Source of the DNA: Nonlabens sp.
Lineage (GTDB): Bacteria; Bacteroidota; Bacteroidia; Flavobacteriales; Flavobacteriaceae
Direction of reading: 5' to 3'
Length of the DNA stretch: 64,000 nt
Assembly: GCA_020630715.1 (NCBI GenBank)
Contig: JAHDIQ010000002.1
Location: 300,189 to 364,188 of the forward strand
Translations under genes and position numbers: made by a program
Shown here: positions 1 to 64,000 of the stretch, in pieces
How the letters are laid out: each line of letters starts with the position of its first letter
Numbering within the stretch: position 1 is the first letter of the stretch
The notes under the pieces: model-generated
Seen by the model: only the letters and a program-made list of their open reading frames with translations
What the model was told of the DNA's origin: nothing
Database searches by the model: none

Positions 1-463
1 GGTTAAATGGTCTGCCTATATTTCCCGCATTTCCTTCTATTGCGAGATCTAGGTAATCTTTTGGGATATAGGCTATGGCATCTGTCTCTTGATAAATCCC
101 AAAACTGATGTAATTCTCTCTCTCAATCGTATTACCAAAAGAAAAACCACCTGAAAACAGTTCTAATTGTTGATTCACATACGCATAATCGTTTTGATCA
201 ATGCGATTAATTACCTGTCTTATTCTATTATTAAAAGTATTGCCATCATCTGCAAAAAGGTCAAATGTATTCACACCTGTAGAACCACCTTGAACGTGAA
301 TATGAGACAATAATGGCATTCCTACATAAAAACCGTTATCTAAATCTACACTAGGATTTACTAGTGTGGATTGTGGTATTTCTGTAAAACCATAGAGCAA
401 CTGTTTATTTTGAGCAGTGACTAAAACGGTAAAGAAAAATAATAAGAAGCTTAATTTTCTCAT
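1..463 (-). CDS. DUF5723-like protein, N-terminal part
   Basis: The gene reads leftward off the window edge, so only about 154 N-terminal residues are present. It begins with a signal peptide (MRKLSFLLFFFTVLVTAQ) and continues with a segment naming a first conserved block (NPSVDLDNGFYVGMPLLS) that I recognise from the flavobacterial DUF5723 family of predicted outer-membrane proteins. Its ATG overlaps the stop of the upstream lipoprotein gene by three bases (TGA within ATGA-type overlap), so the two are probably co-translated. The family has no established biochemical role that I know of; the C-terminus cannot be seen. Confidence 0.8.
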   Translation of the reverse strand, partial: MRKLSFLLFFFTVLVTAQNKQLLYGFTEIPQSTLVNPSVDLDNGFYVGMPLLSHIHVQGGSTGVNTFDLFADDGNTFNNRIRQVINRIDQNDYAYVNQQLELFSGGFSFGNTIERENYISFGIYQETDAIAYIPKDYLDLAIEGNAGNIGRPFN

Positions 464-1023
464 TCCGTTGTTTCGGCTCTAAAATAAAAGACACCTTTTG
501 AGTCTAAGGATATCGTTTCAGTATCATTTTCTGTTAAGGTGGATCCATCTGTACTAGGTAATAATTGAAATTGAAATCTAATAGTTTTTGTTTCTATTAG
601 ACTATTGATGTTATTTTCATCAAATTCAATAGTGAATAACAATGGCTGACTTGTTATAGAACTTTGTGGATCAATTGAAAACTGTGAGGCTCTTAAAAGT
701 TGATCGTTATCATCTAGAAATATGGTATTCACTTCAAATGCACGGTCTATCTGATTAGTCACTTCAAAAAATAAATCTGCTCTAACTAGATAATCTACTA
801 CGACTTCATTTGTGAAAATTTCAATATTATCTACAGCATCTGTAACAGATTGCAGTTCTGCACCATTATCTACAAATCTAGAAGCTTCTACATCTGTAAA
901 GACCAGACTTACCTCTGTAACTGGTTCTATGATCACATCTGTAGACTGATCAAAATCGACATCACTAATACAAGATGTTACTAACAACAGCGATAATAAA
1001 AGAAACGATGAATAAAATCTCAT
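460..1023 (-). CDS. predicted lipoprotein, unknown function
   Basis: A 187-residue protein. The ORF is open for another 20 codons upstream, but the start at 1023 is preferred because it puts a clean lipoprotein signal at the N-terminus: MRFYSSFLLLSLLLVTSC with the lipobox cysteine at residue 18, followed by an acidic stretch. The remainder is rich in beta-prone segments with no catalytic motif I recognise. It is transcribed with the downstream DUF5723-like gene, so a role in the same envelope structure is a reasonable inference. Confidence 0.8.
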   Translation of the reverse strand: MRFYSSFLLLSLLLVTSCISDVDFDQSTDVIIEPVTEVSLVFTDVEASRFVDNGAELQSVTDAVDNIEIFTNEVVVDYLVRADLFFEVTNQIDRAFEVNTIFLDDNDQLLRASQFSIDPQSSITSQPLLFTIEFDENNINSLIETKTIRFQFQLLPSTDGSTLTENDTETISLDSKGVFYFRAETTE

Positions 1024-1134
1024 AGAAAAAGGAAGTCTAGTCAATTGAATATTTGTTAAATATAATACACTATTATAACTCAAATATGTTATTGAAAGTA
1101 TAAAGGAATCTATTATAACTGGTATCTTTATGCT

Positions 1135-1356
1135 ATGAATCGTAAGAATATCTTATTCATACTAATAGTATGTTGCCTTACCATAGGTCTAGCGCCTTTT
1201 ACACCTGAACCTCATTTATGGGGTAAATTAAAATGGATTGCTGGCGGTGGCGATGGAATGCAATTAATGGATTATGGAGATTTACTGCTTCATGGATCGC
1301 CGTGGATGGCATTGCTAGTTGCGCTGATATACTTTGGATTAAAGAATACTAATTAG
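1135..1356 (+). CDS. small two-TM membrane protein
   Basis: Seventy-three residues with a hydrophobic N-terminal helix (about residues 5-22) and a second one near the C-terminus (about 54-69), separated by a glycine-rich loop with WIAGGGDGMQ. Small proteins of this pattern are widespread in Flavobacteria and sometimes named RND-transporter-like, but no function is visible here. It is convergent with, and overlaps by 8 bases, the minus-strand gene at 1349. Confidence 0.7.
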   Translation: MNRKNILFILIVCCLTIGLAPFTPEPHLWGKLKWIAGGGDGMQLMDYGDLLLHGSPWMALLVALIYFGLKNTN

Positions 1357-2065
1357 TAATCGTATCTGTCCCTAGAAATTGATCATCCTTATTGTAATAC
1401 CATTGACGTATGGCTGGAATTTGAATCTTGTTTAATTCATGATTACCAGATAGTAAAATGTATTCGCCAAAATCAGGCTTTAGTTTTCCTTTTTTATCAG
1501 TTTTAAAAAACTGGTATACTTCCATTCTATACGATTCTGGATCAAAGTAAAAAAACCATACATCACTTCCCACTTCTGGATCGTAGCTAACTTCTACCAC
1601 TAAATATTCCTTTCCTTTGAAGCGTTTGCGTTGCACGATTTCATTAATAATGGTTCCATCATCCTTAAGTTTCATGGGTAAACCATAGAGATAGGTATAG
1701 TAATCGCGCATTACTATCGCACGGTCCACATCTTTATCAGTAGTTGCAATGAGTTGATTTTTATCTCTTAAAATTATTTTGGAGACTCTTACCTCATCTT
1801 TTGAGATCGTATAACCCGTAAGTAAACTATCTCTTGTAGCAAATAGCTCAAAAAACTGGGCTGGTAAATTGATCTCGATCTCACTAACTCGATCAGGATT
1901 ATTAGGAGTGGTCATGGTAACTTGAAATTTACCTATAAATTCTGACCAGTTGTTATTAGGGTCGTGATATTCTATGGATTTATCCAGAACTTCTTGAGCT
2001 GGCAACTGCTGACCTTGCGTAAAAAAGGCTACAGTTAAAAACAGAATGGCAATGATAATTTTCAC
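1349..2065 (-). CDS. DUF6503-like secreted protein
   Basis: A 238-residue protein with an N-terminal signal peptide (MKIIIAILFLTVAFFTQGQ) and no membrane segment after it. The body resembles the DUF6503 family of Bacteroidota exported proteins: a YHDP motif about 30 residues in, alternating beta strands, and a conserved VWFFYFDPESYRMEVYQF block near residue 170, as in LolA/LolB-like beta-rich folds. It starts one base after the neighbour that ends at 2067, so it is in the same minus-strand run. The family name is recalled, not searched. Confidence 0.7.
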   Translation of the reverse strand: MKIIIAILFLTVAFFTQGQQLPAQEVLDKSIEYHDPNNNWSEFIGKFQVTMTTPNNPDRVSEIEINLPAQFFELFATRDSLLTGYTISKDEVRVSKIILRDKNQLIATTDKDVDRAIVMRDYYTYLYGLPMKLKDDGTIINEIVQRKRFKGKEYLVVEVSYDPEVGSDVWFFYFDPESYRMEVYQFFKTDKKGKLKPDFGEYILLSGNHELNKIQIPAIRQWYYNKDDQFLGTDTITN

Positions 2066-2066
2066 A

Positions 2067-2717
2067 TTATTTAGGAGTAATTAATCTAATCCCGAGAGTT
2101 ATATTGAAATAATTACCACGCTCAAAATTAGTTTCTAATGACCTTGCAGCATCTATATCATAAAAGACATATTCATAACTAGGACCTACATAGAAAGCCA
2201 TTTTATCAGATATTAAAAAATCTAAGGAAGTTCCTATACGTAATAAACCACCAGTATCCTTAAATTTAGCTCCACCTTGATCTACATTTTGCCTATTTCG
2301 ATTTTCAGTATGGCCATAGCCTATGTCACTTAGCAGCCTAAATTGATCATTTATTGTAAATTCATAACCTACATAAATGTAAGTATTGAATTTAGTAATT
2401 CTTTCATAAGGACCTACAATTGAAATATCATCAATGCGTAAACCATCATATTCTAAAGCGCCTCCTATATAAAAATCATGGGTCATGTAATAATGAATAC
2501 CTAAGCCACCACCTAAACCATTACTTAAACCTTCACCGGCAAAATTGTCACCTGTAGGGTTCACATTCCTGAGAGAAAATGCAAAGGAAAACTTACGTTT
2601 GAATTGTTCTTTATTATCTGATATTGTTTTTAATGAATCCTGTTGAGCGCTCATTATAGAAGTAAACAAAAGAAATATAACAATGGAAGCTCTAGTAATT
2701 GATAACATAATTCTCAT
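2067..2717 (-). CDS. outer-membrane beta-barrel protein
   Basis: A 216-residue protein with a signal peptide ending in SAQ (about residue 25). It then has alternating amphipathic strands with glycine/aromatic pattern typical of small 8-strand OmpA/OprF-like barrels, and it ends in a strand closing near the terminus (FNITLGIRLITPK). An in-frame Met at residue 4 is an equally possible start. The gene overlaps the preceding lipoprotein gene by 26 bases. Its exact role in the outer membrane cannot be told from sequence. Confidence 0.75.
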   Translation of the reverse strand: MRIMLSITRASIVIFLLFTSIMSAQQDSLKTISDNKEQFKRKFSFAFSLRNVNPTGDNFAGEGLSNGLGGGLGIHYYMTHDFYIGGALEYDGLRIDDISIVGPYERITKFNTYIYVGYEFTINDQFRLLSDIGYGHTENRNRQNVDQGGAKFKDTGGLLRIGTSLDFLISDKMAFYVGPSYEYVFYDIDAARSLETNFERGNYFNITLGIRLITPK

Positions 2718-3387
2718 TAGGATTAGAAATTATGAATGTTTGTTCCACTGGATTACCTTGCACGTCAGTGTATCTAACTAGTAATGAACCTGGATAGACC
2801 GCATTAAAGAATTCAAATTCATTTACCATTTCAGTCGTATCAACACTTAAACGATTGAAAAAATTGCAATCAAAATCTTCAGAAATTCCCTGCTCATTGA
2901 ATTGTGAGCAAAAACTAGATTCATAAATAAAATCTACATTAAAAGAGTTAGAAGCACCAGAGGTGTTTACCATCTCTAAAATAATCTCACTAGATTTTTT
3001 AAGAACAATGTCTTCTAAAACATATTCTAAATCTTCTTTATAATTTGAATCTGCAAGATCAATAATTGTTTCTGGATAACCATCTGCTAGCAATGCTACT
3101 CTTGTACCTGAATTGTTATTTAAAAGCATGACATAAGAAACCACTCCATTTTCATCAGTCAAACCAGTACCCAATATAAAATCTTGCTCGGGAGCAGAGA
3201 ATTTAGCTAGTGAGTATGGATCAATGTTGATAAAGTTTTCATTAAAAGCAGTCACTTCAACATCAGGTATAGGTATATTACTTGCGGTAAGTACTCTAGC
3301 TGATAGTTGTGCTCTTACATTATTTTCTAATCTAGGTTCACAAGATGTAGTTAATAATATCAGTACTAAAATGATAAGCAATCTCAT
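2692..3387 (-). CDS. predicted lipoprotein with carboxypeptidase-regulatory-like region
   Basis: The ORF extends 22 codons upstream, but a start at 3387 gives MRLLIILVLILLTTSC, a standard lipoprotein signal with the cysteine at residue 16. The next about 100 residues (VRAQLSARVLTASNIPIPDVEVTAF and following) look like a beta-sandwich of the carboxypeptidase-regulatory or CNA-B type, common in Bacteroidota surface proteins. The C-terminal half is beta-rich without known motifs. It heads the 460-3387 minus-strand run of envelope genes. Confidence 0.75.
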   Translation of the reverse strand: MRLLIILVLILLTTSCEPRLENNVRAQLSARVLTASNIPIPDVEVTAFNENFINIDPYSLAKFSAPEQDFILGTGLTDENGVVSYVMLLNNNSGTRVALLADGYPETIIDLADSNYKEDLEYVLEDIVLKKSSEIILEMVNTSGASNSFNVDFIYESSFCSQFNEQGISEDFDCNFFNRLSVDTTEMVNEFEFFNAVYPGSLLVRYTDVQGNPVEQTFIISNPNENYVINY

Positions 3388-3440
3388 AAATAGATTTTGT
3401 ATAAAGATACCTATTATTAAAAATGGTTGCGTGTAATAAC

Positions 3441-3468
3441 AAAAAAGCACCACTAAAAAAGTGATGCC
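3441..3468 (-). terminator. rho-independent terminator of the ferredoxin gene
   Basis: On the minus strand an 8-bp stem (GCATCACT / AGTGGTGC, one G-U pair) with a T-rich loop is followed directly by six T residues. It lies 26 bases beyond the stop of the ferredoxin gene. Confidence 0.8.
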
Positions 3469-3493
3469 TTCTAAAACTTATATTAATAACTAC

Positions 3494-3844
3494 TTATGAC
3501 TTATGCATAAAAGCTTGTTTAGCACGCAGTGTTGCTTCATCCTCTACGATATCTTCATCTGGAACACAACAATCTACAGGACATACCGCTGCACATTGTG
3601 GCTCTTCATGAAAACCTACACATTCTGTACACTTATCTGGTGCGATGTAATAGAACTCGTCACTTATAGGCTGTTGAGTTTCATTAGCATCTACTTCTTT
3701 TCCACTGGGTAAAACAACATTACCATCTAGATCAGTACCATCTGCATAGCGCCAGTCATCTGCTGCTTCATAAATAGCCGTGTTAGGGCATTCTGGTTCA
3801 CAGGCGCCACAATTAATACACTCGTCTGTTATGATGATTGCCAT
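3494..3844 (-). CDS. 4Fe-4S dicluster ferredoxin
   Basis: A 116-residue soluble electron carrier. The start at 3844 is chosen over the longer ORF because it begins [17 protein letters not shown], the usual ferredoxin N-terminus. The first cluster motif CxxCxxxCP is at about residues 9-19 ([12 protein letters not shown]). The second half carries [18 protein letters not shown], a CxxC-x8-CxxxCP arrangement with the long spacer typical of Alvin/YfhL-type ferredoxins. Divergently transcribed from the acyl-CoA reductase, with its own -7 box and terminator. Confidence 0.95.
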
Positions 3845-3866
3845 AGCTGTTTTCTTTACTTTTGCA

Positions 3867-3897
3867 CAAAAATAATGCCCATTGAACTCACAGGCAA
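3867..3897 (-). promoter_or_regulatory. promoter of the ferredoxin gene
   Basis: On the minus strand a TATTTTTG box (3867-3874) matches the Bacteroidota -7 consensus TAnnTTTG. A TTG (3895-3897) lies 20 bases upstream, as expected for the -33 element. The box is 22 bases upstream of the ferredoxin ATG. Confidence 0.65.
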
Positions 3898-4988
3898 TTA
3901 ATAGCACGTTAAATGATAGGATTTCCGCTTTCGCGAAAGCAGGATCACAACTATCTCATTACCTAAAACAAGACGGTTCTCTACCCAAATCTGTAGTGGA
4001 ACAAATAGACGCTGCCTTACACCTAACGCGAATTAAGAATAGCTGGTTTGACACCGAAAACATACACCACGCCGTTGCACAATGGTCACAAGCACTTACT
4101 ACAAAGGCTTTACAAGAATGGATGGAACCATACCACATTTCTAATATCACTAGCAAAACAATTGGAATTATCACTGCTGGTAACATTCCCTTAGTAGGAT
4201 TTCACGATGTTTTAAGCGTTATTTTAGTAGGTCATCACGCACTGATTAAAAATTCTAGTAACGATGATGTACTTACTAAATTGATATTAGAGCTAGCTAC
4301 GACAGACTTTCCTGAGCTAATGACTTCTTACAGTTACATAGATGGTAAATTAGAGAATTACGATGCTGTTATCGCTACAGGAAGTAATAATACAGCGCGT
4401 TATTTTGAATATTATTTTGGCAAGGTGCCTCATATCATCCGTAAGAATCGTAATAGTGTTGCCATAATTTCTGGTGATGAATCGCCAGAAGAAATGGAAG
4501 CTTTAAGTGAAGATGTTTTTAGATACTATGGTCTAGGCTGTCGCAGTGTGAGTCATATTAAAGTCCCGATAGGATATAATTTTGACCATTTTTTTAATGG
4601 AATGTACAAACAACGTCACCTCATTAAAAACGAAAAATATGTCAATAATTATGATTACAACAAGGCTGTTTATTTAATGAGTGATTTTGACTTGTTAGAT
4701 AACGAATTCCTTTTAATTAAAGAAGAAACAGAAAGTTACTCATCACCTATTGCTAGTGTAGGTTATGCCTTTTATGACAGTACGCTGGATATCATAAATG
4801 AATTAAAAACGAATGCTGATCAATTGCAATGCGTTGTAGCAGCTGGCAAAATGAAGGAAGTACTTCAAGAACAATTGAAAGAGTTTAAAGCACCACAAGT
4901 AGTAGAAAATGGCATGACACAACAGCCTGCGCTAAATGATTATGCAGATGGTGTGGATACGGTGAATTTCCTGTTGACATTATCCTAA
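3882..4988 (+). CDS. acyl-CoA reductase (LuxC-like family)
   Basis: A 368-residue protein of the aldehyde-dehydrogenase-related acyl-CoA reductase family, predicted to reduce an acyl-CoA or acyl thioester to the aldehyde with NAD(P)H. Visible family features are the [21 protein letters not shown] segment near residue 95, the [16 protein letters not shown] nucleotide-binding region near 165, and the [11 protein letters not shown] block with the likely catalytic cysteine near residue 220. The only in-frame start near the N-terminus is TTG at 3882, so the start is uncertain. The palindrome GCTTTCGCGAAAGC is inside the coding region and encodes AFAKA. Confidence 0.85.
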
Positions 4989-5061
4989 AAATTTTAAGAT
5001 TTCATAACCTCAAACGGCTGTTATTAATGCATTTTTGTTATGCACTTATAATAGTATCACG

Positions 5062-6120
5062 ATGTTAAAACATAACTTTTCTGCAGGACCATGTATTTTA
5101 CCACAGGATGTTTTTAAAAAAGCAGCCGCAGCGGTATTAAACTTTAACGACCTTAGTATTCTTGAAATCTCTCACCGTAGCAAAGACTTTGTAGCGGTAA
5201 TGGAGAAAGCACAGTCGCTAGCTCTTGACCATTTAGGACTTACAGATAAAGGTTATAAAGCACTATTTCTAGGTGGTGGCGCTAGCATGCAGTTTTTAAT
5301 GACTGCTTATAATTTATTAGAAACTAAAGCTGCCTATTTAAATACAGGTACGTGGTCTGATAAGGCGATAAAGGAAGCAAGGCTTTTTGGCGAAGTTGTA
5401 GAAGTAGCTTCTTCAAAAGATTCAAATTTCAATTATATCCCTAAAGGTTATAACGTTCCTAGTGATTCAGATTACTTTCATATCACGAGTAACAATACCA
5501 TTTTTGGAACACAGATTAAGGATGTTTCTGATGTTAACGTGCCTTTAGTGTGCGATATGAGTAGTGATATTTTTTCACGCCAACTAGATTTTTCAAAATT
5601 TGATCTGATCTATGCTGGTGCGCAAAAAAATATGGGACCTGCTGGTGCTACCTTAATTGTCATTAAAGAAGATATTTTAGGAAAAGTGTCTCGTACCATA
5701 CCATCTATGTTAAATTACCAGACTCATATAGGAAAAGATAGTATGTTTAATACGCCACCAGTATTTCCGGTGTATGTGAGTATGCTTACCTTAGAATGGT
5801 TAAAAGATAATGGCGGAATCCCTGCAATTGAAAAGATAAATGATGCAAAGGCATCCTTAATTTATAATGAGATAGACCGCAATCCACTTTTTAAAGGATT
5901 TGCCGCTGTAGAAGATCGTTCACACATGAATGCTACCTTCACACTAGAACAAGAATCCTTAAAAGATATATTTAATACAATGTGGGCAGATGCTGGAATA
6001 AACGGATTAAACGGTCATAGATCTGTAGGTGGATATCGTGCTAGTATGTACAATGCATTAACTATAGAAAGTGTACAAACGCTGGTAAATGTGATGCAGG
6101 AATTAGAGAGGAAAGCTTGA
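5062..6120 (+). CDS. serC: phosphoserine aminotransferase
   Basis: A PLP enzyme that converts 3-phosphohydroxypyruvate and glutamate to phosphoserine in serine synthesis. The start at 5062 gives MLKHNFSAGPCILP, the family's classic N-terminus. An ISHRSKDF block follows near residue 42, as does LFLGGGASMQF (phosphate-binding loop). YAGAQKNMGPAG near residue 195 carries the PLP lysine. The length (352 aa) is normal. It is followed after 175 bases by serA, the enzyme for the preceding step, so both first steps of serine synthesis are encoded together. Confidence 0.95.
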   Translation: MLKHNFSAGPCILPQDVFKKAAAAVLNFNDLSILEISHRSKDFVAVMEKAQSLALDHLGLTDKGYKALFLGGGASMQFLMTAYNLLETKAAYLNTGTWSDKAIKEARLFGEVVEVASSKDSNFNYIPKGYNVPSDSDYFHITSNNTIFGTQIKDVSDVNVPLVCDMSSDIFSRQLDFSKFDLIYAGAQKNMGPAGATLIVIKEDILGKVSRTIPSMLNYQTHIGKDSMFNTPPVFPVYVSMLTLEWLKDNGGIPAIEKINDAKASLIYNEIDRNPLFKGFAAVEDRSHMNATFTLEQESLKDIFNTMWADAGINGLNGHRSVGGYRASMYNALTIESVQTLVNVMQELERKA

Positions 6121-6295
6121 TGAACTCGAAATTGAACTCGAACTCGAATTGAATTGAATCATCGTAAGACAGATAACTAATCATAATTGATAAATAACAA
6201 TTAACTGATAACAATTAACAAATCAACAGTTTGCCTTCTCACAAAGCTACGCGCAATGGACAAACAGCTGGCAACTGATAACTGAAAACTTAATT
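6121..6295. repeat. low-complexity intergenic repeat between serC and serA
   Basis: The spacer begins with repeated GAACTCGAA/GAATTGAA units (6121-6160) and continues with near-repeats of AACAATTAAC and CTGATAACTG. It looks like decayed short tandem repeats; no gene is visible in it. Confidence 0.6.
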
Positions 6296-7255
6296 ATGAG
6301 TAAAAAAGTATTAGCAAACGACGGTATTTCACAAAGTGGTGTTGACGCATTAGTAGCAGCTGGCTACGAGGTGATCACTACTAATGTGGCACAAGAACAA
6401 TTAGAAAAATACATCAACGATAAAGAAATTGCTGTATTATTAGTAAGATCTGCGACAACCGTACGTAAAGCATTAATAGACGCCTGCCCTAGCCTAAAAA
6501 TCATAGGTCGTGGTGGTGTAGGAATGGATAATATAGATGTAGATTACGCACGCAGTAAAGGATTAAAAGTCATTAATACACCTGCCGCAAGCAGTGCTAG
6601 TGTTGCCGAACTTGTTTTTGCACACCTTTACGGTGGTGTACGTTTTCTTTATGACAGTAATCGCAACATGCCACTAGAAGGTGACGAAAACTTTAAAGGT
6701 CTTAAAAAACAGTATGCAAAAGGTATTGAGCTACGTGGTAAAACCATAGGTATTATAGGTATAGGTCGCATAGGTCAGGAAGTGGCAAAAATCGCTGCTG
6801 GTGTAGGAATGAATGTTATAGCACACGATTCTTTTGCAAAAGAAGCTCCTACGGTCTCATGGAATCTTTTTGATGGACAAACCATAAATGTTGAAATTCC
6901 GTTAGTAAGCAAGGATCACTTACTTACTCAATCAGACTTTATTAGTTTGCATGTTCCTGCACAAAAAGATTACGTTCTAGGAGCAACAGAATTTCAAAAA
7001 ATGAAAAAAGGTGCTGTAGTCGTAAACGCTGCTCGTGGTGGTGTACTGGATGAAGTAGCACTGGTTGCAGCATTAGAAAATGAACATTTATCATTTGCAG
7101 CACTAGACGTTTTTGAAACAGAACCTAAACCAGAGATCCAACTATTGATGAATAGTAAACTATCTTTAAGTCCGCATATAGGTGCTGCGACAAATGAGGC
7201 TCAAGACCGTATAGGTGTTGAACTAGCAGACCAGATTAAAGAGATTTTAGGCTAA
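6296..7255 (+). CDS. serA: D-3-phosphoglycerate dehydrogenase
   Basis: A 319-residue NAD-dependent D-isomer 2-hydroxyacid dehydrogenase that oxidises 3-phosphoglycerate to 3-phosphohydroxypyruvate. Its substrate domain includes VRSATTVRKALIDACP and GRGGVGMDNIDVDYA. The Rossmann motif GIGRIGQEVAKIA lies near residue 155. The catalytic signature NAARGGVLDE (Arg) is near 245, and the SPHIGAAT His is near 298. It lacks the C-terminal ACT regulatory domain, so it is the short form common in Bacteroidota. Together with serC it forms the serine pathway pair. Confidence 0.93.
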   Translation: MSKKVLANDGISQSGVDALVAAGYEVITTNVAQEQLEKYINDKEIAVLLVRSATTVRKALIDACPSLKIIGRGGVGMDNIDVDYARSKGLKVINTPAASSASVAELVFAHLYGGVRFLYDSNRNMPLEGDENFKGLKKQYAKGIELRGKTIGIIGIGRIGQEVAKIAAGVGMNVIAHDSFAKEAPTVSWNLFDGQTINVEIPLVSKDHLLTQSDFISLHVPAQKDYVLGATEFQKMKKGAVVVNAARGGVLDEVALVAALENEHLSFAALDVFETEPKPEIQLLMNSKLSLSPHIGAATNEAQDRIGVELADQIKEILG

Positions 7256-7260
7256 ACTAA

Positions 7261-7752
7261 ATGGATAACAACGATATTTTACGACGCCTGCGCTACATTC
7301 TCAATCTAAGTGATGATGCGATGATTGATATGTATAAAAAAGGTGGTGCACCGGTTACTAGGTCAGAAATTAGTGATTACCTTAAAAAAGAAGAACATCC
7401 AGATTTTGAAGAAGTCGTAGATGTTAATCTAGCGACATTTCTAAATGGTGCCATCGTAAACTATCGCGGTAAAAAAGACGGTGAAACTCCAGTTGCAGAG
7501 GAACAACTGGATAATAATATCATTTTACGCAAATTGAAAATCGCCTTTAATTTTAAGTCTGATGAAATCGTTTACCTCATAAAATTAGGCGGTCAACAAA
7601 TCACAGAGACTGAGCTTAGTGCGTTCTTTCGCAGGCCTAGTCACGCAAAGTATAAGTACTGCAATGATCAATACTTACGCACCTTTTTAAAAGGATTTCA
7701 AATCCAGCGTGATAAACAACGTAAGGCAGAGGCTAGAAAGAAGGATTCTTAG
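7261..7752 (+). CDS. DUF1456 family protein (YehS-like)
   Basis: A 163-residue protein made of two tandem copies of an approximately 65-residue helical module. Each copy begins NNDILRRLRYILNLSDDAM or NNIILRKLKIAFNFKSDEI and contains a serine/threonine-glutamate turn followed by LKKEEHPDFEE or FRRPSHAKYKY. This duplicated layout is the DUF1456 signature. The function is unknown; it starts five bases after serA and is probably in the same transcript. Confidence 0.9.
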   Translation: MDNNDILRRLRYILNLSDDAMIDMYKKGGAPVTRSEISDYLKKEEHPDFEEVVDVNLATFLNGAIVNYRGKKDGETPVAEEQLDNNIILRKLKIAFNFKSDEIVYLIKLGGQQITETELSAFFRRPSHAKYKYCNDQYLRTFLKGFQIQRDKQRKAEARKKDS

Positions 7753-7776
7753 AACGTTTTATCGATGATTTATGAC

Positions 7777-7790
7777 GCTTTCGCGAAAGC
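7777..7790. repeat. GCTTTCGCGAAAGC palindrome, intergenic copy
   Basis: A perfect 14-bp palindrome, extended by flanking AC/GT to 18 bp, in the spacer after the DUF1456 gene. It is one of eleven perfect copies in the window (3927, 7777, 15497, 18136, 33441, 33663, 46491, 50950, 52561, 56819, 59499); most others are inside genes. Near-perfect copies lie at 19263 and 48784. Confidence 0.9.
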
Positions 7791-7872
7791 GTAATTCCAC
7801 GAAACGGCTAAATCGCAACATCATTTCAAATAAGTGTATATTGAGATACGTTTAACAAATTAATAATTACCA

Positions 7873-8514
7873 ATGAGTTCAATATTAGACTTACTTAATT
7901 CTGATTTAGGAAAGACCTTAATCAGTGGTGCATCACAACGCACTGGACAACCAGCAGATAAAACTGCTAGTGTTTTATCTCAAGCAATGCCATTAAATCT
8001 AGGCGCTATGCAACGTAATGCCTCAACACCAGAAGGTGCAAGTGCGTTAAGCAATGCGTTAGATAACCCAAAACATAGTGGTGGTATCATGGATATGTTA
8101 GGTGGTATACTAGGAGATGGAGCTGGAAGTCCAGACGAATTAGTACAAGAAGGATCTGGAATTTTAGGTCACGTACTAGGTGCAAAACAACCACAAGTAG
8201 AAAATGCATTATCACAAGCAAATGGTATAGATGCTGGATCTGTAGGTGAGATTTTAAAAATGGCAGCGCCATTAATCATGGGAATGCTAGGAAAACAAAA
8301 ACAATCTAGTGGTGTAGACCAAAATGGTATAGGCGATTTACTAGGAGGCCTAATGGGTGGATCTGCTGGAAATGCCGATCAATCCTTTATTGAAAAAATA
8401 CTAGATGCAGATGGTGATGGTTCCATCATTGATGATGTAGCTGGTATGGTAATGAATAGCGGTAAGAAAAAAGGAGGCATCGGCGGATTGCTAGGTGGTC
8501 TTTTTGGAAAATAA
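7873..8514 (+). CDS. DUF937 domain protein
   Basis: A 213-residue glycine/methionine-rich protein with no signal peptide. The N-terminus (MSSILDLLNSDLGKTLISGAS) and repeated helical segments such as NPKHSGGIMDMLGG, GSGILGHVLG and APLIMGMLGKQ match the DUF937 family, which is related to YidB. The C-terminus is a glycine-rich tail (GGIGGLLGGLFGK). The function is not known. Confidence 0.88.
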   Translation: MSSILDLLNSDLGKTLISGASQRTGQPADKTASVLSQAMPLNLGAMQRNASTPEGASALSNALDNPKHSGGIMDMLGGILGDGAGSPDELVQEGSGILGHVLGAKQPQVENALSQANGIDAGSVGEILKMAAPLIMGMLGKQKQSSGVDQNGIGDLLGGLMGGSAGNADQSFIEKILDADGDGSIIDDVAGMVMNSGKKKGGIGGLLGGLFGK

Positions 8515-8612
8515 AACATAGTGTCTCAATGAAACAGATCATTCACTCAATGAATAGTTTCATTAACTATATAACAGTTTTAAAGTTGTTTTTATGCGGT
8601 TATGTTTACCGT

Positions 8613-9020
8613 ATGAAAACAACTTTTTACATTTTAATAGTACTATCTCTTATTGTAGGATGTGGTAGCTATAAATCAGAAACAGCTGTAGATAAAAACT
8701 TATCAACCGCTGCAGACACCGTGCGTATAGCAAACGATAGTCTGGAATATGAAATCATCATCATAGAACCTGGCTTTAACGCCTGGCTCGCAACACAACC
8801 ACCTAGAGGTCAGTTTTCTCAAAGCACATTAGAACTGAGAAATCAGATAACAGTGACAGAGTTTAACTTAAGAGTTAATAACCCATCTACTTTTGATCCT
8901 AATTTGTATGTATTTCCTATTGAATATAGGCGAAATGTAAATTATGGTTATGAAGTAAATTATCTATTGTACAATTACTTTCTTTTCTTTGAAAATAGAT
9001 ACAATCAGCGACTTCCTTAA
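8613..9020 (+). CDS. DUF6146-like lipoprotein
   Basis: A 135-residue predicted lipoprotein. The start at 8613, 28 codons into the open frame, is preferred because it gives MKTTFYILIVLSLIVGCGS with the lipobox cysteine at residue 17. The YEIIIIEPGFNAWLATQP block and the tyrosine-rich C-terminus (RYNQRLP) agree with the flavobacterial DUF6146 family. It sits next to a DUF6787-like membrane protein, a pairing I recall from other Flavobacteria. The role is unknown. Confidence 0.8.
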   Translation: MKTTFYILIVLSLIVGCGSYKSETAVDKNLSTAADTVRIANDSLEYEIIIIEPGFNAWLATQPPRGQFSQSTLELRNQITVTEFNLRVNNPSTFDPNLYVFPIEYRRNVNYGYEVNYLLYNYFLFFENRYNQRLP

Positions 9021-9022
9021 CG

Positions 9023-9030
9023 TATTTTTG
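9023..9030 (+). promoter_or_regulatory. -7 box TATTTTTG
   Basis: An exact TAnnTTTG match four bases upstream of the ATG at 9035. If it is used, the transcript would be nearly leaderless; no clear -33 element was found. Confidence 0.4.
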
Positions 9031-9034
9031 CAAC

Positions 9035-9538
9035 ATGCAACAGTTAAAAGATCGCTGGGATATCACCCATAATTACCAATTCATATTTTTACTTTTTGGG
9101 ATCATAGGCTTACTAGGATGTGGTTACTTTGTAGCTTCTGCCCTTTTGCCATCTTTCTTTGAAGATCTTATGTATGAATTGATCTTTATATTAGTTGCAA
9201 CGCTGGTTTTTTCATTTGTATTCTATAGAATTTGCATGTGGCTTTTTCCTAAGTTGATTCAAAAGTGGAATATTAAAAATCGCTGGGAAATAGTGGTGAT
9301 ATTTATCGTATTTGCGATAACAGGATCAGCATCTGCTAGGTTGTCTGGTCCATTCATGGAATTGCTGGGCTTAGATCGATTAACCACAAATCCATGGATT
9401 TTCTGGCCGTTACGCTTAATTATCATTTTTCCTATCTACCAAGTAACTCTTGTAGTTATAGGATGGATATTTGGACAGTTTAAGTTCTTTTGGTGGTTCG
9501 AAAAGAAGATGTTGAAGCGATTTGGAATTAATTTGTAG
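9035..9538 (+). CDS. DUF6787-like integral membrane protein
   Basis: A 167-residue protein with four hydrophobic segments (about residues 15-36, 43-66, 83-102 and 122-148), consistent with a polytopic inner-membrane protein. Conserved-looking blocks include WDITHNYQF at the N-terminus and NPWIFWPLRLIIIFPIYQ near residue 118. I place it in the DUF6787 family by pattern and by its pairing with the DUF6146 gene. It is the last chromosomal protein gene before the tRNA. Confidence 0.8.
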   Translation: MQQLKDRWDITHNYQFIFLLFGIIGLLGCGYFVASALLPSFFEDLMYELIFILVATLVFSFVFYRICMWLFPKLIQKWNIKNRWEIVVIFIVFAITGSASARLSGPFMELLGLDRLTTNPWIFWPLRLIIIFPIYQVTLVVIGWIFGQFKFFWWFEKKMLKRFGINL

Positions 9539-9574
9539 CTAGCGCTTAATTAATCGGTTTAAATTTTTCAACTT

Positions 9575-11263
9575 TTACAAATAGGTATATATTTGCAATC
9601 GCTTTAAAAAAGCAAAAAAGGTCGCATAGCTCAGTTGGATAGAGCACCTGCCTTCTAAGCAGGCGGTCGTAGGTTCGAATCCTACTGCGATCACTAAACG
9701 GGAATTTTCAATGTTATTTTGAAAGTTTCCGTTTTTATTTACTTCTAACTTATCTGATAACCAAGCGATTTGAGCAAAAATAGAGTTTACTCTAAAAGTT
9801 TGAACTCTCTTGTTTTTGAAGTCATACCCTAAACCGTCTGGGAAGACCATATATTGGAGTTTCCGTTTTGTTTCTAAATCTCCAGAACTCCATAATGACG
9901 GGAGGTTAAGAGCGTATTTTAACGCTAAGCTTATTGACTTTTTAAGGTTTGAACTATCGAAGCTATGATTTGATAAATTTTCTCGTTTTCCTTTTATTTC
10001 AGCAGATAGTTTTGCTTTGAATTTATCATATTGAGCTTTGTTTATCTCTTCAAAAACATAGCGCTCTTCAAGTCTGTCTAGCTTGTTTTCTAGACTTAGT
10101 ACTTCTTTATTTAGTCTTTCAGATTCTTTAATGCCTTCTTTATTCATTTTCACGAAAGTGTCATAAACAAGTTCTTGAAGTGGTGCAACGTACTTTTTTT
10201 CTTTTAATTGATATGATGCTAAGAGTTCTAAAAACTCTTGATGAAGCTTTTTTGCACTTCTATTCTCTTTGCTTCCTTTTCTTCTATTCTTGTAATAGTA
10301 CAAGCCCTTTTTCTTAACGATAAATCCAGTGTAAGGTGTTCCGCAAGCAGTAGAGCGTAGAAACGTTTTAAGAGGTAAGTTTTCATCGTCTCTACTGTAA
10401 TTTCTAGTTTCTGCTCCTGCATTGAGAAGATTATGAATTTTGAGGAAGACTTGACGACCAATCAGCGCTGGATGTTTACCTTCTATTATTTCTCCTGGAA
10501 TAAGGCTATTTACAATTAAACCACAGTAGAACGGATTTCTGAAAAGGTCACTGAGTTTCTTATCGCTGATGTTCAATCCTTTCTTTTGTAATCGTTTGGC
10601 AATCTCAACGTGAGACATATTATCATTAGCCTTCCAGAGAAAGGCTTGCTTTAATAATTTACCATCTTTTGTAATAACGAAATTGGGTGTTTTCCCTTTT
10701 CCAGGATTCGAATTGGTATAGCCAAATGGATATGCACCAGTCCAATGACCTTTGCGCAGTTTTTCTTGCATTCCAGACACAGACTTATCTCTTCTCAATT
10801 CATTATCAAACTGAGAAAACATATAATATAAATTCTGTTGAAATGAACCAGCACTCGTTGAAGTGTCGACTTCTTGCGTTGCTGAAATAGTAACAATTCC
10901 TTGTCGTTTGAGCTGGTCACTTATGTATGCTCCGTTAGCACCAGTTCTTGAGAATCGGTCATAAGAGTAAACAATAATGTATCCGATATTACTTCTGCGT
11001 TTTACATAGTTGAGCATTTTCTGAAATTCCTTACGCTCATCACTTTTTGCAGACTCATAAGTGCCGCCAAAGTACTCAACGACTTCTAAATCTTTTTTGG
11101 TGGCCAGCTGTTTGCAATATTTCAACTGTGTTTCTAAACTAGCATTATTTTCAGCCTGCTCTTTAGTTGATACACGTGTATAAATAACGGCTTTACCATC
11201 TGTGCGTAGTTTTATGGATTTTCCTTCTTTGGCAAATTGGCTAAATATTGTTAAATCTTTCAT
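9575..11263 (-). CDS. large serine recombinase (integrase)
   Basis: A 562-residue site-specific recombinase that presumably integrates and excises the element. The resolvase catalytic domain is at the N-terminus: VIYTRVSTKEQ with nucleophile Ser32, and the arginine-containing YSYDRFSRTGANG near residue 100. A recombinase domain (PFGYTNSNPGKG onward) and a coiled-coil region (residues ~380-440) follow. The usual zinc-ribbon cysteines are mostly missing: a TACG remnant is present but the second CxxxxC pair reads NRRKGS. The last about 30 residues are antisense tRNA-Arg (VGFEPTTACLEGRC) and chromosome, so the C-terminus in the excised circle must differ. Confidence 0.9.
   Translation of the reverse strand: MKDLTIFSQFAKEGKSIKLRTDGKAVIYTRVSTKEQAENNASLETQLKYCKQLATKKDLEVVEYFGGTYESAKSDERKEFQKMLNYVKRRSNIGYIIVYSYDRFSRTGANGAYISDQLKRQGIVTISATQEVDTSTSAGSFQQNLYYMFSQFDNELRRDKSVSGMQEKLRKGHWTGAYPFGYTNSNPGKGKTPNFVITKDGKLLKQAFLWKANDNMSHVEIAKRLQKKGLNISDKKLSDLFRNPFYCGLIVNSLIPGEIIEGKHPALIGRQVFLKIHNLLNAGAETRNYSRDDENLPLKTFLRSTACGTPYTGFIVKKKGLYYYKNRRKGSKENRSAKKLHQEFLELLASYQLKEKKYVAPLQELVYDTFVKMNKEGIKESERLNKEVLSLENKLDRLEERYVFEEINKAQYDKFKAKLSAEIKGKRENLSNHSFDSSNLKKSISLALKYALNLPSLWSSGDLETKRKLQYMVFPDGLGYDFKNKRVQTFRVNSIFAQIAWLSDKLEVNKNGNFQNNIENSRLVIAVGFEPTTACLEGRCSIQLSYATFFAFLKRLQIYTYL
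9588..9595 (+). promoter_or_regulatory. tRNA-Arg promoter -7 box
   Basis: TATATTTG, an exact TAnnTTTG match, ends 24 bases upstream of the tRNA. The -33 region is only weakly recognisable. Confidence 0.45.
9620..9693 (+). tRNA. tRNA-Arg (anticodon TCT)
   Basis: The full cloverleaf can be drawn: the acceptor stem GGTCGCA pairs with TGCGATC (one G-T), D arm GCTC...GAGC, anticodon stem CCTGC/GCAGG around loop CTTCTAA with anticodon TCT, and T arm GTAGG-TTCGAAT-CCTAC. The discriminator is A9693, and CCA is not encoded. The gene is intact, and the integrated element begins at its 3' end, as is usual for tRNA-targeting integrases. Confidence 0.97.
9696..9738. terminator. hairpin terminator after tRNA-Arg
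   Basis: A 16-bp stem (9696-9711 with 9719-9734, two G-U pairs) and a 7-nt loop are followed by TTTTTATTT on the plus strand. It can terminate tRNA-Arg transcription. Because it lies at the element's left junction and inverted repeats are typical of serine-recombinase sites, it could also be part of the att site. Confidence 0.65.
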
Positions 11264-11264
11264 T

Positions 11265-11438
11265 CTAACTTGTGTTTATTAAATGCTGACAGACAATTTG
11301 TGTTAGTTGTTTTAAACTACCTAATTCTTCTTCAGCTTCTTCTTTTGAGTAATCTTCAAATCCATCGAAGGACTTTAACCACTCGGTATTATATTTTTCT
11401 TCTTTTACTTTTTGCTCTTTAGCAACCGAATCTAACAT
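11265..11438 (-). CDS. small acidic protein beside the recombinase
   Basis: A 57-residue ORF starting ATG at 11438 and ending one base before the recombinase start codon. The sequence (MLDSVAKEQKVKEEKYNTEW, then a Glu-rich middle and LKQLTQIVCQHLINTS) is charged and helical. The tight spacing suggests it is translated with the recombinase and could be a recombination directionality or accessory factor, but nothing in the sequence proves this. Confidence 0.55.
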   Translation of the reverse strand: MLDSVAKEQKVKEEKYNTEWLKSFDGFEDYSKEEAEEELGSLKQLTQIVCQHLINTS

Positions 11439-11559
11439 TTTAACTTCCTAATCAATTGCTCCAAACTTTTTGGTTACAACTGAATCTGAAATAATGACCC
11501 TTATGGTCTTACTGTTTAGCTTTGAGTAATTCAATCACTAAACCTTATGCGGCATTGGT

Positions 11560-11835
11560 TTATTTAACCTTTGTTCTGATGGTGCGGTTGATGTAAACTA
11601 CACGGCCATCATTTTGTTTAATCTCAATATTTTGGTAATCGTGTTCCTTCAGGATATCTACAAACTTCGTTCGTTCTTCAATTCGCTGGGTACTTTCTAT
11701 CATATCAATGCGTCCGTTACGTTGGGTGACTTTAATCGATTCAAACGCCTGCTGGCGAAGCATTTTTAAAACCTGCTTTTCTTCCTTTGACAGGTTCATA
11801 AATTCATCCTTTGTCAATTCTTCTTTTTCCATCAC
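11560..11835 (-). CDS. unknown protein with internal duplication
   Basis: Ninety-one residues, highly charged. Two similar segments, SIKVTQRNGRIDMIESTQRI (about residue 33) and NIEIKQNDGRVVYINRTIRT (about residue 69), suggest a duplicated beta-hairpin unit. The ATG overlaps the stop of the repressor gene (ATGA overlap), so it is in the repressor's transcript. I do not recognise the family. Confidence 0.6.
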   Translation of the reverse strand: MMEKEELTKDEFMNLSKEEKQVLKMLRQQAFESIKVTQRNGRIDMIESTQRIEERTKFVDILKEHDYQNIEIKQNDGRVVYINRTIRTKVK

Positions 11836-12536
11836 CCCTCGTTTTTATTTTCCAACAGTTGTCTCAATAAAGTTATTTCACGCTTCATTGCTTCGTCTAG
11901 CTTTTGACGTGTTTCAACAAGTTGCTTATCGAGCAGTTCAAGCTTTTCTTCAAAATACTTTCTCATATCCTGCATTTCTATTGACCTCGCTTCAAAAAGC
12001 TTTTCAAACTTTAATGCAGATTGCTTGCTCTCTGTCTGTATAGAAGAGATAATTTCTAAAAATTGCTCCACTCGTTCCCTATCCATCTGAGAGATAAAGT
12101 TGTTGATCATCGTATTTACTTCGACAACCTCTACAAGAGTATTTTTAGAACCAGCAGCTGCTGTGTTTATGCCTTTTATCTCTCCTTTTCCTGCGTGAAT
12201 GTTTGTTGAATTTGCTCCTGAGCTATTGATTCCGTTCCCAGAAACCGTAATATTCATAATCGTGTTAGGTTTATACTGAAGGGATTTATCTTCTGCGTAG
12301 AAGTAGTTCATATCTACGTTAAACGCTTTTGCAAAATTTATCAAAGCGATATGAGGTATGTGCTTACTTCGTCCTCTTACTGCCGAAATAATACTGCGAT
12401 TGTTTGGGTACACCGCTTTTCCTATAGCGCTGTCATTTGCTGGTTTTATACCGAGCTCGGTGTTAATTGCGATAACTTCATCTACTGCTTGGATGAACTT
12501 GTGGTCTATGTTATCTAACAGGGGATTTTCTTTCAT
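11832..12536 (-). CDS. CI-like repressor with HTH and coiled coil
   Basis: A 234-residue regulator. An N-terminal helix-turn-helix of XRE type (DSAIGKAVYPNNRSIISAVR, about residues 38-57) is followed by a conserved linker (INFAKAFNVDMNYFYA). Next comes a glycine/serine/asparagine-rich beta segment (residues ~95-130), then a long coiled coil (~165-232). No LexA/CI autoprotease serine-lysine pair is visible, so control by RecA-stimulated cleavage is not supported. It is divergent from the small HTH gene at 12722, with palindromic operators between them. Confidence 0.75.
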   Translation of the reverse strand: MKENPLLDNIDHKFIQAVDEVIAINTELGIKPANDSAIGKAVYPNNRSIISAVRGRSKHIPHIALINFAKAFNVDMNYFYAEDKSLQYKPNTIMNITVSGNGINSSGANSTNIHAGKGEIKGINTAAAGSKNTLVEVVEVNTMINNFISQMDRERVEQFLEIISSIQTESKQSALKFEKLFEARSIEMQDMRKYFEEKLELLDKQLVETRQKLDEAMKREITLLRQLLENKNEG

Positions 12537-12601
12537 CTTTAGTAAAGTATTGTCTTTAAAAGGATTAGTAATTTAAATAATAATTTATTATAAATATTGG
12601 T

Positions 12602-12664
12602 AGCATTATTACATCCTACGTCACAAAATTATATATATTTGGCATCATAAACAATAATAATGCT
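12602..12664. promoter_or_regulatory. inverted-repeat operator pair
   Basis: AGCATTATT (12602-12610) and AATAATGCT (12656-12664) are exact inverted copies in the divergent repressor/Cro-type spacer. A related GCATCATAA lies at about 12642. They are likely half-sites of the repressor; this is inferred from position and symmetry. Confidence 0.5.
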
Positions 12665-12679
12665 GTTTTATTTTATAGT

Positions 12680-12695
12680 ATCATTATATAATGAT
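12680..12695. promoter_or_regulatory. 16-bp palindromic operator
   Basis: ATCATTATATAATGAT is a perfect 16-bp palindrome that ends 26 bases before the ATG of the HTH gene at 12722. It shares the CATtATT core with the neighbouring half-sites, which is expected for a phage-like switch. Confidence 0.55.
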
Positions 12696-12721
12696 GTCAA
12701 ATATTTTATTAAACTTTTACA

Positions 12722-13012
12722 ATGTATTTACAATCAGAAATCAAAACCGTCCTTTTAAAGATGGAAAAGCTATACGATAGCCCCATTACCGTACTCACTA
12801 AAACCTCTGGCTTATCACGACCAACGGTTTCTAAGTTTTTCAACAAACAGACCATAAAACCTAGCAGTACAGAAACCCTTTACGAATTATGTCTCGACCT
12901 TATTGAAGCCAAAGAGAAAAAGAGACAAACCTCTTTAAGGAGAGAGCAAAATCTTTTTAAGGAATCACAACGAGAAACTAGCGGTAAAACACAAACCGCA
13001 CTCAACCTTTAA
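12722..13012 (+). CDS. small HTH protein (Cro-like)
   Basis: Ninety-six residues with an N-terminal helix-turn-helix, ITVLTKTSGLSRPTVSKFFN (about residues 21-40), followed by a short helix and a basic, glutamine-rich tail. It is divergent from the repressor and first in the plus-strand direction, the usual position of a Cro/anti-repressor. DNA binding is clear from the motif; the Cro role is inferred. Confidence 0.7.
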   Translation: MYLQSEIKTVLLKMEKLYDSPITVLTKTSGLSRPTVSKFFNKQTIKPSSTETLYELCLDLIEAKEKKRQTSLRREQNLFKESQRETSGKTQTALNL

Positions 13013-13090
13013 AATACAATGCTATAACAGCAAGCAAGACATACCACTTCACTGACAGTATTTTACTGAGGTGTGGTTATCTCTTTCTAA

Positions 13091-14332
13091 ATGTCCATAA
13101 TACACTACGCTACTGCATTTAATGCATTAGATACTTATGTAGAAAACTACAACGGCAATACAAACTCCCTGTCAGAACAAGTAAGACAGGCTATGATTCT
13201 CACTACTCGTGAAATCATAAAGATTTACTCGCTTTCTCTTCTTAAAGCAAATAGTATCGGATCTGTTGACCTACAGAATCTTCCTCCTTTAAGAACAAAC
13301 AATGTTCAACTGGCTAAAAAAGCAAATGCCAGCATAAGAACCATCCAAAGACATATTACTCGCTTAAGAGAAGCCAATATCATCACCGCAAAAAAGTGGC
13401 GTGGTTCTAAGGCAGATTATGAGCTTTTTATCAATCCCGATATCCTGTTGGTAACTGGTAAAAAAGTGGTTGATAACCCTAAAAACCTCCTTAAAGAGCC
13501 TCAAAAATTAAATGCTGAAAATCAGCACTTTAAAGAAATTCAAACGCCAACTTGTCCTCATACAGATACTAGTAACAATGGTTACATAAATAATATAATA
13601 ATAGCGGTTGATAAGTTGAAAACAACAATGAGTTCGTTACCACTCACAAAGCCTCAACGGTCACGCAACGCTACTGGTAACACCTTTACAGGATACACAG
13701 GGAAAACAGCCCCTAAAAAAAATGATGATGCAGGGGAAACAGTGCGGAACAGACGAGTCACAGAGCAAACTGGTGCCGAAATTTCGGAAGCCGATGTGGC
13801 TCGTTCCGCCTCCCTTTCTGTGTATATAAAAAGTCTCTGGACGCTTGCGCGAAACACTCTTTACAAAAATCATTATCTCACTCAAAGTCAAGAAAAACGA
13901 GCATTGGAACTATTGCGACTTTGGTACGAACCTGTCTCTGACAAAATGATGTCAAAAGTGCATCAAGTCTATGTGGAACGTATCGCAATGGTAGAGAAAT
14001 ACATTACCAAAGATTCCGAAAGGAGATTTGTACAACTGCCTCATCAATACTTTGACCCTAAGAACCCAAGCGGATTTACAGGCACTCGCAAGTGGTATAA
14101 CGACCAGAAAAAGCGAGAGCTCGAAGTACAGCAAAAGCTTATTCTACACGCACAAATCAGGCGCTTTCTGAATAATGAAAAGAAGGACACCACAAAGCAA
14201 AAGCCTCGATTAGAACTCTATAAATCTTGTGAAACGCGCATAGGAAAGCTTGGTCAACCTGAACTATTAAAAGCATTTCACGCTGCGGTTTTAAACCACA
14301 GCACGCACACTTATTTACAATTTAATACCTAA
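13091..14332 (+). CDS. winged-HTH protein, candidate replication initiator
   Basis: A 413-residue protein. A winged helix is visible at about residues 70-125 (NNVQLAKKANASIRTIQRHI, a wing ending in YELFINP). The middle (~150-230) is low-complexity and hydrophilic. The C-terminal part (~240-390) is helical and contains a HQYFDPKNPSGFTGTRKWYN stretch. This N-terminal DNA-binding layout in the first early gene resembles phage and plasmid replication initiators, but I cannot assign a family. A GC-richer stretch at 13.7-13.8 kb stands out. Confidence 0.55.
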   Translation: MSIIHYATAFNALDTYVENYNGNTNSLSEQVRQAMILTTREIIKIYSLSLLKANSIGSVDLQNLPPLRTNNVQLAKKANASIRTIQRHITRLREANIITAKKWRGSKADYELFINPDILLVTGKKVVDNPKNLLKEPQKLNAENQHFKEIQTPTCPHTDTSNNGYINNIIIAVDKLKTTMSSLPLTKPQRSRNATGNTFTGYTGKTAPKKNDDAGETVRNRRVTEQTGAEISEADVARSASLSVYIKSLWTLARNTLYKNHYLTQSQEKRALELLRLWYEPVSDKMMSKVHQVYVERIAMVEKYITKDSERRFVQLPHQYFDPKNPSGFTGTRKWYNDQKKRELEVQQKLILHAQIRRFLNNEKKDTTKQKPRLELYKSCETRIGKLGQPELLKAFHAAVLNHSTHTYLQFNT

Positions 14333-14335
14333 CAA

Positions 14336-14821
14336 ATGAAAAACAAAAAGCAACAAAATCGCAACCTGAGCGCAAAACTCAAGGGTGCGTTAACCGACTT
14401 GTCTGTAGACATCTTCGGTTATGAAAAAATGGTTTCAAAAAACATCATAAGCAGAACTACTTACATCTCAAACCGCATTCAAGTTCCTAAAGAACGGTTG
14501 TTCATTCGCATCTTTCAAGTCGAGCATAAAATCAAGTCATTGCTTTATGACAAGGATAAACCGTTGAGTACTATCCCTACAGAAGACCTAACGTATTTTT
14601 TCTTAGACGAACAAACGGCTGCTTTGGGAAGCATTAAAAATAAGATTGCTTTTAGCATCAAGCAGTATTTAAAAGATTTCGCGGAAGCGAACCGCATAGA
14701 CGACCATAGAGTGCGCATCTGGATACACGTAAAAGACGAACAAGTTCACGTTAGAGCCTTTCATAACGAAGAGTTCATCAAACAAATCCCACTCAATTCA
14801 CTCATCAAATACTTTAAATAA
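14336..14821 (+). CDS. unknown early-region protein
   Basis: A 161-residue soluble protein without signal or membrane segments, basic at the N-terminus (MKNKKQQNRNLSAKLKGALT) and mixed alpha/beta afterwards (VRIWIHVKDEQVHVRAFHNE). It starts three bases after the wHTH gene and overlaps the next gene by one base, so it is in the early operon. I do not recognise the family. Confidence 0.6.
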   Translation: MKNKKQQNRNLSAKLKGALTDLSVDIFGYEKMVSKNIISRTTYISNRIQVPKERLFIRIFQVEHKIKSLLYDKDKPLSTIPTEDLTYFFLDEQTAALGSIKNKIAFSIKQYLKDFAEANRIDDHRVRIWIHVKDEQVHVRAFHNEEFIKQIPLNSLIKYFK

Positions 14822-15099
14822 TGGCACAGAAAAAAGGCTGGAAACTTGGACAGGATTCCTATACAAAAATGATTGTTTGGTTTAAAGACGGCAACGTCCG
14901 CACGATGTATTCTATCGATTGGAAACACAAACTATCCCGAACGAGAAGCAAAGAAACAGGCTTAGAACGCTTTCGCAAAAAGATAAAACAGTACGGACCA
15001 CTTGCTGGTACTATCGAAATTTATGATAAAGCCACCGGTCAGCGCATTGCAAAGTATTATGAAGGCATCCAAAAAGAACTCCCAAACGACTTACAATGA
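14821..15099 (+). CDS. unknown small basic protein
   Basis: Ninety-two residues, lysine/arginine-rich, beginning MAQKKGWKLGQDSYTKMIVW and containing a probable beta-hairpin followed by a basic helix (TGLERFRKKIKQYG). It overlaps its neighbours by one and four bases, consistent with translational coupling. No family was recognised; the basic character could fit a nucleic-acid-binding accessory protein. Confidence 0.6.
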   Translation: MAQKKGWKLGQDSYTKMIVWFKDGNVRTMYSIDWKHKLSRTRSKETGLERFRKKIKQYGPLAGTIEIYDKATGQRIAKYYEGIQKELPNDLQ

Positions 15100-16253
15100 G
15101 AACGATTAAAGAACTTCAAGAACGTTTAAAACCAAATAATTCTTTTCAGGCTCGATACAATATCGAGCCTGATGATAAAGTGCATTTGCTCTACGTAAGT
15201 CCCACACTTAATGCCACAGGTTATTACCGAATGATAGCGCCTGCCTTAGAAATCAATAAATCACAAACTCACAAAGCCATTATTACCAGCATTGAAAATA
15301 ACGACTTCTCGAGAAAGCTATCGGACTTTGTGAATCAGCTAGATGAACGATTGATAACTTGGGCAGATTACATCATTTTTCCAGCACTATTCAGCGATTT
15401 TGGATACTTATTACAAGCCATAAAAACACTAAACCCACGGGTGCAATTGGTTATGGATGTAGATAGAAATTACTTTGCTTTGCCTCTTTCAATTCCGCTT
15501 TCGCGAAAGCTAACCCAAGAAAAACTCAAGTGCTTTGAGACCAACTTAGGTTTGATGGATTTAGTTACAGTAGCCAATGTGTCGTTCCAAAACTTTCTGC
15601 AAAAGTTGATAGTAGACCGATTACCTGAGTCCAATGTTTTGGTACAATACCTGCCTAGTTTGGTATCTAAATTTGGCTTTGAAGAAATGCCACCGCTTAA
15701 AAGAAACACCTCAGAAAAATTACGAATTGGATTCATAAAACCGACGGAAGAAGATTTGCTATCCCTTAAGGAAGTACTTTTAAAAATGTGTGCTACTTTT
15801 AAGGACAACATACAATTTGTATGCCTCGGGAAGCCCCATTCTTCTGAGGAAGGAGACTTGCTCCTTAAGGAAGTAGATTGCGAAATTCACAACTCCGCTT
15901 CTTTCACAAGCTATTTTGAAAAACTAAACAGCTTAACGCTTGATATCGTTTTGTTACCTGCTAAGGAAGGACTTTATAACAGACACCAAAATATCCAGTC
16001 GTTTTTAGAGCTTTCGGCATTTGGGATTCCAGTAATTGCTTCTATACATCATCCAGTTTCCAAGTTTATCGTTGATGGCGAAATTGGATTTGTAGCTGGT
16101 GAAGTTCCTGAGTGGTTAGACTTCCTATCTGTAATTTTAAATCAAGATTTGGAATACAGGTCTCGATTGTCTTCATTTATCGTCAAAAACGTCTGGAAAA
16201 ATCATAGCTATTCACAGACCAATATGGAGTATCTATTAGACATCTTTATTTAA
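15096..16253 (+). CDS. GT-B-like glycosyltransferase
   Basis: A 385-residue protein with two Rossmann-like halves. The N-terminal half has LLYVSPTLNATGYYRMIAPALE (about residue 31). The C-terminal half has LRIGFIKPTEEDLLSLKEVL and the family-4-like segment QSFLELSAFGIPVIASIHHP near residue 310 that usually binds the nucleotide sugar. No membrane segment is present. In viruses such enzymes modify DNA bases or surface glycans; which applies here is not visible. The gene holds two CCTTAAGG sites and one GCTTTCGCGAAAGC palindrome. Confidence 0.7.
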   Translation: MRTIKELQERLKPNNSFQARYNIEPDDKVHLLYVSPTLNATGYYRMIAPALEINKSQTHKAIITSIENNDFSRKLSDFVNQLDERLITWADYIIFPALFSDFGYLLQAIKTLNPRVQLVMDVDRNYFALPLSIPLSRKLTQEKLKCFETNLGLMDLVTVANVSFQNFLQKLIVDRLPESNVLVQYLPSLVSKFGFEEMPPLKRNTSEKLRIGFIKPTEEDLLSLKEVLLKMCATFKDNIQFVCLGKPHSSEEGDLLLKEVDCEIHNSASFTSYFEKLNSLTLDIVLLPAKEGLYNRHQNIQSFLELSAFGIPVIASIHHPVSKFIVDGEIGFVAGEVPEWLDFLSVILNQDLEYRSRLSSFIVKNVWKNHSYSQTNMEYLLDIFI

Positions 16254-16700
16254 ACAATTCCCTAAATCAACCAGTGATTTTTTGATTTAGGGAATCCATA
16301 AAGTACCGCTTCAATCATTCCAATTTATCCCACCCATAAATTCAAAACCCTTACCATTCATACGATTAACCATTTCAAATTAATTTTAAATTAATCCCAA
16401 CGTACCAAAGTACATTTCTGTTAAGTCAATTCAGAGTCTCATAAAATTATATTTATCCTGAATCACAAGAAAAACAACCTTCTTAAGGAAAGAGTTTTCA
16501 AGATGAAGGACATAAATGGAGCTATCGATTACAGAAAATAAAAAGAAAAAAGGCATAGAACTCTCCTTTAGCGAGGAACTAACAAAAACCCTAAAAACCT
16601 TCCTTAAGGAAGTAGGTTTTAAAAGCACTGTTCGAGATAATTTAATTTGGTATGCAGATGCACATCCTGCTTATCAAAATTTTGCTACTTCCTTAAAGGA
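15764..16700. repeat. cluster of CCTTAAGG palindromes
   Basis: CCTTAAGG occurs at 15764, 15863 and 16602. CTTAAGG at 16482 and CCTTAAAGG at 16691 are variants. All sit in the consensus TTCCTTAAGGAAGTA and mostly encode LKEV/LKEA inside two adjacent genes. An eight-mer is expected about once in this whole window, so the clustering is notable. Confidence 0.6.
16257..16295 (+). terminator. strong hairpin after the glycosyltransferase gene
   Basis: A perfect 14-bp inverted repeat (16257-16270 and 16282-16295, arm ATTCCCTAAATCAA) with an 11-nt loop, starting 3 bases after the stop. No long T-run follows, so it may be a weak terminator or an mRNA-stabilising hairpin. Confidence 0.6.
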
Positions 16701-19128
16701 AGCATTTGCTAAAAATGAAGATTGGGAATCTGTTGCTATCTATCCCTCTTTTGAATCTTCTTTAGAAAATATAGACGCCAACAAGTTTAGTGTCATTACC
16801 ATCTACTTTCAAGGGACTGAAAAAGCACAACAGCAAGATTATGTTCTGTTTGATTCTTACAAGAAAGTTGCTTTAGAAATTGCCACCCATTTTGCAATAA
16901 TACAATATGGCGATACACTTAAACATATTGAGGTTTATCCACGCAATTATAAACGTAAGGCTCGTGAGCTTTTTAAAGAAGGTAAAATCATTCAACGCGT
17001 TCCAGAAGAAGAAATTGATAAGGTGCAAGAAAGTTTGTCTGAAAAAAATGGCGAAGTAATTCCAAAAGAAGAAAACAAATCAGAAATCACAAAGCCAAAA
17101 GCCAATCTTTTAAGAGAAACTACGGTCTCCATAATTGAAACACTTGAAGAAGTAGAACAAAATCTAGACGGCGAAGCCGAAACAATCATAGCAACAACAA
17201 TCAACGATTTAGAAGAAGCCCTAGAACAAACACGTGAACTTCCTTTTAAAAATAACCTAAACAAAGCCATCCTAATTTTCAAAGATTGGGTTAACGACCT
17301 AGACGCGGACACCAGATTAATAGCAACCGTAGCAATGAGTAAGTTAACCCAGCTTTTGGATGGTGTAGCTATTAATACAGAAAACAGCGATAATAAAGGT
17401 GTGGTAATGGTTAAAGACATCTTTAATCGAGATAAAATCATTCCTAATGTGTTTGTCCCTGCTCAAGCTGGCGAGCCCTTTCAATCTGGTGGACTCAATA
17501 TTGGCGATGGCAATTTTTTGAAATTTAAGTTTCCGCAACTATACAAAATCAATGATGAGACGCTTTCTCAAGTTTCTCCATTAGCTTTATTCCAATTATC
17601 GCAAATGGCTCATCCCAAAGATTACGGGATGTTTGTAAACCGTAGTGCATTACTTAGAGAATGGGAATCTCGTGGCCGTAAAGCTTTTGAAACATTGGGT
17701 TTTCCAACGGATTTAGATTATCCATACGTAAATATTCATACAGGCTACAAAAGTGTTTCAACACTAGCTTCTCAAATAGGAGCTTATGATGATAGACACC
17801 AATGGTGGTCTGCGGTAGAGAATTCAAGACCTGTAGCCGATTTAGAAAAAGGAATTACCATCGTCGATGACCTTTTACTGGAACTGGTAGAACAGCAAAC
17901 GGAATACATCAATCCTAAAACCAATAAACCCAAAACTGATAAAAAATCAAAAGAAGCTTTTAATGATATTGAATGGAAAATCAATCGCTTGGAACGTTCC
18001 AAACAAGTAATCGTTGATTATTTAGAAAATCATAAATCGCAATCGACCGTTCCAACTGTTCCAGAACCTAAGCCATCTCAGCAAAAGGAAGTACCCAACG
18101 ACTATCTCGATAAAGTCATTGCTATTATGCATACCGCTTTCGCGAAAGCGGAACGCCTATCTAAAAAGAAGATTGAAAAACTGAAAGAAGAAACCAATGC
18201 ACCCACAATGGGCACACTTTGGGAAGCAGTAGAACTCAGTTGGCTACTTTGGTATAAAATGCTTTATAAAGAACCCATTTCTTTTGAAGCACGACTTAAA
18301 AAGATGGTGCAATTTTGGAATAATGTGCAACCGACTTATGCCTATTCCGACAGTAGTAAAGAACTGTATAAGCAATATTCTACACCTTGCCCTATTGGAG
18401 CAATCGTCGCGCAATACACGGAAATGGATGAAGCCGAATTTATCTTTGAACCAAGTGCTGGGAATGGATTATTACTCGTCGGAGCCAATCCCAGAATTAC
18501 CTACGTTAATGAAATAGACAAAAGCCGAAAGCAATCTTTAGAATACCAAGGTTTTGGTAGAATTACCTGTGAAAACGCCGCAGAGCCATTTCCCGAAATG
18601 ATGCATAAAGTTCACGATGTGGTAGTGACTAATCCGCCATTTGCGAGTTGGAATGATACGAAGTTTGATAAAGAACGTATCATTCAAAAGTATTTCCACA
18701 AACATCGCGGTCTTGCAAATCATATCCGACTGGAGCATTTAATGGCTGGTCTTACATTGTACACGATGAAAGATGATGGTAAGGCTGCCATTATCATAAT
18801 GGGGCACGTATATTTTGGCGACGATGGACTCTTTACCAAATACCGTCCTTTTTTCAATTGGTTGTACCGTCACTATAAAGTAGATGATATCATTAATATG
18901 AATAGCTACAAGTTGTACAACAAACAAGGCGCTGTAACCAAAACAATGCTCATTCTTATCGGAGGTCGCAAAGTCACACCCAAAGGAGTTGCACCTAACA
19001 AAAGTGAGCAACCGCACCTAGAAGAAATGGTCGAGACCTTTGAAGACCTATGGATGCGAACCAGATCGTATATAAAGCTTAACATAGATACCATCATTCA
19101 ACAGCTAAAAACTGCGAAAACATTATGA
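16516..19128 (+). CDS. N6-adenine DNA methyltransferase, DarB-like
   Basis: An 870-residue protein. The C-terminal third is a class I methyltransferase: EFIFEPSAGNGLLLVGANP (SAM-binding motif I, about residue 655) and VVVTNPPFASW (catalytic motif IV, about residue 705), which mark adenine-N6 methylation. The N-terminal two thirds are helical and charged with no known domain. The next large gene encodes a strawberry-notch-type helicase; the pair looks like a split version of phage P1 DarB, a methylase-helicase fusion that protects DNA from type I restriction. A role in self-protection or DNA processing is inferred. Confidence 0.8.
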   Translation: MELSITENKKKKGIELSFSEELTKTLKTFLKEVGFKSTVRDNLIWYADAHPAYQNFATSLKEAFAKNEDWESVAIYPSFESSLENIDANKFSVITIYFQGTEKAQQQDYVLFDSYKKVALEIATHFAIIQYGDTLKHIEVYPRNYKRKARELFKEGKIIQRVPEEEIDKVQESLSEKNGEVIPKEENKSEITKPKANLLRETTVSIIETLEEVEQNLDGEAETIIATTINDLEEALEQTRELPFKNNLNKAILIFKDWVNDLDADTRLIATVAMSKLTQLLDGVAINTENSDNKGVVMVKDIFNRDKIIPNVFVPAQAGEPFQSGGLNIGDGNFLKFKFPQLYKINDETLSQVSPLALFQLSQMAHPKDYGMFVNRSALLREWESRGRKAFETLGFPTDLDYPYVNIHTGYKSVSTLASQIGAYDDRHQWWSAVENSRPVADLEKGITIVDDLLLELVEQQTEYINPKTNKPKTDKKSKEAFNDIEWKINRLERSKQVIVDYLENHKSQSTVPTVPEPKPSQQKEVPNDYLDKVIAIMHTAFAKAERLSKKKIEKLKEETNAPTMGTLWEAVELSWLLWYKMLYKEPISFEARLKKMVQFWNNVQPTYAYSDSSKELYKQYSTPCPIGAIVAQYTEMDEAEFIFEPSAGNGLLLVGANPRITYVNEIDKSRKQSLEYQGFGRITCENAAEPFPEMMHKVHDVVVTNPPFASWNDTKFDKERIIQKYFHKHRGLANHIRLEHLMAGLTLYTMKDDGKAAIIIMGHVYFGDDGLFTKYRPFFNWLYRHYKVDDIINMNSYKLYNKQGAVTKTMLILIGGRKVTPKGVAPNKSEQPHLEEMVETFEDLWMRTRSYIKLNIDTIIQQLKTAKTL

Positions 19129-19550
19129 TTTATTTCAACAATCAATTAATGCCTAATGATATGAGCGCTAAGCTCTTTATGGTTACAAATACAAAACCTT
19201 TTGAACGCTACGAAGACCACGAAGCAGCGCTTTACATTCAACTACATCAACTGGTGGAGCACGCTTTCGCGAAAGGTGACAACCCAATTGCTCTTATTGA
19301 GGATTATCTGGAGCTGGTCTATACCGAAGGGAAATCGGTAGCCGAAATTGCAGATTTTTTAGCACATACCGATAAGATGCAACTCGCACTTTGGACACTC
19401 AAAGAAAGCTGGGATAAGTTAGATGAAAGCGCACCACAAGATTCTCTGCTTTATGGAAATGGAATGGATAAAGAAGAAGCCATTCAGCTGTATTCAGAAA
19501 TCACATTACGAACCTATTTAGAAGCCTTAGCGCAACACCAGAATGAGTAA
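19125..19550 (+). CDS. unknown small acidic protein
   Basis: A 141-residue soluble helical protein placed between the methylase and the helicase, overlapping both by four and eight bases. It has no motif I recognise. An imperfect copy of the GCTTTCGCGAAAGC palindrome (19263) encodes HAFAKG. Its position suggests it works with the methylase-helicase pair. Confidence 0.6.
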   Translation: MIYFNNQLMPNDMSAKLFMVTNTKPFERYEDHEAALYIQLHQLVEHAFAKGDNPIALIEDYLELVYTEGKSVAEIADFLAHTDKMQLALWTLKESWDKLDESAPQDSLLYGNGMDKEEAIQLYSEITLRTYLEALAQHQNE

Positions 19551-22500
19551 TCAAGAATTAGAAATAGAAAAAGCGGACTTCAAACAAAATGCCGAAGAAG
19601 TTGCACAACTTGCTTCGCAAGAAAGTGCTTTGGTGGAATACATTCCAAAGTCAAAAGCACCGTACAGAATGAATACACTCATTCCTCGAAATATGGCTTT
19701 TGAAGTGCAGAAGTCCTTGAATAGTATCGTCAAGTCAAAAGGCAATATTGACAACTATGTACGTAACGAACTCAAATATGAATCTACCAAACAGCTCTGG
19801 AAAGGCTTAGGCGCTGAACAGGTAGATGCTATTGGTCTCTATCTAAAACAATTTGAAAAAGAGCAAGGCATTATTATAGCAGACCAGACAGGAATAGGTA
19901 AAGGTCGACAGGCTGCTGCGGTGATACGACACGCGGTTATGAACGATTATATTCCTGTCTTTTTTACTAAGAAGCCAGACTTGCTTACAGATATGTATCG
20001 CGATTTAAAAGCGATAGGTTTTGAAAACATCAGACCGTTTATTGTGAACACAGATACCAATGCTAAAATCAAAGATGCTGATGGTAATGTGGTCTTTAGC
20101 CCGCTCAGTAGTGCTGCTCAAGCTGATTTGATTTCGAATGAAATAGAGTTTCCAACCGAAAGTCCAGAATCGATAGAATACCACAAAAAGATAGGCAAAA
20201 AACTTCCAGACCCAGACAAAGTTCCAACTATAAAAATTCCGCAAACACTTGACCATTTGCCACTCGGTTACGATATGATTTTTGTTACCTATTCTCAGGT
20301 ACAATCGGCACATCCATACAAACGTATGTGGATTGAAAAAATGGTTGCTAATGGTGTTGAAGGAAGTAAAAAGTATAAGAAGCTTGTATTCATTTTAGAC
20401 GAATCGCATATGGCAGGTGGATTTGATTCTATCATCGGTACTTGGATGCGCGAAGTTTTACCACAAACCAAAGCCTGCTGTTTCTTAAGTGCCACTTTTG
20501 CCAAATATCCAGAAGTGATGCCGTTTTATGCTAAGAAAACAGCGATTGCAGAAACGGGTTTGACCGATTCCAATTTTGTCCGTTCTATGACAAGTGGTGG
20601 ATTAGCCTTGCAAGAAATTGTAGCTTCCAATCTTTCTGAAAGCGGTCAGCTCATAAGGCGTCAACGTTCTAATGACGGTATCAACGTGGACTATATCACA
20701 CTTGATGCCGAGCCTCAACGTAGTAAAAGTCGTGAGAGCGTTAACCGTATTATTAGTTTGATGAATGAAGTGGTCGCGTTTGAACAGGAATTTGTTGCGC
20801 CATTGTTGGCTGAAGTACACGCTTCCGCAAAAGCGCAAGGAGAACATATGTCTTCTAAACCGAGAGGACTTGGAGTAAAACAATCGCCTTATTTTTCACG
20901 AGTGTTCAACATCATTGACCAAATGTTATTTGCTTTAAAGGTTAAAGATGTAGTAGCACACACCATTAAGTTATTGAAAGAAGACAAAAAAGTGGTCATT
21001 GCTTTCAAATCGACTATGGGTGCTTTTTTAAAGGATTTGAACTTAGTAAGTGGTGATGTGATTCCTGAAGAACAATTGGACTTTACCAGAACTTTGGTCA
21101 AGGGACTAGACGGCATTTTCAACTATAATTATGTAGCGATTGATGGCGAAAAAACCAGAGAACGCATTGCTTTAGAAGAACTGCCTCAAAACGGGATTGA
21201 GAAATACAACGACATCAAAAAACGAATGTTATTAGAAAGCTCCGGACTTTCTATTTCACCTATTGACGAGCTCATCCATTTATTACAAACCGAAAAGAAA
21301 CCCAAACATTTAGGCGGTCACTCGGATATTTATTTTAAGGTAGCTGAAGTAACAGGACGAAATCAGCGTATTGATTTAACCGATGATGAAGCGGTGGTAG
21401 AATCCTTCCGAAGTAATACCGAAAAATCATTCCGATTGTTCAATAGTGGCGATTATGATGTTTTGCTTATCAATCAAAGTGGTAGTACTGGCTCTTCGGC
21501 ACACGCAAGTAAAGACTTTAAAGACCAACGTCAACGAGCGATGATTGTACATCAGTTTGAATTGGATATCAATACTGAAGTTCAAAAACGTGGACGTATC
21601 AATCGTACTGGGCAAGTCAATTTACCTGAGTATTATTACATCACGAGTGATATTCCAACCGAAAAGCGTTTAATGACAATGCTTAAAGCGAAATTAAAAT
21701 CGCTGGATGCCAATACCACAGGTTCGCAAAAAACGAATGATGACACACTAAAAAGTGCTGATTTCCTAAATAAATACGGAGATATCGCAGCGTGGAATTG
21801 GGTCGATGAGAATCAGGAAATGATGGAACAGCTGGGTTATCCCACCTATCAAAAACGAACCGATAAACAAGGAAATATCTTTTATGAGCGTAATGGTTTT
21901 AAAGATGGTGCCATACGCCAGCTTACTGGAAGAGCTGGCTTACTTAAAGTGGAAGACCAGGATGCTTTGTATGATGATTTGTTAGAACGTTACGACCATC
22001 AAATCAAGTTAGAAAAGCAACAAGGAACTTATGATTTAGAAACCGAGTTTTTACCGCTTGATGCCGAAGTGAAAAAGCGTTTTTTATTTCAAAAAGGTCA
22101 AGGCGGACAAACTCCTTTTGGTAAAGATACCGTTCGTGATATTACCATTGTCAATAATTTGAAACGTCCGTTTACCAAACAAGATATTGACCAGCGTATT
22201 CAAGAGGCTTTGAATGGAGATAAGCCTGTTCAGGTACGATTGAAGTTAGAAGACCAAATCAATGAAGCGTATCCTAAACTGTTAGAAGAGCGCAAAGCTA
22301 AACGTTTCAAAGTCATTGAAAAGCTTAAAGAAGACCGAGACGTTTTGCCCCAACGAGGTAGCGGAGAAACCGAGGAAGAAAATGAAAAGATACTTTCGGA
22401 CTGGAACAAGCTGGAAGCGCTTATCAATCAAAAGACATCGCAACTGGCTACATATATGGCTGGATTGGAAAACATCCAGCGTATCATTTTACGATATATC

Positions 22501-23802
22501 AATATGTGGAATATTGGTGATGTAGTTCGTGTTCCTTTTATTGGAACCACCATCAAACCATCTTGGGGAATCTTCTTAGGTGTGAGCGTTGGAAAGTCTG
22601 GAAAGAACCCATTCACCTTAAGTAATATCAGTTTAAAGTTTGGAGTTACCGATTCTCGTAAAATTTTAACCTACAGTTTACAGCCTGCCGAACAAAGTTT
22701 CATTAGTCAGGTATTTACTGAAAGTCGTGGTATTACCGATGCCGATGTGCAAATGGTTAGTCTGGAATGGAACGAGTTGATTAAAAAGGCTTCATCTAAG
22801 CGAGAGCGACGTCATATTTTGACCGAAAATATTGTGGGTGCTTCAGGTCAAATCGGTACTCAAAATAAACTGATTAAGTACAATACCAAAGAAGGAACTA
22901 TTAAAAATGGTATTCTACTGCATAGAGATTTTGGTAAAGAAGGCGAAGCCGATACTGCTTTGCTTCCTGTGTCAGAAGCCTATCCGATTATAAGTAAATT
23001 GGAGTTAGACGACTTCTTTGCAGACCACAAGTTGAGTTTTCGCAGTAAGCGAATAAGTGACAATTACTACCAAGTTTATCTCGATAAGAAGGACTTATAC
23101 CCTGCGATTATTGATAAAAAGTTACGTTCACTTTTAAGGCGTGAACCTGGACAATCACAAGATGAATTACCAGACTTTGTGCAAAATGCAGGCGATATGA
23201 CTGGAGCTTTGCATTTGGAAAACTTGCAAGCGTTTTTGAATCGACTGGATGCTTTTCAAGTGCAGTATATGGGTAAAGCACGAGAACTGGAAGATTGGGA
23301 AATTGAAAATGAAACCGATTGGAAGGCACAGACCAAGCAGAAAAAAGGAAACTTCAAATATCAGTTAGGCCGTGCCTATGGCCAAGGAAGTAATCCTACC
23401 ATCGGTTTTGTGAACTACGAAGAACCATCTGCAGATTATCAATTTGGCTTGGTCATTTACAATCGCCCCTTAACTGATAAAGAGAAATACAACTACTCAT
23501 TGATTCCCATTTTTAAGAATGTGGAAGAGCCTTATCAAGATTGGAAGCAGGCAATTCTTCAGACAGAAATTAAAGATGATTTCAATGCCATTGTAGAAGA
23601 AGTTAGAGACTTGCCTTTACACGATGCGATTGAAACCTTGGTCTACTTCATTTTAAACAACCTGCACGAAGACGGTAATGCCGAATTTGTTTTCGGAAAC
23701 TACACCGCACAAGATTTAGGACGTGTGTTTTATGAAGATACCATAACGCCTATTGAAGCCATTGACCAAATTATAAATCAATTACAATTAGCTAATTCGT
23801 AA
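19543..23802 (+). CDS. strawberry-notch-type superfamily 2 helicase
   Basis: A 1419-residue ATPase. The Walker A motif is GIIIADQTGIGKGRQAA (about 109-125), the form characteristic of Strawberry-notch proteins. The DExH box is LVFILDESHMAGG (about 283-294). SGSTGSSAHA (about 650) and RGRINRTGQV (about 686), the arginine finger motif, complete the second RecA domain. The following about 700 residues are helical and include the family's C-terminal SNO region. In phages and plasmids such proteins accompany methylases and are linked to anti-restriction or DNA translocation. ATP hydrolysis is well supported; the substrate is unknown. Confidence 0.88.
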   Translation: MSNQELEIEKADFKQNAEEVAQLASQESALVEYIPKSKAPYRMNTLIPRNMAFEVQKSLNSIVKSKGNIDNYVRNELKYESTKQLWKGLGAEQVDAIGLYLKQFEKEQGIIIADQTGIGKGRQAAAVIRHAVMNDYIPVFFTKKPDLLTDMYRDLKAIGFENIRPFIVNTDTNAKIKDADGNVVFSPLSSAAQADLISNEIEFPTESPESIEYHKKIGKKLPDPDKVPTIKIPQTLDHLPLGYDMIFVTYSQVQSAHPYKRMWIEKMVANGVEGSKKYKKLVFILDESHMAGGFDSIIGTWMREVLPQTKACCFLSATFAKYPEVMPFYAKKTAIAETGLTDSNFVRSMTSGGLALQEIVASNLSESGQLIRRQRSNDGINVDYITLDAEPQRSKSRESVNRIISLMNEVVAFEQEFVAPLLAEVHASAKAQGEHMSSKPRGLGVKQSPYFSRVFNIIDQMLFALKVKDVVAHTIKLLKEDKKVVIAFKSTMGAFLKDLNLVSGDVIPEEQLDFTRTLVKGLDGIFNYNYVAIDGEKTRERIALEELPQNGIEKYNDIKKRMLLESSGLSISPIDELIHLLQTEKKPKHLGGHSDIYFKVAEVTGRNQRIDLTDDEAVVESFRSNTEKSFRLFNSGDYDVLLINQSGSTGSSAHASKDFKDQRQRAMIVHQFELDINTEVQKRGRINRTGQVNLPEYYYITSDIPTEKRLMTMLKAKLKSLDANTTGSQKTNDDTLKSADFLNKYGDIAAWNWVDENQEMMEQLGYPTYQKRTDKQGNIFYERNGFKDGAIRQLTGRAGLLKVEDQDALYDDLLERYDHQIKLEKQQGTYDLETEFLPLDAEVKKRFLFQKGQGGQTPFGKDTVRDITIVNNLKRPFTKQDIDQRIQEALNGDKPVQVRLKLEDQINEAYPKLLEERKAKRFKVIEKLKEDRDVLPQRGSGETEEENEKILSDWNKLEALINQKTSQLATYMAGLENIQRIILRYINMWNIGDVVRVPFIGTTIKPSWGIFLGVSVGKSGKNPFTLSNISLKFGVTDSRKILTYSLQPAEQSFISQVFTESRGITDADVQMVSLEWNELIKKASSKRERRHILTENIVGASGQIGTQNKLIKYNTKEGTIKNGILLHRDFGKEGEADTALLPVSEAYPIISKLELDDFFADHKLSFRSKRISDNYYQVYLDKKDLYPAIIDKKLRSLLRREPGQSQDELPDFVQNAGDMTGALHLENLQAFLNRLDAFQVQYMGKARELEDWEIENETDWKAQTKQKKGNFKYQLGRAYGQGSNPTIGFVNYEEPSADYQFGLVIYNRPLTDKEKYNYSLIPIFKNVEEPYQDWKQAILQTEIKDDFNAIVEEVRDLPLHDAIETLVYFILNNLHEDGNAEFVFGNYTAQDLGRVFYEDTITPIEAIDQIINQLQLANS

Positions 23803-24752
23803 TGAACAACAGAAAATTAGATATCCCAGAAGTACAACAGATTCCGCAGTTTATGAAAATTATGGATGATTTAAGTGTTGGGAACAATCCATACTTAGTT
23901 GGAAGTGCCGGAACAGGAAAAACCACCATAGGCGAGAAAATTGCTTATGCAATAAAAGGACGAGCGGAAAACGATGGTCAAGAATTACCTTTTACTATTG
24001 TAAACTGTAATCAATGGACTTCGCCAATCGACATTAAAGGTGGACAAACCATTTCTGGTTATAAAGAAGGTGCACTCATTGAAGCTTGGCGTGATGGTAA
24101 AATTTTAATCCTGGACGAAATGCCGAAGCTCGATGCTAATACCGCTGGATTACTTAATGATGCTCTAGCAAAAAGCGCACGTGAAGATGCTATCATATTC
24201 AACGGTAATAATGAACCAATTAAGAAGCATAGAAACTTTGGTTGCATTGCTACTGGCAACGTCATTGGTAAAGGTGCAAGCGGAAACTATGTGGGTAATA
24301 ACAAACAAGATGCATCTTTACTGGACCGTTTTAGTGGTTGTATTTACCGCATTGGTTTTAACGAAACCTTAGAACGGCAACTTGTCTATCCAGCGGTGGT
24401 TGATATATGCCTTAACATTAGAAAATCTATTCTAAAATACGAGGGCAAAGAAGCTAGAGACGATGACACAGAAGATATTATGACACTCCGCACAATGCTC
24501 AATTTTGAACGCGCCTACGAGCTTGAAATGAAACGAGAAACAGGAATGAAAGATGAGTTTGGTAAAACCTATCGCAAAATGCCAAATGGTAAAACACTCA
24601 AAGATTCTTTACACAGTTATTTCATTGCAATGACCAAAGAAAAAGCAGAACATATCAAGACTGAAGTCAACCTAGAAGGCTTTTTAAATTCTTATAAAAG
24701 TAGTGGGATGAAACAGGCTTTTATTACAGAGTTTAAGAGGCGGATTGGGTAG
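23802..24752 (+). CDS. CobS/MoxR-type AAA ATPase
   Basis: A 316-residue AAA+ ATPase. Walker A is VGSAGTGKTT (about 33-42), Walker B is ILILDEMPKL (about 101-110), and a sensor asparagine lies in FGCIATGN near residue 150. GPV-type helix insertions are as in CobS. Such ATPases usually remodel complexes together with a vWA/CobT-like partner; the protein at 32553 is a candidate partner on the other side of the restriction cargo. The ATG overlaps the helicase stop by one base. Confidence 0.85.
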   Translation: MNNRKLDIPEVQQIPQFMKIMDDLSVGNNPYLVGSAGTGKTTIGEKIAYAIKGRAENDGQELPFTIVNCNQWTSPIDIKGGQTISGYKEGALIEAWRDGKILILDEMPKLDANTAGLLNDALAKSAREDAIIFNGNNEPIKKHRNFGCIATGNVIGKGASGNYVGNNKQDASLLDRFSGCIYRIGFNETLERQLVYPAVVDICLNIRKSILKYEGKEARDDDTEDIMTLRTMLNFERAYELEMKRETGMKDEFGKTYRKMPNGKTLKDSLHSYFIAMTKEKAEHIKTEVNLEGFLNSYKSSGMKQAFITEFKRRIG

Positions 24753-24909
24753 GGTTGAAATAATATAAAAGCTTTTAAAAATCGAAAATTTAGTAAGATA
24801 CTGGATATTTTAGACTGACCAATCTGCAAGATCTATCTAATGCAATTCTTTCTCTAAAAATGTAAATGAACATTATGAATTAAAAGCACAATATTGCCCT
24901 TAAGTCTTA

Positions 24910-25146
24910 TTAAGATTTTGAAGTTATTTTATCTATCAAATACCCTAATAGTATTATACCACCAATTGTAATTGCTGTTTTAAATACACCTTCTGCATTT
25001 TTATCTGCAACGTATTTATCATATTGGCTTTTAGTTATAGAATTACTTCTAAATAATAAATTCATATACTCATCTTTCTCAGAAGTAGTTGCGTTTTTTG
25101 TATTGACTCTTTGGTTTAAATACCTAAGTCTTTCGTAATCTATCAT
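24910..25146 (-). CDS. small protein with C-terminal membrane anchor
   Basis: Seventy-eight residues, with an N-terminal charged helical domain (RYLNQRVNTKNATTSEKDEY, resembling a short SHOCT-like oligomerisation segment) and one C-terminal TM helix (about 52-72). It overlaps the upstream small membrane gene by four bases and is last in the restriction operon. It may serve as a membrane-linked accessory; no family was recognised. Confidence 0.6.
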   Translation of the reverse strand: MIDYERLRYLNQRVNTKNATTSEKDEYMNLLFRSNSITKSQYDKYVADKNAEGVFKTAITIGGIILLGYLIDKITSKS

Positions 25147-25430
25147 TTCTTAGGTTTTTTAATTTTTGTTACTGCTTCTATCAAATCTGGAAGGTGATTG
25201 AGCACTTGGGCTTGAAACATGTCAATAATCTGTTGTTGATTCTCGTCACGACCTCTAAGCTTTTCTAATTCTAATTCTTGATTGTGTAACTTGTCTTTCA
25301 ATTCGTTGTACTTATTATTAGTATATTCTTTTAGGTTATGCTTAGTAGAAAAAAATGTAACTACTGCACTAAATCCCATTAGTAATACTGCTCCTAATAG
25401 TTGTAATGCTAAATCATTCATACTGTTCAA
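25143..25430 (-). CDS. small membrane protein with coiled coil
   Basis: Ninety-five residues. An N-terminal TM helix (about 7-26) is followed by a coiled coil (about 30-65) and a lysine-rich C-terminus. It lies 46 bases after the nuclease gene on the same strand and forms the tail of the operon together with the next small gene. Confidence 0.6.
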   Translation of the reverse strand: MNSMNDLALQLLGAVLLMGFSAVVTFFSTKHNLKEYTNNKYNELKDKLHNQELELEKLRGRDENQQQIIDMFQAQVLNHLPDLIEAVTKIKKPKK

Positions 25431-25476
25431 TTATAATCAAATTGCAATTTTTATTCCAAATACTTTAAAGAAACTA

Positions 25477-26835
25477 TTAAACATCATCAAATTGTTGAAT
25501 TATATCTTGAGTACTTATCACATTACCTAAGCCTACTAATTGACTTATGATTTGTGACAGCTCTAATTTATGTCTGTTTTTAAATGCTATAAGGTGTAGA
25601 AGAGCTTCTGTTTCAAAAAGTATAAATCGCTTTATATCCGTGTTCCAAGTCAAGTCATTAATCACCGTGTCTAAAGTTGAGTTGAATGAGTTGCTGACAA
25701 TGATAAATCCTATTTTATTGATTCCTTCATCTTTGAGTTTTGGACACCAATCTCTTATATAGTCTCTAAAAGCTCTATCGTCTCTGCCTGGACTGTAGCC
25801 ATCTGAGTATGCTTTAGCATCTACTAAGAAGGCTGTATGTTCTCTACGGTAACGAATTACTGCATCTGGATTTCTGCCCGAGCCTTGTCCTAAGTATTCA
25901 ACTTCAAAGCCTAATTGGTCAAATACGTCTGAAACTGCTCTTTCAAATTCTGCACCTTTAGCAGAAGATGACTTACCAGTAGCTTGACCCAATTCGATTA
26001 AACGTGCTACCGCAGGTATCACGTAATCGAAAATATTAAAGGAAGCCTTGTAAATTATCTCAGTTTCTTCCTTGGTATCTATCGTTACTTTTCCCGTAGG
26101 TTTAGCTTTCTCCTCTTTTTTCTTTTTAGGGTAGGCAGTTACTGTTCTGAAATTCCAGAAAGAGTGTTCGGCATCCCAATTGGATATTTCTCTGTTGGTA
26201 TGTGCTGAAAGCAATACTTTTATTTCTTCATTGAGATTGTAAAACTTCTCAAAGTCTGCCATCGGTGTAGGCTCGCTTTTCCATATACCTATATCGGTAA
26301 AAGAAACTACCATAGAGCTGTACATAATAGGCCACTTTTCGGCATTTTGTATTTGCCAGAAGTAGGATAGGAAATAAGTGATTGATTTAGGGTTAGGTAC
26401 TTTTCGTTTATCTGGTGCTTGGTCGTATAACTCCTTACAGTGCTGATACAAGGTTTCTATTTTACCTAAACTCTCTTCTAAGGTTTCCGGCTCTTTAAGA
26501 CTTTTCTTTACAAGTTTGCTGAGTTTTTTTTCATCCTCTTCGGTATGGCAAGTTTTGAGCAATAGATTGAAAAACATTTGCCCCTTTATTGAGGTAAAAC
26601 CCCAAAGGTTGTTTTGCTTATTGAAGCTATCTACATTGGTTTTAAAAGTACCAAGATCTATTTTGCTTTTGAGGTAATCGTTGATATACTCATTCAAGAC
26701 AACAGAAGCTTCTCTACGGTCATTGTCAATATCGCCCAAGTCATTGCCTTTAGTGTCTTGCACCTGTTTATTGTCTGCAATGTACTTATCCCAGATAGCT
26801 ATGATTTTCTTTTTATGTTGCTCTTTGAGTATCAT
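25477..26835 (-). CDS. PD-(D/E)XK restriction endonuclease
   Basis: A 452-residue protein with a C-terminal nuclease core: KGAEFERAVSDVFDQLGFEV (Glu297), GRNPDAVI (Asp324) and FLVDAKAY (Asp339-x-Lys341), which fit E...D...DxK geometry. The N-terminal about 280 residues are helical and probably form a recognition or association region. The start overlaps the HsdS stop by one base, so it is in the same operon. It presumably provides DNA cleavage for the system, alongside the nuclease-like domain fused to the methylase. Confidence 0.85.
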   Translation of the reverse strand: MILKEQHKKKIIAIWDKYIADNKQVQDTKGNDLGDIDNDRREASVVLNEYINDYLKSKIDLGTFKTNVDSFNKQNNLWGFTSIKGQMFFNLLLKTCHTEEDEKKLSKLVKKSLKEPETLEESLGKIETLYQHCKELYDQAPDKRKVPNPKSITYFLSYFWQIQNAEKWPIMYSSMVVSFTDIGIWKSEPTPMADFEKFYNLNEEIKVLLSAHTNREISNWDAEHSFWNFRTVTAYPKKKKEEKAKPTGKVTIDTKEETEIIYKASFNIFDYVIPAVARLIELGQATGKSSSAKGAEFERAVSDVFDQLGFEVEYLGQGSGRNPDAVIRYRREHTAFLVDAKAYSDGYSPGRDDRAFRDYIRDWCPKLKDEGINKIGFIIVSNSFNSTLDTVINDLTWNTDIKRFILFETEALLHLIAFKNRHKLELSQIISQLVGLGNVISTQDIIQQFDDV

Positions 26836-28235
26836 TAATTCAATATCATTTTTTCGATTCTGCTTTGGGCTTGAGTTAATAAATTTTGTGCTTCTTCTTG
26901 TAGTTTTTTTGCTCTTTCACGTAAGTCGTTAATATGTTTTACTATCTCATCTTGTTTAGCCTTAGAAGCAATAGGGATAAGTACTTTACCTAATTCATCC
27001 ATTGTAATTGCAGGATAATTACCACCTGTTGAACGTTGCTTTAATTGTTTTAGAACCAATGGGTTTCTTAATACCTCAAAAAGGTAATCTTTAGAGACTT
27101 CATCATTTCTTAGCTTTCTTAGTACTGCAAAGCCCGTTGAAGCTATTGAACGATTGTTCTCTTTTTCAATTCTCGCAATAGCACCTCTGTGTGGTCTTGT
27201 CAGCGAAACTATAATATCATCAGTTTTTACAACCATTTTTGCCCTACTTGGTGCTTCTCCAATTGGAATTGAATTAACGTTCATTATCTTACCTGTACTA
27301 AGATTGATTTCACTAATTTCTATATAAGGAAATGTGTCTTCGTAATAATCCTTTTGATTCCAGCTTTCACTTGAGAATTTAATTATTTGACTTAATTTGG
27401 CATATTTCTTTTGTTGAATTAAGGATACTAACTGGCTGTAATAAGGCAAGTAAAAATCAGGGTCAATTCTATCACCATTTACATCACTATTGTTTACAGT
27501 AAAAATTCTTCCTTCAAGACTATAATCTTTTGTAAGTAAACAAATGCCTAATTCATCTAATATATATGGATTTATGCTATCTAATAATTCTTTAGCTTTT
27601 TCCTCTTTTAGCCGCTTCGTTTTGTAAGCGGTTTGGTATAGTTTGATTATTTTTTGTTGGGTATTAGAATCTGGAATAGGTATCTGCAAAGTCTTATATT
27701 CTTCCGCATTAATGTTAGGTTGCCCTGCTGTTCTTTGGGTTGCCTTAACCCACTTCTTATAAAAATTTGATTGGGTAAATATGAAAGCATACTCAGGTGA
27801 AATTTGATTTTCATCAAATACAAAGCGAATCATATAACCAGCGAAAAAACAATCATAATCGTAGAGTTCTTTTTTATGTATATATGATTTGCCTACAGTA
27901 TTACCGCTTCGAGCGAAAAGAACATCTTTATCATTTAAAAAATATTTGGAGTCTATTTTTTTTGCAGTTTTACCCAAATCTGATTTTAAAGTTCCATCTT
28001 CTTCTATATCTGTTATTCTAATATACCTTGGTATGTCATTAGAAGTTCTATCAACCCCTGCTTCATTTGCTCCATACTGAGGGTTTGATTTTAATAGGTG
28101 AGCAATTTTTTTTGTTTTGAACTTATACTCATTGACTGTTTGTCTTTGATATAGAATCATTTCCGGGTCCCATCTGTTTTCCAACTCAGACCGCTGAATA
28201 ATAAATTGATTTGTATGTAAGGTTGATTCGTTCAT
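26835..28235 (-). CDS. hsdS: type I restriction specificity subunit HsdS
   Basis: A 466-residue protein with two tandem target-recognition domains, each followed by a helical spacer. The first TRD includes SNPQYGANEAGVDR and ends in GQPNINAEEYKTLQIPIP. The second ends in GGNYPAITMDELGKVLIPIA, followed by LRERAKKLQEEAQNLL. This is the standard HsdS layout that sets a bipartite DNA recognition sequence for methylation and cleavage. It sits between the DGQHR protein and the nuclease gene. Confidence 0.92.
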   Translation of the reverse strand: MNESTLHTNQFIIQRSELENRWDPEMILYQRQTVNEYKFKTKKIAHLLKSNPQYGANEAGVDRTSNDIPRYIRITDIEEDGTLKSDLGKTAKKIDSKYFLNDKDVLFARSGNTVGKSYIHKKELYDYDCFFAGYMIRFVFDENQISPEYAFIFTQSNFYKKWVKATQRTAGQPNINAEEYKTLQIPIPDSNTQQKIIKLYQTAYKTKRLKEEKAKELLDSINPYILDELGICLLTKDYSLEGRIFTVNNSDVNGDRIDPDFYLPYYSQLVSLIQQKKYAKLSQIIKFSSESWNQKDYYEDTFPYIEISEINLSTGKIMNVNSIPIGEAPSRAKMVVKTDDIIVSLTRPHRGAIARIEKENNRSIASTGFAVLRKLRNDEVSKDYLFEVLRNPLVLKQLKQRSTGGNYPAITMDELGKVLIPIASKAKQDEIVKHINDLRERAKKLQEEAQNLLTQAQSRIEKMILN

Positions 28236-28236
28236 T

Positions 28237-29772
28237 CTAAACTATACTATATCTTACTTTTAAAATCTCTTTCAAATTGTTTTTCACAATACCCTTTATC
28301 GCAGTATAATAAGCATCACCATCATAGGGTATCCATTGTAATTTATCCATATCAAAAGGTGGTTCTTCTTTGTCACCTTCTTTTTTTAATAATATCATTG
28401 GCTTGCCACAGCCTTCAGCGTAGGCTACTTCAAAAAGTACATTAGGATTACATTCAGTAATGTCTGCTACAAATATTTCGCAACTGTCTATAGAGTCTAA
28501 TAAGCGTCTATCTATTCTTTTGCTTTCTCCTTTAAATCTCATAATTGGAATAAGCTCTAAAGACACATCAACTTTTAAAGTGGTTTGCAACTCCTTGAGA
28601 CACTCTTTAAACAACTTGTTGTATTCATTCACCTTAGCGTGACTCCAATAAGGCATAGCGACAAATAAACTTATGTGTTTCACTTCACTTAGTTTGTCAA
28701 AAACATCGACTAAGGTTTTTGTACTGATTTCTTTTATTTGATATATATGGTTATCAATTATCCAATGTAAACAGTGATTAAATTTTCTTTCGTCACCTCT
28801 TATGTGATAATAAAGCAATGCCGTTAATATCCCTAAACTATCGCACTTGCGAAGTTTGGTGTTCTTTTTATATATCTGTTCAAGGCTTTTTAATGATTCA
28901 AACACCCTATTCGACAGACCTTCTTGCTTAAATCTCTTTTCCAGTAGGTAATTAAAAATGCCATTATAGAATGTTCTGTACTTATCATCAATAATTCCTG
29001 ATAAGGCTGTAAAATATGAAGGACTAACTTTATCTATGAGTTCCCTTGTTAGAATAGCTTGCGTTCCTAAAATTTCTTCTAACTCATCATCAGAGAATTG
29101 TTCTTTATCATCAATAATTACTTTTAAATTCTGCTCAGAAGTTAGGGGAATAGTTTTCGTATTGATATTATGAAAGAATACTTTAACCGATTTATCAAAG
29201 ACCTTCGTTTCTCTATTGTCCTGAATGTTGCCATTCTCTACAATTTGTTCTCCTAATAGGATACAAAATGGTGCAACCATTTGCTCAACCATAGAAGCTT
29301 GACTTGCTTTTGCTGCTTTTAGCCTGTGATTGCCATCAATACGCTGAAACGGCTTTTTACCTTTCTTAATGGCTTTCTCTAATTCTTCATCATCAAGAAT
29401 AAGTTCAATGACTCTAATCTCGGTTATACCTCTACTATCTTTCTGACTTTTATAGTCAAGCTTTTTGAGTTTAAACTCTGTATTATCTACGTTTGATACA
29501 TAATTTTGATTGAGTTGTATGGCTTGTAGTGGTGGTGTTTCACTTTTTGGTTTTGAAAAATCGTGTTGGAATTTATAAGACAAAATAATCTCTGGAAAGA
29601 ACAAGTAAGTTTCCTTTTCTAAGAAATCAATAATATCTTCTCTTCCTTTTATAGGGTTTCTTTGATATGAGTAGTCAGCCTTAGATATACGTTCTAATTC
29701 TTTAATAGGTGCAAAACCTCTAAAACAAAGTTGTCCTTTTAATGAACTGTCTATTATTCCTCTTAGTATCAT
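28237..29772 (-). CDS. DGQHR-domain protein fused to a deoxyribosyltransferase/TIR-like domain
   Basis: A 511-residue fusion. The N-terminal half is a ParB/DndB-related DGQHR domain, with FQRIDGNHRLKAAKAS (motif at about 146-150). The C-terminal about 140 residues (from ISLFVAMPYWSHAKV) form a nucleoside 2-deoxyribosyltransferase/TIR-like fold ending in a typical ECNPNVLFEVAYAEGCGKP signature (about 440-460). The C-terminal fold often hydrolyses nucleotides in defence effectors. It is embedded in the operon and overlaps the methylase gene by one base. Neither enzymatic activity nor trigger can be proved from sequence. Confidence 0.75.
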   Translation of the reverse strand: MILRGIIDSSLKGQLCFRGFAPIKELERISKADYSYQRNPIKGREDIIDFLEKETYLFFPEIILSYKFQHDFSKPKSETPPLQAIQLNQNYVSNVDNTEFKLKKLDYKSQKDSRGITEIRVIELILDDEELEKAIKKGKKPFQRIDGNHRLKAAKASQASMVEQMVAPFCILLGEQIVENGNIQDNRETKVFDKSVKVFFHNINTKTIPLTSEQNLKVIIDDKEQFSDDELEEILGTQAILTRELIDKVSPSYFTALSGIIDDKYRTFYNGIFNYLLEKRFKQEGLSNRVFESLKSLEQIYKKNTKLRKCDSLGILTALLYYHIRGDERKFNHCLHWIIDNHIYQIKEISTKTLVDVFDKLSEVKHISLFVAMPYWSHAKVNEYNKLFKECLKELQTTLKVDVSLELIPIMRFKGESKRIDRRLLDSIDSCEIFVADITECNPNVLFEVAYAEGCGKPMILLKKEGDKEEPPFDMDKLQWIPYDGDAYYTAIKGIVKNNLKEILKVRYSIV

Positions 29773-32108
29773 TAGCTCTTTTCAATTTTAGTTATAAATG
29801 CCCTCAAGCCTTTTAAGATACCTTCGTCCAGTACTTCTTTTTCGGTTTTTACTAACTCATCTTGTAGGTTTTTAGTAGTGATTACTTTTTCGCTGTACAG
29901 ATCATTGCTTAGTTGTTCAATCACCTTTTTGTAATTGCCTTCTATAATTTCTTGCTTAGAAATATTAGTACTTGTAGATTTACCTACAGCATCATACCCT
30001 ATATTATCTGCTATCGCCATAAAAATTGGATAGTCTGGTAACTCTGATCTACGAGCTTCTAAATAAGCTTCTTCCAATTCCTCTTTGAGGTTGTTTATTT
30101 TCTCATTATATAAATCAGATATTTCTTGTTTCCACTCTCTAAAATCTTCTGTTTTTTCAATTTCACGCTTTACCATAAAGGTCGTATTGTTAATAAAACC
30201 ATCGTGGTTTTTGATGCGGTCTTTTTTCTCTTTCTGCCAAGCTTCTATTTTTTCTACAAAGTCATATTCAGCCAATAATCGGGTTTCAATGGTTCTTTTT
30301 GTATTTACCAAATTTAACGTGTGGTTTCGGTTGTATTTTTTAACAAACAAAACTGAGCTTTTTACACCTGCACCTGTTGCAGAAAAAGCTGTTTGTGGCA
30401 TAGATACTACTGCAACAATTTGATACCAATCTTCTAATTGGTCACGTACATATTGTAGACTACTATTGGTTAATATACCATCTGGAAGCACTACTGCTAA
30501 ATAACCACCTTCGTTTAGAAAATGGTAGCATTGCTCTAAAAACAAAACTTCAGTACTTTGATTGTTTCTATCTTTTGGCTTTTTACCTTGGTTTTTGTAA
30601 TCTAACCAGTGATAGTCTTTTTTACCAAAAATGTAATCTCCTAAGTATTTTTTCTCTGATTTTTTGATAGAAGAACCAAAAGGTGGATTGGTTATGATAT
30701 AATCAAACTGATTGTATTTGAAACCATTATTTTCGGTAATCTTCTTTATGTTGCCTGGTGATTCTAATCCATCTAATGAAATAACATTTGTATGGCCATC
30801 ATCGTGAATAATCATATTCATCTTGGCAGTACGAGCAATCTGCTCAGATATTTCAATACCAAATAAATTGTTAGAAGCAAAGTCGTGCCAGTGCTCATGC
30901 CAAGCACTGTGTTCTTCCATATCCGTTTTATAATCAGGATATTCTAAATTAGCTTGTCGCCTCACTTTGTCTAACGCATACAATAAGAACCCTCCACTGC
31001 CACAGGAAGTATCTAAAACTAAAGAAGTGTTTTTAATAGGTAGAGCTTCTACAATAAATTGTACTATTACTCTTGGTGTAAAGTATTGCCCAAATTCTCC
31101 TCTAAAAAATGACCCCATAAAGGTCTCAAATGCCCTTCCTTTACTATCTAAATCCGTCGCATCAAAGTTGATACCCTGCAAATATTCAACGACCGTTCTT
31201 AAACGTTGTGGGGACAGTCTAATGTCATCTTTAAAAACTTCTTTGTCTTTCTTTTTACCAGCTTTATAAAGGGATTTTATTCTATTTTCAAGAGCCTTGT
31301 TTGTTCTCCTTGTCCTTTCTTCTTCATTTCTGCCATCTTCTTGAATTACCTGGAAATCGTATATCTCACCTTTCTTTCTTCTCTTTAATTCATCCTCACC
31401 TATGACTTTATATTTTTCGTCATATACTTTACAGAAAATTAGCTTATCTAATTCGTCAAAAGCTTCAGAAGGATTTAATTGACCACCTGCCCAAAGGGCA
31501 TCGTGGGCTTGTTTTAATTTTTTTGTAAGCTCTTGTTCTGCAACAATCTCAATATCTTGAAATCTTTGAATAACTTCTTTGCCTTTGTCAATGTAGGTTC
31601 TTTTACCGCCACCTTTCACATATTTATAAGGTGCAACTTTATCTTGACCGTATTCAGGTATGTCTGTTTCAGATTTCCTTTCATTTGTCTCTTTGTCAAA
31701 TCGGAAATATTCATCTTTTAGGCCAGAGGTAACCCAAATATATTTGATACTTCCAGCTAAAGCGTGAGCATAAGAAAATGCTTGATTGACTGCTTGCTGA
31801 AACTCTTGTTCGCTAACATCTTCTTTTTTACACTCTACTACAACAATTGGTTTGGAATGATCTGCATCATCAAATACTACGATGTCAGCTTCCTTTTTAT
31901 CAGCCCCCATTGTAACCGTTAAAAATTGAACAATATGCTCAACTGGATAGCCCTTTTCAATTACCAATTTAAGGAAAGAATCAGCTTGTATTTTCTCTTC
32001 TGGATTAGAGAAATTGCGTTTCTTACCTTGGTGTATATAGGTAATGAACTTCTGACTTTCGTCAAAAGAAATCAATCCTTGTTCTATGCCTTTTTCAATC
32101 AGATTCAT
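29772..32108 (-). CDS. hsdM: HsdM adenine methylase fused to an N-terminal nuclease-like domain
   Basis: A 778-residue protein. Residues ~20-130 form an HsdR-N-type PD-(D/E)XK domain (EADIVVFDD, then PIVVVECKK, giving D...ExK). A linker and helical HsdM N-terminal domain follow. Then comes an N6 methylase with LDTSCGSGGF (motif I, about 364) and ITNPPFGSS (motif IV, about 472). The C-terminus is coiled coil. No HsdR translocase is encoded nearby, so the system differs from classical type I. It overlaps the regulator gene by four bases. Confidence 0.88.
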   Translation of the reverse strand: MNLIEKGIEQGLISFDESQKFITYIHQGKKRNFSNPEEKIQADSFLKLVIEKGYPVEHIVQFLTVTMGADKKEADIVVFDDADHSKPIVVVECKKEDVSEQEFQQAVNQAFSYAHALAGSIKYIWVTSGLKDEYFRFDKETNERKSETDIPEYGQDKVAPYKYVKGGGKRTYIDKGKEVIQRFQDIEIVAEQELTKKLKQAHDALWAGGQLNPSEAFDELDKLIFCKVYDEKYKVIGEDELKRRKKGEIYDFQVIQEDGRNEEERTRRTNKALENRIKSLYKAGKKKDKEVFKDDIRLSPQRLRTVVEYLQGINFDATDLDSKGRAFETFMGSFFRGEFGQYFTPRVIVQFIVEALPIKNTSLVLDTSCGSGGFLLYALDKVRRQANLEYPDYKTDMEEHSAWHEHWHDFASNNLFGIEISEQIARTAKMNMIIHDDGHTNVISLDGLESPGNIKKITENNGFKYNQFDYIITNPPFGSSIKKSEKKYLGDYIFGKKDYHWLDYKNQGKKPKDRNNQSTEVLFLEQCYHFLNEGGYLAVVLPDGILTNSSLQYVRDQLEDWYQIVAVVSMPQTAFSATGAGVKSSVLFVKKYNRNHTLNLVNTKRTIETRLLAEYDFVEKIEAWQKEKKDRIKNHDGFINNTTFMVKREIEKTEDFREWKQEISDLYNEKINNLKEELEEAYLEARRSELPDYPIFMAIADNIGYDAVGKSTSTNISKQEIIEGNYKKVIEQLSNDLYSEKVITTKNLQDELVKTEKEVLDEGILKGLRAFITKIEKS

Positions 32109-32407
32109 TTCTTGTTCACTTTTATTTCGGTCAATTCCTTTTCAGCAACAGATAAAGCTTTTAAGGCTTCCTCTTCATCTGCCACCACAGCGTACACCTG
32201 GTCTGCTAACCAAAGAGCTGTTGCCTCTGCTTCGTTTAGCTTGAAAATTTTAATGAGTTGGTGAACGTGTTCACGTTTCGCAGTTCGTTCCCCTCTTTCT
32301 ATTTTACTCAGTTGAGCGGTATCTATATCCAGTTCTGCCGAAAGGTGTCGCAAGAGCATATCTTGTTCTTCTCTTTTGGCTCTGATAAGGTCTCCAAATT
32401 TGTTCAT
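32105..32407 (-). CDS. XRE-family controller protein
   Basis: A 100-residue HTH regulator. The motif is LRHLSAELDIDTAQLSKIER (about residues 19-38), followed by a GERTAKREHVHQLIKIFKLNE segment. It is first in the restriction operon and is preceded by a 17-bp dyad, so it fits the C-protein role of delaying nuclease expression until methylation is established. Confidence 0.85.
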   Translation of the reverse strand: MNKFGDLIRAKREEQDMLLRHLSAELDIDTAQLSKIERGERTAKREHVHQLIKIFKLNEAEATALWLADQVYAVVADEEEALKALSVAEKELTEIKVNKK

Positions 32408-32429
32408 AACTCAATAGTCTAAATTTGAT

Positions 32430-32446
32430 TTGTCTAAAATAGTCAA
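32430..32446. promoter_or_regulatory. C-box-like operator of the restriction operon
   Basis: TTGTCTAAAATAGTCAA is a dyad of form TTGnCTAnnnTAGnCAA centred 31 bases upstream of the regulator ATG. A further half-site TAGTCTA lies at about 32415. Autoregulation by the adjacent XRE protein is inferred. Confidence 0.6.
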
Positions 32447-32552
32447 ATCATTTTTCTATTTGTAAGGTTTTATCAAAAAAATCTTCAACGTCCCAAACTA
32501 CAATTCCACACCGCAACTCAAACCACCGCAAAAATTACTTTTATGAGCATAC

Positions 32553-33566
32553 GTGAGCGCACCACAGAAACATACCATCCAAGGCAACGATGGCAAATAC
32601 AACTATCTCTCATTTGATAGTGTGTTTGCCTTTAATGCGTTTGTAGATGATGAAATCAAGCAATTATCTAATACTAACCAATCTCGTTGGGATTGGGTAT
32701 CGCAAAGCACGAGCGATAATATAAAAAACGGCACGAATTGGTACGGCACACCAGCACCCAAAGATGTAACCGTTTTAGAAACACATCGCACCTTTTTAGG
32801 AATGCCTCTGGTCGATAAAATCCAACCCAAAATTAAAGACAAGCTTGCCGAATATTTACAGTATCTCAATGATGCCGTGATGCCTAAAACTAAGATGGCG
32901 TATAATGATAGAGGTCTGGGCGTGTTTTCATTTGAACGTGCTGCAATGGCGATGTTTCAGCAGTTTCCTGTGAATACGGGAACACCGCTTGATACGTCTG
33001 TAAGCCAAATGAACATAGAACTGCGCAACAAACAAATCCAGACCTCGGTAAAAAGTGTATACGCTTATTTTCAGGATAAACAGCAATCCTATCCATCGCT
33101 ACAATTGTACCTGATGGCAGGTGCAAATGCACAGGTAAAAGGGAACGATTTGCTCTACGTAGGTCTTGCCTGCGCCGAGTTGGTCGAGTTTATGGAACTG
33201 CGTGGCGTTTCGGTAGAAGTGAATGTGATGCTAGGCACATCCTTTAATAGTCAGGTCACGATGGGTTGCGTGCGCGTCAAGCGATTTCAGGATAAACTGG
33301 ATAAAAATCAGCTGTTGTTAATGAGCAGCGACCCAAGGTATTTCCGCTATCGCGGTTTCAAATCTCTGGTAGCGATGAGCAACTATTTTGGCTTGACCAT
33401 TCCTTCTGGATTAGGGACAATTTCTGCTAGTATGGGTAACGCTTTCGCGAAAGCGGTAAACGAAAAAGGCTTCGTCTTTGAACAAAGCTACTCAATGGAA
33501 TCTGCCGTAAAAGAGGTCTCTCAAATCATAACCAATTATAAAAATAGACTGGATGGAAAGCCCTAA
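32553..33566 (+). CDS. vWA/CobT-like or DUF7192-like core protein
   Basis: A 337-residue soluble protein. The centre has LQLYLMAGANAQVKGNDLLYV followed by a long helix (ACAELVEFMELRG) and VSVEVNVMLG; this beta-alpha-beta pattern with a GNDL turn resembles a degenerate von Willebrand A domain without a clear MIDAS DxSxS. I suggest it partners the CobS-type ATPase, which it would directly follow if the restriction cargo were removed. The start codon is GTG at 32553; an ATG at 32543 is out of frame. A GCTTTCGCGAAAGC site encodes NAFAKA. Confidence 0.5.
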   Translation: MSAPQKHTIQGNDGKYNYLSFDSVFAFNAFVDDEIKQLSNTNQSRWDWVSQSTSDNIKNGTNWYGTPAPKDVTVLETHRTFLGMPLVDKIQPKIKDKLAEYLQYLNDAVMPKTKMAYNDRGLGVFSFERAAMAMFQQFPVNTGTPLDTSVSQMNIELRNKQIQTSVKSVYAYFQDKQQSYPSLQLYLMAGANAQVKGNDLLYVGLACAELVEFMELRGVSVEVNVMLGTSFNSQVTMGCVRVKRFQDKLDKNQLLLMSSDPRYFRYRGFKSLVAMSNYFGLTIPSGLGTISASMGNAFAKAVNEKGFVFEQSYSMESAVKEVSQIITNYKNRLDGKP

Positions 33567-33885
33567 AAATACCTTAAAACAAAGTGTCATTCACAAGATA
33601 ATGGACAGAGCGATTGACATCAATAGAGCCTGTAAGGAGCAGTGTAGAGATTTTCAGATTATGCTTTCGCGAAAGCGTGAAAACACTTTAATCCTGCGCT
33701 GGACGACCATAGATATTTCTAATGTGGATAATCCCGTGCAATGCTACCGTTATGAATGTTTCAAAACCGACGGAACGCCACAACTGTGCTCTGTTCATTA
33801 TGCGGACCAAGAGGAAGCTAATGACTTTATCTGGTCGCTGGAACCGCTCTACCATCAACAATATGCCATAGACCATAAATTATAG
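33553..33885 (+). CDS. unknown small protein of the early core
   Basis: A 110-residue soluble protein that overlaps the previous gene by 14 bases. It contains a helical N-terminus, a beta pair (TLILRWTTIDISNV) and a YRYECFKTDGTPQLC segment. The palindrome GCTTTCGCGAAAGC is read in another frame here (LSRKRE). No family was recognised. Confidence 0.6.
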   Translation: MESPKNTLKQSVIHKIMDRAIDINRACKEQCRDFQIMLSRKRENTLILRWTTIDISNVDNPVQCYRYECFKTDGTPQLCSVHYADQEEANDFIWSLEPLYHQQYAIDHKL

Positions 33886-33888
33886 AAT

Positions 33889-34203
33889 ATGTTTAAAACC
33901 AAAGACAGCACTCCCAAACAATTGCAATCCATCAAGATTACAAATCAAGATGAGATTGTGGCGCTTACAGGCAGTAAACTGAATCCTGTACAAGCTTGGG
34001 AAGTGATAAAAGAAGCCTCAGAAAATTTCACCAAAACCGATGCCAAAGCGCAAGAAGCCGATGCTTTATTGTTTGAAATGCTACATCCTAACATAAAGCG
34101 CAAAACAGACGCAACAACCGAAGATGAAAACATACGCATACAAGAAAAGGAACGTGCCCGAGCACTAGCATTACTCGAACTAGAACTATTAATTGCCGCA
34201 TAA
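33889..34203 (+). CDS. unknown small helical protein
   Basis: A 104-residue mostly helical protein with charged C-terminal helix (IRIQEKERARALALLELELL). It starts three bases after the previous stop, in the plus-strand core operon. No family or motif was recognised. Confidence 0.6.
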   Translation: MFKTKDSTPKQLQSIKITNQDEIVALTGSKLNPVQAWEVIKEASENFTKTDAKAQEADALLFEMLHPNIKRKTDATTEDENIRIQEKERARALALLELELLIAA

Positions 34204-34207
34204 CATT

Positions 34208-34840
34208 ATGACCATACAAGAACTACAAGCGCTCGATATGAGCCAAGTCCAGCCCGAAGCCTTGCAAAGTGCCGTACAAGATATTCTGGACGATTACAAA
34301 GCTACGACCGATAAAAAGGCATTTGAAGACATCGCCAAAGAGAACATTGAAAAAGTGTTTTTACTGGTAGAACGTCTCGCTCCTAAAGCTATTAAAAAGG
34401 CAAAGGAAGAAGCTCCTAAAAAGTCGGAGAAAAAAGAGGCTGCCAAAGATAAAAAGGAAACTGCTACAGAAAAGAAAACTCCTAAAAAGCCTAAAAAACC
34501 AAACAAGACCGTCAAGAAAGAACTCGATGCCTTGAGCGAAGATATTAAGGCGTGTCGGTTGAAAATCAGAAAGTTTAATGAGGAAAAGCGCAAAAATCAG
34601 CCTAAGAAACCCAAGCCGATGCGCCATACTAAAATCAAGAATCATTTTATAGCGATTGCCAATTTGATTCCACCAGCGCATAAGGAAAACCTCAAGATGC
34701 AAAAGGAAGCTGAGAAAATCTTGTTACGTGCCTATCGCGGTATAATGAACACCTACGGAATCAACTTTGTGCGTGCCGAAGCTGGTGAAAAAGATATTAA
34801 GGAGAAGTACGATAAAATGGAGGAGAAAGCCAAAAAGTAA
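34208..34840 (+). CDS. lysine-rich helical protein
   Basis: About 210 residues. The ATG at 34208 is preferred because it follows the previous stop by four bases. The middle (about 65-110) is a lysine/glutamate-rich low-complexity stretch with repeated KKxxK units and prolines. A helical domain ending in a basic coiled coil follows. The composition suggests nucleic-acid or membrane-surface binding; the function is unknown. Confidence 0.6.
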   Translation: MTIQELQALDMSQVQPEALQSAVQDILDDYKATTDKKAFEDIAKENIEKVFLLVERLAPKAIKKAKEEAPKKSEKKEAAKDKKETATEKKTPKKPKKPNKTVKKELDALSEDIKACRLKIRKFNEEKRKNQPKKPKPMRHTKIKNHFIAIANLIPPAHKENLKMQKEAEKILLRAYRGIMNTYGINFVRAEAGEKDIKEKYDKMEEKAKK

Positions 34841-34842
34841 CT

Positions 34843-35088
34843 ATGAATAAGAAAGTATTAATTATCACAGGCGCAGGACTCGCCATAGGGTTTGCTGAAG
34901 CGCTTATCTACTACAACCTAGGTAAGAATGAAAAGCAAGAAAAATTCAAGTTTCAAATCCCAAAAGGAGCTGAACTTTTAAAAACCACAGGAATCATTAT
35001 TGCCACCTCACTCGCCACCGCAGCATTATCAAATATCATTGAAAATGCAATGCAAGACAAAGAACAACTCATCCCAGTAACCGTCTAG
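34843..35088 (+). CDS. small membrane protein
   Basis: Eighty-one residues with an N-terminal TM helix (about 4-24) and a second hydrophobic stretch (LKTTGIIIATSLATAALSNI, about 46-65). It lies three bases after the lysine-rich gene. It resembles the many small membrane proteins of the structural region. Confidence 0.65.
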   Translation: MNKKVLIITGAGLAIGFAEALIYYNLGKNEKQEKFKFQIPKGAELLKTTGIIIATSLATAALSNIIENAMQDKEQLIPVTV

Positions 35089-35091
35089 ATT

Positions 35092-35568
35092 ATGCAAAAA
35101 ATAGAACATAAAACTTTCCTAAAGAATAACAGCCTCGATAAAAAATTACTCCTGGAACCGATTCAGGATAAAATTGAAATTTTTGATAGAATGTATGCTT
35201 TGCTAGAAACGGTTTCAGATTGTGAAAAAGGAGACCTACTTGAGCAATTGGAGGAGCTTGACCTCGAAATCCTAGAAGATATCGATGAAGAATATGCCGA
35301 CAAACTAGAGTTTAACGAGATTGAAGAAGCGCTTGAAGAAACGCCAGTTCTTGAAAACGTTGCACTTAAAAAGGAAACGCTAAAACCTGCTAATGATGAG
35401 GCTATTTTAGAGGAGTTAGTAAGAATGGGACGTGTCCGAAATATTGCTGGCTCTACGTTTCGAGATTTAGGATTGAAATCTAAACTCGGCTGGGAAACTT
35501 TTATTGGGAAGTATCGTGTGGTTAGGACCAGTGTATTTAGGTATAGGTATGAGGTGGAGCGGATATAG
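35092..35568 (+). CDS. unknown acidic protein
   Basis: A 158-residue protein with a strongly acidic helical middle (LLEQLEELDLEILEDIDEEY and following) and a basic C-terminus (GKYRVVRTSVFRYRYEVERI). It is the last core gene before the phosphorothioation-like cargo. No family was recognised. Confidence 0.6.
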   Translation: MQKIEHKTFLKNNSLDKKLLLEPIQDKIEIFDRMYALLETVSDCEKGDLLEQLEELDLEILEDIDEEYADKLEFNEIEEALEETPVLENVALKKETLKPANDEAILEELVRMGRVRNIAGSTFRDLGLKSKLGWETFIGKYRVVRTSVFRYRYEVERI

Positions 35569-35604
35569 ATTTGAGTGTTGCCCTTATCTTGATGTTATAA
35601 ATTG

Positions 35605-35612
35605 TATTTTTG
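35605..35612 (+). promoter_or_regulatory. -7 box of the DUF4007 operon
   Basis: TATTTTTG, an exact TAnnTTTG match, 25 bases upstream of the DUF4007 ATG. No TTG is ideally spaced, so the promoter is tentative. Confidence 0.4.
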
Positions 35613-35637
35613 TCTTAATTTAAGGTGATATTAAACT

Positions 35638-36486
35638 ATGAGCAATAAACTAATTTTTTCAGGACATGAAACCTTTCATTGTAAAGGTTTGTGGTTGAAA
35701 AAGGGATATGATTATGTGGAGAAAGAAGGAAAATTTGTGGATCAGGCATGTATTGATTTAGGTGTAGGTAGAAATATGGTTAGCTCCATAAGATTTTGGT
35801 TAAAAGCATTTGACATTATTGATACAAAAAATGAAAAGTCTACCGCGATTGCTAATCTTTTATTTGATGAAAATAATGGAAAAGATAAATATCTTGAAGA
35901 CGAAACTTCGCTTTGGTTGCTGCATTACCACCTAGTTGTAAATGATTTCTCATCTATCTATTCAATAATTTTCAATGAATTTAGAAAGTTAAAACCTGAG
36001 TTTAGTAAAGAAAACTTCATTAAATATGTTGAAGGTGTTGATTCCGGATTAAATAAAAACACTATCGCAAAAGACTTTTCAGTATTTCTACGAACTTATT
36101 ATTCTAAAAACGAAAAAGATATTGAAGATAGTTTTTCTGGAATTTTATCAGATCTTGAGCTAGTTCAGGAAATAAAGAAGGATAATTCGACAAAATATAT
36201 TATTCAGAACAATAAACAAGAAATCATTCCATTAGAACTTATCCTATTCATAATATTGGAGAATAAGGATTATGGGAAATCAATTAGTTTTAAAAACTTA
36301 TATAACGATTTTAATAGCGTTGGAAACATTTTTGCTTTTTCTAAGGAACAACTTGAAAAAAAACTCATATTAATTTCGGAAAAATATAAGGACATTATTT
36401 ATTCGAATGATTCAGGAATAAAAGAATTACAGTTTAAAAATGAAAAACCTAATTCATTTGACATCATAACAGAATATTATGGGTAA
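35638..36486 (+). CDS. DUF4007 family protein
   Basis: A 282-residue protein with the DUF4007 N-terminal signature: LIFSGHETFHCKGLWLKKGY and GVGRNMVSSIRFWLKAFDII (about residues 4-60), then WLLHYHLV near 100. The length matches the family. DUF4007 genes are commonly found beside PAPS-reductase-like and DndB-like genes of DNA-modification defence systems, and that is the setting here. It overlaps the ATPase gene by eight bases. Confidence 0.88.
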   Translation: MSNKLIFSGHETFHCKGLWLKKGYDYVEKEGKFVDQACIDLGVGRNMVSSIRFWLKAFDIIDTKNEKSTAIANLLFDENNGKDKYLEDETSLWLLHYHLVVNDFSSIYSIIFNEFRKLKPEFSKENFIKYVEGVDSGLNKNTIAKDFSVFLRTYYSKNEKDIEDSFSGILSDLELVQEIKKDNSTKYIIQNNKQEIIPLELILFIILENKDYGKSISFKNLYNDFNSVGNIFAFSKEQLEKKLILISEKYKDIIYSNDSGIKELQFKNEKPNSFDIITEYYG

Positions 36487-39400
36487 TATTAAACAATTAT
36501 CGTCTGTAAATATAATTAGAGATCAAGACAAATCTATTGAATATATTACTACAGAAAACTCTAAGCGTGTTGCTAGTTTTATAATAAAAGAGTTTGATAA
36601 AGGAGTTCATAGTTTTAGTATTATTGGTTCTTACGGCACAGGTAAGTCTTCATTCTTATGGGCATTTAATAGAAGTATTTCTTGCTCTAACACTGACAAT
36701 TTTTTCGATTTTGGCTCAAATGATATACGAAAGTGTGAGTTTATAAATATTGTCGGTGAATATAATTCGTTAATAGCATATTTCAAAACTTACTTTTCAA
36801 TAGAAAATAAATTAAAAGGTAATCAGGAAATTTTTGATTGCATTTATCAGAAGTACGATGAAATAAATAAGCAAAATGGCTTATTAATTCTTTGTATTGA
36901 TGAGTTTGGTAAATTTTTAGAATACGCCTCAAAGCATAATCCTGAAAAGGAGATGTACTTTATTCAGCAACTTGCAGAATTTGTCAATGATTCTAATAGA
37001 AATATTATACTATTGACTTCAGTACATCAGGCAATTGACTCTTATTCAAATGATCTATCAGAGTCGCAAAAAAATGAGTGGAAAAAAGTAAAAGGAAGAT
37101 TGCGTGAAATTGCATTTAATGAACCAATTGAGCAATTACTTTTTTTAGTATCACAACATTTTAGTGCGAACTATCAAGCTTCCAAGAGATATATTGGTTA
37201 CAACGAAAACCTCAATAAACTAAATCAAAGTAATAATTGTTTTTCAATTTCACATGATTATTTGAACAGTATAGGAAACAACTTATTTCCTTTAGACATA
37301 TTTTCGGCAATAATATTAACATATTCCTTGCAAAGATATGGTCAAAACGAAAGATCACTATTTACTTTCTTAAATACGTCTGACCACTTAGGTTTAGAAA
37401 GTTTAAAGAGTGATGATTTGTTTGATATTCCAAAACTGTATGACTATTTGCTTGTCAATTTATATTCAGTTTTAGTTAGTAAGCATAACCCTGATTATGC
37501 GCAATGGGCTTTAATTAAAGATGCAATTGAAAGAGCTGAAGCAAAAGTTGAGAAAAATCAGAACTCGGCTATTGATCTTTTAAAAATAATTGGACTATTT
37601 AATTTATTTGCAAGTAAAGGAGCTAGTATTAATCAGGATCTATTAATAAGTTATTTATCCTATAATCATACTTCAAATAATATTAAAGATTCACTTAAGA
37701 GTTTAGAGAAATTTAAAATAATAAGATTTAATAGTTTCAGTAATTCTTTCAAGCTTTTCGGTGGAACAGACATGGACATTGAGGGAGCAATTCTAAAGGC
37801 AAGTGATAGTATTGATGACAGTCTAGACTTAGTTCATAGACTAAAGGAAGCCTTTGATTTTCCGATATTAACTGCTAAGGAAGCTTTGTTCAGCACAGGG
37901 ACACCAAGGTTGTTTAAATTTAATATTACTGAAAATCCTTCGTTTGAAACTCCTATCGATGAGATAGACGGCTTTATTAATCTAATCTTTAACGAAAAAC
38001 TGTCTGATAAAGAAATAATTGAACAGACAAAAGATAAGGATATGCCAATTCTATACGGCTTTTATAAAAACTCTAATACTATCAGAAAAACACTTTTGGA
38101 TATTGTTAAAACAGAAAAAGTTTTAAGTGATGTTGATGTTGATGATAAGTTTGCCAAAATAGAATTAAATAATATCATCAATAGTCAAAAAGCCCTATTG
38201 AACCACTACGTATTAGACTCTTTGTATTCTAGGAACATTAAGTGGTTTTTTAAAGGTCAAAGAAGAAGAATAAATAATAAGCAGACACTAAATAAAATAC
38301 TTTCAGAAATATGCAATTCTATTTATCCTCATACTCCTAGGATCAATATGGAGTTAATAAATAAGCATAAGGTTTCTGGAGCTATAAACTCAGCAAGAAA
38401 ATCATATTTTAATAAACTTGTAAATAATTGGTCCGAGAAAGATTTAGGTTATCCTGAAGACAAGTTTCCATCGGATAAAACTATTTACTGGTGTTTAATA
38501 AAAAATAACGGAATTCATAGAGAGGAAGATGGAAGTTACATTACAACTTCACCTGATAGTAATGACGAGAATTTTATGAGAGTATGGCAGGAGTGTGAAT
38601 TGTTTTTACAACAAGCCAAAAAGGAACAAAAGCCAATTACAGATTTAATCAAAACTTTAAAACAGAAACCTTATAAGTTAAAACAAGGTGTTGTGGATTT
38701 TTTAATTCCAACCTTTTTATTTGTAAAAAGAGGGGATTTTGCACTTTATAATGTAGATGGAGGTTATATGCCTTATATCAACGAAACTGTACTTTATTTA
38801 ATTACTAGAAATCCTAATGAATATTCAGTTAAATCTTTTGAGTTAGATAATTTAAGGCTCAACTTGTTTAATAAATACAGAGTTTATCTGAATCAAGATA
38901 AAAGAAATTCTGTCTCTAACGAGACTTTTATAGAAAGTGTAAGACCGTTTTTAATTTTATATAAAGGGCTTACGGATTATTCAACAAAAACAAAAAGACT
39001 TTCTCAAGAAGCATTGAAGTTAAGAAATACGATATCACATGCCGAAGACCCGGAAAAGATATTCTTTGAGCAGTTTCCGATGGCGTTAGGATATAATGTT
39101 AAAGAACTTATTGAAAATGAACAGTTATTCGATGAATATATCATCAAATTTCAAAAAACAATTATTGAAGTAAAGGATTCTTACAGAGAGTTGTTAAACC
39201 GTTTCGAAAACTTTTTAACTGTTGAGGTTTTGGGAACAAAAAGTGATTTTCCGCATTATAAAACACAACTACAGAAACGATTTGGCTCTTTAAAAGAGCA
39301 TCAAATTTTGCCATCTCAAAAAACGTTTATGCTACGAGTAAATTCTGAGTTAGATGACAGAGACAGTTGGCTTAATTCTATTTGTTTTTCTTTATTATCC

Positions 39401-39709
39401 AAACCTTTAGACAGAATATCAGATAAAGATGAAGATATTTTAAAAGAAAAATTGAGCTTCATTATTAAGGAGTTAGATAATTTATGTGATATAAAAAATG
39501 TTAACTTTGATGAAAGCGAAGAAGAAATTTATAAATTAGATTTTACATCTCCGAATCAAGGGTTAAAAAACCATATGGTTCGTATTTCAAAACAACAAAA
39601 AGAAGAAGTGAAAAAGTCTATTTCTAAAATAGAAAGTAGCTTAGGAGATGATAAAAAGTTAAGAATAGCAGTCTTAACAGAATTACTGAGAAAAGAACTA
39701 AATGAGTAA
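36479..39709 (+). CDS. large P-loop ATPase of the phosphorothioation-like block
   Basis: A 1076-residue ATPase. Walker A is IIGSYGTGKSS (about 48-58), Walker B is LLILCIDEFGKFLEYA (about 135-150), and sensor residues are in NIILLTSVHQAID. The rest is helical with no second catalytic domain that I can recognise. It resembles the large ATPases of BREX/Dnd-type systems in size and position. It overlaps DUF4007 and the PAPS-reductase-like gene by eight bases on each side, so the three form one operon. Confidence 0.8.
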   Translation: MGNIKQLSSVNIIRDQDKSIEYITTENSKRVASFIIKEFDKGVHSFSIIGSYGTGKSSFLWAFNRSISCSNTDNFFDFGSNDIRKCEFINIVGEYNSLIAYFKTYFSIENKLKGNQEIFDCIYQKYDEINKQNGLLILCIDEFGKFLEYASKHNPEKEMYFIQQLAEFVNDSNRNIILLTSVHQAIDSYSNDLSESQKNEWKKVKGRLREIAFNEPIEQLLFLVSQHFSANYQASKRYIGYNENLNKLNQSNNCFSISHDYLNSIGNNLFPLDIFSAIILTYSLQRYGQNERSLFTFLNTSDHLGLESLKSDDLFDIPKLYDYLLVNLYSVLVSKHNPDYAQWALIKDAIERAEAKVEKNQNSAIDLLKIIGLFNLFASKGASINQDLLISYLSYNHTSNNIKDSLKSLEKFKIIRFNSFSNSFKLFGGTDMDIEGAILKASDSIDDSLDLVHRLKEAFDFPILTAKEALFSTGTPRLFKFNITENPSFETPIDEIDGFINLIFNEKLSDKEIIEQTKDKDMPILYGFYKNSNTIRKTLLDIVKTEKVLSDVDVDDKFAKIELNNIINSQKALLNHYVLDSLYSRNIKWFFKGQRRRINNKQTLNKILSEICNSIYPHTPRINMELINKHKVSGAINSARKSYFNKLVNNWSEKDLGYPEDKFPSDKTIYWCLIKNNGIHREEDGSYITTSPDSNDENFMRVWQECELFLQQAKKEQKPITDLIKTLKQKPYKLKQGVVDFLIPTFLFVKRGDFALYNVDGGYMPYINETVLYLITRNPNEYSVKSFELDNLRLNLFNKYRVYLNQDKRNSVSNETFIESVRPFLILYKGLTDYSTKTKRLSQEALKLRNTISHAEDPEKIFFEQFPMALGYNVKELIENEQLFDEYIIKFQKTIIEVKDSYRELLNRFENFLTVEVLGTKSDFPHYKTQLQKRFGSLKEHQILPSQKTFMLRVNSELDDRDSWLNSICFSLLSKPLDRISDKDEDILKEKLSFIIKELDNLCDIKNVNFDESEEEIYKLDFTSPNQGLKNHMVRISKQQKEEVKKSISKIESSLGDDKKLRIAVLTELLRKELNE

Positions 39710-40841
39710 ACTCGATCACGTATTAGGCATTTCAGGTGGGAAGGACAGTGCCGCTTTAGCTATTTATCTAAAAGACAAATATCCCAGCTTTAACTTTAAA
39801 TACTATTTTACGGATACAGGTAAAGAGCTCGATGAAACCTATCAGTTAATAGATAATTTAGAAAGCTATTTAGGGATTGAAGTTAATAGGCTTGAAGACG
39901 AAAAAATAGCCAGTACTAATGAAGATCCTTTTGACTTTCACTTTAAGTCTTTTAGAGGATATCTACCCTCACCACAAGCAAGGTGGTGTACATCTTTAAT
40001 GAAATTAAAACCTTTCGAAAAGTTTGTTAGTGGTAACCCAACAGTTTCTTATGTTGGTATCAGAGGAGATGAACAAAGAGAAGGTTATATATCGAGAGAA
40101 AAAAATATACAGTCCATATTTCCATTTAGAAGAAATATTTGGAGTCAAGATGTGTTAGAAAAGATTTTTAATCCTGAAAATCAAGAACAATTATTAAGCT
40201 ATTATAGTCAGTTCTTAAAAGGGATTAAATTAGATAAAGTTGATGCCATATTCTCAAAGCCGATTTCATTTAATCGAAATTACAGATTAGAGAAAGAGCG
40301 TATTATTAAAGAAAAGTTAGATGCTTTATTAGGCTTTGGCGTTGCAGAATACAACAAAAGTGTTTTTCAGTATTTAAAAACTACAGATTACCCTTTGTCC
40401 ATAGAAGATGATTATCCGTTGTTAGAAAATGAAGACAATTTGGTAAAAGCAGACATCTTTAAAATTCTTGAAGAAAGTGGTGTTGGTGTACCAGCATATT
40501 ACAATAAAGTGAAATATGAAGTTGATGGGCAGGTAGGAGAATATGCAAGAAGTAGATCTGGTTGTTATTTTTGTTTCTTTCAACAAAAAATAGAATGGGT
40601 TTGGTTATATGAACAACATCCCGAAAAGTTTAAAGAGGCGATTAAATACGAAAATGAGGAAGAACTATTTACATGGATACCAAATGAATCTTTGACTGAG
40701 CTTATGCAACCTGCAAGAATAAGAGAAATTAAATTAGGCCATTTAAAACGTACGAATAAGCATAATTCTAAAAACTCTAAATTTTTATTAGATATTTTAG
40801 ATGATACTGAGGGTGATGCTTGTACCGCTTGTTTTATATAG
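39702..40841 (+). CDS. PAPS-reductase/DndC-like protein
   Basis: A 379-residue ATP-pyrophosphatase of the PAPS reductase family. The PP-loop is ISGGKDSAAL (about 10-19), followed by YFTDTGKELDETY and a RWCTSLMKLKP cysteine segment near residue 88. A distal GCYFCFFQQKIEWVW (about 286-300) and a C-terminal CTACF provide cysteines that could hold an iron-sulfur cluster, as in DndC. It probably activates DNA or a base for sulfur insertion; no cysteine desulfurase (DndA) is in the window, so a host IscS would be needed. Confidence 0.82.
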   Translation: MSKLDHVLGISGGKDSAALAIYLKDKYPSFNFKYYFTDTGKELDETYQLIDNLESYLGIEVNRLEDEKIASTNEDPFDFHFKSFRGYLPSPQARWCTSLMKLKPFEKFVSGNPTVSYVGIRGDEQREGYISREKNIQSIFPFRRNIWSQDVLEKIFNPENQEQLLSYYSQFLKGIKLDKVDAIFSKPISFNRNYRLEKERIIKEKLDALLGFGVAEYNKSVFQYLKTTDYPLSIEDDYPLLENEDNLVKADIFKILEESGVGVPAYYNKVKYEVDGQVGEYARSRSGCYFCFFQQKIEWVWLYEQHPEKFKEAIKYENEEELFTWIPNESLTELMQPARIREIKLGHLKRTNKHNSKNSKFLLDILDDTEGDACTACFI

Positions 40842-42072
40842 CATCTAGTATATCAAATACCGACTCCTCACCTTCAATATTTAATTTTGCAGCATATCCC
40901 TCTTTAACTTTCAAGAGTTCTGCTTCAGTAAGTAAATCTCTATCATATAAATATATTAACAATAATCGTGTTAGAGCTGTTTGGTTCATTATCATTTTAT
41001 TCTCGACGTGATTCCACATTATACTTCTCCACGGAATGTTGTTCATATTAAAATCAATCATATCAAAGTTCCCAATAATTTCATCATATTCAATATTATT
41101 AGTTCTTTCATAAATATTTATTATTGCATTAATTAAAGGGATAAATCCTACAGGTCTAAATATTAAATTTCCACCTGAAGCACTATTCCTGAAATTTGCC
41201 GCCATATTATTTTCCATATTAATATATTCTTCTATGGCAGTTAAATTATTCTGAAATGAAGTCCAAAAATTAAAAATATAAGTTTTAAAATCATTTATAA
41301 CTTCATGAGATGGTCGGAATTTCAAGAATTTTTCGTTAAAATTTTTCTTCGTTGGTTTTTTATCAAATTTTTCTTGATAATGAACTTTTGCTAGTAAAAC
41401 ATTAGCTTGATAAAGTGTGATAATTGATGTAATAGCATCTAAATTAGTTCTGGGTATTGCTTTGTTTTTTATATCCACAATTCTATTACCTTTGAATAAA
41501 TCAAAATTCTCGAGAAGTTTTCTTGTAATTATAGCCACTGTGTCATCTTCATCTAGTGCAATGATGTCTCTTAGAGAAACCGGTTTGGCATATCTATTTA
41601 ATGTAGTAAATAACCTTCTGGTTTTTTCTTTATTTTCATTATTGTGTCCAATGAATATTACACTAATTTTATTAGAACCCAATTCAGGTTTTTCAATTAG
41701 AGCTGCCCTTATTCCTTCGACTCTATGTTGCCCGTCAACAGGGAATATTTTATGCTGTCCAGGGAAGTTGAGTAGACCTATACTATTATATTGTTCATCT
41801 CCGTAGTTAACTTCTATCTCTTGCCAGTCTGGATAATTATCGTACACAGCTAAGACTAATGAACTGAAAAACATTTCTGGCTGATTTAAAATATAATTTT
41901 TTATACTTAAATAATTTTGTGTTATACTTCTTTGAATTAAATCTCTTAGCGTTTCAGAAGTGTGAAGTTGATCATCAATTGGTGATACATAATTATTAAC
42001 CTGATTAAATGTTAATGAGGTTATATAGTAGGTTAATTCACCTATTTTCGATCTTAAAGCTGGAACTTTCAT
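40834..42072 (-). CDS. DndB-like DGQHR domain protein
   Basis: A 412-residue protein with the DGQHR motif IFPVDGQHRVEGIRAAL (about 109-125) and following RRLFTTLNRYAKPVS, the pattern of DndB/ParB-like regulators of DNA sulfur modification. It converges on the PAPS-reductase-like gene with an eight-base overlap of the stop ends. It is first of the three genes reading right to left when the GHKL gene is taken as the promoter-proximal one. A second DGQHR protein is at 28237. Confidence 0.82.
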   Translation of the reverse strand: MKVPALRSKIGELTYYITSLTFNQVNNYVSPIDDQLHTSETLRDLIQRSITQNYLSIKNYILNQPEMFFSSLVLAVYDNYPDWQEIEVNYGDEQYNSIGLLNFPGQHKIFPVDGQHRVEGIRAALIEKPELGSNKISVIFIGHNNENKEKTRRLFTTLNRYAKPVSLRDIIALDEDDTVAIITRKLLENFDLFKGNRIVDIKNKAIPRTNLDAITSIITLYQANVLLAKVHYQEKFDKKPTKKNFNEKFLKFRPSHEVINDFKTYIFNFWTSFQNNLTAIEEYINMENNMAANFRNSASGGNLIFRPVGFIPLINAIINIYERTNNIEYDEIIGNFDMIDFNMNNIPWRSIMWNHVENKMIMNQTALTRLLLIYLYDRDLLTEAELLKVKEGYAAKLNIEGEESVFDILDAI

Positions 42073-42078
42073 AATATT

Positions 42079-42606
42079 TTAGTTAAAAGCAGAGACTGCT
42101 TGTCTTATTTCTATATCGGGTATTTCACTATTAAATGGGAGCAACAAAGAATTGATTATTTTTTTCTCTAAATCAACTATTTCAATATTTTCTTCTATTT
42201 CAATAAAGCTAAGGTATAACTCTTTACCCCAGTATTTTAACATTTTAGTAATTAATGGTCGCTCATCCGTTCTTAGATACTTAGTAAAATACTCACGACA
42301 CCTTTTTCTTAAATTTTGGTTTTCTGTGAATTGTGCTCGGCCTATATAGACTGGATATATGGTCAATGAGTTAATTATATCACATTTAATTGTAAATAAG
42401 TATAGACCACCTCTATTATTTGGGATTTCATTGATTTCATTACTAAAGTCAGAACCATCTTCATTCAAATATTTTATTGTAGTCCAATTTTGAAAATCTA
42501 AATCTAAAGGGTCAAAATCATATTTGTTCCATAAATCCTGATGTAATTTATAGGGTAATGTCTTTTTAAGTATTTCTTCTCCGAGATCGAATGCGGTCGT
42601 AATCAT
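42079..42606 (-). CDS. GIY-YIG nuclease-like protein
   Basis: A 175-residue protein. The GIY-YIG core appears as GGLYLF (about 66-71) and PVYIGRA (about 85-91), followed by a basic LRKRCREYF helix (about 99-107) and a glutamate late in the domain (DLEKKIINSLLLP). It would be a metal-dependent nuclease. It starts between the DndB-like and GHKL genes on the same strand and could be the restricting component of the block. Confidence 0.7.
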   Translation of the reverse strand: MITTAFDLGEEILKKTLPYKLHQDLWNKYDFDPLDLDFQNWTTIKYLNEDGSDFSNEINEIPNNRGGLYLFTIKCDIINSLTIYPVYIGRAQFTENQNLRKRCREYFTKYLRTDERPLITKMLKYWGKELYLSFIEIEENIEIVDLEKKIINSLLLPFNSEIPDIEIRQAVSAFN

Positions 42607-42632
42607 ATTTTCAATGGAATTATTATTAGTTA

Positions 42633-45092
42633 TTAATCTGCTAATCCTTGCATCATTTCTTCCATGCCACCAAAATTTAATATAAAGGTAGAGTAATAAT
42701 GGTCAAATAAATCTTTTAGATACTGACCTAAATCGACGTGTTCAGGATCATCTTTACCCTCTACTTTTTGCGTTATTTCATAGCCTCTATTTTTACTAAT
42801 GGTGTATAGAAATAAGGTGTGAAAATAAACAGAAGTATAAAACTTTCTATTAGCTATCTCTAATTGTTCTTGGTTTGGGTTTTTGTACTTGGATTTAAAA
42901 GATTTTAATACTGAACTATCCAAATTTATAAAAATAGCATTTAAGTTATCACCTTGCGCTTCGGGTGCCATTACCGTTTTTATATCCATGTCTAGACTAG
43001 TGGCAGATTCAACATCATCCCATGAAACAGCATTTTCGCCTTTACCCACTTTATCCTTATAAGCAAAAACCATATTTGGCAACCCAAGTGATTCACTATC
43101 GTCTTCTGGTTTAGGTGCTTTTTCTTTTTTAGCCTCTTTATCGGCAATCTTCACCCAAAATATTTCGTTTAAATCTTCTCTAGGTGCTGAGAGCGACACT
43201 TTCATTTGTACAGCATCACCAACCTTTAAGGACTCCTTAGGATTGAGGCTTAGTTTTATGGTTCCTTTATTTGGGCTACTTTTTATAACATTAAATAGTT
43301 CTGAAGGTTCTTTTGGTTCACCAGGTGCATCACAACCAAACAAATCATTTGATTTTATATTTAAAATGGATAATTGCAACTCACCAGGCTCATCGGTTCT
43401 ATCAAAATAATCATTTTCAACATCAGTACTAAACTTTATAGTCTTTTCACCATTTAAAGGAATTTTCGCAACTTCTTGTACACCATCGTTTTTAGCATTT
43501 ATTTTAAACATAGATGGGAACCGCTCTGGATTAAAAGGTGTTTCCTCTTTTTCTTTCTTAGAGGGCTTCTTCTCTTCTTTAGATTTTTTCTCTTTCTTTA
43601 TATCGAGTTTAAATGTGTCATTTAACAGTTTCATTAAATCAGAGTCAAGTGGTAGATTTTTGGAAAAATTCTTCAAAAGGTCACTAGTTTTGGAGGAAGT
43701 GTCAATATCAACTGCTTGTTTCCTTCTTTTTTCAATTTTAGCTAATCTCCCATCAGCCTTACTTAATTGAGACGCTAAGAAGCTTCTTAGGTAATTTACT
43801 TCGTCACCACTCTTTAAGCGGTCTCTTGAAGCCATAAAAAGTTCTTTTCTAAAGTCATATTTCATATTAGTACAATCTACATGAATAAGCAAATGACTTT
43901 TTAGTAAATTAAGTTTTAAAGATCTTGTTATAAATTCTGATGTATAATGACCATGCACTTGTCCGTTTAATGAAAACATCACAGCCATATTATTTTTAAA
44001 GTAACGATCTTGAATTACTTGCTTAGATCGTTTTAAATCAAAACCTCTAACTTTTGTTTTAAACACATAACAAGAGACTTTTGCATTTCCGAAGGTTTCA
44101 TCTTCAAAATCTACCGAGAATTTATCATCTAAATAATCACTTTCCTCAGATTGCAGTCTTCTTTTTAGACCATAAAGGTCATTAACAAGTACTTTGTTGT
44201 TTGGGTATCTTAAAGCAGTATCTTTAGTTAAAATAGGCAATGCAGGATCAAATAAAAACTCATTTATACTCTGATTAAGGTCTTGGGCAAAACCCGAATA
44301 ACCTGTTGGAAATTGATAAGAGTACATTTTAATTATAGTACCTGTTTGAAATTTTCTGTTTTCTAAGTTAATATCAAGTTCATCAATTGGAAAAGAAGGG
44401 ATTTTTCCATCAATTAAAAGATACTCATACCAAGTTTCTTTAGCTTGATCTGAATCTTGTTTAGGATGCTCTCGGATTAAAGTAAATCCAAATTCGCCAT
44501 CATTCGTATATCTTTTAGAAGCTATAAGTTGGTAACGCCTTTTACCACAAAACACAATAGCTCCACTTCCTCCCATGTTATATTTACCCTGTACAAATTG
44601 TACATTGTTTTTGTTTCCTCTTAATAAGGATAAAAAGGTGTCTTCAAATTTTTCTGGATGTTGTCCTTCACCGTTGTCATAAACAATTACAGAAGTTGCA
44701 TATTGACTTCTTTGAGTTCTTGGACCTACACCATCGGCAATAATTTGAATCTCTTCCGCTTGTTTTTTTCGAAAACTCGGCAAATCCCAATTATTATCCT
44801 TGTAGAAAGTTTCGATTGCCTCTTCCATGGATTGAGGTGCCTTATTTGAAGAAGGTTCTTCACCATGCTCAAAGCACTTTTTTGTCAAGAGAGCATCAAT
44901 TGAATTTGTAACCTTTTCTATTAAGGCCGCAATTGGGTTGGATTGTTGATTTTTTACAACACCATAATTACTCTTATTATCTCCTAAAGGTTTCCAATTG
45001 AAGTTTTGAAAAATAGAAATATTCGCATCAATTATTGATTGCAATTCAATCTCATCTTTTGCATTGAAAATTTTGATAAATAAACCCTTCAT
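42633..45092 (-). CDS. GHKL (Hsp90/histidine-kinase-fold) ATPase
   Basis: An 819-residue ATPase. The N-box is LIEKVTNSIDALL (about 57-69), the G1 box is VIVYDNGEGQHP (about 135-146), and the G2 box is GKYNMGGSGAIVFCG (about 169-183). A lysine-rich linker (about 500-525) precedes a beta-rich C-terminal domain. MORC/Hsp90-like ATPases of this kind occur in several defence systems as clamp or effector subunits. It is promoter-proximal in the minus-strand operon. Confidence 0.82.
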   Translation of the reverse strand: MKGLFIKIFNAKDEIELQSIIDANISIFQNFNWKPLGDNKSNYGVVKNQQSNPIAALIEKVTNSIDALLTKKCFEHGEEPSSNKAPQSMEEAIETFYKDNNWDLPSFRKKQAEEIQIIADGVGPRTQRSQYATSVIVYDNGEGQHPEKFEDTFLSLLRGNKNNVQFVQGKYNMGGSGAIVFCGKRRYQLIASKRYTNDGEFGFTLIREHPKQDSDQAKETWYEYLLIDGKIPSFPIDELDINLENRKFQTGTIIKMYSYQFPTGYSGFAQDLNQSINEFLFDPALPILTKDTALRYPNNKVLVNDLYGLKRRLQSEESDYLDDKFSVDFEDETFGNAKVSCYVFKTKVRGFDLKRSKQVIQDRYFKNNMAVMFSLNGQVHGHYTSEFITRSLKLNLLKSHLLIHVDCTNMKYDFRKELFMASRDRLKSGDEVNYLRSFLASQLSKADGRLAKIEKRRKQAVDIDTSSKTSDLLKNFSKNLPLDSDLMKLLNDTFKLDIKKEKKSKEEKKPSKKEKEETPFNPERFPSMFKINAKNDGVQEVAKIPLNGEKTIKFSTDVENDYFDRTDEPGELQLSILNIKSNDLFGCDAPGEPKEPSELFNVIKSSPNKGTIKLSLNPKESLKVGDAVQMKVSLSAPREDLNEIFWVKIADKEAKKEKAPKPEDDSESLGLPNMVFAYKDKVGKGENAVSWDDVESATSLDMDIKTVMAPEAQGDNLNAIFINLDSSVLKSFKSKYKNPNQEQLEIANRKFYTSVYFHTLFLYTISKNRGYEITQKVEGKDDPEHVDLGQYLKDLFDHYYSTFILNFGGMEEMMQGLAD

Positions 45093-45142
45093 AATTTTAA
45101 CTGTTTGTGATGCTAATTTAAAGTAAATCTCTTACAAACTTA

Positions 45143-45178
45143 TTGACAAAAAACTGTAAAACAACTTTCTATACTTTG
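45143..45178 (+). promoter_or_regulatory. promoter between the defence block and the late core
   Basis: TTGACA (45143-45148) and TATACTTTG (45170-45178) are separated by 21 bases. The layout fits a Bacteroidota -33/-7 promoter, although the -7 box is not an exact TAnnTTTG. Confidence 0.4.
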
Positions 45179-45205
45179 GCTGTCAAACAATTCGGCGATT
45201 GCCCA

Positions 45206-45658
45206 ATGAAAAAGACAGCATACGATTATCACGATTTACAGCAAAGAATTGATTCCTTAATTGGGAAGTTTGGACTTCAAAAAACCATTGAGGTTATTGA
45301 TAGTTTGACTAACAATACAGAGCTTACTACTCAAGATAAAGAGAAAGTAAAACTTCTTCTGGTCTTTATCATTTCCCAGAGCATTGAAGTCTTTGATTTA
45401 AAAGAAGAAAACTTCTATACCAGCAGCGTTCAAGAGTATCGTGAAGCACGTATGTGTTGTTATTTTCTACTCAAAAAATATACAGATTCTAGTTATTCTA
45501 AGATTGGCGAAAGCTTTAGCCAGTCTAAGCGTGCCATACTATACAATTACCACAAGTGCGATGAGATTCTTTCCATCCCACAATTCTACAAGCCTTTTGT
45601 AGAGAAGTTTAAAATCCTAGAAAACAACATCATCAATTTTATAGCAAAATTGAACTAA
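45206..45658 (+). CDS. DnaA domain IV-like HTH protein
   Basis: About 150 residues from the ATG at 45206, chosen over TTG 63 bases upstream because that would overlap the promoter. The C-terminal part reads YREARMCCYFLLKKYTDSSY followed by a KIGESFSQSKRAILYNYHKC helix-turn-helix, which resembles the DNA-binding domain IV of DnaA. It has no ATPase domain. It could bind the element's origin or act as a late-gene regulator. Confidence 0.55.
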   Translation: MKKTAYDYHDLQQRIDSLIGKFGLQKTIEVIDSLTNNTELTTQDKEKVKLLLVFIISQSIEVFDLKEENFYTSSVQEYREARMCCYFLLKKYTDSSYSKIGESFSQSKRAILYNYHKCDEILSIPQFYKPFVEKFKILENNIINFIAKLN

Positions 45659-45662
45659 ACCT

Positions 45663-46637
45663 ATGCAAGATAACATCGCAAAAGAGGTGCAAGAAGCCCT
45701 TACCGCAAGTCCAGAAGAAATTAATTTTGAACAACTTCAAAATGAAGATAGTAGTCCGCTTAATCAGCCTGTCATAGAAAAAGATATAGGTGGTGAATGT
45801 CCTCTTGAAACCGAAGAAAAACAGAAAAGCTGGAACGTCTGGAAACCAAAACAAGAGCATAAAACGCTAGATGAATTAGAACCTAAACATAGCGTAAATA
45901 CGCAAATAGACTTTAGAAGTACCGTTGAAGCTAATGTGGAAAAGGAAAAAGCACAGGAACCATTAGACGCGCCAGAACAGGATATCAATGGAAACGGATT
46001 TGATACAGATGAAGATGATACGGTAACAGACCAAGATTTTGAAGTACCACTTGCACAAGCTAACCAAGCTGCAGATGCTATTTTAGGAATGTCCAACAAC
46101 GTCCTCGCTGTAGGTGGTGGTTACTTCGTAAAAATCAAAAAACATCAGGAATTTTACGAGTTTGAAGAAATTATTCAAGTTGTAGATGAGCAAAACAACA
46201 AGAATGTTGAGCGTATCAAACTTGATAAAGAAGACCAAGCCTTACTGAGGCCTCTACTCGCTCAAGTGCTGCGTAAGAAAGCTAAAAAGCTTACGCCAGA
46301 ACAGCAATTGATGGGTGCAGTCATTTCCATCTTAATGAAAAAAGCACAAATCGTTCTGGAAGTACGAGCAGAGAATAATCTTCTTGAAAATCGCATTCTA
46401 GATATTGTGCGTCAGGAAAAAGGAGAAACAGAAGTTGATGATGTTGAAAAAGATGACAGAGATAATGATGACATTGATAGTTCTAATTCCGCTTTCGCGA
46501 AAGCGGAACCAAAACAAGAGCCAGAACAAAGAGAAGTAAATAAGCCAGAACCTATCATAAAAGACATCGAAGCAGAAGAAGTCGATGAAGGCCTACCTAT
46601 TTTAGAGGTTGCCGAAGAACCACAAAACAATTCGTAA
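45663..46637 (+). CDS. acidic structural or scaffolding-like protein
   Basis: A 324-residue very acidic protein with low-complexity N- and C-terminal thirds and an ordered middle (about 130-265), which includes FEVPLAQANQAADAILGMSN, AVGGGYFVKIKKHQEFYEF and a helical segment. It overlaps the packaging-type ATPase gene by one base, so the two probably act together. A GCTTTCGCGAAAGC copy encodes SAFAKAEP. No family was recognised. Confidence 0.6.
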   Translation: MQDNIAKEVQEALTASPEEINFEQLQNEDSSPLNQPVIEKDIGGECPLETEEKQKSWNVWKPKQEHKTLDELEPKHSVNTQIDFRSTVEANVEKEKAQEPLDAPEQDINGNGFDTDEDDTVTDQDFEVPLAQANQAADAILGMSNNVLAVGGGYFVKIKKHQEFYEFEEIIQVVDEQNNKNVERIKLDKEDQALLRPLLAQVLRKKAKKLTPEQQLMGAVISILMKKAQIVLEVRAENNLLENRILDIVRQEKGETEVDDVEKDDRDNDDIDSSNSAFAKAEPKQEPEQREVNKPEPIIKDIEAEEVDEGLPILEVAEEPQNNS

Positions 46638-47566
46638 TGGCTGGAACTACATCTAATCGCGGTCGTAAACCCATCACTTATAAAAAGGAAGATTTAGAAC
46701 GCCAACCAATGATTATGCTTGTTTGTGGCGAAACAGGCGTTGGTAAGACCTACCGAAATAAACAAGAGATTAAGCATTATATTATGGACCATCTCGTGAT
46801 GGGAAAGAAAGGTCGTAAAGTGTTGGCTTTTGATACGAATGATGATGATTATCCGCAATTCAGAACTGTAAGTCCTAATCATCTCAAAGCACTTACAAAG
46901 GTATCATCAAGACGCATTCGTCCATTTAATCCCGACGGTTCGCCTATGGATAATGACCAGAAAAAAGAAGTCATTACCAAAATTATGAAGCACTACAAAA
47001 ATGGGCTTGTCGTCCTGGACGATATCGACCATTATATGACAGGTGCAAAAGGGCAATCTATGATAGGTGCATTGTGTACCGTGCGTCACAAAGGAATTGA
47101 TATCGTACTTACCCATCAATCTGTGGCAAAAATTACCACTTCAGAATGGCAAAACTGCACGTGGTTGCGATTGCACCATCAAGTGGATGATGTAACGCGC
47201 TATCGAGAGCGTATCCCGAAATATCAAATGGTACGTATTGCGCAACTCATTGTAGACGAGCAGTACGAATTATGTTCCAATGCTTTTGCAATGGGTAAGA
47301 TTACGGAGCAACAATTTAAAATTCAGAAAAGCTTTTTTGTCTATGTCAATATGCGAGAGCAACGCATTAAAGGTTGCAGTCGCGCTGCCTTCATCAGAGC
47401 TTGTAAAAAGTTTATCGATCAGGAAGAAAGTAGAAAAGTAAAAATGCTATTAAATGAACAGGATTTTGACGGAAATAAAATCTACAAAACCAAGAATGAA
47501 GCTATTGTGAAGATGATTTCAGAGAAGTTACGTTATCACGAGGATGGTATTGGAACTCCTATCTAA
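46637..47566 (+). CDS. A32/FtsK-HerA-like genome-packaging ATPase
   Basis: A 309-residue P-loop ATPase. Walker A is MLVCGETGVGKTYRN (about 28-41), Walker B is GLVVLDDIDHYM (about 123-134), and a conserved arginine-to-glutamine stretch VRHKGIDIVLTHQS (about 150-163) follows. This Walker A/Walker B/sensor-Q order is the pattern of the A32-like packaging ATPases of tailless dsDNA viruses. Zot-like or other HerA ATPases are alternatives. It comes just before the capsid genes, with the nuclease cargo between them. Confidence 0.7.
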   Translation: MAGTTSNRGRKPITYKKEDLERQPMIMLVCGETGVGKTYRNKQEIKHYIMDHLVMGKKGRKVLAFDTNDDDYPQFRTVSPNHLKALTKVSSRRIRPFNPDGSPMDNDQKKEVITKIMKHYKNGLVVLDDIDHYMTGAKGQSMIGALCTVRHKGIDIVLTHQSVAKITTSEWQNCTWLRLHHQVDDVTRYRERIPKYQMVRIAQLIVDEQYELCSNAFAMGKITEQQFKIQKSFFVYVNMREQRIKGCSRAAFIRACKKFIDQEESRKVKMLLNEQDFDGNKIYKTKNEAIVKMISEKLRYHEDGIGTPI

Positions 47567-48739
47567 CTAATCATCGTCTATAGATTCAATATAATCTTCA
47601 ATAGTTACGCGCTCATTTTCATCTAATAAAAGCGGAGAGTCATCCGGAACTTTTATAGTTTTAATTTCCCATTCTGGCACAACTGTAATAGTAAGTTTTC
47701 CCTCTGTTTTAAAGTTTTTTGAAATGAATTTCCAAGGCAACTCAAGTGTCATTTCTTCAGACAGAGTTTTTAAAAAGAATTGATCCGAAGAAAAAATATC
47801 ATCGCCAACTAATATTTTTTTTCTTGGTTCAAGTTCGACTAGGTGCTTTCTTTTATCAATATGGGTGTCAAATTGTATTGAGTTTACTGAGGGAATAAAG
47901 GCTCTTTGTATTTTTTCACAGTTTTTAAAAGTAGCATACAAAACCTGTTTTGGTAATTTCACAATTAACTTCCAATGTTCTAAAGGTTGAGAACCATTGT
48001 TTGAAACTAAAACAGTAGCGTCAAAGAGACTTCTATTAAATTTAGTCCTTGGTTTACTAGGTGTTACAATATGAGCTTTATGCGTGTTGAATTGATCCCA
48101 AATGTTTTGTCTATCTTGAAATTCTTTAAGCCATTGAGGTATCATATTAGCTGCCTCTCTTTCAAATTCTTCTCTTCTAGTTTTTCCGACTCTTATTATC
48201 CTGAGAAATTTTGGTCTTACCGTAATTTCTGTATTTCCATTTTCAAAAGTTACTTTTACAGACTGGTTTGTTTTAAACGAATTGCTATTTAGATAAAAAT
48301 CATAAGTAGTTTTATTTTCTTGTATCAATTCTACAATCTCTTCCCAAGCATATAAATGAACTTCAAATAAGCCATTCTCTATGTGTTCAATATTTTTTTC
48401 TCTTATATACTCTTCAATTTTTGCATCTTTTATAGCCGTAGTCGCAAAATACATTTTCTTGAGCTTAGGCTTAAAATTCATCGCTTTAGCTATCTCTTCA
48501 TCTATCTCCTTTTTGGTCAATTGTTTATTGGTGTACTCATCTTTTCCTTTACATTGAATCCCAATATAAAAATTAGTTCCATCAGGCATACCACAAACAT
48601 CAATACCAGATTGGTCTTGTCCAGAACGTCCATTTTTCTTTGTTTCTGGACAGTTCCAGACCTCGCCCCATAATTTTTTACAAAGTGTTTCAAAGTCCTG
48701 CCAATTTTCTGGGCGCGGTAAGGATTGCGATATTTTCAT
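47567..48739 (-). CDS. Mrr-like PD-(D/E)XK restriction nuclease, cargo
   Basis: A 390-residue protein. The N-terminal nuclease has WQDFETLCKKLWG (Glu17), GQDQSGIDVCG (Asp47) and IGIQCKGK (Gln62-x-Lys64), a QxK variant of the catalytic site. The C-terminal half (about 160-390) is beta-rich and has no known domain. It is the only minus-strand gene between two plus-strand core genes, in tail-to-tail orientation with the ATPase (stops adjoin). It is probably a stand-alone restriction or defence factor. Confidence 0.78.
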   Translation of the reverse strand: MKISQSLPRPENWQDFETLCKKLWGEVWNCPETKKNGRSGQDQSGIDVCGMPDGTNFYIGIQCKGKDEYTNKQLTKKEIDEEIAKAMNFKPKLKKMYFATTAIKDAKIEEYIREKNIEHIENGLFEVHLYAWEEIVELIQENKTTYDFYLNSNSFKTNQSVKVTFENGNTEITVRPKFLRIIRVGKTRREEFEREAANMIPQWLKEFQDRQNIWDQFNTHKAHIVTPSKPRTKFNRSLFDATVLVSNNGSQPLEHWKLIVKLPKQVLYATFKNCEKIQRAFIPSVNSIQFDTHIDKRKHLVELEPRKKILVGDDIFSSDQFFLKTLSEEMTLELPWKFISKNFKTEGKLTITVVPEWEIKTIKVPDDSPLLLDENERVTIEDYIESIDDD

Positions 48740-48892
48740 AAATTATCTTTTTGTAAAGTTAATAATTTCTCCGTCCCAAAGTCCCTTTCGCGACAGCGGT
48801 AAAACTACCATTCATTCTCAACTTCGCAGTCTATCAAGGTTTAGAGACCTCGCCAAGTAATTCAAAAATGAAATCAATCAATAATTAAACGA

Positions 48893-49063
48893 ATGGCAAA
48901 CAAGAACGACATCGCCTGGACACCAATTCTTTATTGTGTAGGAGCAGGCGTCGCTGGAATCGCATTAGGAACTTTTTTAATCGGTCCGATGATGCAAAAG
49001 ATGAAAGCAAAAAAACTAGCAGCCGCTAAAAAACCAGCTACTGCAACCACAGCTAAAAAATAG
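48893..49063 (+). CDS. small single-TM protein upstream of the capsid candidate
   Basis: A 56-residue ORF starting ATG at 48893 and ending TAG at 49063. It has one TM helix (about 11-33, IL YCVGAGVAGIALGTFLIG-type with glycines) and a lysine/alanine-rich C-terminus (KKPATATTAKK). The position immediately before the candidate major capsid gene, and the resemblance in layout to the later membrane proteins, suggest a virion membrane protein. Confidence 0.65.
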   Translation: MANKNDIAWTPILYCVGAGVAGIALGTFLIGPMMQKMKAKKLAAAKKPATATTAKK

Positions 49064-49133
49064 TGTTTAGAGACTAAATAGCAACTTAAAAAAAGTACCA
49101 TCCTGTTCTTTTACACAGGCAAACAACACAAAA

Positions 49134-50039
49134 ATGAAAGATTATAACGACGAGTTAATGCGTTACGAAGAAGCTGCTGAAGACCAGTATGACGATTACG
49201 ATAACGATATGTACGACGAGGAAGAAGACGACTTCGATACTGGATTTGAAGGTTTAGAAGACGGTTATGACGAGGAGTACGAAGATGAATTTGACGATTA
49301 CGACGACTATGCCGACGAAGGCGAGTACGACGATGATGCCTATGACGATTACACCAAATCATCCATAGGTAAAATAGACCCTAACGACAGAACCTTAACG
49401 GTAGTCGTGACTAACAAATCTGGTGCACGTGCCGAGGCAGTCATCTTTGGCGGTAATGCCGAAGCTGCACAGCCTAATGGGGTTACTGTAGATATTGAAG
49501 AGTCCAGCCACAAAGAAGTGCGTGAAGAGAGTAAATCAAATCCGTTTAAGATTGCAGGAATGAAATACTCGGTGAGCAATTCGCTCCAGTTTGATAACGT
49601 CCTGCGCATTGACCGTAGAACGGCATCAGGTTCTAAGACGACCAGAGTGTATCAACCGCGTAATGCGACTTCGCCTCAAAACTTCACCCAGCAACTTATC
49701 GATGACGATAACTTTGAGATGGATGTCACAGGTCAGGATTCTTTAAGAGTGTTTATTGAAGATGGCGTTACCGCAGTTTTCACATTTACAATTAAAGCGA
49801 GAGCAAACCTAGGAAACCTTCTTAAAGGTAGCAACGTGGCAGAACTTTCTAGAGCGCCACGTACGACAGGGTTGCCACAGTTAGACCTTATCCGTCGCAA
49901 GAGACCGACAGCATTAGGTATGCGTCCTAGACGCAGAGTGAGACGTCCTGCGCGTAGAATCGTAAAACGTCGTCGACTAGTCAGAAAACCGGTGGCCAGA
50001 CGTCCAGTTTCTCGATTGGTAAGACGTCGTAGACGATAA
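49134..50039 (+). CDS. candidate major capsid protein
   Basis: A 301-residue protein in three parts. Residues 1-73 are almost all Asp, Glu and Tyr. Residues ~80-235 form a beta-rich domain beginning LTVVVTNKSGARAEAVIFGG and ending in TFTIKARANLGNLL. Residues 245-301 are arginine-rich (RRKRPTALGMRPRRRV onward). The middle domain matches the 505-aa protein at 53177 at both ends (VTN...GAN, NP...K...SPQNF...NLL). Size, single copy and the adjacent packaging-type ATPase make it the best capsid candidate. A jelly-roll fold is inferred, not shown. Confidence 0.6.
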   Translation: MKDYNDELMRYEEAAEDQYDDYDNDMYDEEEDDFDTGFEGLEDGYDEEYEDEFDDYDDYADEGEYDDDAYDDYTKSSIGKIDPNDRTLTVVVTNKSGARAEAVIFGGNAEAAQPNGVTVDIEESSHKEVREESKSNPFKIAGMKYSVSNSLQFDNVLRIDRRTASGSKTTRVYQPRNATSPQNFTQQLIDDDNFEMDVTGQDSLRVFIEDGVTAVFTFTIKARANLGNLLKGSNVAELSRAPRTTGLPQLDLIRRKRPTALGMRPRRRVRRPARRIVKRRRLVRKPVARRPVSRLVRRRRR

Positions 50040-50082
50040 TCCCGTAACAAGGAACTCGTCCAGACTTTGTACCTAATACCAG

Positions 50083-50125
50083 ACAGCCAGAGTCGGTTTT
50101 ACCCTAAACCATAAACTCTGGCTGT
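50083..50125 (+). terminator. hairpin after the capsid candidate
   Basis: An exact 11-bp inverted repeat ACAGCCAGAGT/ACTCTGGCTGT (50083-50093, 50115-50125) with a 21-nt loop, 44 bases past the stop. The T-run is short (TTCTTATT), so partial termination is likely, leaving the abundant capsid gene more strongly expressed than the genes after it. Confidence 0.7.
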
Positions 50126-50141
50126 TCTTATTAAAATCAAG

Positions 50142-50783
50142 ATGAAAAATACCTTACCAACACCTTCACTCGCCCAAAACAGAATTGACTACATCGTCTA
50201 TCACAATCCAGATGATGTGGCTAAGTTGTTATTTGACTACGGTTTTGAAGCGCCCGAAGACCCCACGCATTTGGCAGAAGCAATAAAGGAGCTTACGCGA
50301 AAAAAAGGTCGCAAGGTCATTAAGGAACTCATCCAGCTCCATCCAGATAAAGACGCAATTCTTAAACTCAACACCGCTCAAGAAGATAACTTTTGCGGTG
50401 CGTGCAGTAATGATTCATACAACACAGAAAGCAACTTTTGTAGAGCTTGTGGACATTCTAATTATGCAGGCACAGGTGATGAAGATAGCTTTCTCAATCA
50501 GTTTGAAAGCTATAACGATAAAGCACTCGAGCGCTATTACCAGACCATTGTAAAACGTTCAAATGCCAATGCTGAAGACAAAAATCTGGCACAGGAAGTT
50601 CAAATGGTTTGGAACGAATTGCGCATCCGTAAGGAAGCAAAGAAAAAGGAAGAAGAACCTAAACCGCATACTCAAAAAACCTTCAGTATAACCAAAGATG
50701 AATTGATACTTTTTGGAGTGGTTTTTATCGCTGGAGCGTTAGTTGGTCACGGTTTAAAATTCAATATGAATAATGTCAAATAA
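50142..50783 (+). CDS. zinc-ribbon protein with C-terminal membrane anchor
   Basis: A 213-residue protein. A zinc-ribbon pair CGACSNDSYN / CRACGHSNYA lies at about 84-108. A helical middle and one C-terminal TM helix (ELILFGVVFIAGALVGHG, about 187-206) follow. The N-terminus contains a helical segment ending in AIKELTRKKGRKVIKEL. It may be a virion membrane component. It overlaps the next gene by 11 bases. Confidence 0.65.
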   Translation: MKNTLPTPSLAQNRIDYIVYHNPDDVAKLLFDYGFEAPEDPTHLAEAIKELTRKKGRKVIKELIQLHPDKDAILKLNTAQEDNFCGACSNDSYNTESNFCRACGHSNYAGTGDEDSFLNQFESYNDKALERYYQTIVKRSNANAEDKNLAQEVQMVWNELRIRKEAKKKEEEPKPHTQKTFSITKDELILFGVVFIAGALVGHGLKFNMNNVK

Positions 50784-51390
50784 ACAATCACAGTACAATC
50801 AGGCCATCGATAATCTCACCTATTTGGTATTGCATTATCCTAAACCTGTTCAGGATTTACTGGCGCAACACAACGTCTTTTTTCAGGGTAAACCAGTAAA
50901 GGAACAACTCAGTAATGAGATTATAGAGCTATTGAAAGATGGTAATTCCGCTTTCGCGAAAGCGTTAGAAACTCTTATCGCACGTGTCTCATCACAAGAT
51001 AACGACCAGTTTTGGGGAGCAGTGGCTAAAGGAGCTGTAGGTATTTTAGGCGGACTATTAAAAAAGAAAAAGCGTAGTAGTTCTGGTTCCGGAAATGCGG
51101 CAGCGGCAGCACAAGCCGCAGCAGCAAAACGCGATATGGAAACGCGTATGCAACGAATGCGCGAAGAGCAAGAACAAAGACGAAAAGAAGCCGAAGAACG
51201 ACGTAGACAGGAAGAAGAGCGCAGACGCCTTGAGGAACAAAAGAAATCTGAAGCAGCCAAGAAGAAAACCAATATGATGCTGATGATAGGTGGCGGTGTG
51301 GTCGTCTTAGGAATAGGTGCGGTAGTATTAATGAAATCTGGTCGTCCACCAATGCCTTATGGACAACCACCGATGCCAATGCCAAGATAA
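50773..51390 (+). CDS. coiled-coil membrane protein
   Basis: A 205-residue protein. An alanine-rich segment (about 112-122) is followed by a long Arg/Glu/Gln coiled coil (about 125-170, RRQEEERRRLEEQKK). One TM helix (about 173-192, MMLMIGGGVVVLGIGAVVLM) and a proline/methionine-rich tail follow. The N-terminal 100 residues resemble the N-terminus of the previous protein (helical, LLxxH...). A GCTTTCGCGAAAGC copy encodes SAFAKA. Confidence 0.65.
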   Translation: MSNKQSQYNQAIDNLTYLVLHYPKPVQDLLAQHNVFFQGKPVKEQLSNEIIELLKDGNSAFAKALETLIARVSSQDNDQFWGAVAKGAVGILGGLLKKKKRSSSGSGNAAAAAQAAAAKRDMETRMQRMREEQEQRRKEAEERRRQEEERRRLEEQKKSEAAKKKTNMMLMIGGGVVVLGIGAVVLMKSGRPPMPYGQPPMPMPR

Positions 51391-51392
51391 CA

Positions 51393-51971
51393 ATGACCAA
51401 TACTTTCGCACTTACAGATTATGATGTTTATCAAGAGAATGATAATTTCTTAGGAACCGTTATCGCTGGTCGTTACTTTAGGAAAAGAATTAGAAGGAAA
51501 CGCAGAAAAAGAATAAACAAGCAAAGAAGACTTAATAGACCAAAATTGAGCCGACCACCGAGGAGAACACGTCCTAAAATAGTCAAAATACGTCCACTGA
51601 AATCACCTTCGGTAGCTAGAAATACTGAAGCGCCAGTTCCAAAGAAAAAGCCTGTAACTATACCACCTAATGTTCTAGCCCGAAAAAAGATAAAGGCTCC
51701 ACCTAAAACAACCATTAACGAACTCATTGAGAAAACTAATCCCGTAGTTGTTAAAACTCCTTTGTCTAAGGAATCCGCAGTAGAATTAAAGAAGATTGAA
51801 AACCATTCTATAGAGGCTAGTAAAAAAGCAATAAAGTCTGATAGTAAAGTTAGTAAGGTTATTAAAGTAATTGCTGTTGCAGGAACACTAGGTATAATAG
51901 GATATGGAGTATACAAATACGTTCAAATCAGTAAAAGTCAAACGGATATAAACAAATCCAATCAGCTATGA
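51393..51971 (+). CDS. arginine-rich membrane-anchored protein
   Basis: A 192-residue protein. Residues ~27-70 are strongly basic (RYFRKRIRRKRRKRINKQRR, then proline-rich basic stretches). One TM helix is near the C-terminus (VIKVIAVAGTLGIIGYGVY, about 155-175). A basic N-terminal tail with a membrane anchor suggests binding of the genome to the virion membrane; this is an inference. It overlaps the next gene by four bases. Confidence 0.65.
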   Translation: MTNTFALTDYDVYQENDNFLGTVIAGRYFRKRIRRKRRKRINKQRRLNRPKLSRPPRRTRPKIVKIRPLKSPSVARNTEAPVPKKKPVTIPPNVLARKKIKAPPKTTINELIEKTNPVVVKTPLSKESAVELKKIENHSIEASKKAIKSDSKVSKVIKVIAVAGTLGIIGYGVYKYVQISKSQTDINKSNQL

Positions 51972-52429
51972 TTATAGGAGAAACAGAAAGCATTATAAGT
52001 CGCCATCTACAGGATGAAGATTATGATGATTTTTTTGGAAACAAACAGAAACGTCAAGCCAGACGTGCCAAACGAAAAGCAAAAAGAGCTGCAAGAAGGT
52101 CTGCTCCTAAACGTGTCGCTCGTAGAGCTAAGCGTAAACAGTTTTTTAGCGACATAGGTAAGGTGTATAATGACATCGGTGGTGCTACTGCCATAGGTAG
52201 CGCTATCGACTCTTTGACCCGACCTAAACGACCTGATTATGGTACTTCAACAACAGAAACACCTTCTGACTTCTCTATAGACTTAGGTGCTCCTGAAATT
52301 CCAGAAGAAGATAAAAAAGGCATTCCTACCGTCGTTTATATTTTAGGTGGTGTTGTGGTCGTTGGTGTCATTGGTCTCGCTGTGATGAGTAATTCTAAGA
52401 ATAAGCAATACCAACAATACGGTCAGTGA
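51968..52429 (+). CDS. arginine/lysine-rich membrane protein
   Basis: A 153-residue protein with a protamine-like block (KQKRQARRAKRKAKRAARRS, about residues 25-44, continuing to ~55) and a C-terminal TM helix (VVYILGGVVVVGVIGLAVM, about 125-142). The layout matches the preceding protein, so the two may share a job in genome binding or membrane attachment. Confidence 0.65.
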   Translation: MIIGETESIISRHLQDEDYDDFFGNKQKRQARRAKRKAKRAARRSAPKRVARRAKRKQFFSDIGKVYNDIGGATAIGSAIDSLTRPKRPDYGTSTTETPSDFSIDLGAPEIPEEDKKGIPTVVYILGGVVVVGVIGLAVMSNSKNKQYQQYGQ

Positions 52430-53184
52430 TAACAACCATTCCATCCAATAAAGAGCGCTTTCAGATAAAACTGACCATAATGGCTTTGATGCCTTTTGAG
52501 TTGGGGATTCGTGTGTATGACCCTAGATATCCTAATAGCTATTATTTTAGGAGAAAAGCCGCTTTCGCGAAAGCGAACTCAAAACGAGAATTTATCATCG
52601 CCTTACCAGTTTCTCCAGAAGTGCTGGAAATGGAAGTCTTTGATAAAAACGATGCAGATGATGATGCTTTTGAAATCGTAAACGTAAAGATTGAAAAGAT
52701 GCCAGCGCTTGCTGTCTGGGCAACTGATGACCAACATCGCTTTTTAGAATTTGCCATTCAGTTCGCACAAAAAGCAGGTTATGTGCCTCCCGGATTTTAT
52801 GAGAGTCCAGACCGTGAGTTTCTGTTTCAATATTTAGATAAAATCACCGACCCATTTGGTACAGAGCTTATCACACCAGCGAGAACGCATCGTAAAATGC
52901 CAAGGGTGCAAATCTCACAACGGTTGTTTAAGTCTTATACCATTCCTATTCGAGTAGCAATTTTAGCGCACGAAGGCTGTCACTGGTTTTTAAATACACG
53001 CAGTCAAACCACCGCAGATTTATGCGGAATGAAACAATACCTCGATTATGGTTTTCCAACCATAGAAGCTGTGTATGCCGTAACTAAAGTGTTCGGGAAA
53101 AACCCAGAAATGGTCGGTGCTTCACAAATTGAACGCACCAAAGATGTCATCAATTTTATAGAAAACTACAGAGTAAATGAGTAA
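52426..53184 (+). CDS. zincin-like metalloprotease fold protein
   Basis: A 252-residue protein. AHEGCHWFLNTRSQTTADLCG (residues 181-201) contains HEGCH, an HExxH zinc-protease signature (His182, Glu183, His186); Asp198 is a possible third ligand. The N-terminal third is beta-rich. GTG at 52426 overlaps the previous stop; ATG at 52480 is an alternative start. In a virion-gene cluster it might process virion proteins, but the target is unknown. A GCTTTCGCGAAAGC copy encodes AAFAKAN. Confidence 0.65.
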   Translation: MITTIPSNKERFQIKLTIMALMPFELGIRVYDPRYPNSYYFRRKAAFAKANSKREFIIALPVSPEVLEMEVFDKNDADDDAFEIVNVKIEKMPALAVWATDDQHRFLEFAIQFAQKAGYVPPGFYESPDREFLFQYLDKITDPFGTELITPARTHRKMPRVQISQRLFKSYTIPIRVAILAHEGCHWFLNTRSQTTADLCGMKQYLDYGFPTIEAVYAVTKVFGKNPEMVGASQIERTKDVINFIENYRVNE

Positions 53185-54694
53185 AGCAACATATAATTGG
53201 TTTGACAAACAAGCAAGTTTGAAACGTTTTTATAAGCAACTTCAACAGGATAATGAAGTGGTTCAGGTTACTGTAACTAATCATACCAGAGATATCAGAA
53301 AAGTATCCCTTTGGGGTGCCAATACTGAAACTAAATTAACGGAAGACGAAAGTTTTAAAAACTCATTTGACACTATTATTGAGACCGAACAAAATCCCAT
53401 GGATGTTATTTACAATACAGCGAGTAATAGGTACTATATCCTAAATGAAGGAGCTGACGCGATGACGATTGTAAGCACTGAAGGAATCATTGAAAAACTC
53501 ATTGACTTGAATACCAATTCAAATGTGGATATCAAAGGTCCTGTAAAACTCTCTTACAATTCAAACCAATCTCATCCCAACTATGGAGACATTGCCATTG
53601 CTTGTAAAAGAGCTGACCAAGTTTTGATTTTAAACCATTCAGGTGAAGTAAAAGAAGTAGTAAATACTGGCGTTGAACCAGTTGATATCGTTTATAATAC
53701 GTACAACAATCGTTTCTATGTGGCTAATTCAAAATCAGATTATGTAACGATGATTGACCAAAGCTATCAGTCGTATCAATTAAATGGTTTCAGGGCTCCA
53801 ATTAGTTTAGGGTTCAATAGTGCTAATGCAGATCTTCTTGTGTATGATACTGGAACCTCAGAAATTCATTTAATAAGTGAATCTGGAGCATTTAAAAATA
53901 AGATAGAGGGAATTCTAACAGATGTTATATCCATTGACTTTAGTGTAGAGCTTAACTTGTTCTATGTTTCTAGTTTTCAAACGAATGAAATTCATGTGAT
54001 AAATGCTGAAACATTAGAAATTCAAAGAAAGTTTACTGGAGTACCTAAACCTTTAAAACTAAGGTTTCAAAAGGATGTAAAAGTGATTAGAGTTATTGAT
54101 AACACAACTAATGCACTTATCACTCTAGACACCAATCTAAATGTGATTGGAAACGAGTCGTTGAGCGGTTTTGACACATTTCTTTTAGACGGTCCTTCAA
54201 CTGTTTTTCTTAATTCAACAAATAACCAAATCAAAATTAGAGGAACCATTCAAAGTCCTACCGTAACCGTAAACGAAGAGTATTATGAAGATCGTCAAGA
54301 TTTTCAATACAATCCTGCGATGGTTGGTCACGTGAAGCTGGTCGCCTCTGGAGAAGACCGCATCAATGCACTTCAGATTATGGAGAAGTCGGTAACTGGA
54401 ACCGAGATTTGTAAAACCATCTCTTTAAGTAATAGTCAGAGTCCCCAAAACTTTGCAAATGTTTCAGAGATATTTGACTTTAATGGCAATCTGATAGATG
54501 GTCACGTGACCTGGTGTTTTAAAATCAATCCATTGCAACAGGCGACTTTTCTAATTTATTACCAGCAAATCGAGATGTATAATTTACTTCCCGAAAAATC
54601 AAGAATATCTACTGGTGTCCAAATGAGTAAGGGCATTCCAGTATCGTGGCTCGATAATCCTAAAGACGAGCCACCTAATGCCGCAACTTATTAA
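53177..54694 (+). CDS. capsid paralogue with inserted beta-propeller
   Basis: A 505-residue protein. Residues ~29-52 (VVQVTVTNHTRDIRKVSLWG) match the first strands of the candidate capsid protein. Residues ~72-355 form YVTN/NHL-like propeller repeats, such as NPMDVIYNTASNRYYILN and EPVDIVYNTYNNRFYVAN. Residues ~375-475 resume the capsid-like domain (YNPAMVGHVKLV, SNSQSPQNF, NLL). I infer a virion protein with the propeller protruding, as a turret, spike or receptor-binding head. It overlaps its neighbours by 8 and 17 bases. Confidence 0.65.
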   Translation: MSKATYNWFDKQASLKRFYKQLQQDNEVVQVTVTNHTRDIRKVSLWGANTETKLTEDESFKNSFDTIIETEQNPMDVIYNTASNRYYILNEGADAMTIVSTEGIIEKLIDLNTNSNVDIKGPVKLSYNSNQSHPNYGDIAIACKRADQVLILNHSGEVKEVVNTGVEPVDIVYNTYNNRFYVANSKSDYVTMIDQSYQSYQLNGFRAPISLGFNSANADLLVYDTGTSEIHLISESGAFKNKIEGILTDVISIDFSVELNLFYVSSFQTNEIHVINAETLEIQRKFTGVPKPLKLRFQKDVKVIRVIDNTTNALITLDTNLNVIGNESLSGFDTFLLDGPSTVFLNSTNNQIKIRGTIQSPTVTVNEEYYEDRQDFQYNPAMVGHVKLVASGEDRINALQIMEKSVTGTEICKTISLSNSQSPQNFANVSEIFDFNGNLIDGHVTWCFKINPLQQATFLIYYQQIEMYNLLPEKSRISTGVQMSKGIPVSWLDNPKDEPPNAATY

Positions 54695-55115
54695 TATAGC
54701 CTTAAGTCAATACGGTGTAACCGAAATTGTAGGTAAAGAGCATAATCCCATTGTTGTCAATTACTTCAAGGAAATAGGACATATTTGGGTCACTACAGAT
54801 GAAACTGCGTGGTGTTCTGCCTTTATCAATTGGGTAGCATTCAGGGCGAAAGTAGAACGAAGTCATAAACTAACCGCTCGTTCTTGGCTGCAAATTGGTA
54901 TCGAAATTAAAGAACCCAAACTCAACGACGTAGTTGTTTTCTGGCGTCATAAAAAATCCAGTTGGAAAGGTCACGTAGGACTATTTGTTAATTACTCAGA
55001 GGACAAAAAATACATCTATGTCTTGGGTGGTAATCAGAACAATCAAGTCAACATCAAGAAATATCCTGTCTATCGCTTATTGGGCTTTAGACTCTTATCA
55101 GCTATAAACTCTTAA
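54678..55115 (+). CDS. CHAP/TIGR02594-type peptidoglycan amidase
   Basis: A 145-residue cysteine peptidase-like protein. ETAWCSAFINW carries catalytic Cys46, and SWKGHVGLFV carries His99. GGNQNNQV supplies the usual third position near residue 119. This is the TIGR02594 pattern common in phage endolysins and virion-associated lysins. No signal peptide is present. It would cut peptidoglycan cross-links on entry or exit. Confidence 0.82.
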   Translation: MPQLINIALSQYGVTEIVGKEHNPIVVNYFKEIGHIWVTTDETAWCSAFINWVAFRAKVERSHKLTARSWLQIGIEIKEPKLNDVVVFWRHKKSSWKGHVGLFVNYSEDKKYIYVLGGNQNNQVNIKKYPVYRLLGFRLLSAINS

Positions 55116-55125
55116 ATCACAGAAG

Positions 55126-55620
55126 ATGCAAAAAGTAGATTATCTCATTATACAAAGTACCGACACCAGCGAAGCGAAAGACTTCGGTAAGGAAATTATT
55201 ATCAATCAACATACGCTTCCTAAAGATAAAGGCGGTTTTGGTTGGAACCGTCCAGGCATTGATTACCTCGTACTTCAAGATGGTGTTTTACAAACCATCA
55301 TTAGCGAAGAAAGCCCAACAATTACAGATTTATGGGGCATCTCTCACGGAAAAAATGGAATCACAGGAATTGCAAAACACATCGCCTATGTGGGCGGTAG
55401 AACACTCAAAGAAGCTTGGGACAAAGACACACGTACCGATGAACAAAAGGCGGCACTTGAAGCGATTGTAAAGTTTTATATACTGCGCTTTCCAGAAATC
55501 ATTATCGCAGGTTTTAATGAAATCCCTGCCAAAGCTGATGAAGATAGTCCAGGATTTGTAGTGGCTGAATGGCTCAGAGAATTAGACATTCCTGAGCGTA
55601 ATATTTACAAGAGAAAGTAG
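55126..55620 (+). CDS. degenerate T7-lysozyme-type amidase
   Basis: A 164-residue protein with the N-acetylmuramoyl-L-alanine amidase fold: YLIIQSTDTS, GWNRPGIDYLVLQDG, YVGGRTLKEAWDKDTRTDEQ, and FPEIIIAGFNEIP...SPGF. The three zinc ligands known from T7 lysozyme are replaced: His to Gln10, His to Phe130, and Cys to Ser141. The His of the GYH motif is also changed, to Asp46. It is therefore probably catalytically dead and may serve as a wall-binding or structural protein. Confidence 0.75.
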   Translation: MQKVDYLIIQSTDTSEAKDFGKEIIINQHTLPKDKGGFGWNRPGIDYLVLQDGVLQTIISEESPTITDLWGISHGKNGITGIAKHIAYVGGRTLKEAWDKDTRTDEQKAALEAIVKFYILRFPEIIIAGFNEIPAKADEDSPGFVVAEWLRELDIPERNIYKRK

Positions 55621-55809
55621 ATGAAAACGATTTTGACATTAGGCGTTGGTTTTTGGTTGGGCAGGCAGCTGTATATCAATTATGATAAGCGTACCGCATT
55701 AAGAAAAGAAGCACAACTCAAAGCTCGCCTTCAGCAATTTTTAGAACAAAACGATTTTAGTAAAACCGATAGTAAAAAACACAGTAATACCATTTTCAGA
55801 AACAATTAA
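55621..55809 (+). CDS. small basic protein, possible membrane anchor
   Basis: Sixty-two residues with a short hydrophobic N-terminus (ILTLGVGFWLGRQLYI, about 4-19) followed by basic, glutamine-rich helix. It starts directly after the amidase-like gene and overlaps the next ATG by one base. No family was recognised. Confidence 0.6.
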   Translation: MKTILTLGVGFWLGRQLYINYDKRTALRKEAQLKARLQQFLEQNDFSKTDSKKHSNTIFRNN

Positions 55810-56255
55810 TGGCTATACAAGTAAACATAGATAACCGCATTTTTTTGGTTCCAGAAGCAGACGATCCGTGTGACTTCTGGACAAGCTATTTCGCAAAATT
55901 AAAGAGCGAATTAGGACAAGAGAATGCAAAAATGATATGGCTCATTACTTGGAAATCTAACGGTTCAGGAATCTGTACTACAAGTCCCAACTTTAACAAA
56001 TGGTTGAATCAAAACAACCTTGATGTATCTAATATGGCCACCAGAACCATTGCCGATTTATCTGAAATAGGCGGCAATATTTTTGGCTTAGGAAAAAGTT
56101 TGACAAAAGTATTATCCATTGGAGTACCTGTAATACTCGCAGTCGTGTTAATTGCAGTTATTGTACTTCTTAAAAATTCAGCAAAAAATGCAGATGTGTC
56201 AGATTTAGCAATGCTCACACCTGCAGGTCGTGGCTTAAAATTATTAGGCAAATGA
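55809..56255 (+). CDS. single-TM structural-region protein
   Basis: A 148-residue protein with an ordered N-terminal domain (WTSYFAKLKSELGQENAKMI, about 24-43; a KSNGSGICTTSPNF turn) and one TM helix (about 106-127, VPVILAVVLIAVIVLLK). The start overlaps the previous stop by one base. It is probably a virion membrane protein. Confidence 0.65.
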   Translation: MAIQVNIDNRIFLVPEADDPCDFWTSYFAKLKSELGQENAKMIWLITWKSNGSGICTTSPNFNKWLNQNNLDVSNMATRTIADLSEIGGNIFGLGKSLTKVLSIGVPVILAVVLIAVIVLLKNSAKNADVSDLAMLTPAGRGLKLLGK

Positions 56256-56740
56256 GTATGACGTATAAAATCATAGGTGCCAGTGTGGTAACGCTCTTTA
56301 TAGGAACGACGTTTTTCTCAATGAGAAAGCGCAGTCGTGACCTACGCACCAGTAAATTGCTAACTGCTATTCAAGCACAAATCCAGCCTATTTCAAGCGG
56401 ACTGACCTCGCAAAATGCTTTTGATATTCATTTTCTGAATAAGGTGTTGCAAACAGTAAATCGCGAAGTGTTGGTGTTAAAAACAAGTACTGCTTCTCGC
56501 TATGCAGACCAGATTCATAAAGCTTGGGGAAGCTGGTATCAAGGTGGCGATGATGAAGAACAAGTTTATGGTGTGATCCGAAAAATGAAGGATAAAGTTC
56601 AGGTGTCACAAGTAGCAAAAGCTTATCAAGAAACCTACTCTAAAAACCTTATTGACACGCTCAAAGATCGCTTTGACAAAGAAGAAATAACCATAGTGCT
56701 CAACATTGTAAAAGCACTACCTAATTACAGAACAGCTTAA
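56252..56740 (+). CDS. single-TM protein, LPNY family member 1
   Basis: A 162-residue protein with an N-terminal TM helix (about 5-24) and a helical domain. The last about 60 residues (YGVIRKMKDKVQVSQVAKAY onward, ending ALPNYRTA) align with the end of the next protein (SLSKAYYQLYKKDMWQHLNS, ending RLPNYQS). The two are therefore a tandem paralogous pair. Confidence 0.68.
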   Translation: MSMTYKIIGASVVTLFIGTTFFSMRKRSRDLRTSKLLTAIQAQIQPISSGLTSQNAFDIHFLNKVLQTVNREVLVLKTSTASRYADQIHKAWGSWYQGGDDEEQVYGVIRKMKDKVQVSQVAKAYQETYSKNLIDTLKDRFDKEEITIVLNIVKALPNYRTA

Positions 56741-56741
56741 T

Positions 56742-57263
56742 ATGGAAATCTCAAAAACAGGATGGTGGATGATAGGTGGCGCAGGACTTGGCGTTGTCGG
56801 TATCGGTGTTTTTGTTACGCTTTCGCGAAAGCGTACAAAGCAACAATCTCTACAATCTACAACAACGGCTTCTATAGGAACTGGTGTGCAAGTCACTACT
56901 GGAAATGTAGGATCTACCAAGCAAGAGCCAAATTGGAACAGTCCATTTGATATGAACTACCTCACAGATGTGCAGAAATGGGTAGCGCCAAAAAGCATTC
57001 AAGTACTGGACGATGCCTCTGCTAAAAAACTCGCTAAAATCATTAAAGATGCTAAAGGCGCTTTTAATGACGATGAAGAGGTTATAAAAGATGTTTTCGG
57101 TAAAAAGCTGCGTGATAAAACACAAATCGCAAGTCTTTCAAAAGCTTATTACCAGCTCTATAAAAAAGATATGTGGCAACACTTAAATAGCTTTTTGAGT
57201 CAAAGTGAAATGAAGGAATATGTTTCAAAATATGTACAACGCCTTCCAAATTATCAATCATAA
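56742..57263 (+). CDS. single-TM protein, LPNY family member 2
   Basis: A 173-residue protein with an N-terminal TM helix (GWWMIGGAGLGVVGIGVFVT, about 6-25), a Ser/Thr/Gln-rich linker and a C-terminal helical domain that is paralogous with the preceding gene product and ends RLPNYQS. A GCTTTCGCGAAAGC copy is read as LSRKR just after the TM segment. Confidence 0.68.
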   Translation: MEISKTGWWMIGGAGLGVVGIGVFVTLSRKRTKQQSLQSTTTASIGTGVQVTTGNVGSTKQEPNWNSPFDMNYLTDVQKWVAPKSIQVLDDASAKKLAKIIKDAKGAFNDDEEVIKDVFGKKLRDKTQIASLSKAYYQLYKKDMWQHLNSFLSQSEMKEYVSKYVQRLPNYQS

Positions 57264-57272
57264 ATCGAACCA

Positions 57273-57773
57273 ATGAAACAGAAATTAACAACAGCAAATC
57301 CATCATTTATGACGAAAAATAAAGACCTTATAGTGGTAGGTGGTGTTATCGTGGTACTCGCAGGAGCTGCTACTGCGTATTATTTTATGACAAAGAAGAA
57401 AGAGAAAAAAGAAGCTGAATTAGCAAGTGCTTCTTCTGGAGTAACAACGGTTGCAAGCGGTTCGTCCAGCTATCAAACACCACCGTTTATTCCAAGTTCT
57501 TCAACATCATCAGGTTCAAGTACGAAACCAGTTATTACTAAAACAGGCTATCCTATCAAATATGGAAGCCGTCATCCTGATGTGAAAATATTACAGCGTT
57601 ACCTGAAAATCTACAAAGAAGATTTAGGTAAAACGGGACCAAAACGAGATGGTGTGGATGGACAATTTGGACCTAAAACTTCACGAGCTGCGCAAAAGCG
57701 ATTAAAGAAAACAGTATTCACACAAGCCGATATCGCTGGAATGCGAAAAGCGCTGTCAAGTCTTGGGAAATAA
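57273..57773 (+). CDS. membrane-anchored peptidoglycan-binding protein
   Basis: A 166-residue protein. It has an N-terminal TM helix (about 18-38), a Ser/Thr-rich linker (about 50-92), and a PG_binding_1-type domain: YGSRHPDVKILQRYLKIY (about 101-118), then DGVDGQFGPKTSRAAQKRL. The domain should bind cell-wall glycans or peptides. It is followed by a second, weaker PG-binding-like protein. Confidence 0.78.
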   Translation: MKQKLTTANPSFMTKNKDLIVVGGVIVVLAGAATAYYFMTKKKEKKEAELASASSGVTTVASGSSSYQTPPFIPSSSTSSGSSTKPVITKTGYPIKYGSRHPDVKILQRYLKIYKEDLGKTGPKRDGVDGQFGPKTSRAAQKRLKKTVFTQADIAGMRKALSSLGK

Positions 57774-58276
57774 TGAGCGAACAAACGATGCAAAAAGGAT
57801 TACTTATCGCTGGTGGGCTTTTGGGATTAGGATTATTGGGTTACGTACTCTTTAGAGATAAAGAAGAAGCTGTCGAGGATGCTGAATTTACCATTGTTGA
57901 GGAATCAAAATCTGAAAAAGAAGATAAACCTACACCTGTTAAAAAAGTGATTCCTGTTGTTGAAATGAAGCCTGTAGCTCCTTTGGAAAAAGAAAAGAAA
58001 GCAATTGTCAATAAGCCCAAAGTACTTCCAGAACCCAATGATGATTTCCCTTTAAAATTAGGAAGCAAAGGAGAACGCGTTTATCAACTACGAGTGTATC
58101 TCTTGAAAAACCACGGAGCAGCAAAAGGCTTAATAACCGATGAGTTTGATGCTACTACTGAAGAGCGAGTGATAAAATTTTACAAAGTAAAAGAAGTGTC
58201 AGAACAGCTATTTAACGAGCGAAATATGGGTAAGATAAAAAAGCAACAAAAAGATGGCAGAAAAGAGAAGCATTAA
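57773..58276 (+). CDS. TM protein with degenerate PG-binding domain
   Basis: A 167-residue protein with an N-terminal TM helix (about 8-26), an acidic/proline-rich linker, and a C-terminal domain LKLGSKGERVYQLRVYLLKN (about 100-119) with TDEFDATTEERVIKFYKV, resembling a diverged PG_binding_1 fold. The ATG overlaps the previous stop. It is probably a duplicate of the preceding gene that lost sequence identity. Confidence 0.65.
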   Translation: MSEQTMQKGLLIAGGLLGLGLLGYVLFRDKEEAVEDAEFTIVEESKSEKEDKPTPVKKVIPVVEMKPVAPLEKEKKAIVNKPKVLPEPNDDFPLKLGSKGERVYQLRVYLLKNHGAAKGLITDEFDATTEERVIKFYKVKEVSEQLFNERNMGKIKKQQKDGRKEKH

Positions 58277-58502
58277 AGATTTAATAGACGGTCTGGTAGA
58301 TAAAGATGGTATCAAAACGGAAGTTACCGTCACACTTACCAATCAAACATTAACCAAGATAATTCTTGCGCTATTAGCCTCTGGAGCAACCATAGTTTTA
58401 GTAGCACATTTGACTAAGAATCTATTTCCTAATCATCAAATAGCAACGTTACAAGCAGATATTAAAAGCATAAAACGAACCCTTAAAACACAATTAAAAT
58501 GA
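58254..58502 (+). CDS. small single-TM protein
   Basis: Eighty-two residues, with an N-terminal beta-like segment (KTEVTVTLTNQTLTKI), a TM helix (about 37-58) and a basic C-terminal helix. It overlaps the previous gene by 23 bases in another frame. No family was recognised. Confidence 0.6.
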   Translation: MAEKRSIKDLIDGLVDKDGIKTEVTVTLTNQTLTKIILALLASGATIVLVAHLTKNLFPNHQIATLQADIKSIKRTLKTQLK

Positions 58503-58822
58503 TAGAAATTTTAGTACACATATCCAATTATTTAAACAGTCTGGACTGGGCTTATATACTCACCTTTATAGTGATTGCTTATGGTCTTAATCATTACCGC
58601 TCAACCAACTTTTTCTATGAAGTCTTTAAGCTCAAAATTGCGACTCGTTATCGTGTGCTCATAATTGGCATTATTTACGGCGTTGCGTTGTTTTTCTTGA
58701 GAGGTTATCAAATTAAAATGATTGAGTGCTTATTACAGTCTTTTGCTTTTGCACTGGTCTTTCATAAACTCTTATTAGAAAAGTTTTTGAACAAGCTATT
58801 TCAAACGAAACCTAAAGAGTAA
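58499..58822 (+). CDS. multi-TM small protein, possible holin
   Basis: A 107-residue protein with about three hydrophobic segments (19-36, 52-68, 75-92) and a lysine-rich C-terminus. Size, topology and position beside cell-wall enzymes and spanin-like genes fit a holin, but no specific family is recognised. It overlaps both neighbours by a few bases. Confidence 0.55.
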   Translation: MIEILVHISNYLNSLDWAYILTFIVIAYGLNHYRSTNFFYEVFKLKIATRYRVLIIGIIYGVALFFLRGYQIKMIECLLQSFAFALVFHKLLLEKFLNKLFQTKPKE

Positions 58823-59172
58823 TGAAGTTTTGGAAACCTTTTTTATTAGTGCTTTGGATTGCAGGGATTATCGTCTTGCTCATCTTTTACATCATTCCGC
58901 ACGAAGAAGCTTTGAACAATTACACTATTCAGAAATTAGAAAAGAAAAACAAACTACTCTCGATTGAGAATGTAACTCTTGATGAAGAAATAAAAAGGCT
59001 AAAAAAGCAAACGGATAGCTTAACTGGTAAAATAGTCTCAAGTCATAAAACGATAGAAAATTTACAAAATGCACTGGATGAAAAAATTAATACTATTGAT
59101 AGGATGTCTGCTCTGGACTTGTATGAGTATTTCTCAGGATTTACAACCGATAGTACAAGATATAAAGAGTAA
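58822..59172 (+). CDS. TM plus coiled-coil protein, inner-membrane spanin-like
   Basis: A 116-residue protein with an N-terminal TM helix (about 6-27) followed by a periplasmic-type coiled coil (about 36-100). This is the topology of Rz-type i-spanins. The next gene starts inside it in another frame, as o-spanin genes do. The spanin assignment is inferred from layout only. Confidence 0.6.
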   Translation: MKFWKPFLLVLWIAGIIVLLIFYIIPHEEALNNYTIQKLEKKNKLLSIENVTLDEEIKRLKKQTDSLTGKIVSSHKTIENLQNALDEKINTIDRMSALDLYEYFSGFTTDSTRYKE

Positions 59173-59497
59173 GAAATACTTCTGTTTTGACTTGGCTCAA
59201 TCCAAGTATCTGGCAAAGCGATTAGAATACAGTATTTATCAAGATAGCATCATTGACACGCTACAATTACGCAATTATAGATGGCAGAATCTCACTCAAA
59301 AAAAGGATACCATCATCATTAAATTGGAGCGTAAAGTTCAGAATCTTGTTGTCATTCAGGATAATGATGAGTCACATATTCAAGAACTGAATTTGACCAT
59401 AAAGCAACAGCAAAAACAAATAAAAAGAGGTAAGCTGGAGCGCTGGTTTTTTGGCGGAGGCTTACTAGTAATAACCGGAATTATAATCGCACAATAA
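59078..59497 (+). CDS. exported coiled-coil protein with C-terminal TM, spanin-like partner
   Basis: About 139 residues from ATG 59078, with a signal sequence (MKKLILLIGCLLWTCMSISQ; a cysteine-containing but non-canonical lipobox), a coiled coil and a C-terminal TM helix (FFGGGLLVITGIIIAQ). The gene overlaps the preceding one by 95 bases in another frame. ATG 59069 is an alternative start. A palindrome copy (59499) lies just after the stop. Confidence 0.55.
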   Translation: MKKLILLIGCLLWTCMSISQDLQPIVQDIKSKKYFCFDLAQSKYLAKRLEYSIYQDSIIDTLQLRNYRWQNLTQKKDTIIIKLERKVQNLVVIQDNDESHIQELNLTIKQQQKQIKRGKLERWFFGGGLLVITGIIIAQ

Positions 59498-59527
59498 AGC
59501 TTTCGCGAAAGCACGAAATGAAATAAA

Positions 59528-59860
59528 ATGGATTTAATTAAAATACTTGCAATCGTATTAGGAGCTACAGGATTTTGGAAGCTTATTGAAATCCTGTTGC
59601 AATACGGAATGCAAAAACGCTTAAAGAATGCTGAAATACGCAACCTAAATATTCAAGCAAATAGTCTTGTTATTGAAAATTACAAGCTTTGGTCTGAAAA
59701 TATGGAGAAACGCTTGAAACAACTGGAAAGCAAAAATACTTTGATGAATAAAACCATCACTAAACAACGCGACCGCATTACCGAATTGGAAAAATACGTA
59801 GACCAACTTGAAGCTGAAATTCAAGCTTATAAAAAAGAAAAAAACAATGAAGGTGGATAA
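59528..59860 (+). CDS. TM plus coiled-coil protein
   Basis: A 110-residue protein with a short N-terminal hydrophobic helix (about 4-25) and a long coiled coil (about 45-105, rich in Lys, Glu and Gln). It overlaps the next small gene by 14 bases. It probably acts at the membrane, near the lysis-type genes. Confidence 0.6.
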   Translation: MDLIKILAIVLGATGFWKLIEILLQYGMQKRLKNAEIRNLNIQANSLVIENYKLWSENMEKRLKQLESKNTLMNKTITKQRDRITELEKYVDQLEAEIQAYKKEKNNEGG

Positions 59861-59993
59861 AGGAACTAACACATTGAACTATATTTTTGGAGCATTCATC
59901 CTATTGAGTGCAGTCAAAATAGGTTCTGACCTGTTTTTACGATACAAGAAAAGTAAAGCACCAGTTAAAGGCTGTGGTTGTGGTAAAAAGTAG
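59847..59993 (+). CDS. small single-TM protein with CxC tail
   Basis: A 48-residue protein from ATG 59847. An upstream in-frame ATG (59808) lies inside the previous gene. It has one TM helix (about 10-27) and a C-terminal KGCGCGKK motif. The CxC could bind metal or form a disulfide; no family was recognised. Confidence 0.55.
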   Translation: MKVDKGTNTLNYIFGAFILLSAVKIGSDLFLRYKKSKAPVKGCGCGKK

Positions 59994-60510
59994 CAATCAA
60001 CACATCTATGTTGGGTTGGGCACCTTGTCAATTTTGATGATAGGTGCTTTTGTTGTTTACAGAAAATCAAAAGTAAAGTCGGTTAAAAATAGAGTGGTGC
60101 AAATCCATCAACGACCTATCAATTTATCGGTTTTTGACAGTCCAGATATTCCTGATTCTGGAAATTGTATGGATAGGCAATTAATCTTTATGCTTCAGCA
60201 ACTGGAAGCAAGAACAGGTTATCCCATTTTTCAATGGATTAATTCTGGCGCTCGTAGTCCAGCTCATAATAAGAAAGTTGGTGGCGCTTCAAAATCTTCT
60301 CATTTAATACCAACGTGTATAGCAGTCGATATTAAAGCTCCAACTACATATATTAGAAATCACTTGGTGTCTGTGGCTCGTGATATAGGTTTTAAGCGTA
60401 TAGGCGTTGGTAAAACCTTTGTGCATCTTGATACTGATGAAACTAAATCTCAATATGTGGCTTGGGGTTATCCAAGTGGTACTCCTGCGGAGGTTAATCC
60501 TTTTGTTTAA
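59974..60510 (+). CDS. membrane-anchored M15 D-Ala-D-Ala peptidase
   Basis: A 178-residue protein with an N-terminal TM helix (about 11-29) and a peptidase M15A-type domain. INSGARSPAHNKKVGG precedes SSHLIPTCIAVDIK, with zinc ligands His110 and Asp119, and FVHLDTDE contains His151. It should hydrolyse peptidoglycan peptides. The start is GTG (59974 or 59980). It is the last clear gene of the element. Confidence 0.8.
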   Translation: MVVVKSSNQHIYVGLGTLSILMIGAFVVYRKSKVKSVKNRVVQIHQRPINLSVFDSPDIPDSGNCMDRQLIFMLQQLEARTGYPIFQWINSGARSPAHNKKVGGASKSSHLIPTCIAVDIKAPTTYIRNHLVSVARDIGFKRIGVGKTFVHLDTDETKSQYVAWGYPSGTPAEVNPFV

Positions 60511-60924
60511 ATACGGTCAATTTGCAGCTTTTTAATTCATTTTTTTAATCAACATTATTTTTAATACTTAGCATTGATTTAAATAATTGAACTACAACGA
60601 TGAGATAACGGTGAGTGATAAAAATTCATTTCATCGATATTTTCAAATTAAGCTAAAAGGAGATTATAAAGATCTAATTCTACTCCTGGATCAATTATTA
60701 ATTAAGTGTCCCAGCGCATCTTTATTAAGCTTTGATTTTGAACATCATAAACGTAATTACCGTTTTAAAAGACATCTTTCATTGGATGTTGTTTTTGCAA
60801 TAAATGAATAGATAATAGTTTTGTTTGTTATGCAAGCATAATTAAGTAATTGTTAAACAATAGGTATGTGTTTTCAATTACAGGGTGTATTATTTTATCT
60901 TGTAGAAAATTTAAAATTTTAAGT
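60511..60924. other. gap containing a doubtful ORF; possible element end
   Basis: Between the M15 gene and the RHS-like gene, a 74-codon frame (60587-60811) could begin at TTG 60587 or GTG 60611. It contains FHRYFQIKLKGDYKDLILLL-type sequence but has no recognisable family, and it may be a decayed remnant. No tRNA copy or clear attachment-site repeat was found. The region is AT-rich, and the element's right end is most likely somewhere here. Confidence 0.4.
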
Positions 60925-63900
60925 ATGTTATCCAACCGATTTGAGTCTGTTTTAATACTTTTTCTATTTCTATTTTTATGTAATTTGAATATGGCTCAGG
61001 AGAGCAATCCTACTGATTTACCTCAAATCATTCCGCCGAATCCCGACATTAGTGCCTTGTTATCACTAAAGGAAGATCAAGTAGGCGAATACACTGGTCA
61101 TGCAAAAACTACTTTTCCTATATTTTCAAAAAAAGTTGGTAATGGTCTAGAGTATAACTCTTATCTATCCTATAACACAAGTCTATTAAAAATTGCTAAC
61201 CCAAGTAGTACAACAGGAACTGGTTGGGCAGCACATTTTTCAGGCAGTGTATCACGTGTTCTTCAAGGACATCCAGATGAAATGACTAAAGGTAGTAGAA
61301 AAATTACTGGTGTGTTAAATAATCCATTGTATTGGAACTTAGCTTCACAATTCACTTCAAAAGAGAGTAAAGAAAAATTCTTGTGGAAATCTGCTGGAGA
61401 TTCGTCAGATATATATGATTTCAATCAAGACATATTTAATTTTAATAGCTTAGGTATTAGTGGTTCGTTTGTACTAGTCCTAAATGATGGTGTTATTCAA
61501 GCTGAAGTAATTGAAATCAGTAATAAGAATCTAATAATAGATATTGATTATAATTACGGAACCAGTGAAATTAATGGATTCCAAATTATAGATACCAACA
61601 ATAACGTTCATATTTTCGATAAAGTTGAGATTTCTTCAATTGGTAATTTTTCACATACTATGCTTTTTGATTTATCTACAAGTCAAACAGGAGACGATCA
61701 CTTATACCACTATAAAAGTGCATGGCATTTAACAGCAATTAGACCAGGCCATTTAAATGATATACACGATAATTTAATAACAATTACTTATCAAAGTAAT
61801 TATTCCGATTATTTTTCAAGCATACACAGATCTTATAATGCGAAAGCAGACTTGTCAAACACTATGATTTGGAATAATTATATTGCAAATAACAGTTACA
61901 ACGCGTCTTTATTCCCGCCTAAAAAATCATTCACATATAATACTATAAGATCGGAAAACTTCCTGCCAGATTTAATTCAATTTAAGGATGGCACAAGTAT
62001 AAAATTCTATTTAGGTATAGAAGATTCAAATCCTGATGTTGGTAATAAAGTAATTTCTGAGATAGAGATTTTGAACCCATCAGGAGTGGCTTATAGTGAT
62101 TTTAAGTTCAATTATTATGAAAATCCTTTCGAACGTATTTTTTTAACTTCAATTGTTAAATCAGGTTATAATTCAACGAATACGGAGTCCACATCTTTCA
62201 CTTATTACAATCGGGATTTGCTACCTGATATGGATGCTTATATTTTAGGTGCAACTTTAGATGAATGGGGTTATTATGCAGAGTATGATGATGTTGGAAA
62301 TGGTCTTTTAAAACAAAATGAGGCGTTAAATTTTACAGGATTTTTACAAAATATTATTTACCCAACTGGTGGCTCTCAATACTATGATTACATATCCACT
62401 AAATATTCATATGACAGTAATGGTCTTATTCCTTTGGATATATGCGCTATTAATAATCATGAGAATTGGAATCCTGAAATATTACAATATTCTATATCGA
62501 ATAATGGCACATCTCAAATCATCAATTTAAATTATGGCCAAAATATTTATTACAAGGCTGGAGACAATTCGGGACTATCGTCGATTGATTTAGAAAATTC
62601 ATTTTTGACATTTACGCTTCCTGATAATACTACTTACACAATTCCTTGTGATCAAAATTTAGAAAAATTTTACTTACCAGCTGGAACATCTTCGATACAA
62701 TTATCTTCAATGAATTCAAATAGTAGCTTTAAGTTTTATTTTAGCATTGCACACAGAAAAGTCATTAGTCAACCTAAACAATGGTTAAATGCAGGTGGAG
62801 GAATTATTGACAAATTAACATTGAAGGATGCAAATGGAGTTATTAAAAAACAAATAAATTATAAATATCAAGAAAGTAGCAATGTTTCTTCAGGTGCTAT
62901 AGATGGTGATTATAATCAAATCACTCATGAATACTTCAAATCGTTTGAACATATAATTTCAATGGATTGCGTCACAATGCCTGTTCAATTTGATATTTTA
63001 ATGAAATCCAATACTTTCAATCTCAATAGCGTTGGAAGTAATTCTGTTGGATATGGAGAAGTAATTAAAGAAGAATCAGGATTGGGTAAAATCGAATCAA
63101 CTTATACCTCTCCTAAAAATTACCACAATAACTCAGATGCTTATAATTACCCTTATTATGTGCCAACCGATTTTAATCATAAGTTAGGTCTTCTTAAGAG
63201 TCAGAGAGTATTTGACCAACAAAATAATTTATTAAAAGAGGTTGAAAATGAATATGAATTTTCTAGTCCCATTTTATTTAACAAACTAAGTTTAATTTCA
63301 ATACAAGACAAATGGAAACGATTTTATGATACGTGGAGTTCATTTTCGAATTATGATGGAACCGCTGATAACAAAATGCTGAAATGCTCATTTGGTTATT
63401 CTGGCCCATGTGTAGCAGACTGTTTTCCCTTTGGATACGATGAGCCAGCACTTCATTCGTTGAATTATTCTTTTTTATCGATAGCATCTACTAAGGTTCC
63501 TTTTTATTTTATACCAACTCCTGTTCATCATAAAAAAGCTGATTTAATAGAAACTATTACTAAGAATTACTACTATGATGGAACTGGTCTCTCGTATAGC
63601 TTAGTAACAAATGGGACTATAGCGTATAATTTTTTTAATCATATGGTGAATATTAATTCAATTTCAAACAGTAAAAATGAAATAATAGAAAATCGAATTT
63701 ATTATCCTCAAGATTTGAATTTACCATCGGGTCTATTTACTGCGACCGATTTAGATACTCATTCTGACATGGTTAACTATGCAAATCGAGTAACGACTCC
63801 TATATTACAGCAAAGCTTTTTAAACAATGAACTTACCTCAACTGTAAAATATACTTATGATGAGCCAATTGCAGGTCAATTCGTTCTCTCAGAAGTCCAC

Positions 63901-64000
63901 ACCTCAAAAGGAGACGAACCATTAGAACCGCGATTAGTGTACCATCGTTATGATGAATTCGGGAACATCCTAGAAGTAAGTAAGAAAGACGGTACGAGAG
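60925..64000 (+). CDS. RHS-repeat-like surface protein, 5' part
   Basis: The frame is open from ATG 60925 to the window end (more than 1000 codons) without a stop. It begins with a signal peptide (MLSNRFESVLILFLFLFLCN, cleavage near MAQE). The body is Asn/Ser/Tyr-rich, with segments ATGTGWAAHFSG-like, FTYYNRDLLPDMDAYILGAT, and LVYHRYDEFGNILEVSKKDG, which is the start of YD/RHS repeats near the window end. It resembles the large RHS proteins of Flavobacteria. The C-terminal toxin or repeat region lies outside the window. It might be chromosomal or element cargo. Confidence 0.8.
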   Translation, partial: MLSNRFESVLILFLFLFLCNLNMAQESNPTDLPQIIPPNPDISALLSLKEDQVGEYTGHAKTTFPIFSKKVGNGLEYNSYLSYNTSLLKIANPSSTTGTGWAAHFSGSVSRVLQGHPDEMTKGSRKITGVLNNPLYWNLASQFTSKESKEKFLWKSAGDSSDIYDFNQDIFNFNSLGISGSFVLVLNDGVIQAEVIEISNKNLIIDIDYNYGTSEINGFQIIDTNNNVHIFDKVEISSIGNFSHTMLFDLSTSQTGDDHLYHYKSAWHLTAIRPGHLNDIHDNLITITYQSNYSDYFSSIHRSYNAKADLSNTMIWNNYIANNSYNASLFPPKKSFTYNTIRSENFLPDLIQFKDGTSIKFYLGIEDSNPDVGNKVISEIEILNPSGVAYSDFKFNYYENPFERIFLTSIVKSGYNSTNTESTSFTYYNRDLLPDMDAYILGATLDEWGYYAEYDDVGNGLLKQNEALNFTGFLQNIIYPTGGSQYYDYISTKYSYDSNGLIPLDICAINNHENWNPEILQYSISNNGTSQIINLNYGQNIYYKAGDNSGLSSIDLENSFLTFTLPDNTTYTIPCDQNLEKFYLPAGTSSIQLSSMNSNSSFKFYFSIAHRKVISQPKQWLNAGGGIIDKLTLKDANGVIKKQINYKYQESSNVSSGAIDGDYNQITHEYFKSFEHIISMDCVTMPVQFDILMKSNTFNLNSVGSNSVGYGEVIKEESGLGKIESTYTSPKNYHNNSDAYNYPYYVPTDFNHKLGLLKSQRVFDQQNNLLKEVENEYEFSSPILFNKLSLISIQDKWKRFYDTWSSFSNYDGTADNKMLKCSFGYSGPCVADCFPFGYDEPALHSLNYSFLSIASTKVPFYFIPTPVHHKKADLIETITKNYYYDGTGLSYSLVTNGTIAYNFFNHMVNINSISNSKNEIIENRIYYPQDLNLPSGLFTATDLDTHSDMVNYANRVTTPILQQSFLNNELTSTVKYTYDEPIAGQFVLSEVHTSKGDEPLEPRLVYHRYDEFGNILEVSKKDGTR

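What the first reader, a model, noticed from the sequence alone, without database searches (positions are those of the whole stretch)
49134..54694. Capsid-like protein and its paralogue with an inserted beta-propeller
The 301-aa and 505-aa proteins share an N-terminal strand (VTN...GAN-like), a NPxxxxxxxK block, SPQNF, and a terminal NLL. In the longer one, about 280 residues of YVTN/NHL-like repeats sit exactly between the two shared halves. Viruses with two single-jelly-roll capsid proteins (e.g. the sphaerolipovirus group) have one paralogue with an extra tower domain; here the insert would be a propeller. The sharing is seen in the sequence; the virion role is inference.
Basis: partly seen in the sequence, partly recalled or inferred. 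Interest (0 to 1): 0.92.

Follow-up and report, generated by a model that had tools for sequence, protein, structure and literature searches.

The report
Capsid-like protein with swappable propeller spike
A family of integrating DNA elements in marine and other Bacteroidota encodes two proteins descended from one ancestor, one of which carries a predicted beta-propeller inserted between its two halves that differs almost completely between otherwise similar copies; together they likely form the shell and the host-binding spike of an undescribed tailless virus.

The parts
9575..11263 (-). Serine recombinase (562 aa), integrase of the element; its ORF overlaps the tRNA-Arg gene
   Evidence: Pfam Resolvase 5.7e-27 and Recombinase 6.3e-8; homologue (72-77%) at the same place in G002, G013 and the own second copy
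9620..9694 (+). tRNA-Arg (TCT), integration target; left end of the element lies in or at its 3' half, near 9671
   Evidence: ARAGORN; similarity of copies starts near window 9671; two relatives sit at tRNA-Arg TCG and ACG
19543..23802 (+). 1419-aa strawberry-notch-type helicase, part of the element's left module
   Evidence: Pfam Helicase_C_4 5.1e-32, AAA_34, DarA_C; in the genus found in 3 of the 5 genomes that carry A and in 0 of 18 without A
46637..47566 (+). Packaging-type P-loop ATPase (309 aa, no hydrophobic segment found)
   Evidence: Pfam Zot and Pox_A32 above cut-off; PHROG head-and-packaging family in 24 of 26 homologues; best of 167 proteins compared is PM2 P9
48893..49063 (+). 56-aa single-TM protein
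   Evidence: hydropathy; homologue in 34 of 67 loci
49134..50039 (+). Protein A (301 aa), capsid-like: acidic N-terminal part, beta-sandwich core (residues 86-222), Arg-rich C-terminal tail
   Evidence: in 67 of 67 loci (63 of them fetched by A) and in G004
49389..49799 (+). Beta-sandwich core of A, residues 86-222
   Evidence: AlphaFold2 secondary structure; aligned to B
50142..50783 (+). 213-aa protein with C-terminal TM, weakly zinc-ribbon-like
   Evidence: 66 of 67 loci; paralogous to the next gene, E 1.8e-11
50773..51390 (+). 205-aa protein with charged middle part and C-terminal TM
   Evidence: 57 of 67 loci
51393..51971 (+). 192-aa basic protein with C-terminal TM
   Evidence: 47 K+R against 13 D+E, TM; 18 of 67 loci by single-sequence search
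51968..52429 (+). 153-aa protein with Arg-rich N-terminal part and C-terminal TM
   Evidence: 58 of 67 loci
52426..53184 (+). 252-aa protein with an HExxH motif (HEGCH), weakly SprT-like
   Evidence: motif read; Pfam SprT-like only E 0.11; 57 of 67 loci
53177..54694 (+). Protein B (505 aa), paralogue of A with an inserted beta-propeller
   Evidence: in 54 of 54 loci with 6.5 kb or more downstream of A, same strand
53255..53311 (+). B: first two strands shared with A (residues 27-45)
   Evidence: N-terminal parts alone: 25 columns, E 1e-7
53360..54247 (+). B: inserted YncE-type beta-propeller (residues 62-357), the variable unit
54254..54574 (+). B: remaining strands shared with A (residues 360-466)
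54678..55115 (+). 145-aa lysozyme/NlpC-P60-like wall hydrolase
   Evidence: PHROG 1259 (baseplate hub and tail lysozyme, its C-terminal end) 4.5e-32; 44 of 67 loci
55126..55620 (+). 164-aa amidase
   Evidence: PHROG 822 amidase 3.9e-16; 44 of 67 loci
55809..56255 (+). 148-aa single-TM protein
   Evidence: 50 of 67 loci; hydropathy
56252..57263 (+). Two paralogous proteins (162 and 173 aa)
   Evidence: profile comparison E 6.6e-45; 50 and 52 of 67 loci
57273..58276 (+). Two paralogous N-terminal-TM proteins (166 and 167 aa), the first with a peptidoglycan-binding-like domain
   Evidence: E 2.6e-12; PG_binding_1 4.2e-4, below cut-off
58254..59993 (+). Run of small proteins with hydrophobic segments (82, 107, 142, 110, 61 aa)
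   Evidence: 45, 48, 33, 5 and 2 of 67 loci
59974..60510 (+). 178-aa M15-type peptidase with N-terminal hydrophobic segment, last gene of the module
   Evidence: Pfam Peptidase_M15_3 6.1e-13; seen in 3 of 67 loci, as the fetched flanks mostly end before it

Best explanation
The two genes are paralogues that likely encode the shell protein (A) and the vertex spike (B) of a tailless, membrane-containing virus that likely lies integrated at a tRNA-Arg gene of this bacterium. How it would work: A, a single beta-sandwich protein of predicted jelly-roll type, assembles the shell over a membrane studded with the module's TM proteins, some of them very basic and able to face the DNA. The ATPase, closest to PM2 P9, pumps the DNA in. 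B uses the same fold to sit in or at the vertices of that shell; in about half of the relatives an N-terminal hydrophobic segment would tie it to the membrane. The loop between its second and third strands has been replaced by a beta-propeller that points outward and binds the host surface, and this part changes faster than the rest, so the particle can follow host receptors without touching the shell. The wall hydrolases open the way in or out. Shown here: paralogy, the position of the insert, its divergence as a unit in close pairs, conservation of the gene set, position beside three different tRNA-Arg genes, ATPase kinship. Predicted: the two folds. Inferred: particle, shell, vertex, receptor binding, membrane.
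Confidence: 0.5

Rival explanations
1. Two major capsid proteins: A and B alternate in the shell lattice as in the sphaerolipovirus group, and the propeller is the tower of the taller one.
For: Two paralogues of the same predicted core in one gene cluster; HCIV-1 and HHIV-2 build the shell from a short and a tall jelly-roll protein (passages of PMC6414509).
Against: B varies far more than A (B base below A core in 560 of 561 pairs), lies 2.5-6 kb away from A behind membrane-protein genes, whereas the two capsid genes of P23-77 and HCIV-1 are neighbours, and carries an N-terminal hydrophobic segment in 27 of 56, which fits a minor vertex protein better. No sequence link to VP4/VP7/VP16/VP17.
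Confidence: 0.15
2. A mobile element that builds a non-viral, membrane-spanning structure, for example a DNA-transfer, extrusion or surface apparatus; A is a scaffold or DNA-binding chaperone and B a surface adhesin.
For: A has an acidic N-terminal part, a nucleoplasmin-like sandwich and an Arg-rich tail; the ATPase resembles Zot and M13 pI; many TM proteins; absent from virus collections.
Against: No relaxase PF03432 or VirD4-type coupling protein PF02534; the ATPase lacks the TM segment of pI-type motors (that pI has one is recalled) and is closest to PM2 P9; PHROGs file it under head and packaging.
Confidence: 0.25
3. A phage satellite or remnant: the element makes or modifies capsids only with the help of another phage, or lives as a defence island that keeps its old virion genes.
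For: Heavy defence cargo: Ssp genes, a type I methyltransferase with specificity subunit, DndB; changing cargo between ATPase and A in relatives, with AbiE and type III restriction among it.
Against: The about 20-gene module is kept with open reading frames in distant relatives, and it carries its own ATPase, shell candidate, spike candidate and hydrolases.
Confidence: 0.08
4. Chance or household origin: two host proteins of which one merely fused to a YncE propeller.
For: YncE-type propellers are common in bacteria (established knowledge; sources name several B proteins 'YncE family protein').
Against: Co-conservation of A and B in 54 of 54 testable loci, in the same order, sporadic presence in genomes, integrase beside tRNA-Arg.
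Confidence: 0.02

Closest known systems
Sphaerolipoviridae / Matshushitaviridae / Simuloviridae (Helvetiavirae; HCIV-1, P23-77, SNJ1)
   Same: Small shell proteins of (here predicted) single jelly-roll fold; structural genes, ATPase and wall hydrolases in one genome region (P23-77 record); in HCIV-1 the vertex protein VP9 is also a single beta-barrel with an N-terminal helix over the membrane (passages of PMC6414509).
   Different: No detectable sequence similarity of A or B to their capsid proteins; their tall capsid protein has a second jelly roll on top, not a propeller; element about 45-71 kb against 16-31 kb (records); host Bacteroidota.
Corticovirus PM2 (Bamfordvirae)
   Same: Packaging ATPase P9 is the closest of 167 proteins to the element's ATPase; its spike protein forms capsid-internal and external parts in one chain (passages of PMC9719478).
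   Different: PM2's shell protein has a double beta-barrel (passages of PMC6414509) and its genome 10 kb; no double barrel recognised here.
Finnlakeviridae FLiP and phage CjT23 (Flavobacterium)
   Same: Membrane-containing tailless phages of Flavobacterium; in CjT23 one protein, P13, forms both penton base and spike (passages of PMC9719478).
   Different: Double jelly-roll shell and single-stranded DNA; the CjT23 penton base is a different small barrel; FLiP lacks a packaging ATPase (passages of PMC9719478, PMC8812541, PMC5894146).
Tectiviridae PRD1/PR772 vertex (P31, P5, P2)
   Same: A vertex with a protein, P2, that contains a beta-propeller motif suggested to bind the receptor (passages of PMC6750898).
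   Different: There the propeller belongs to a separate protein; here it is inserted in a paralogue of the shell candidate.
YncE family (beta-propeller)
   Different: The matched YncE chain is a propeller by itself (aligned over 33-353 of 315-322 residues); here the propeller interrupts another domain.

Membership tests
Helvetiavirae (two single-jelly-roll major capsid proteins) | Two paralogous single-jelly-roll shell proteins | tested here: inconclusive
Helvetiavirae (two single-jelly-roll major capsid proteins) | Sequence relation to known members' capsid proteins (VP16/VP17, VP4/VP7, PB2/PB7) | tested here: inconclusive
   No signal above noise for A or B; single target sequences, and the known families themselves share under 20% identity
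Helvetiavirae (two single-jelly-roll major capsid proteins) | Related packaging ATPase | tested here: inconclusive
   HCIV-1 24.6, P23-77 25.4, SNJ1 17.4 against 47.6 for PM2 P9
Helvetiavirae (two single-jelly-roll major capsid proteins) | Tailless icosahedral virion with inner membrane | not testable with these tools
   needs particles
[quoted passage not shown]
   No Pfam or PHROG match of that kind above cut-off in the scanned ORFs; a divergent one is not excluded
Bamfordvirae (PM2, PRD1, FLiP) | Packaging ATPase of the PRD1/PM2 type | tested here: met
   PM2 P9 E 1.9e-6 over 134 columns, best of 167; such an ATPase alone does not make a member
Inoviridae (filamentous phages) | Zot/pI motor with a transmembrane segment (feature recalled) | tested here: not met
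   Pfam Zot matches but no hydrophobic segment in the 309 aa by a simple hydropathy scan
Integrative and conjugative element | Relaxase and type IV coupling protein | tested here: not met
   PF03432 and PF02534 absent from the whole genome, with control genomes that ring; other relaxase families not tested
YncE-type beta-propeller | YncE-like propeller fold | tested here: met
Tailed phage (Duplodnaviria) | HK97 capsid, portal, terminase, tail genes | tested here: inconclusive
   In the ORFs scanned with Pfam and PHROGs only a lysozyme domain shared with a tail protein, weak sub-threshold rows, and a P-loop match to a PHROG labelled terminase; one prohead-protease Pfam (S78) absent from the genome

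The most novel reading that the evidence does not exclude
A family-level or deeper lineage of tailless temperate viruses of Bacteroidota, missing from the phage records and IMG/VR, whose only shell fold is one jelly roll used twice: plain for the lattice, and as the vertex with a whole beta-propeller threaded through one loop, so that the receptor-binding part can be exchanged as a cassette inside a capsid protein.
Probability: 0.42. Interest if true: 0.9.

Novelty: new variant of a known kind. Interest (0 to 1): 0.78.

Why it matters
If right, a whole group of membrane-containing tailless phages sits unrecognised in Bacteroidota genomes, among them named isolates (Kordia algicida OT-1, several Aquimarina, Dokdonia pacifica, Nonlabens), so particles can be looked for at once. 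It would show how a spike is made from a capsid protein by duplication plus insertion, here with both paralogues in one gene cluster and dozens of natural variants. It would also add a host-range cassette, a propeller, that can be typed from genomes, and a mobile carrier of defence systems.

Tried and rejected
Searches that gave nothing: A against phage records, plasmids, IMG/VR; ATPase against phage records and IMG/VR. The IMG/VR scans need an exact short peptide pattern first (12 and 148 stretches matched, none confirmed), so remote relatives could be missed; B itself was not searched there. A profile and ATPase profile against PDB sequences: best E 0.63 and 0.24, chance. A model against viral predicted structures (best E 4.1e-4 with rmsd 13.8, unnamed protein, not used). 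No Helvetiavirae capsid chain is among the 50 rows; not evidence, since that is a second look at Foldseek's own list.

Considered and rejected: a long direct repeat at the element's two ends, not found for four copies, so the right end (after 60510) is unresolved; matches of 11-16 bases are taken as chance. Comparing the right flank with relatives' tRNA-Arg sites gave no match. One control row (family W53177 against A, score 175.9) is not used: four A proteins had entered that family set through the per-locus best hit (seen). For the same reason the 59 loci given for B are not used; one search gives 55. Columns for two genes (51393 and 59069) are disturbed by gaps or an extra gene. TM segments alone give weak matches between many small proteins; only the three longer pairs are called paralogues. 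The ORF set was called by a greedy script and misses some annotated genes (P23-77's ATPase does not appear among its best rows although one search gives it 25.4); the 13 named proteins cover the main ones.

Rows dropped and bias: of the 69 fetched relative loci (L012-L080), two that are the same DNA as others (L019 overlaps L013, L031 equals L014) were left out; the 67 left are not independent (several are near-identical). Four (L012-L015) came in through B, the others through A, so 50 of the 54 loci were fetched without regard to B. The alignments use 34 sequences, the window included, chosen by hand for spread; ATPase values exist for part of the pairs. The PADLOC scan of cargo used 44 of the 78 listed cargo ORFs plus one of the window.
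Full report
What was given. Two ORFs, 49134-50039 (301 aa, here A) and 53177-54694 (505 aa, here B), said to share two halves, with a propeller between the halves of B. Both ORFs are there as stated.

Are they related? Yes. Whole-protein profiles align over 109 columns at E 7.7e-6. With the propeller columns left out, A's core and B align over 137 columns at E 2.5e-13, score 81.2. One hundred column shuffles reach at most 20.6, and 24 other gene families of the element reach at most 16.4 against A and 19.4 against B. The N-terminal pieces alone align over 25 columns at E 1e-7. An HMM of B's residues 360-505, run on 1929 ORFs of 70 sequences, finds 58 B proteins and then 70 of 70 A proteins (E 1.2e-8 to 2.9e-3); the next ORF is at 0.47.

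Where are they found? A pattern-led scan of 84,980 species genomes gives 65 loci, whose titles name Bacteroidota: Flavobacteriales such as Kordia, Aquimarina, Dokdonia, Winogradskyella, Nonlabens; also Fulvivirga and Splendidivirga. One exception outside the phylum appears in the protein search: a 649-aa B homologue with the same C-terminal part from a MAG named Opitutaceae, not followed up. The protein searches list 338 (A), 372 (A profile) and 53 (B) homologues, the A lists cut at 120. No match of A in 50,697 phage records, 72,556 plasmids or IMG/VR. The window's genus is Nonlabens if the labels of two same-genus genomes hold: their contigs are the DNA of records named Nonlabens dokdonensis and Nonlabens sp.; a third, G002, has a contig of the length listed for 'Aquimarina sp. 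M1'. In that genus 5 of 23 genomes carry A; in a spread of 296 genomes of the phylum only the own one does. The own genome has two copies.

The module. In 67 loci, B follows A on the same strand, 2.5-6 kb away, in 54 of 54 that extend 6.5 kb or more past A; the 12 without B end earlier, and one more with B is shorter. Four of the 54 were fetched by B. The ATPase is found upstream on the same strand in 37 of 67 loci (the rest were not checked for flank length), with a gap of 0.4 to 9.3 kb filled with changing cargo. Between and after them lie 15 ORFs with a hydrophobic segment (48893 to 60510) and three wall-hydrolase-like genes (54678, 55126, 59974). Three further pairs of paralogues occur in the module: 56252/56742 (E 6.6e-45), 50142/50773 (1.8e-11), 57273/57773 (2.6e-12). 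Duplication thus seems a habit of this module, A/B being one case.

The ATPase. Pfam Zot in 24 of 26 and Pox_A32 in 9 of 26 homologues; PHROG 2666, head and packaging, in 24 of 26. Against 164 ORFs of P23-77, SNJ1, HCIV-1, PM2, PRD1, STIV, M13 and Pf1 plus three proteins of the window, the best is PM2 P9, score 47.7, E 1.9e-6 over 134 columns; next the window's own helicase 34.0, M13 pI 33.0, PRD1 P9 32.3; median 13.2. It has no hydrophobic segment. This favours packaging, without excluding an extrusion motor.

The element. A serine recombinase lies beside tRNA-Arg (TCT) at the left. In G002 and G013 a homologue (72% and 77%) lies beside tRNA-Arg TCG and ACG, and in the second own copy (72%) similarity begins at the same 3' part of the tRNA sequence, 31 bases before the contig ends. 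The left module's 1419-aa helicase is found in 3 of the 5 genus genomes with A and in 0 of 18 without. From the tRNA to the last module gene the copies measure about 51 kb (window), 48 kb (C13), 45 kb (G002) and 71 kb (G013), computed. The right end is not resolved. No relaxase PF03432 or coupling protein PF02534 in the whole genome, while control genomes ring.

The propeller as the variable unit. Between window and L018 (Winogradskyella MAG): A core 97%, ATPase 94%, B base 89%, propeller 20%; by pairwise alignment N-helix 81%, first two strands 79%, propeller 23%, remaining strands 92%. DNA identity in 100-base steps runs at 84-93% from 52426 to 53225, 74% in the next step, 35-52% from 53326 to 54225, 73% in one step, then 82-93% to 55525 and 69% in the last. 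To L013 (same genus) the propeller is 39.7% and B's C-terminal part 91.8%; B's N-terminal part is intermediate, 72.7%. Over 561 pairs of loci the propeller is less identical than the base in 494; the difference is clear in the closer bands and gone in the widest, 9 of 19. The pairs are not independent. This is what a domain under exchange or fast diversification for recognition would show. Whether it was swapped or merely diverged is not decided by these data; that the fall is so steep favours a swap.

Mechanism. Chain of inference: paralogous sandwich proteins plus packaging-type ATPase plus wall hydrolases plus many TM proteins plus a place beside tRNA genes suggest a temperate, membrane-containing tailless virus. 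A, 58-96% identical to the window's A over 33 other sequences, would be the lattice; B, variable and with an N-terminal hydrophobic segment in 27 of 56, would be the vertex with a receptor-binding propeller in the loop between strands C and D (strand letters by analogy with the jelly roll). Precedents read in passages: HCIV-1 penton VP9, a single barrel with N-terminal helix over the membrane, and pentons as adaptors for differing spikes (PMC6414509); CjT23 P13 and PM2's spike protein unite penton and spike in one chain (PMC9719478); PRD1-type P2 has a propeller motif suggested to bind the receptor (PMC6750898).

Against it. Weak A model, no sequence link to any capsid protein tested, absence from virus collections, a size above that of prokaryotic double-jelly-roll viruses (under 20 kb, passage of PMC8812541) and of Sphaerolipoviridae (about 30 kb, abstract of PMC12643093 in the listing). 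A nucleoplasmin-like chaperone or a non-viral apparatus remains possible.

Known or not. Ten literature searches, of open-licence papers only, listed no title or abstract start that describes these elements. Seen: outline and abstract of PMC12324425 (small marine elements of about 4.6 kb, different), passages of PMC6414509, PMC8812541, PMC6750898, PMC5894146 and PMC9719478; the rest only as listings. Subscription journals and most preprints are not covered, so 'undescribed' means not found there.

Verdict. Observation confirmed; interpretation partly supported: paralogy and insert are solid, jelly roll likely, virion role inferred, sphaerolipovirus kinship not shown. The steep variability of the inserted propeller is the strongest new result and makes the spike reading testable in strains at hand.

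Noticed in passing
window 35638-42072: Ssp phosphorothioation-type defence genes (SspB 7.9e-98, SspC E 0, SspD 4.2e-91) and a DndB-family gene (1.7e-21) inside the element.
   Followed up: partly
window 26835-32108: Type I methyltransferase (2.8e-174) and a specificity-type subunit with a further gene (28237-29772) between them, on the minus strand inside the element.
   Followed up: no
between ATPase and A: window 47567-48739; L015:1045-3886, L025, L035, L048 and others: A cargo site whose content changes from locus to locus, 0.4 to 9.3 kb; AbiEi/AbiEii and type III restriction-modification matches among 45 scanned ORFs. The window's own cargo gene had no PADLOC match.
   Followed up: partly
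L012:1165-4970: Next to the last module gene of the second own copy lie a helicase-like gene (921 aa) and a 345-aa gene that recall the Hachiman defence pair (name recalled, no call).
   Followed up: no
window 9575-9694: The integrase ORF runs through the tRNA-Arg gene on the other strand, so integration would set the integrase's last residues; similar in G002.
   Followed up: no
L012:11371-12873, L014:7981-9459, L015:8616-10085: In these B proteins the propeller part is visibly shorter (gaps over about the last third of the alignment of the insert), while an N-terminal extension of about 130 residues is added.
   Followed up: no
P0171 (649 aa): A B homologue from a MAG named Opitutaceae, outside Bacteroidota; misbinning not excluded.
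   Followed up: no
window 3927, 7777, 15497, 18136, 59499: The palindrome GCTTTCGCGAAAGC recurs in and outside the element (which compared only 1-20000 with 58000-64000); several ORFs hold the peptide AFAKA that it can encode.
   Followed up: no
window 51393-51971: A basic TM protein that looks nearly as variable as the propeller between window and L013 (42.9% of columns, partly gaps) and found in only 18 of 67 loci by single-sequence search.
   Followed up: no
window 60925-64000: Right of the element an open frame of 1025 codons runs from 60925 to the contig end without a stop; perhaps a host RHS/wall-associated protein gene (impression only).
   Followed up: partly
G004:C4:299046-299987: A fifth genus genome has an A homologue without a match to the window's B or to the helicase: a more distant variant of the element.
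   Followed up: no
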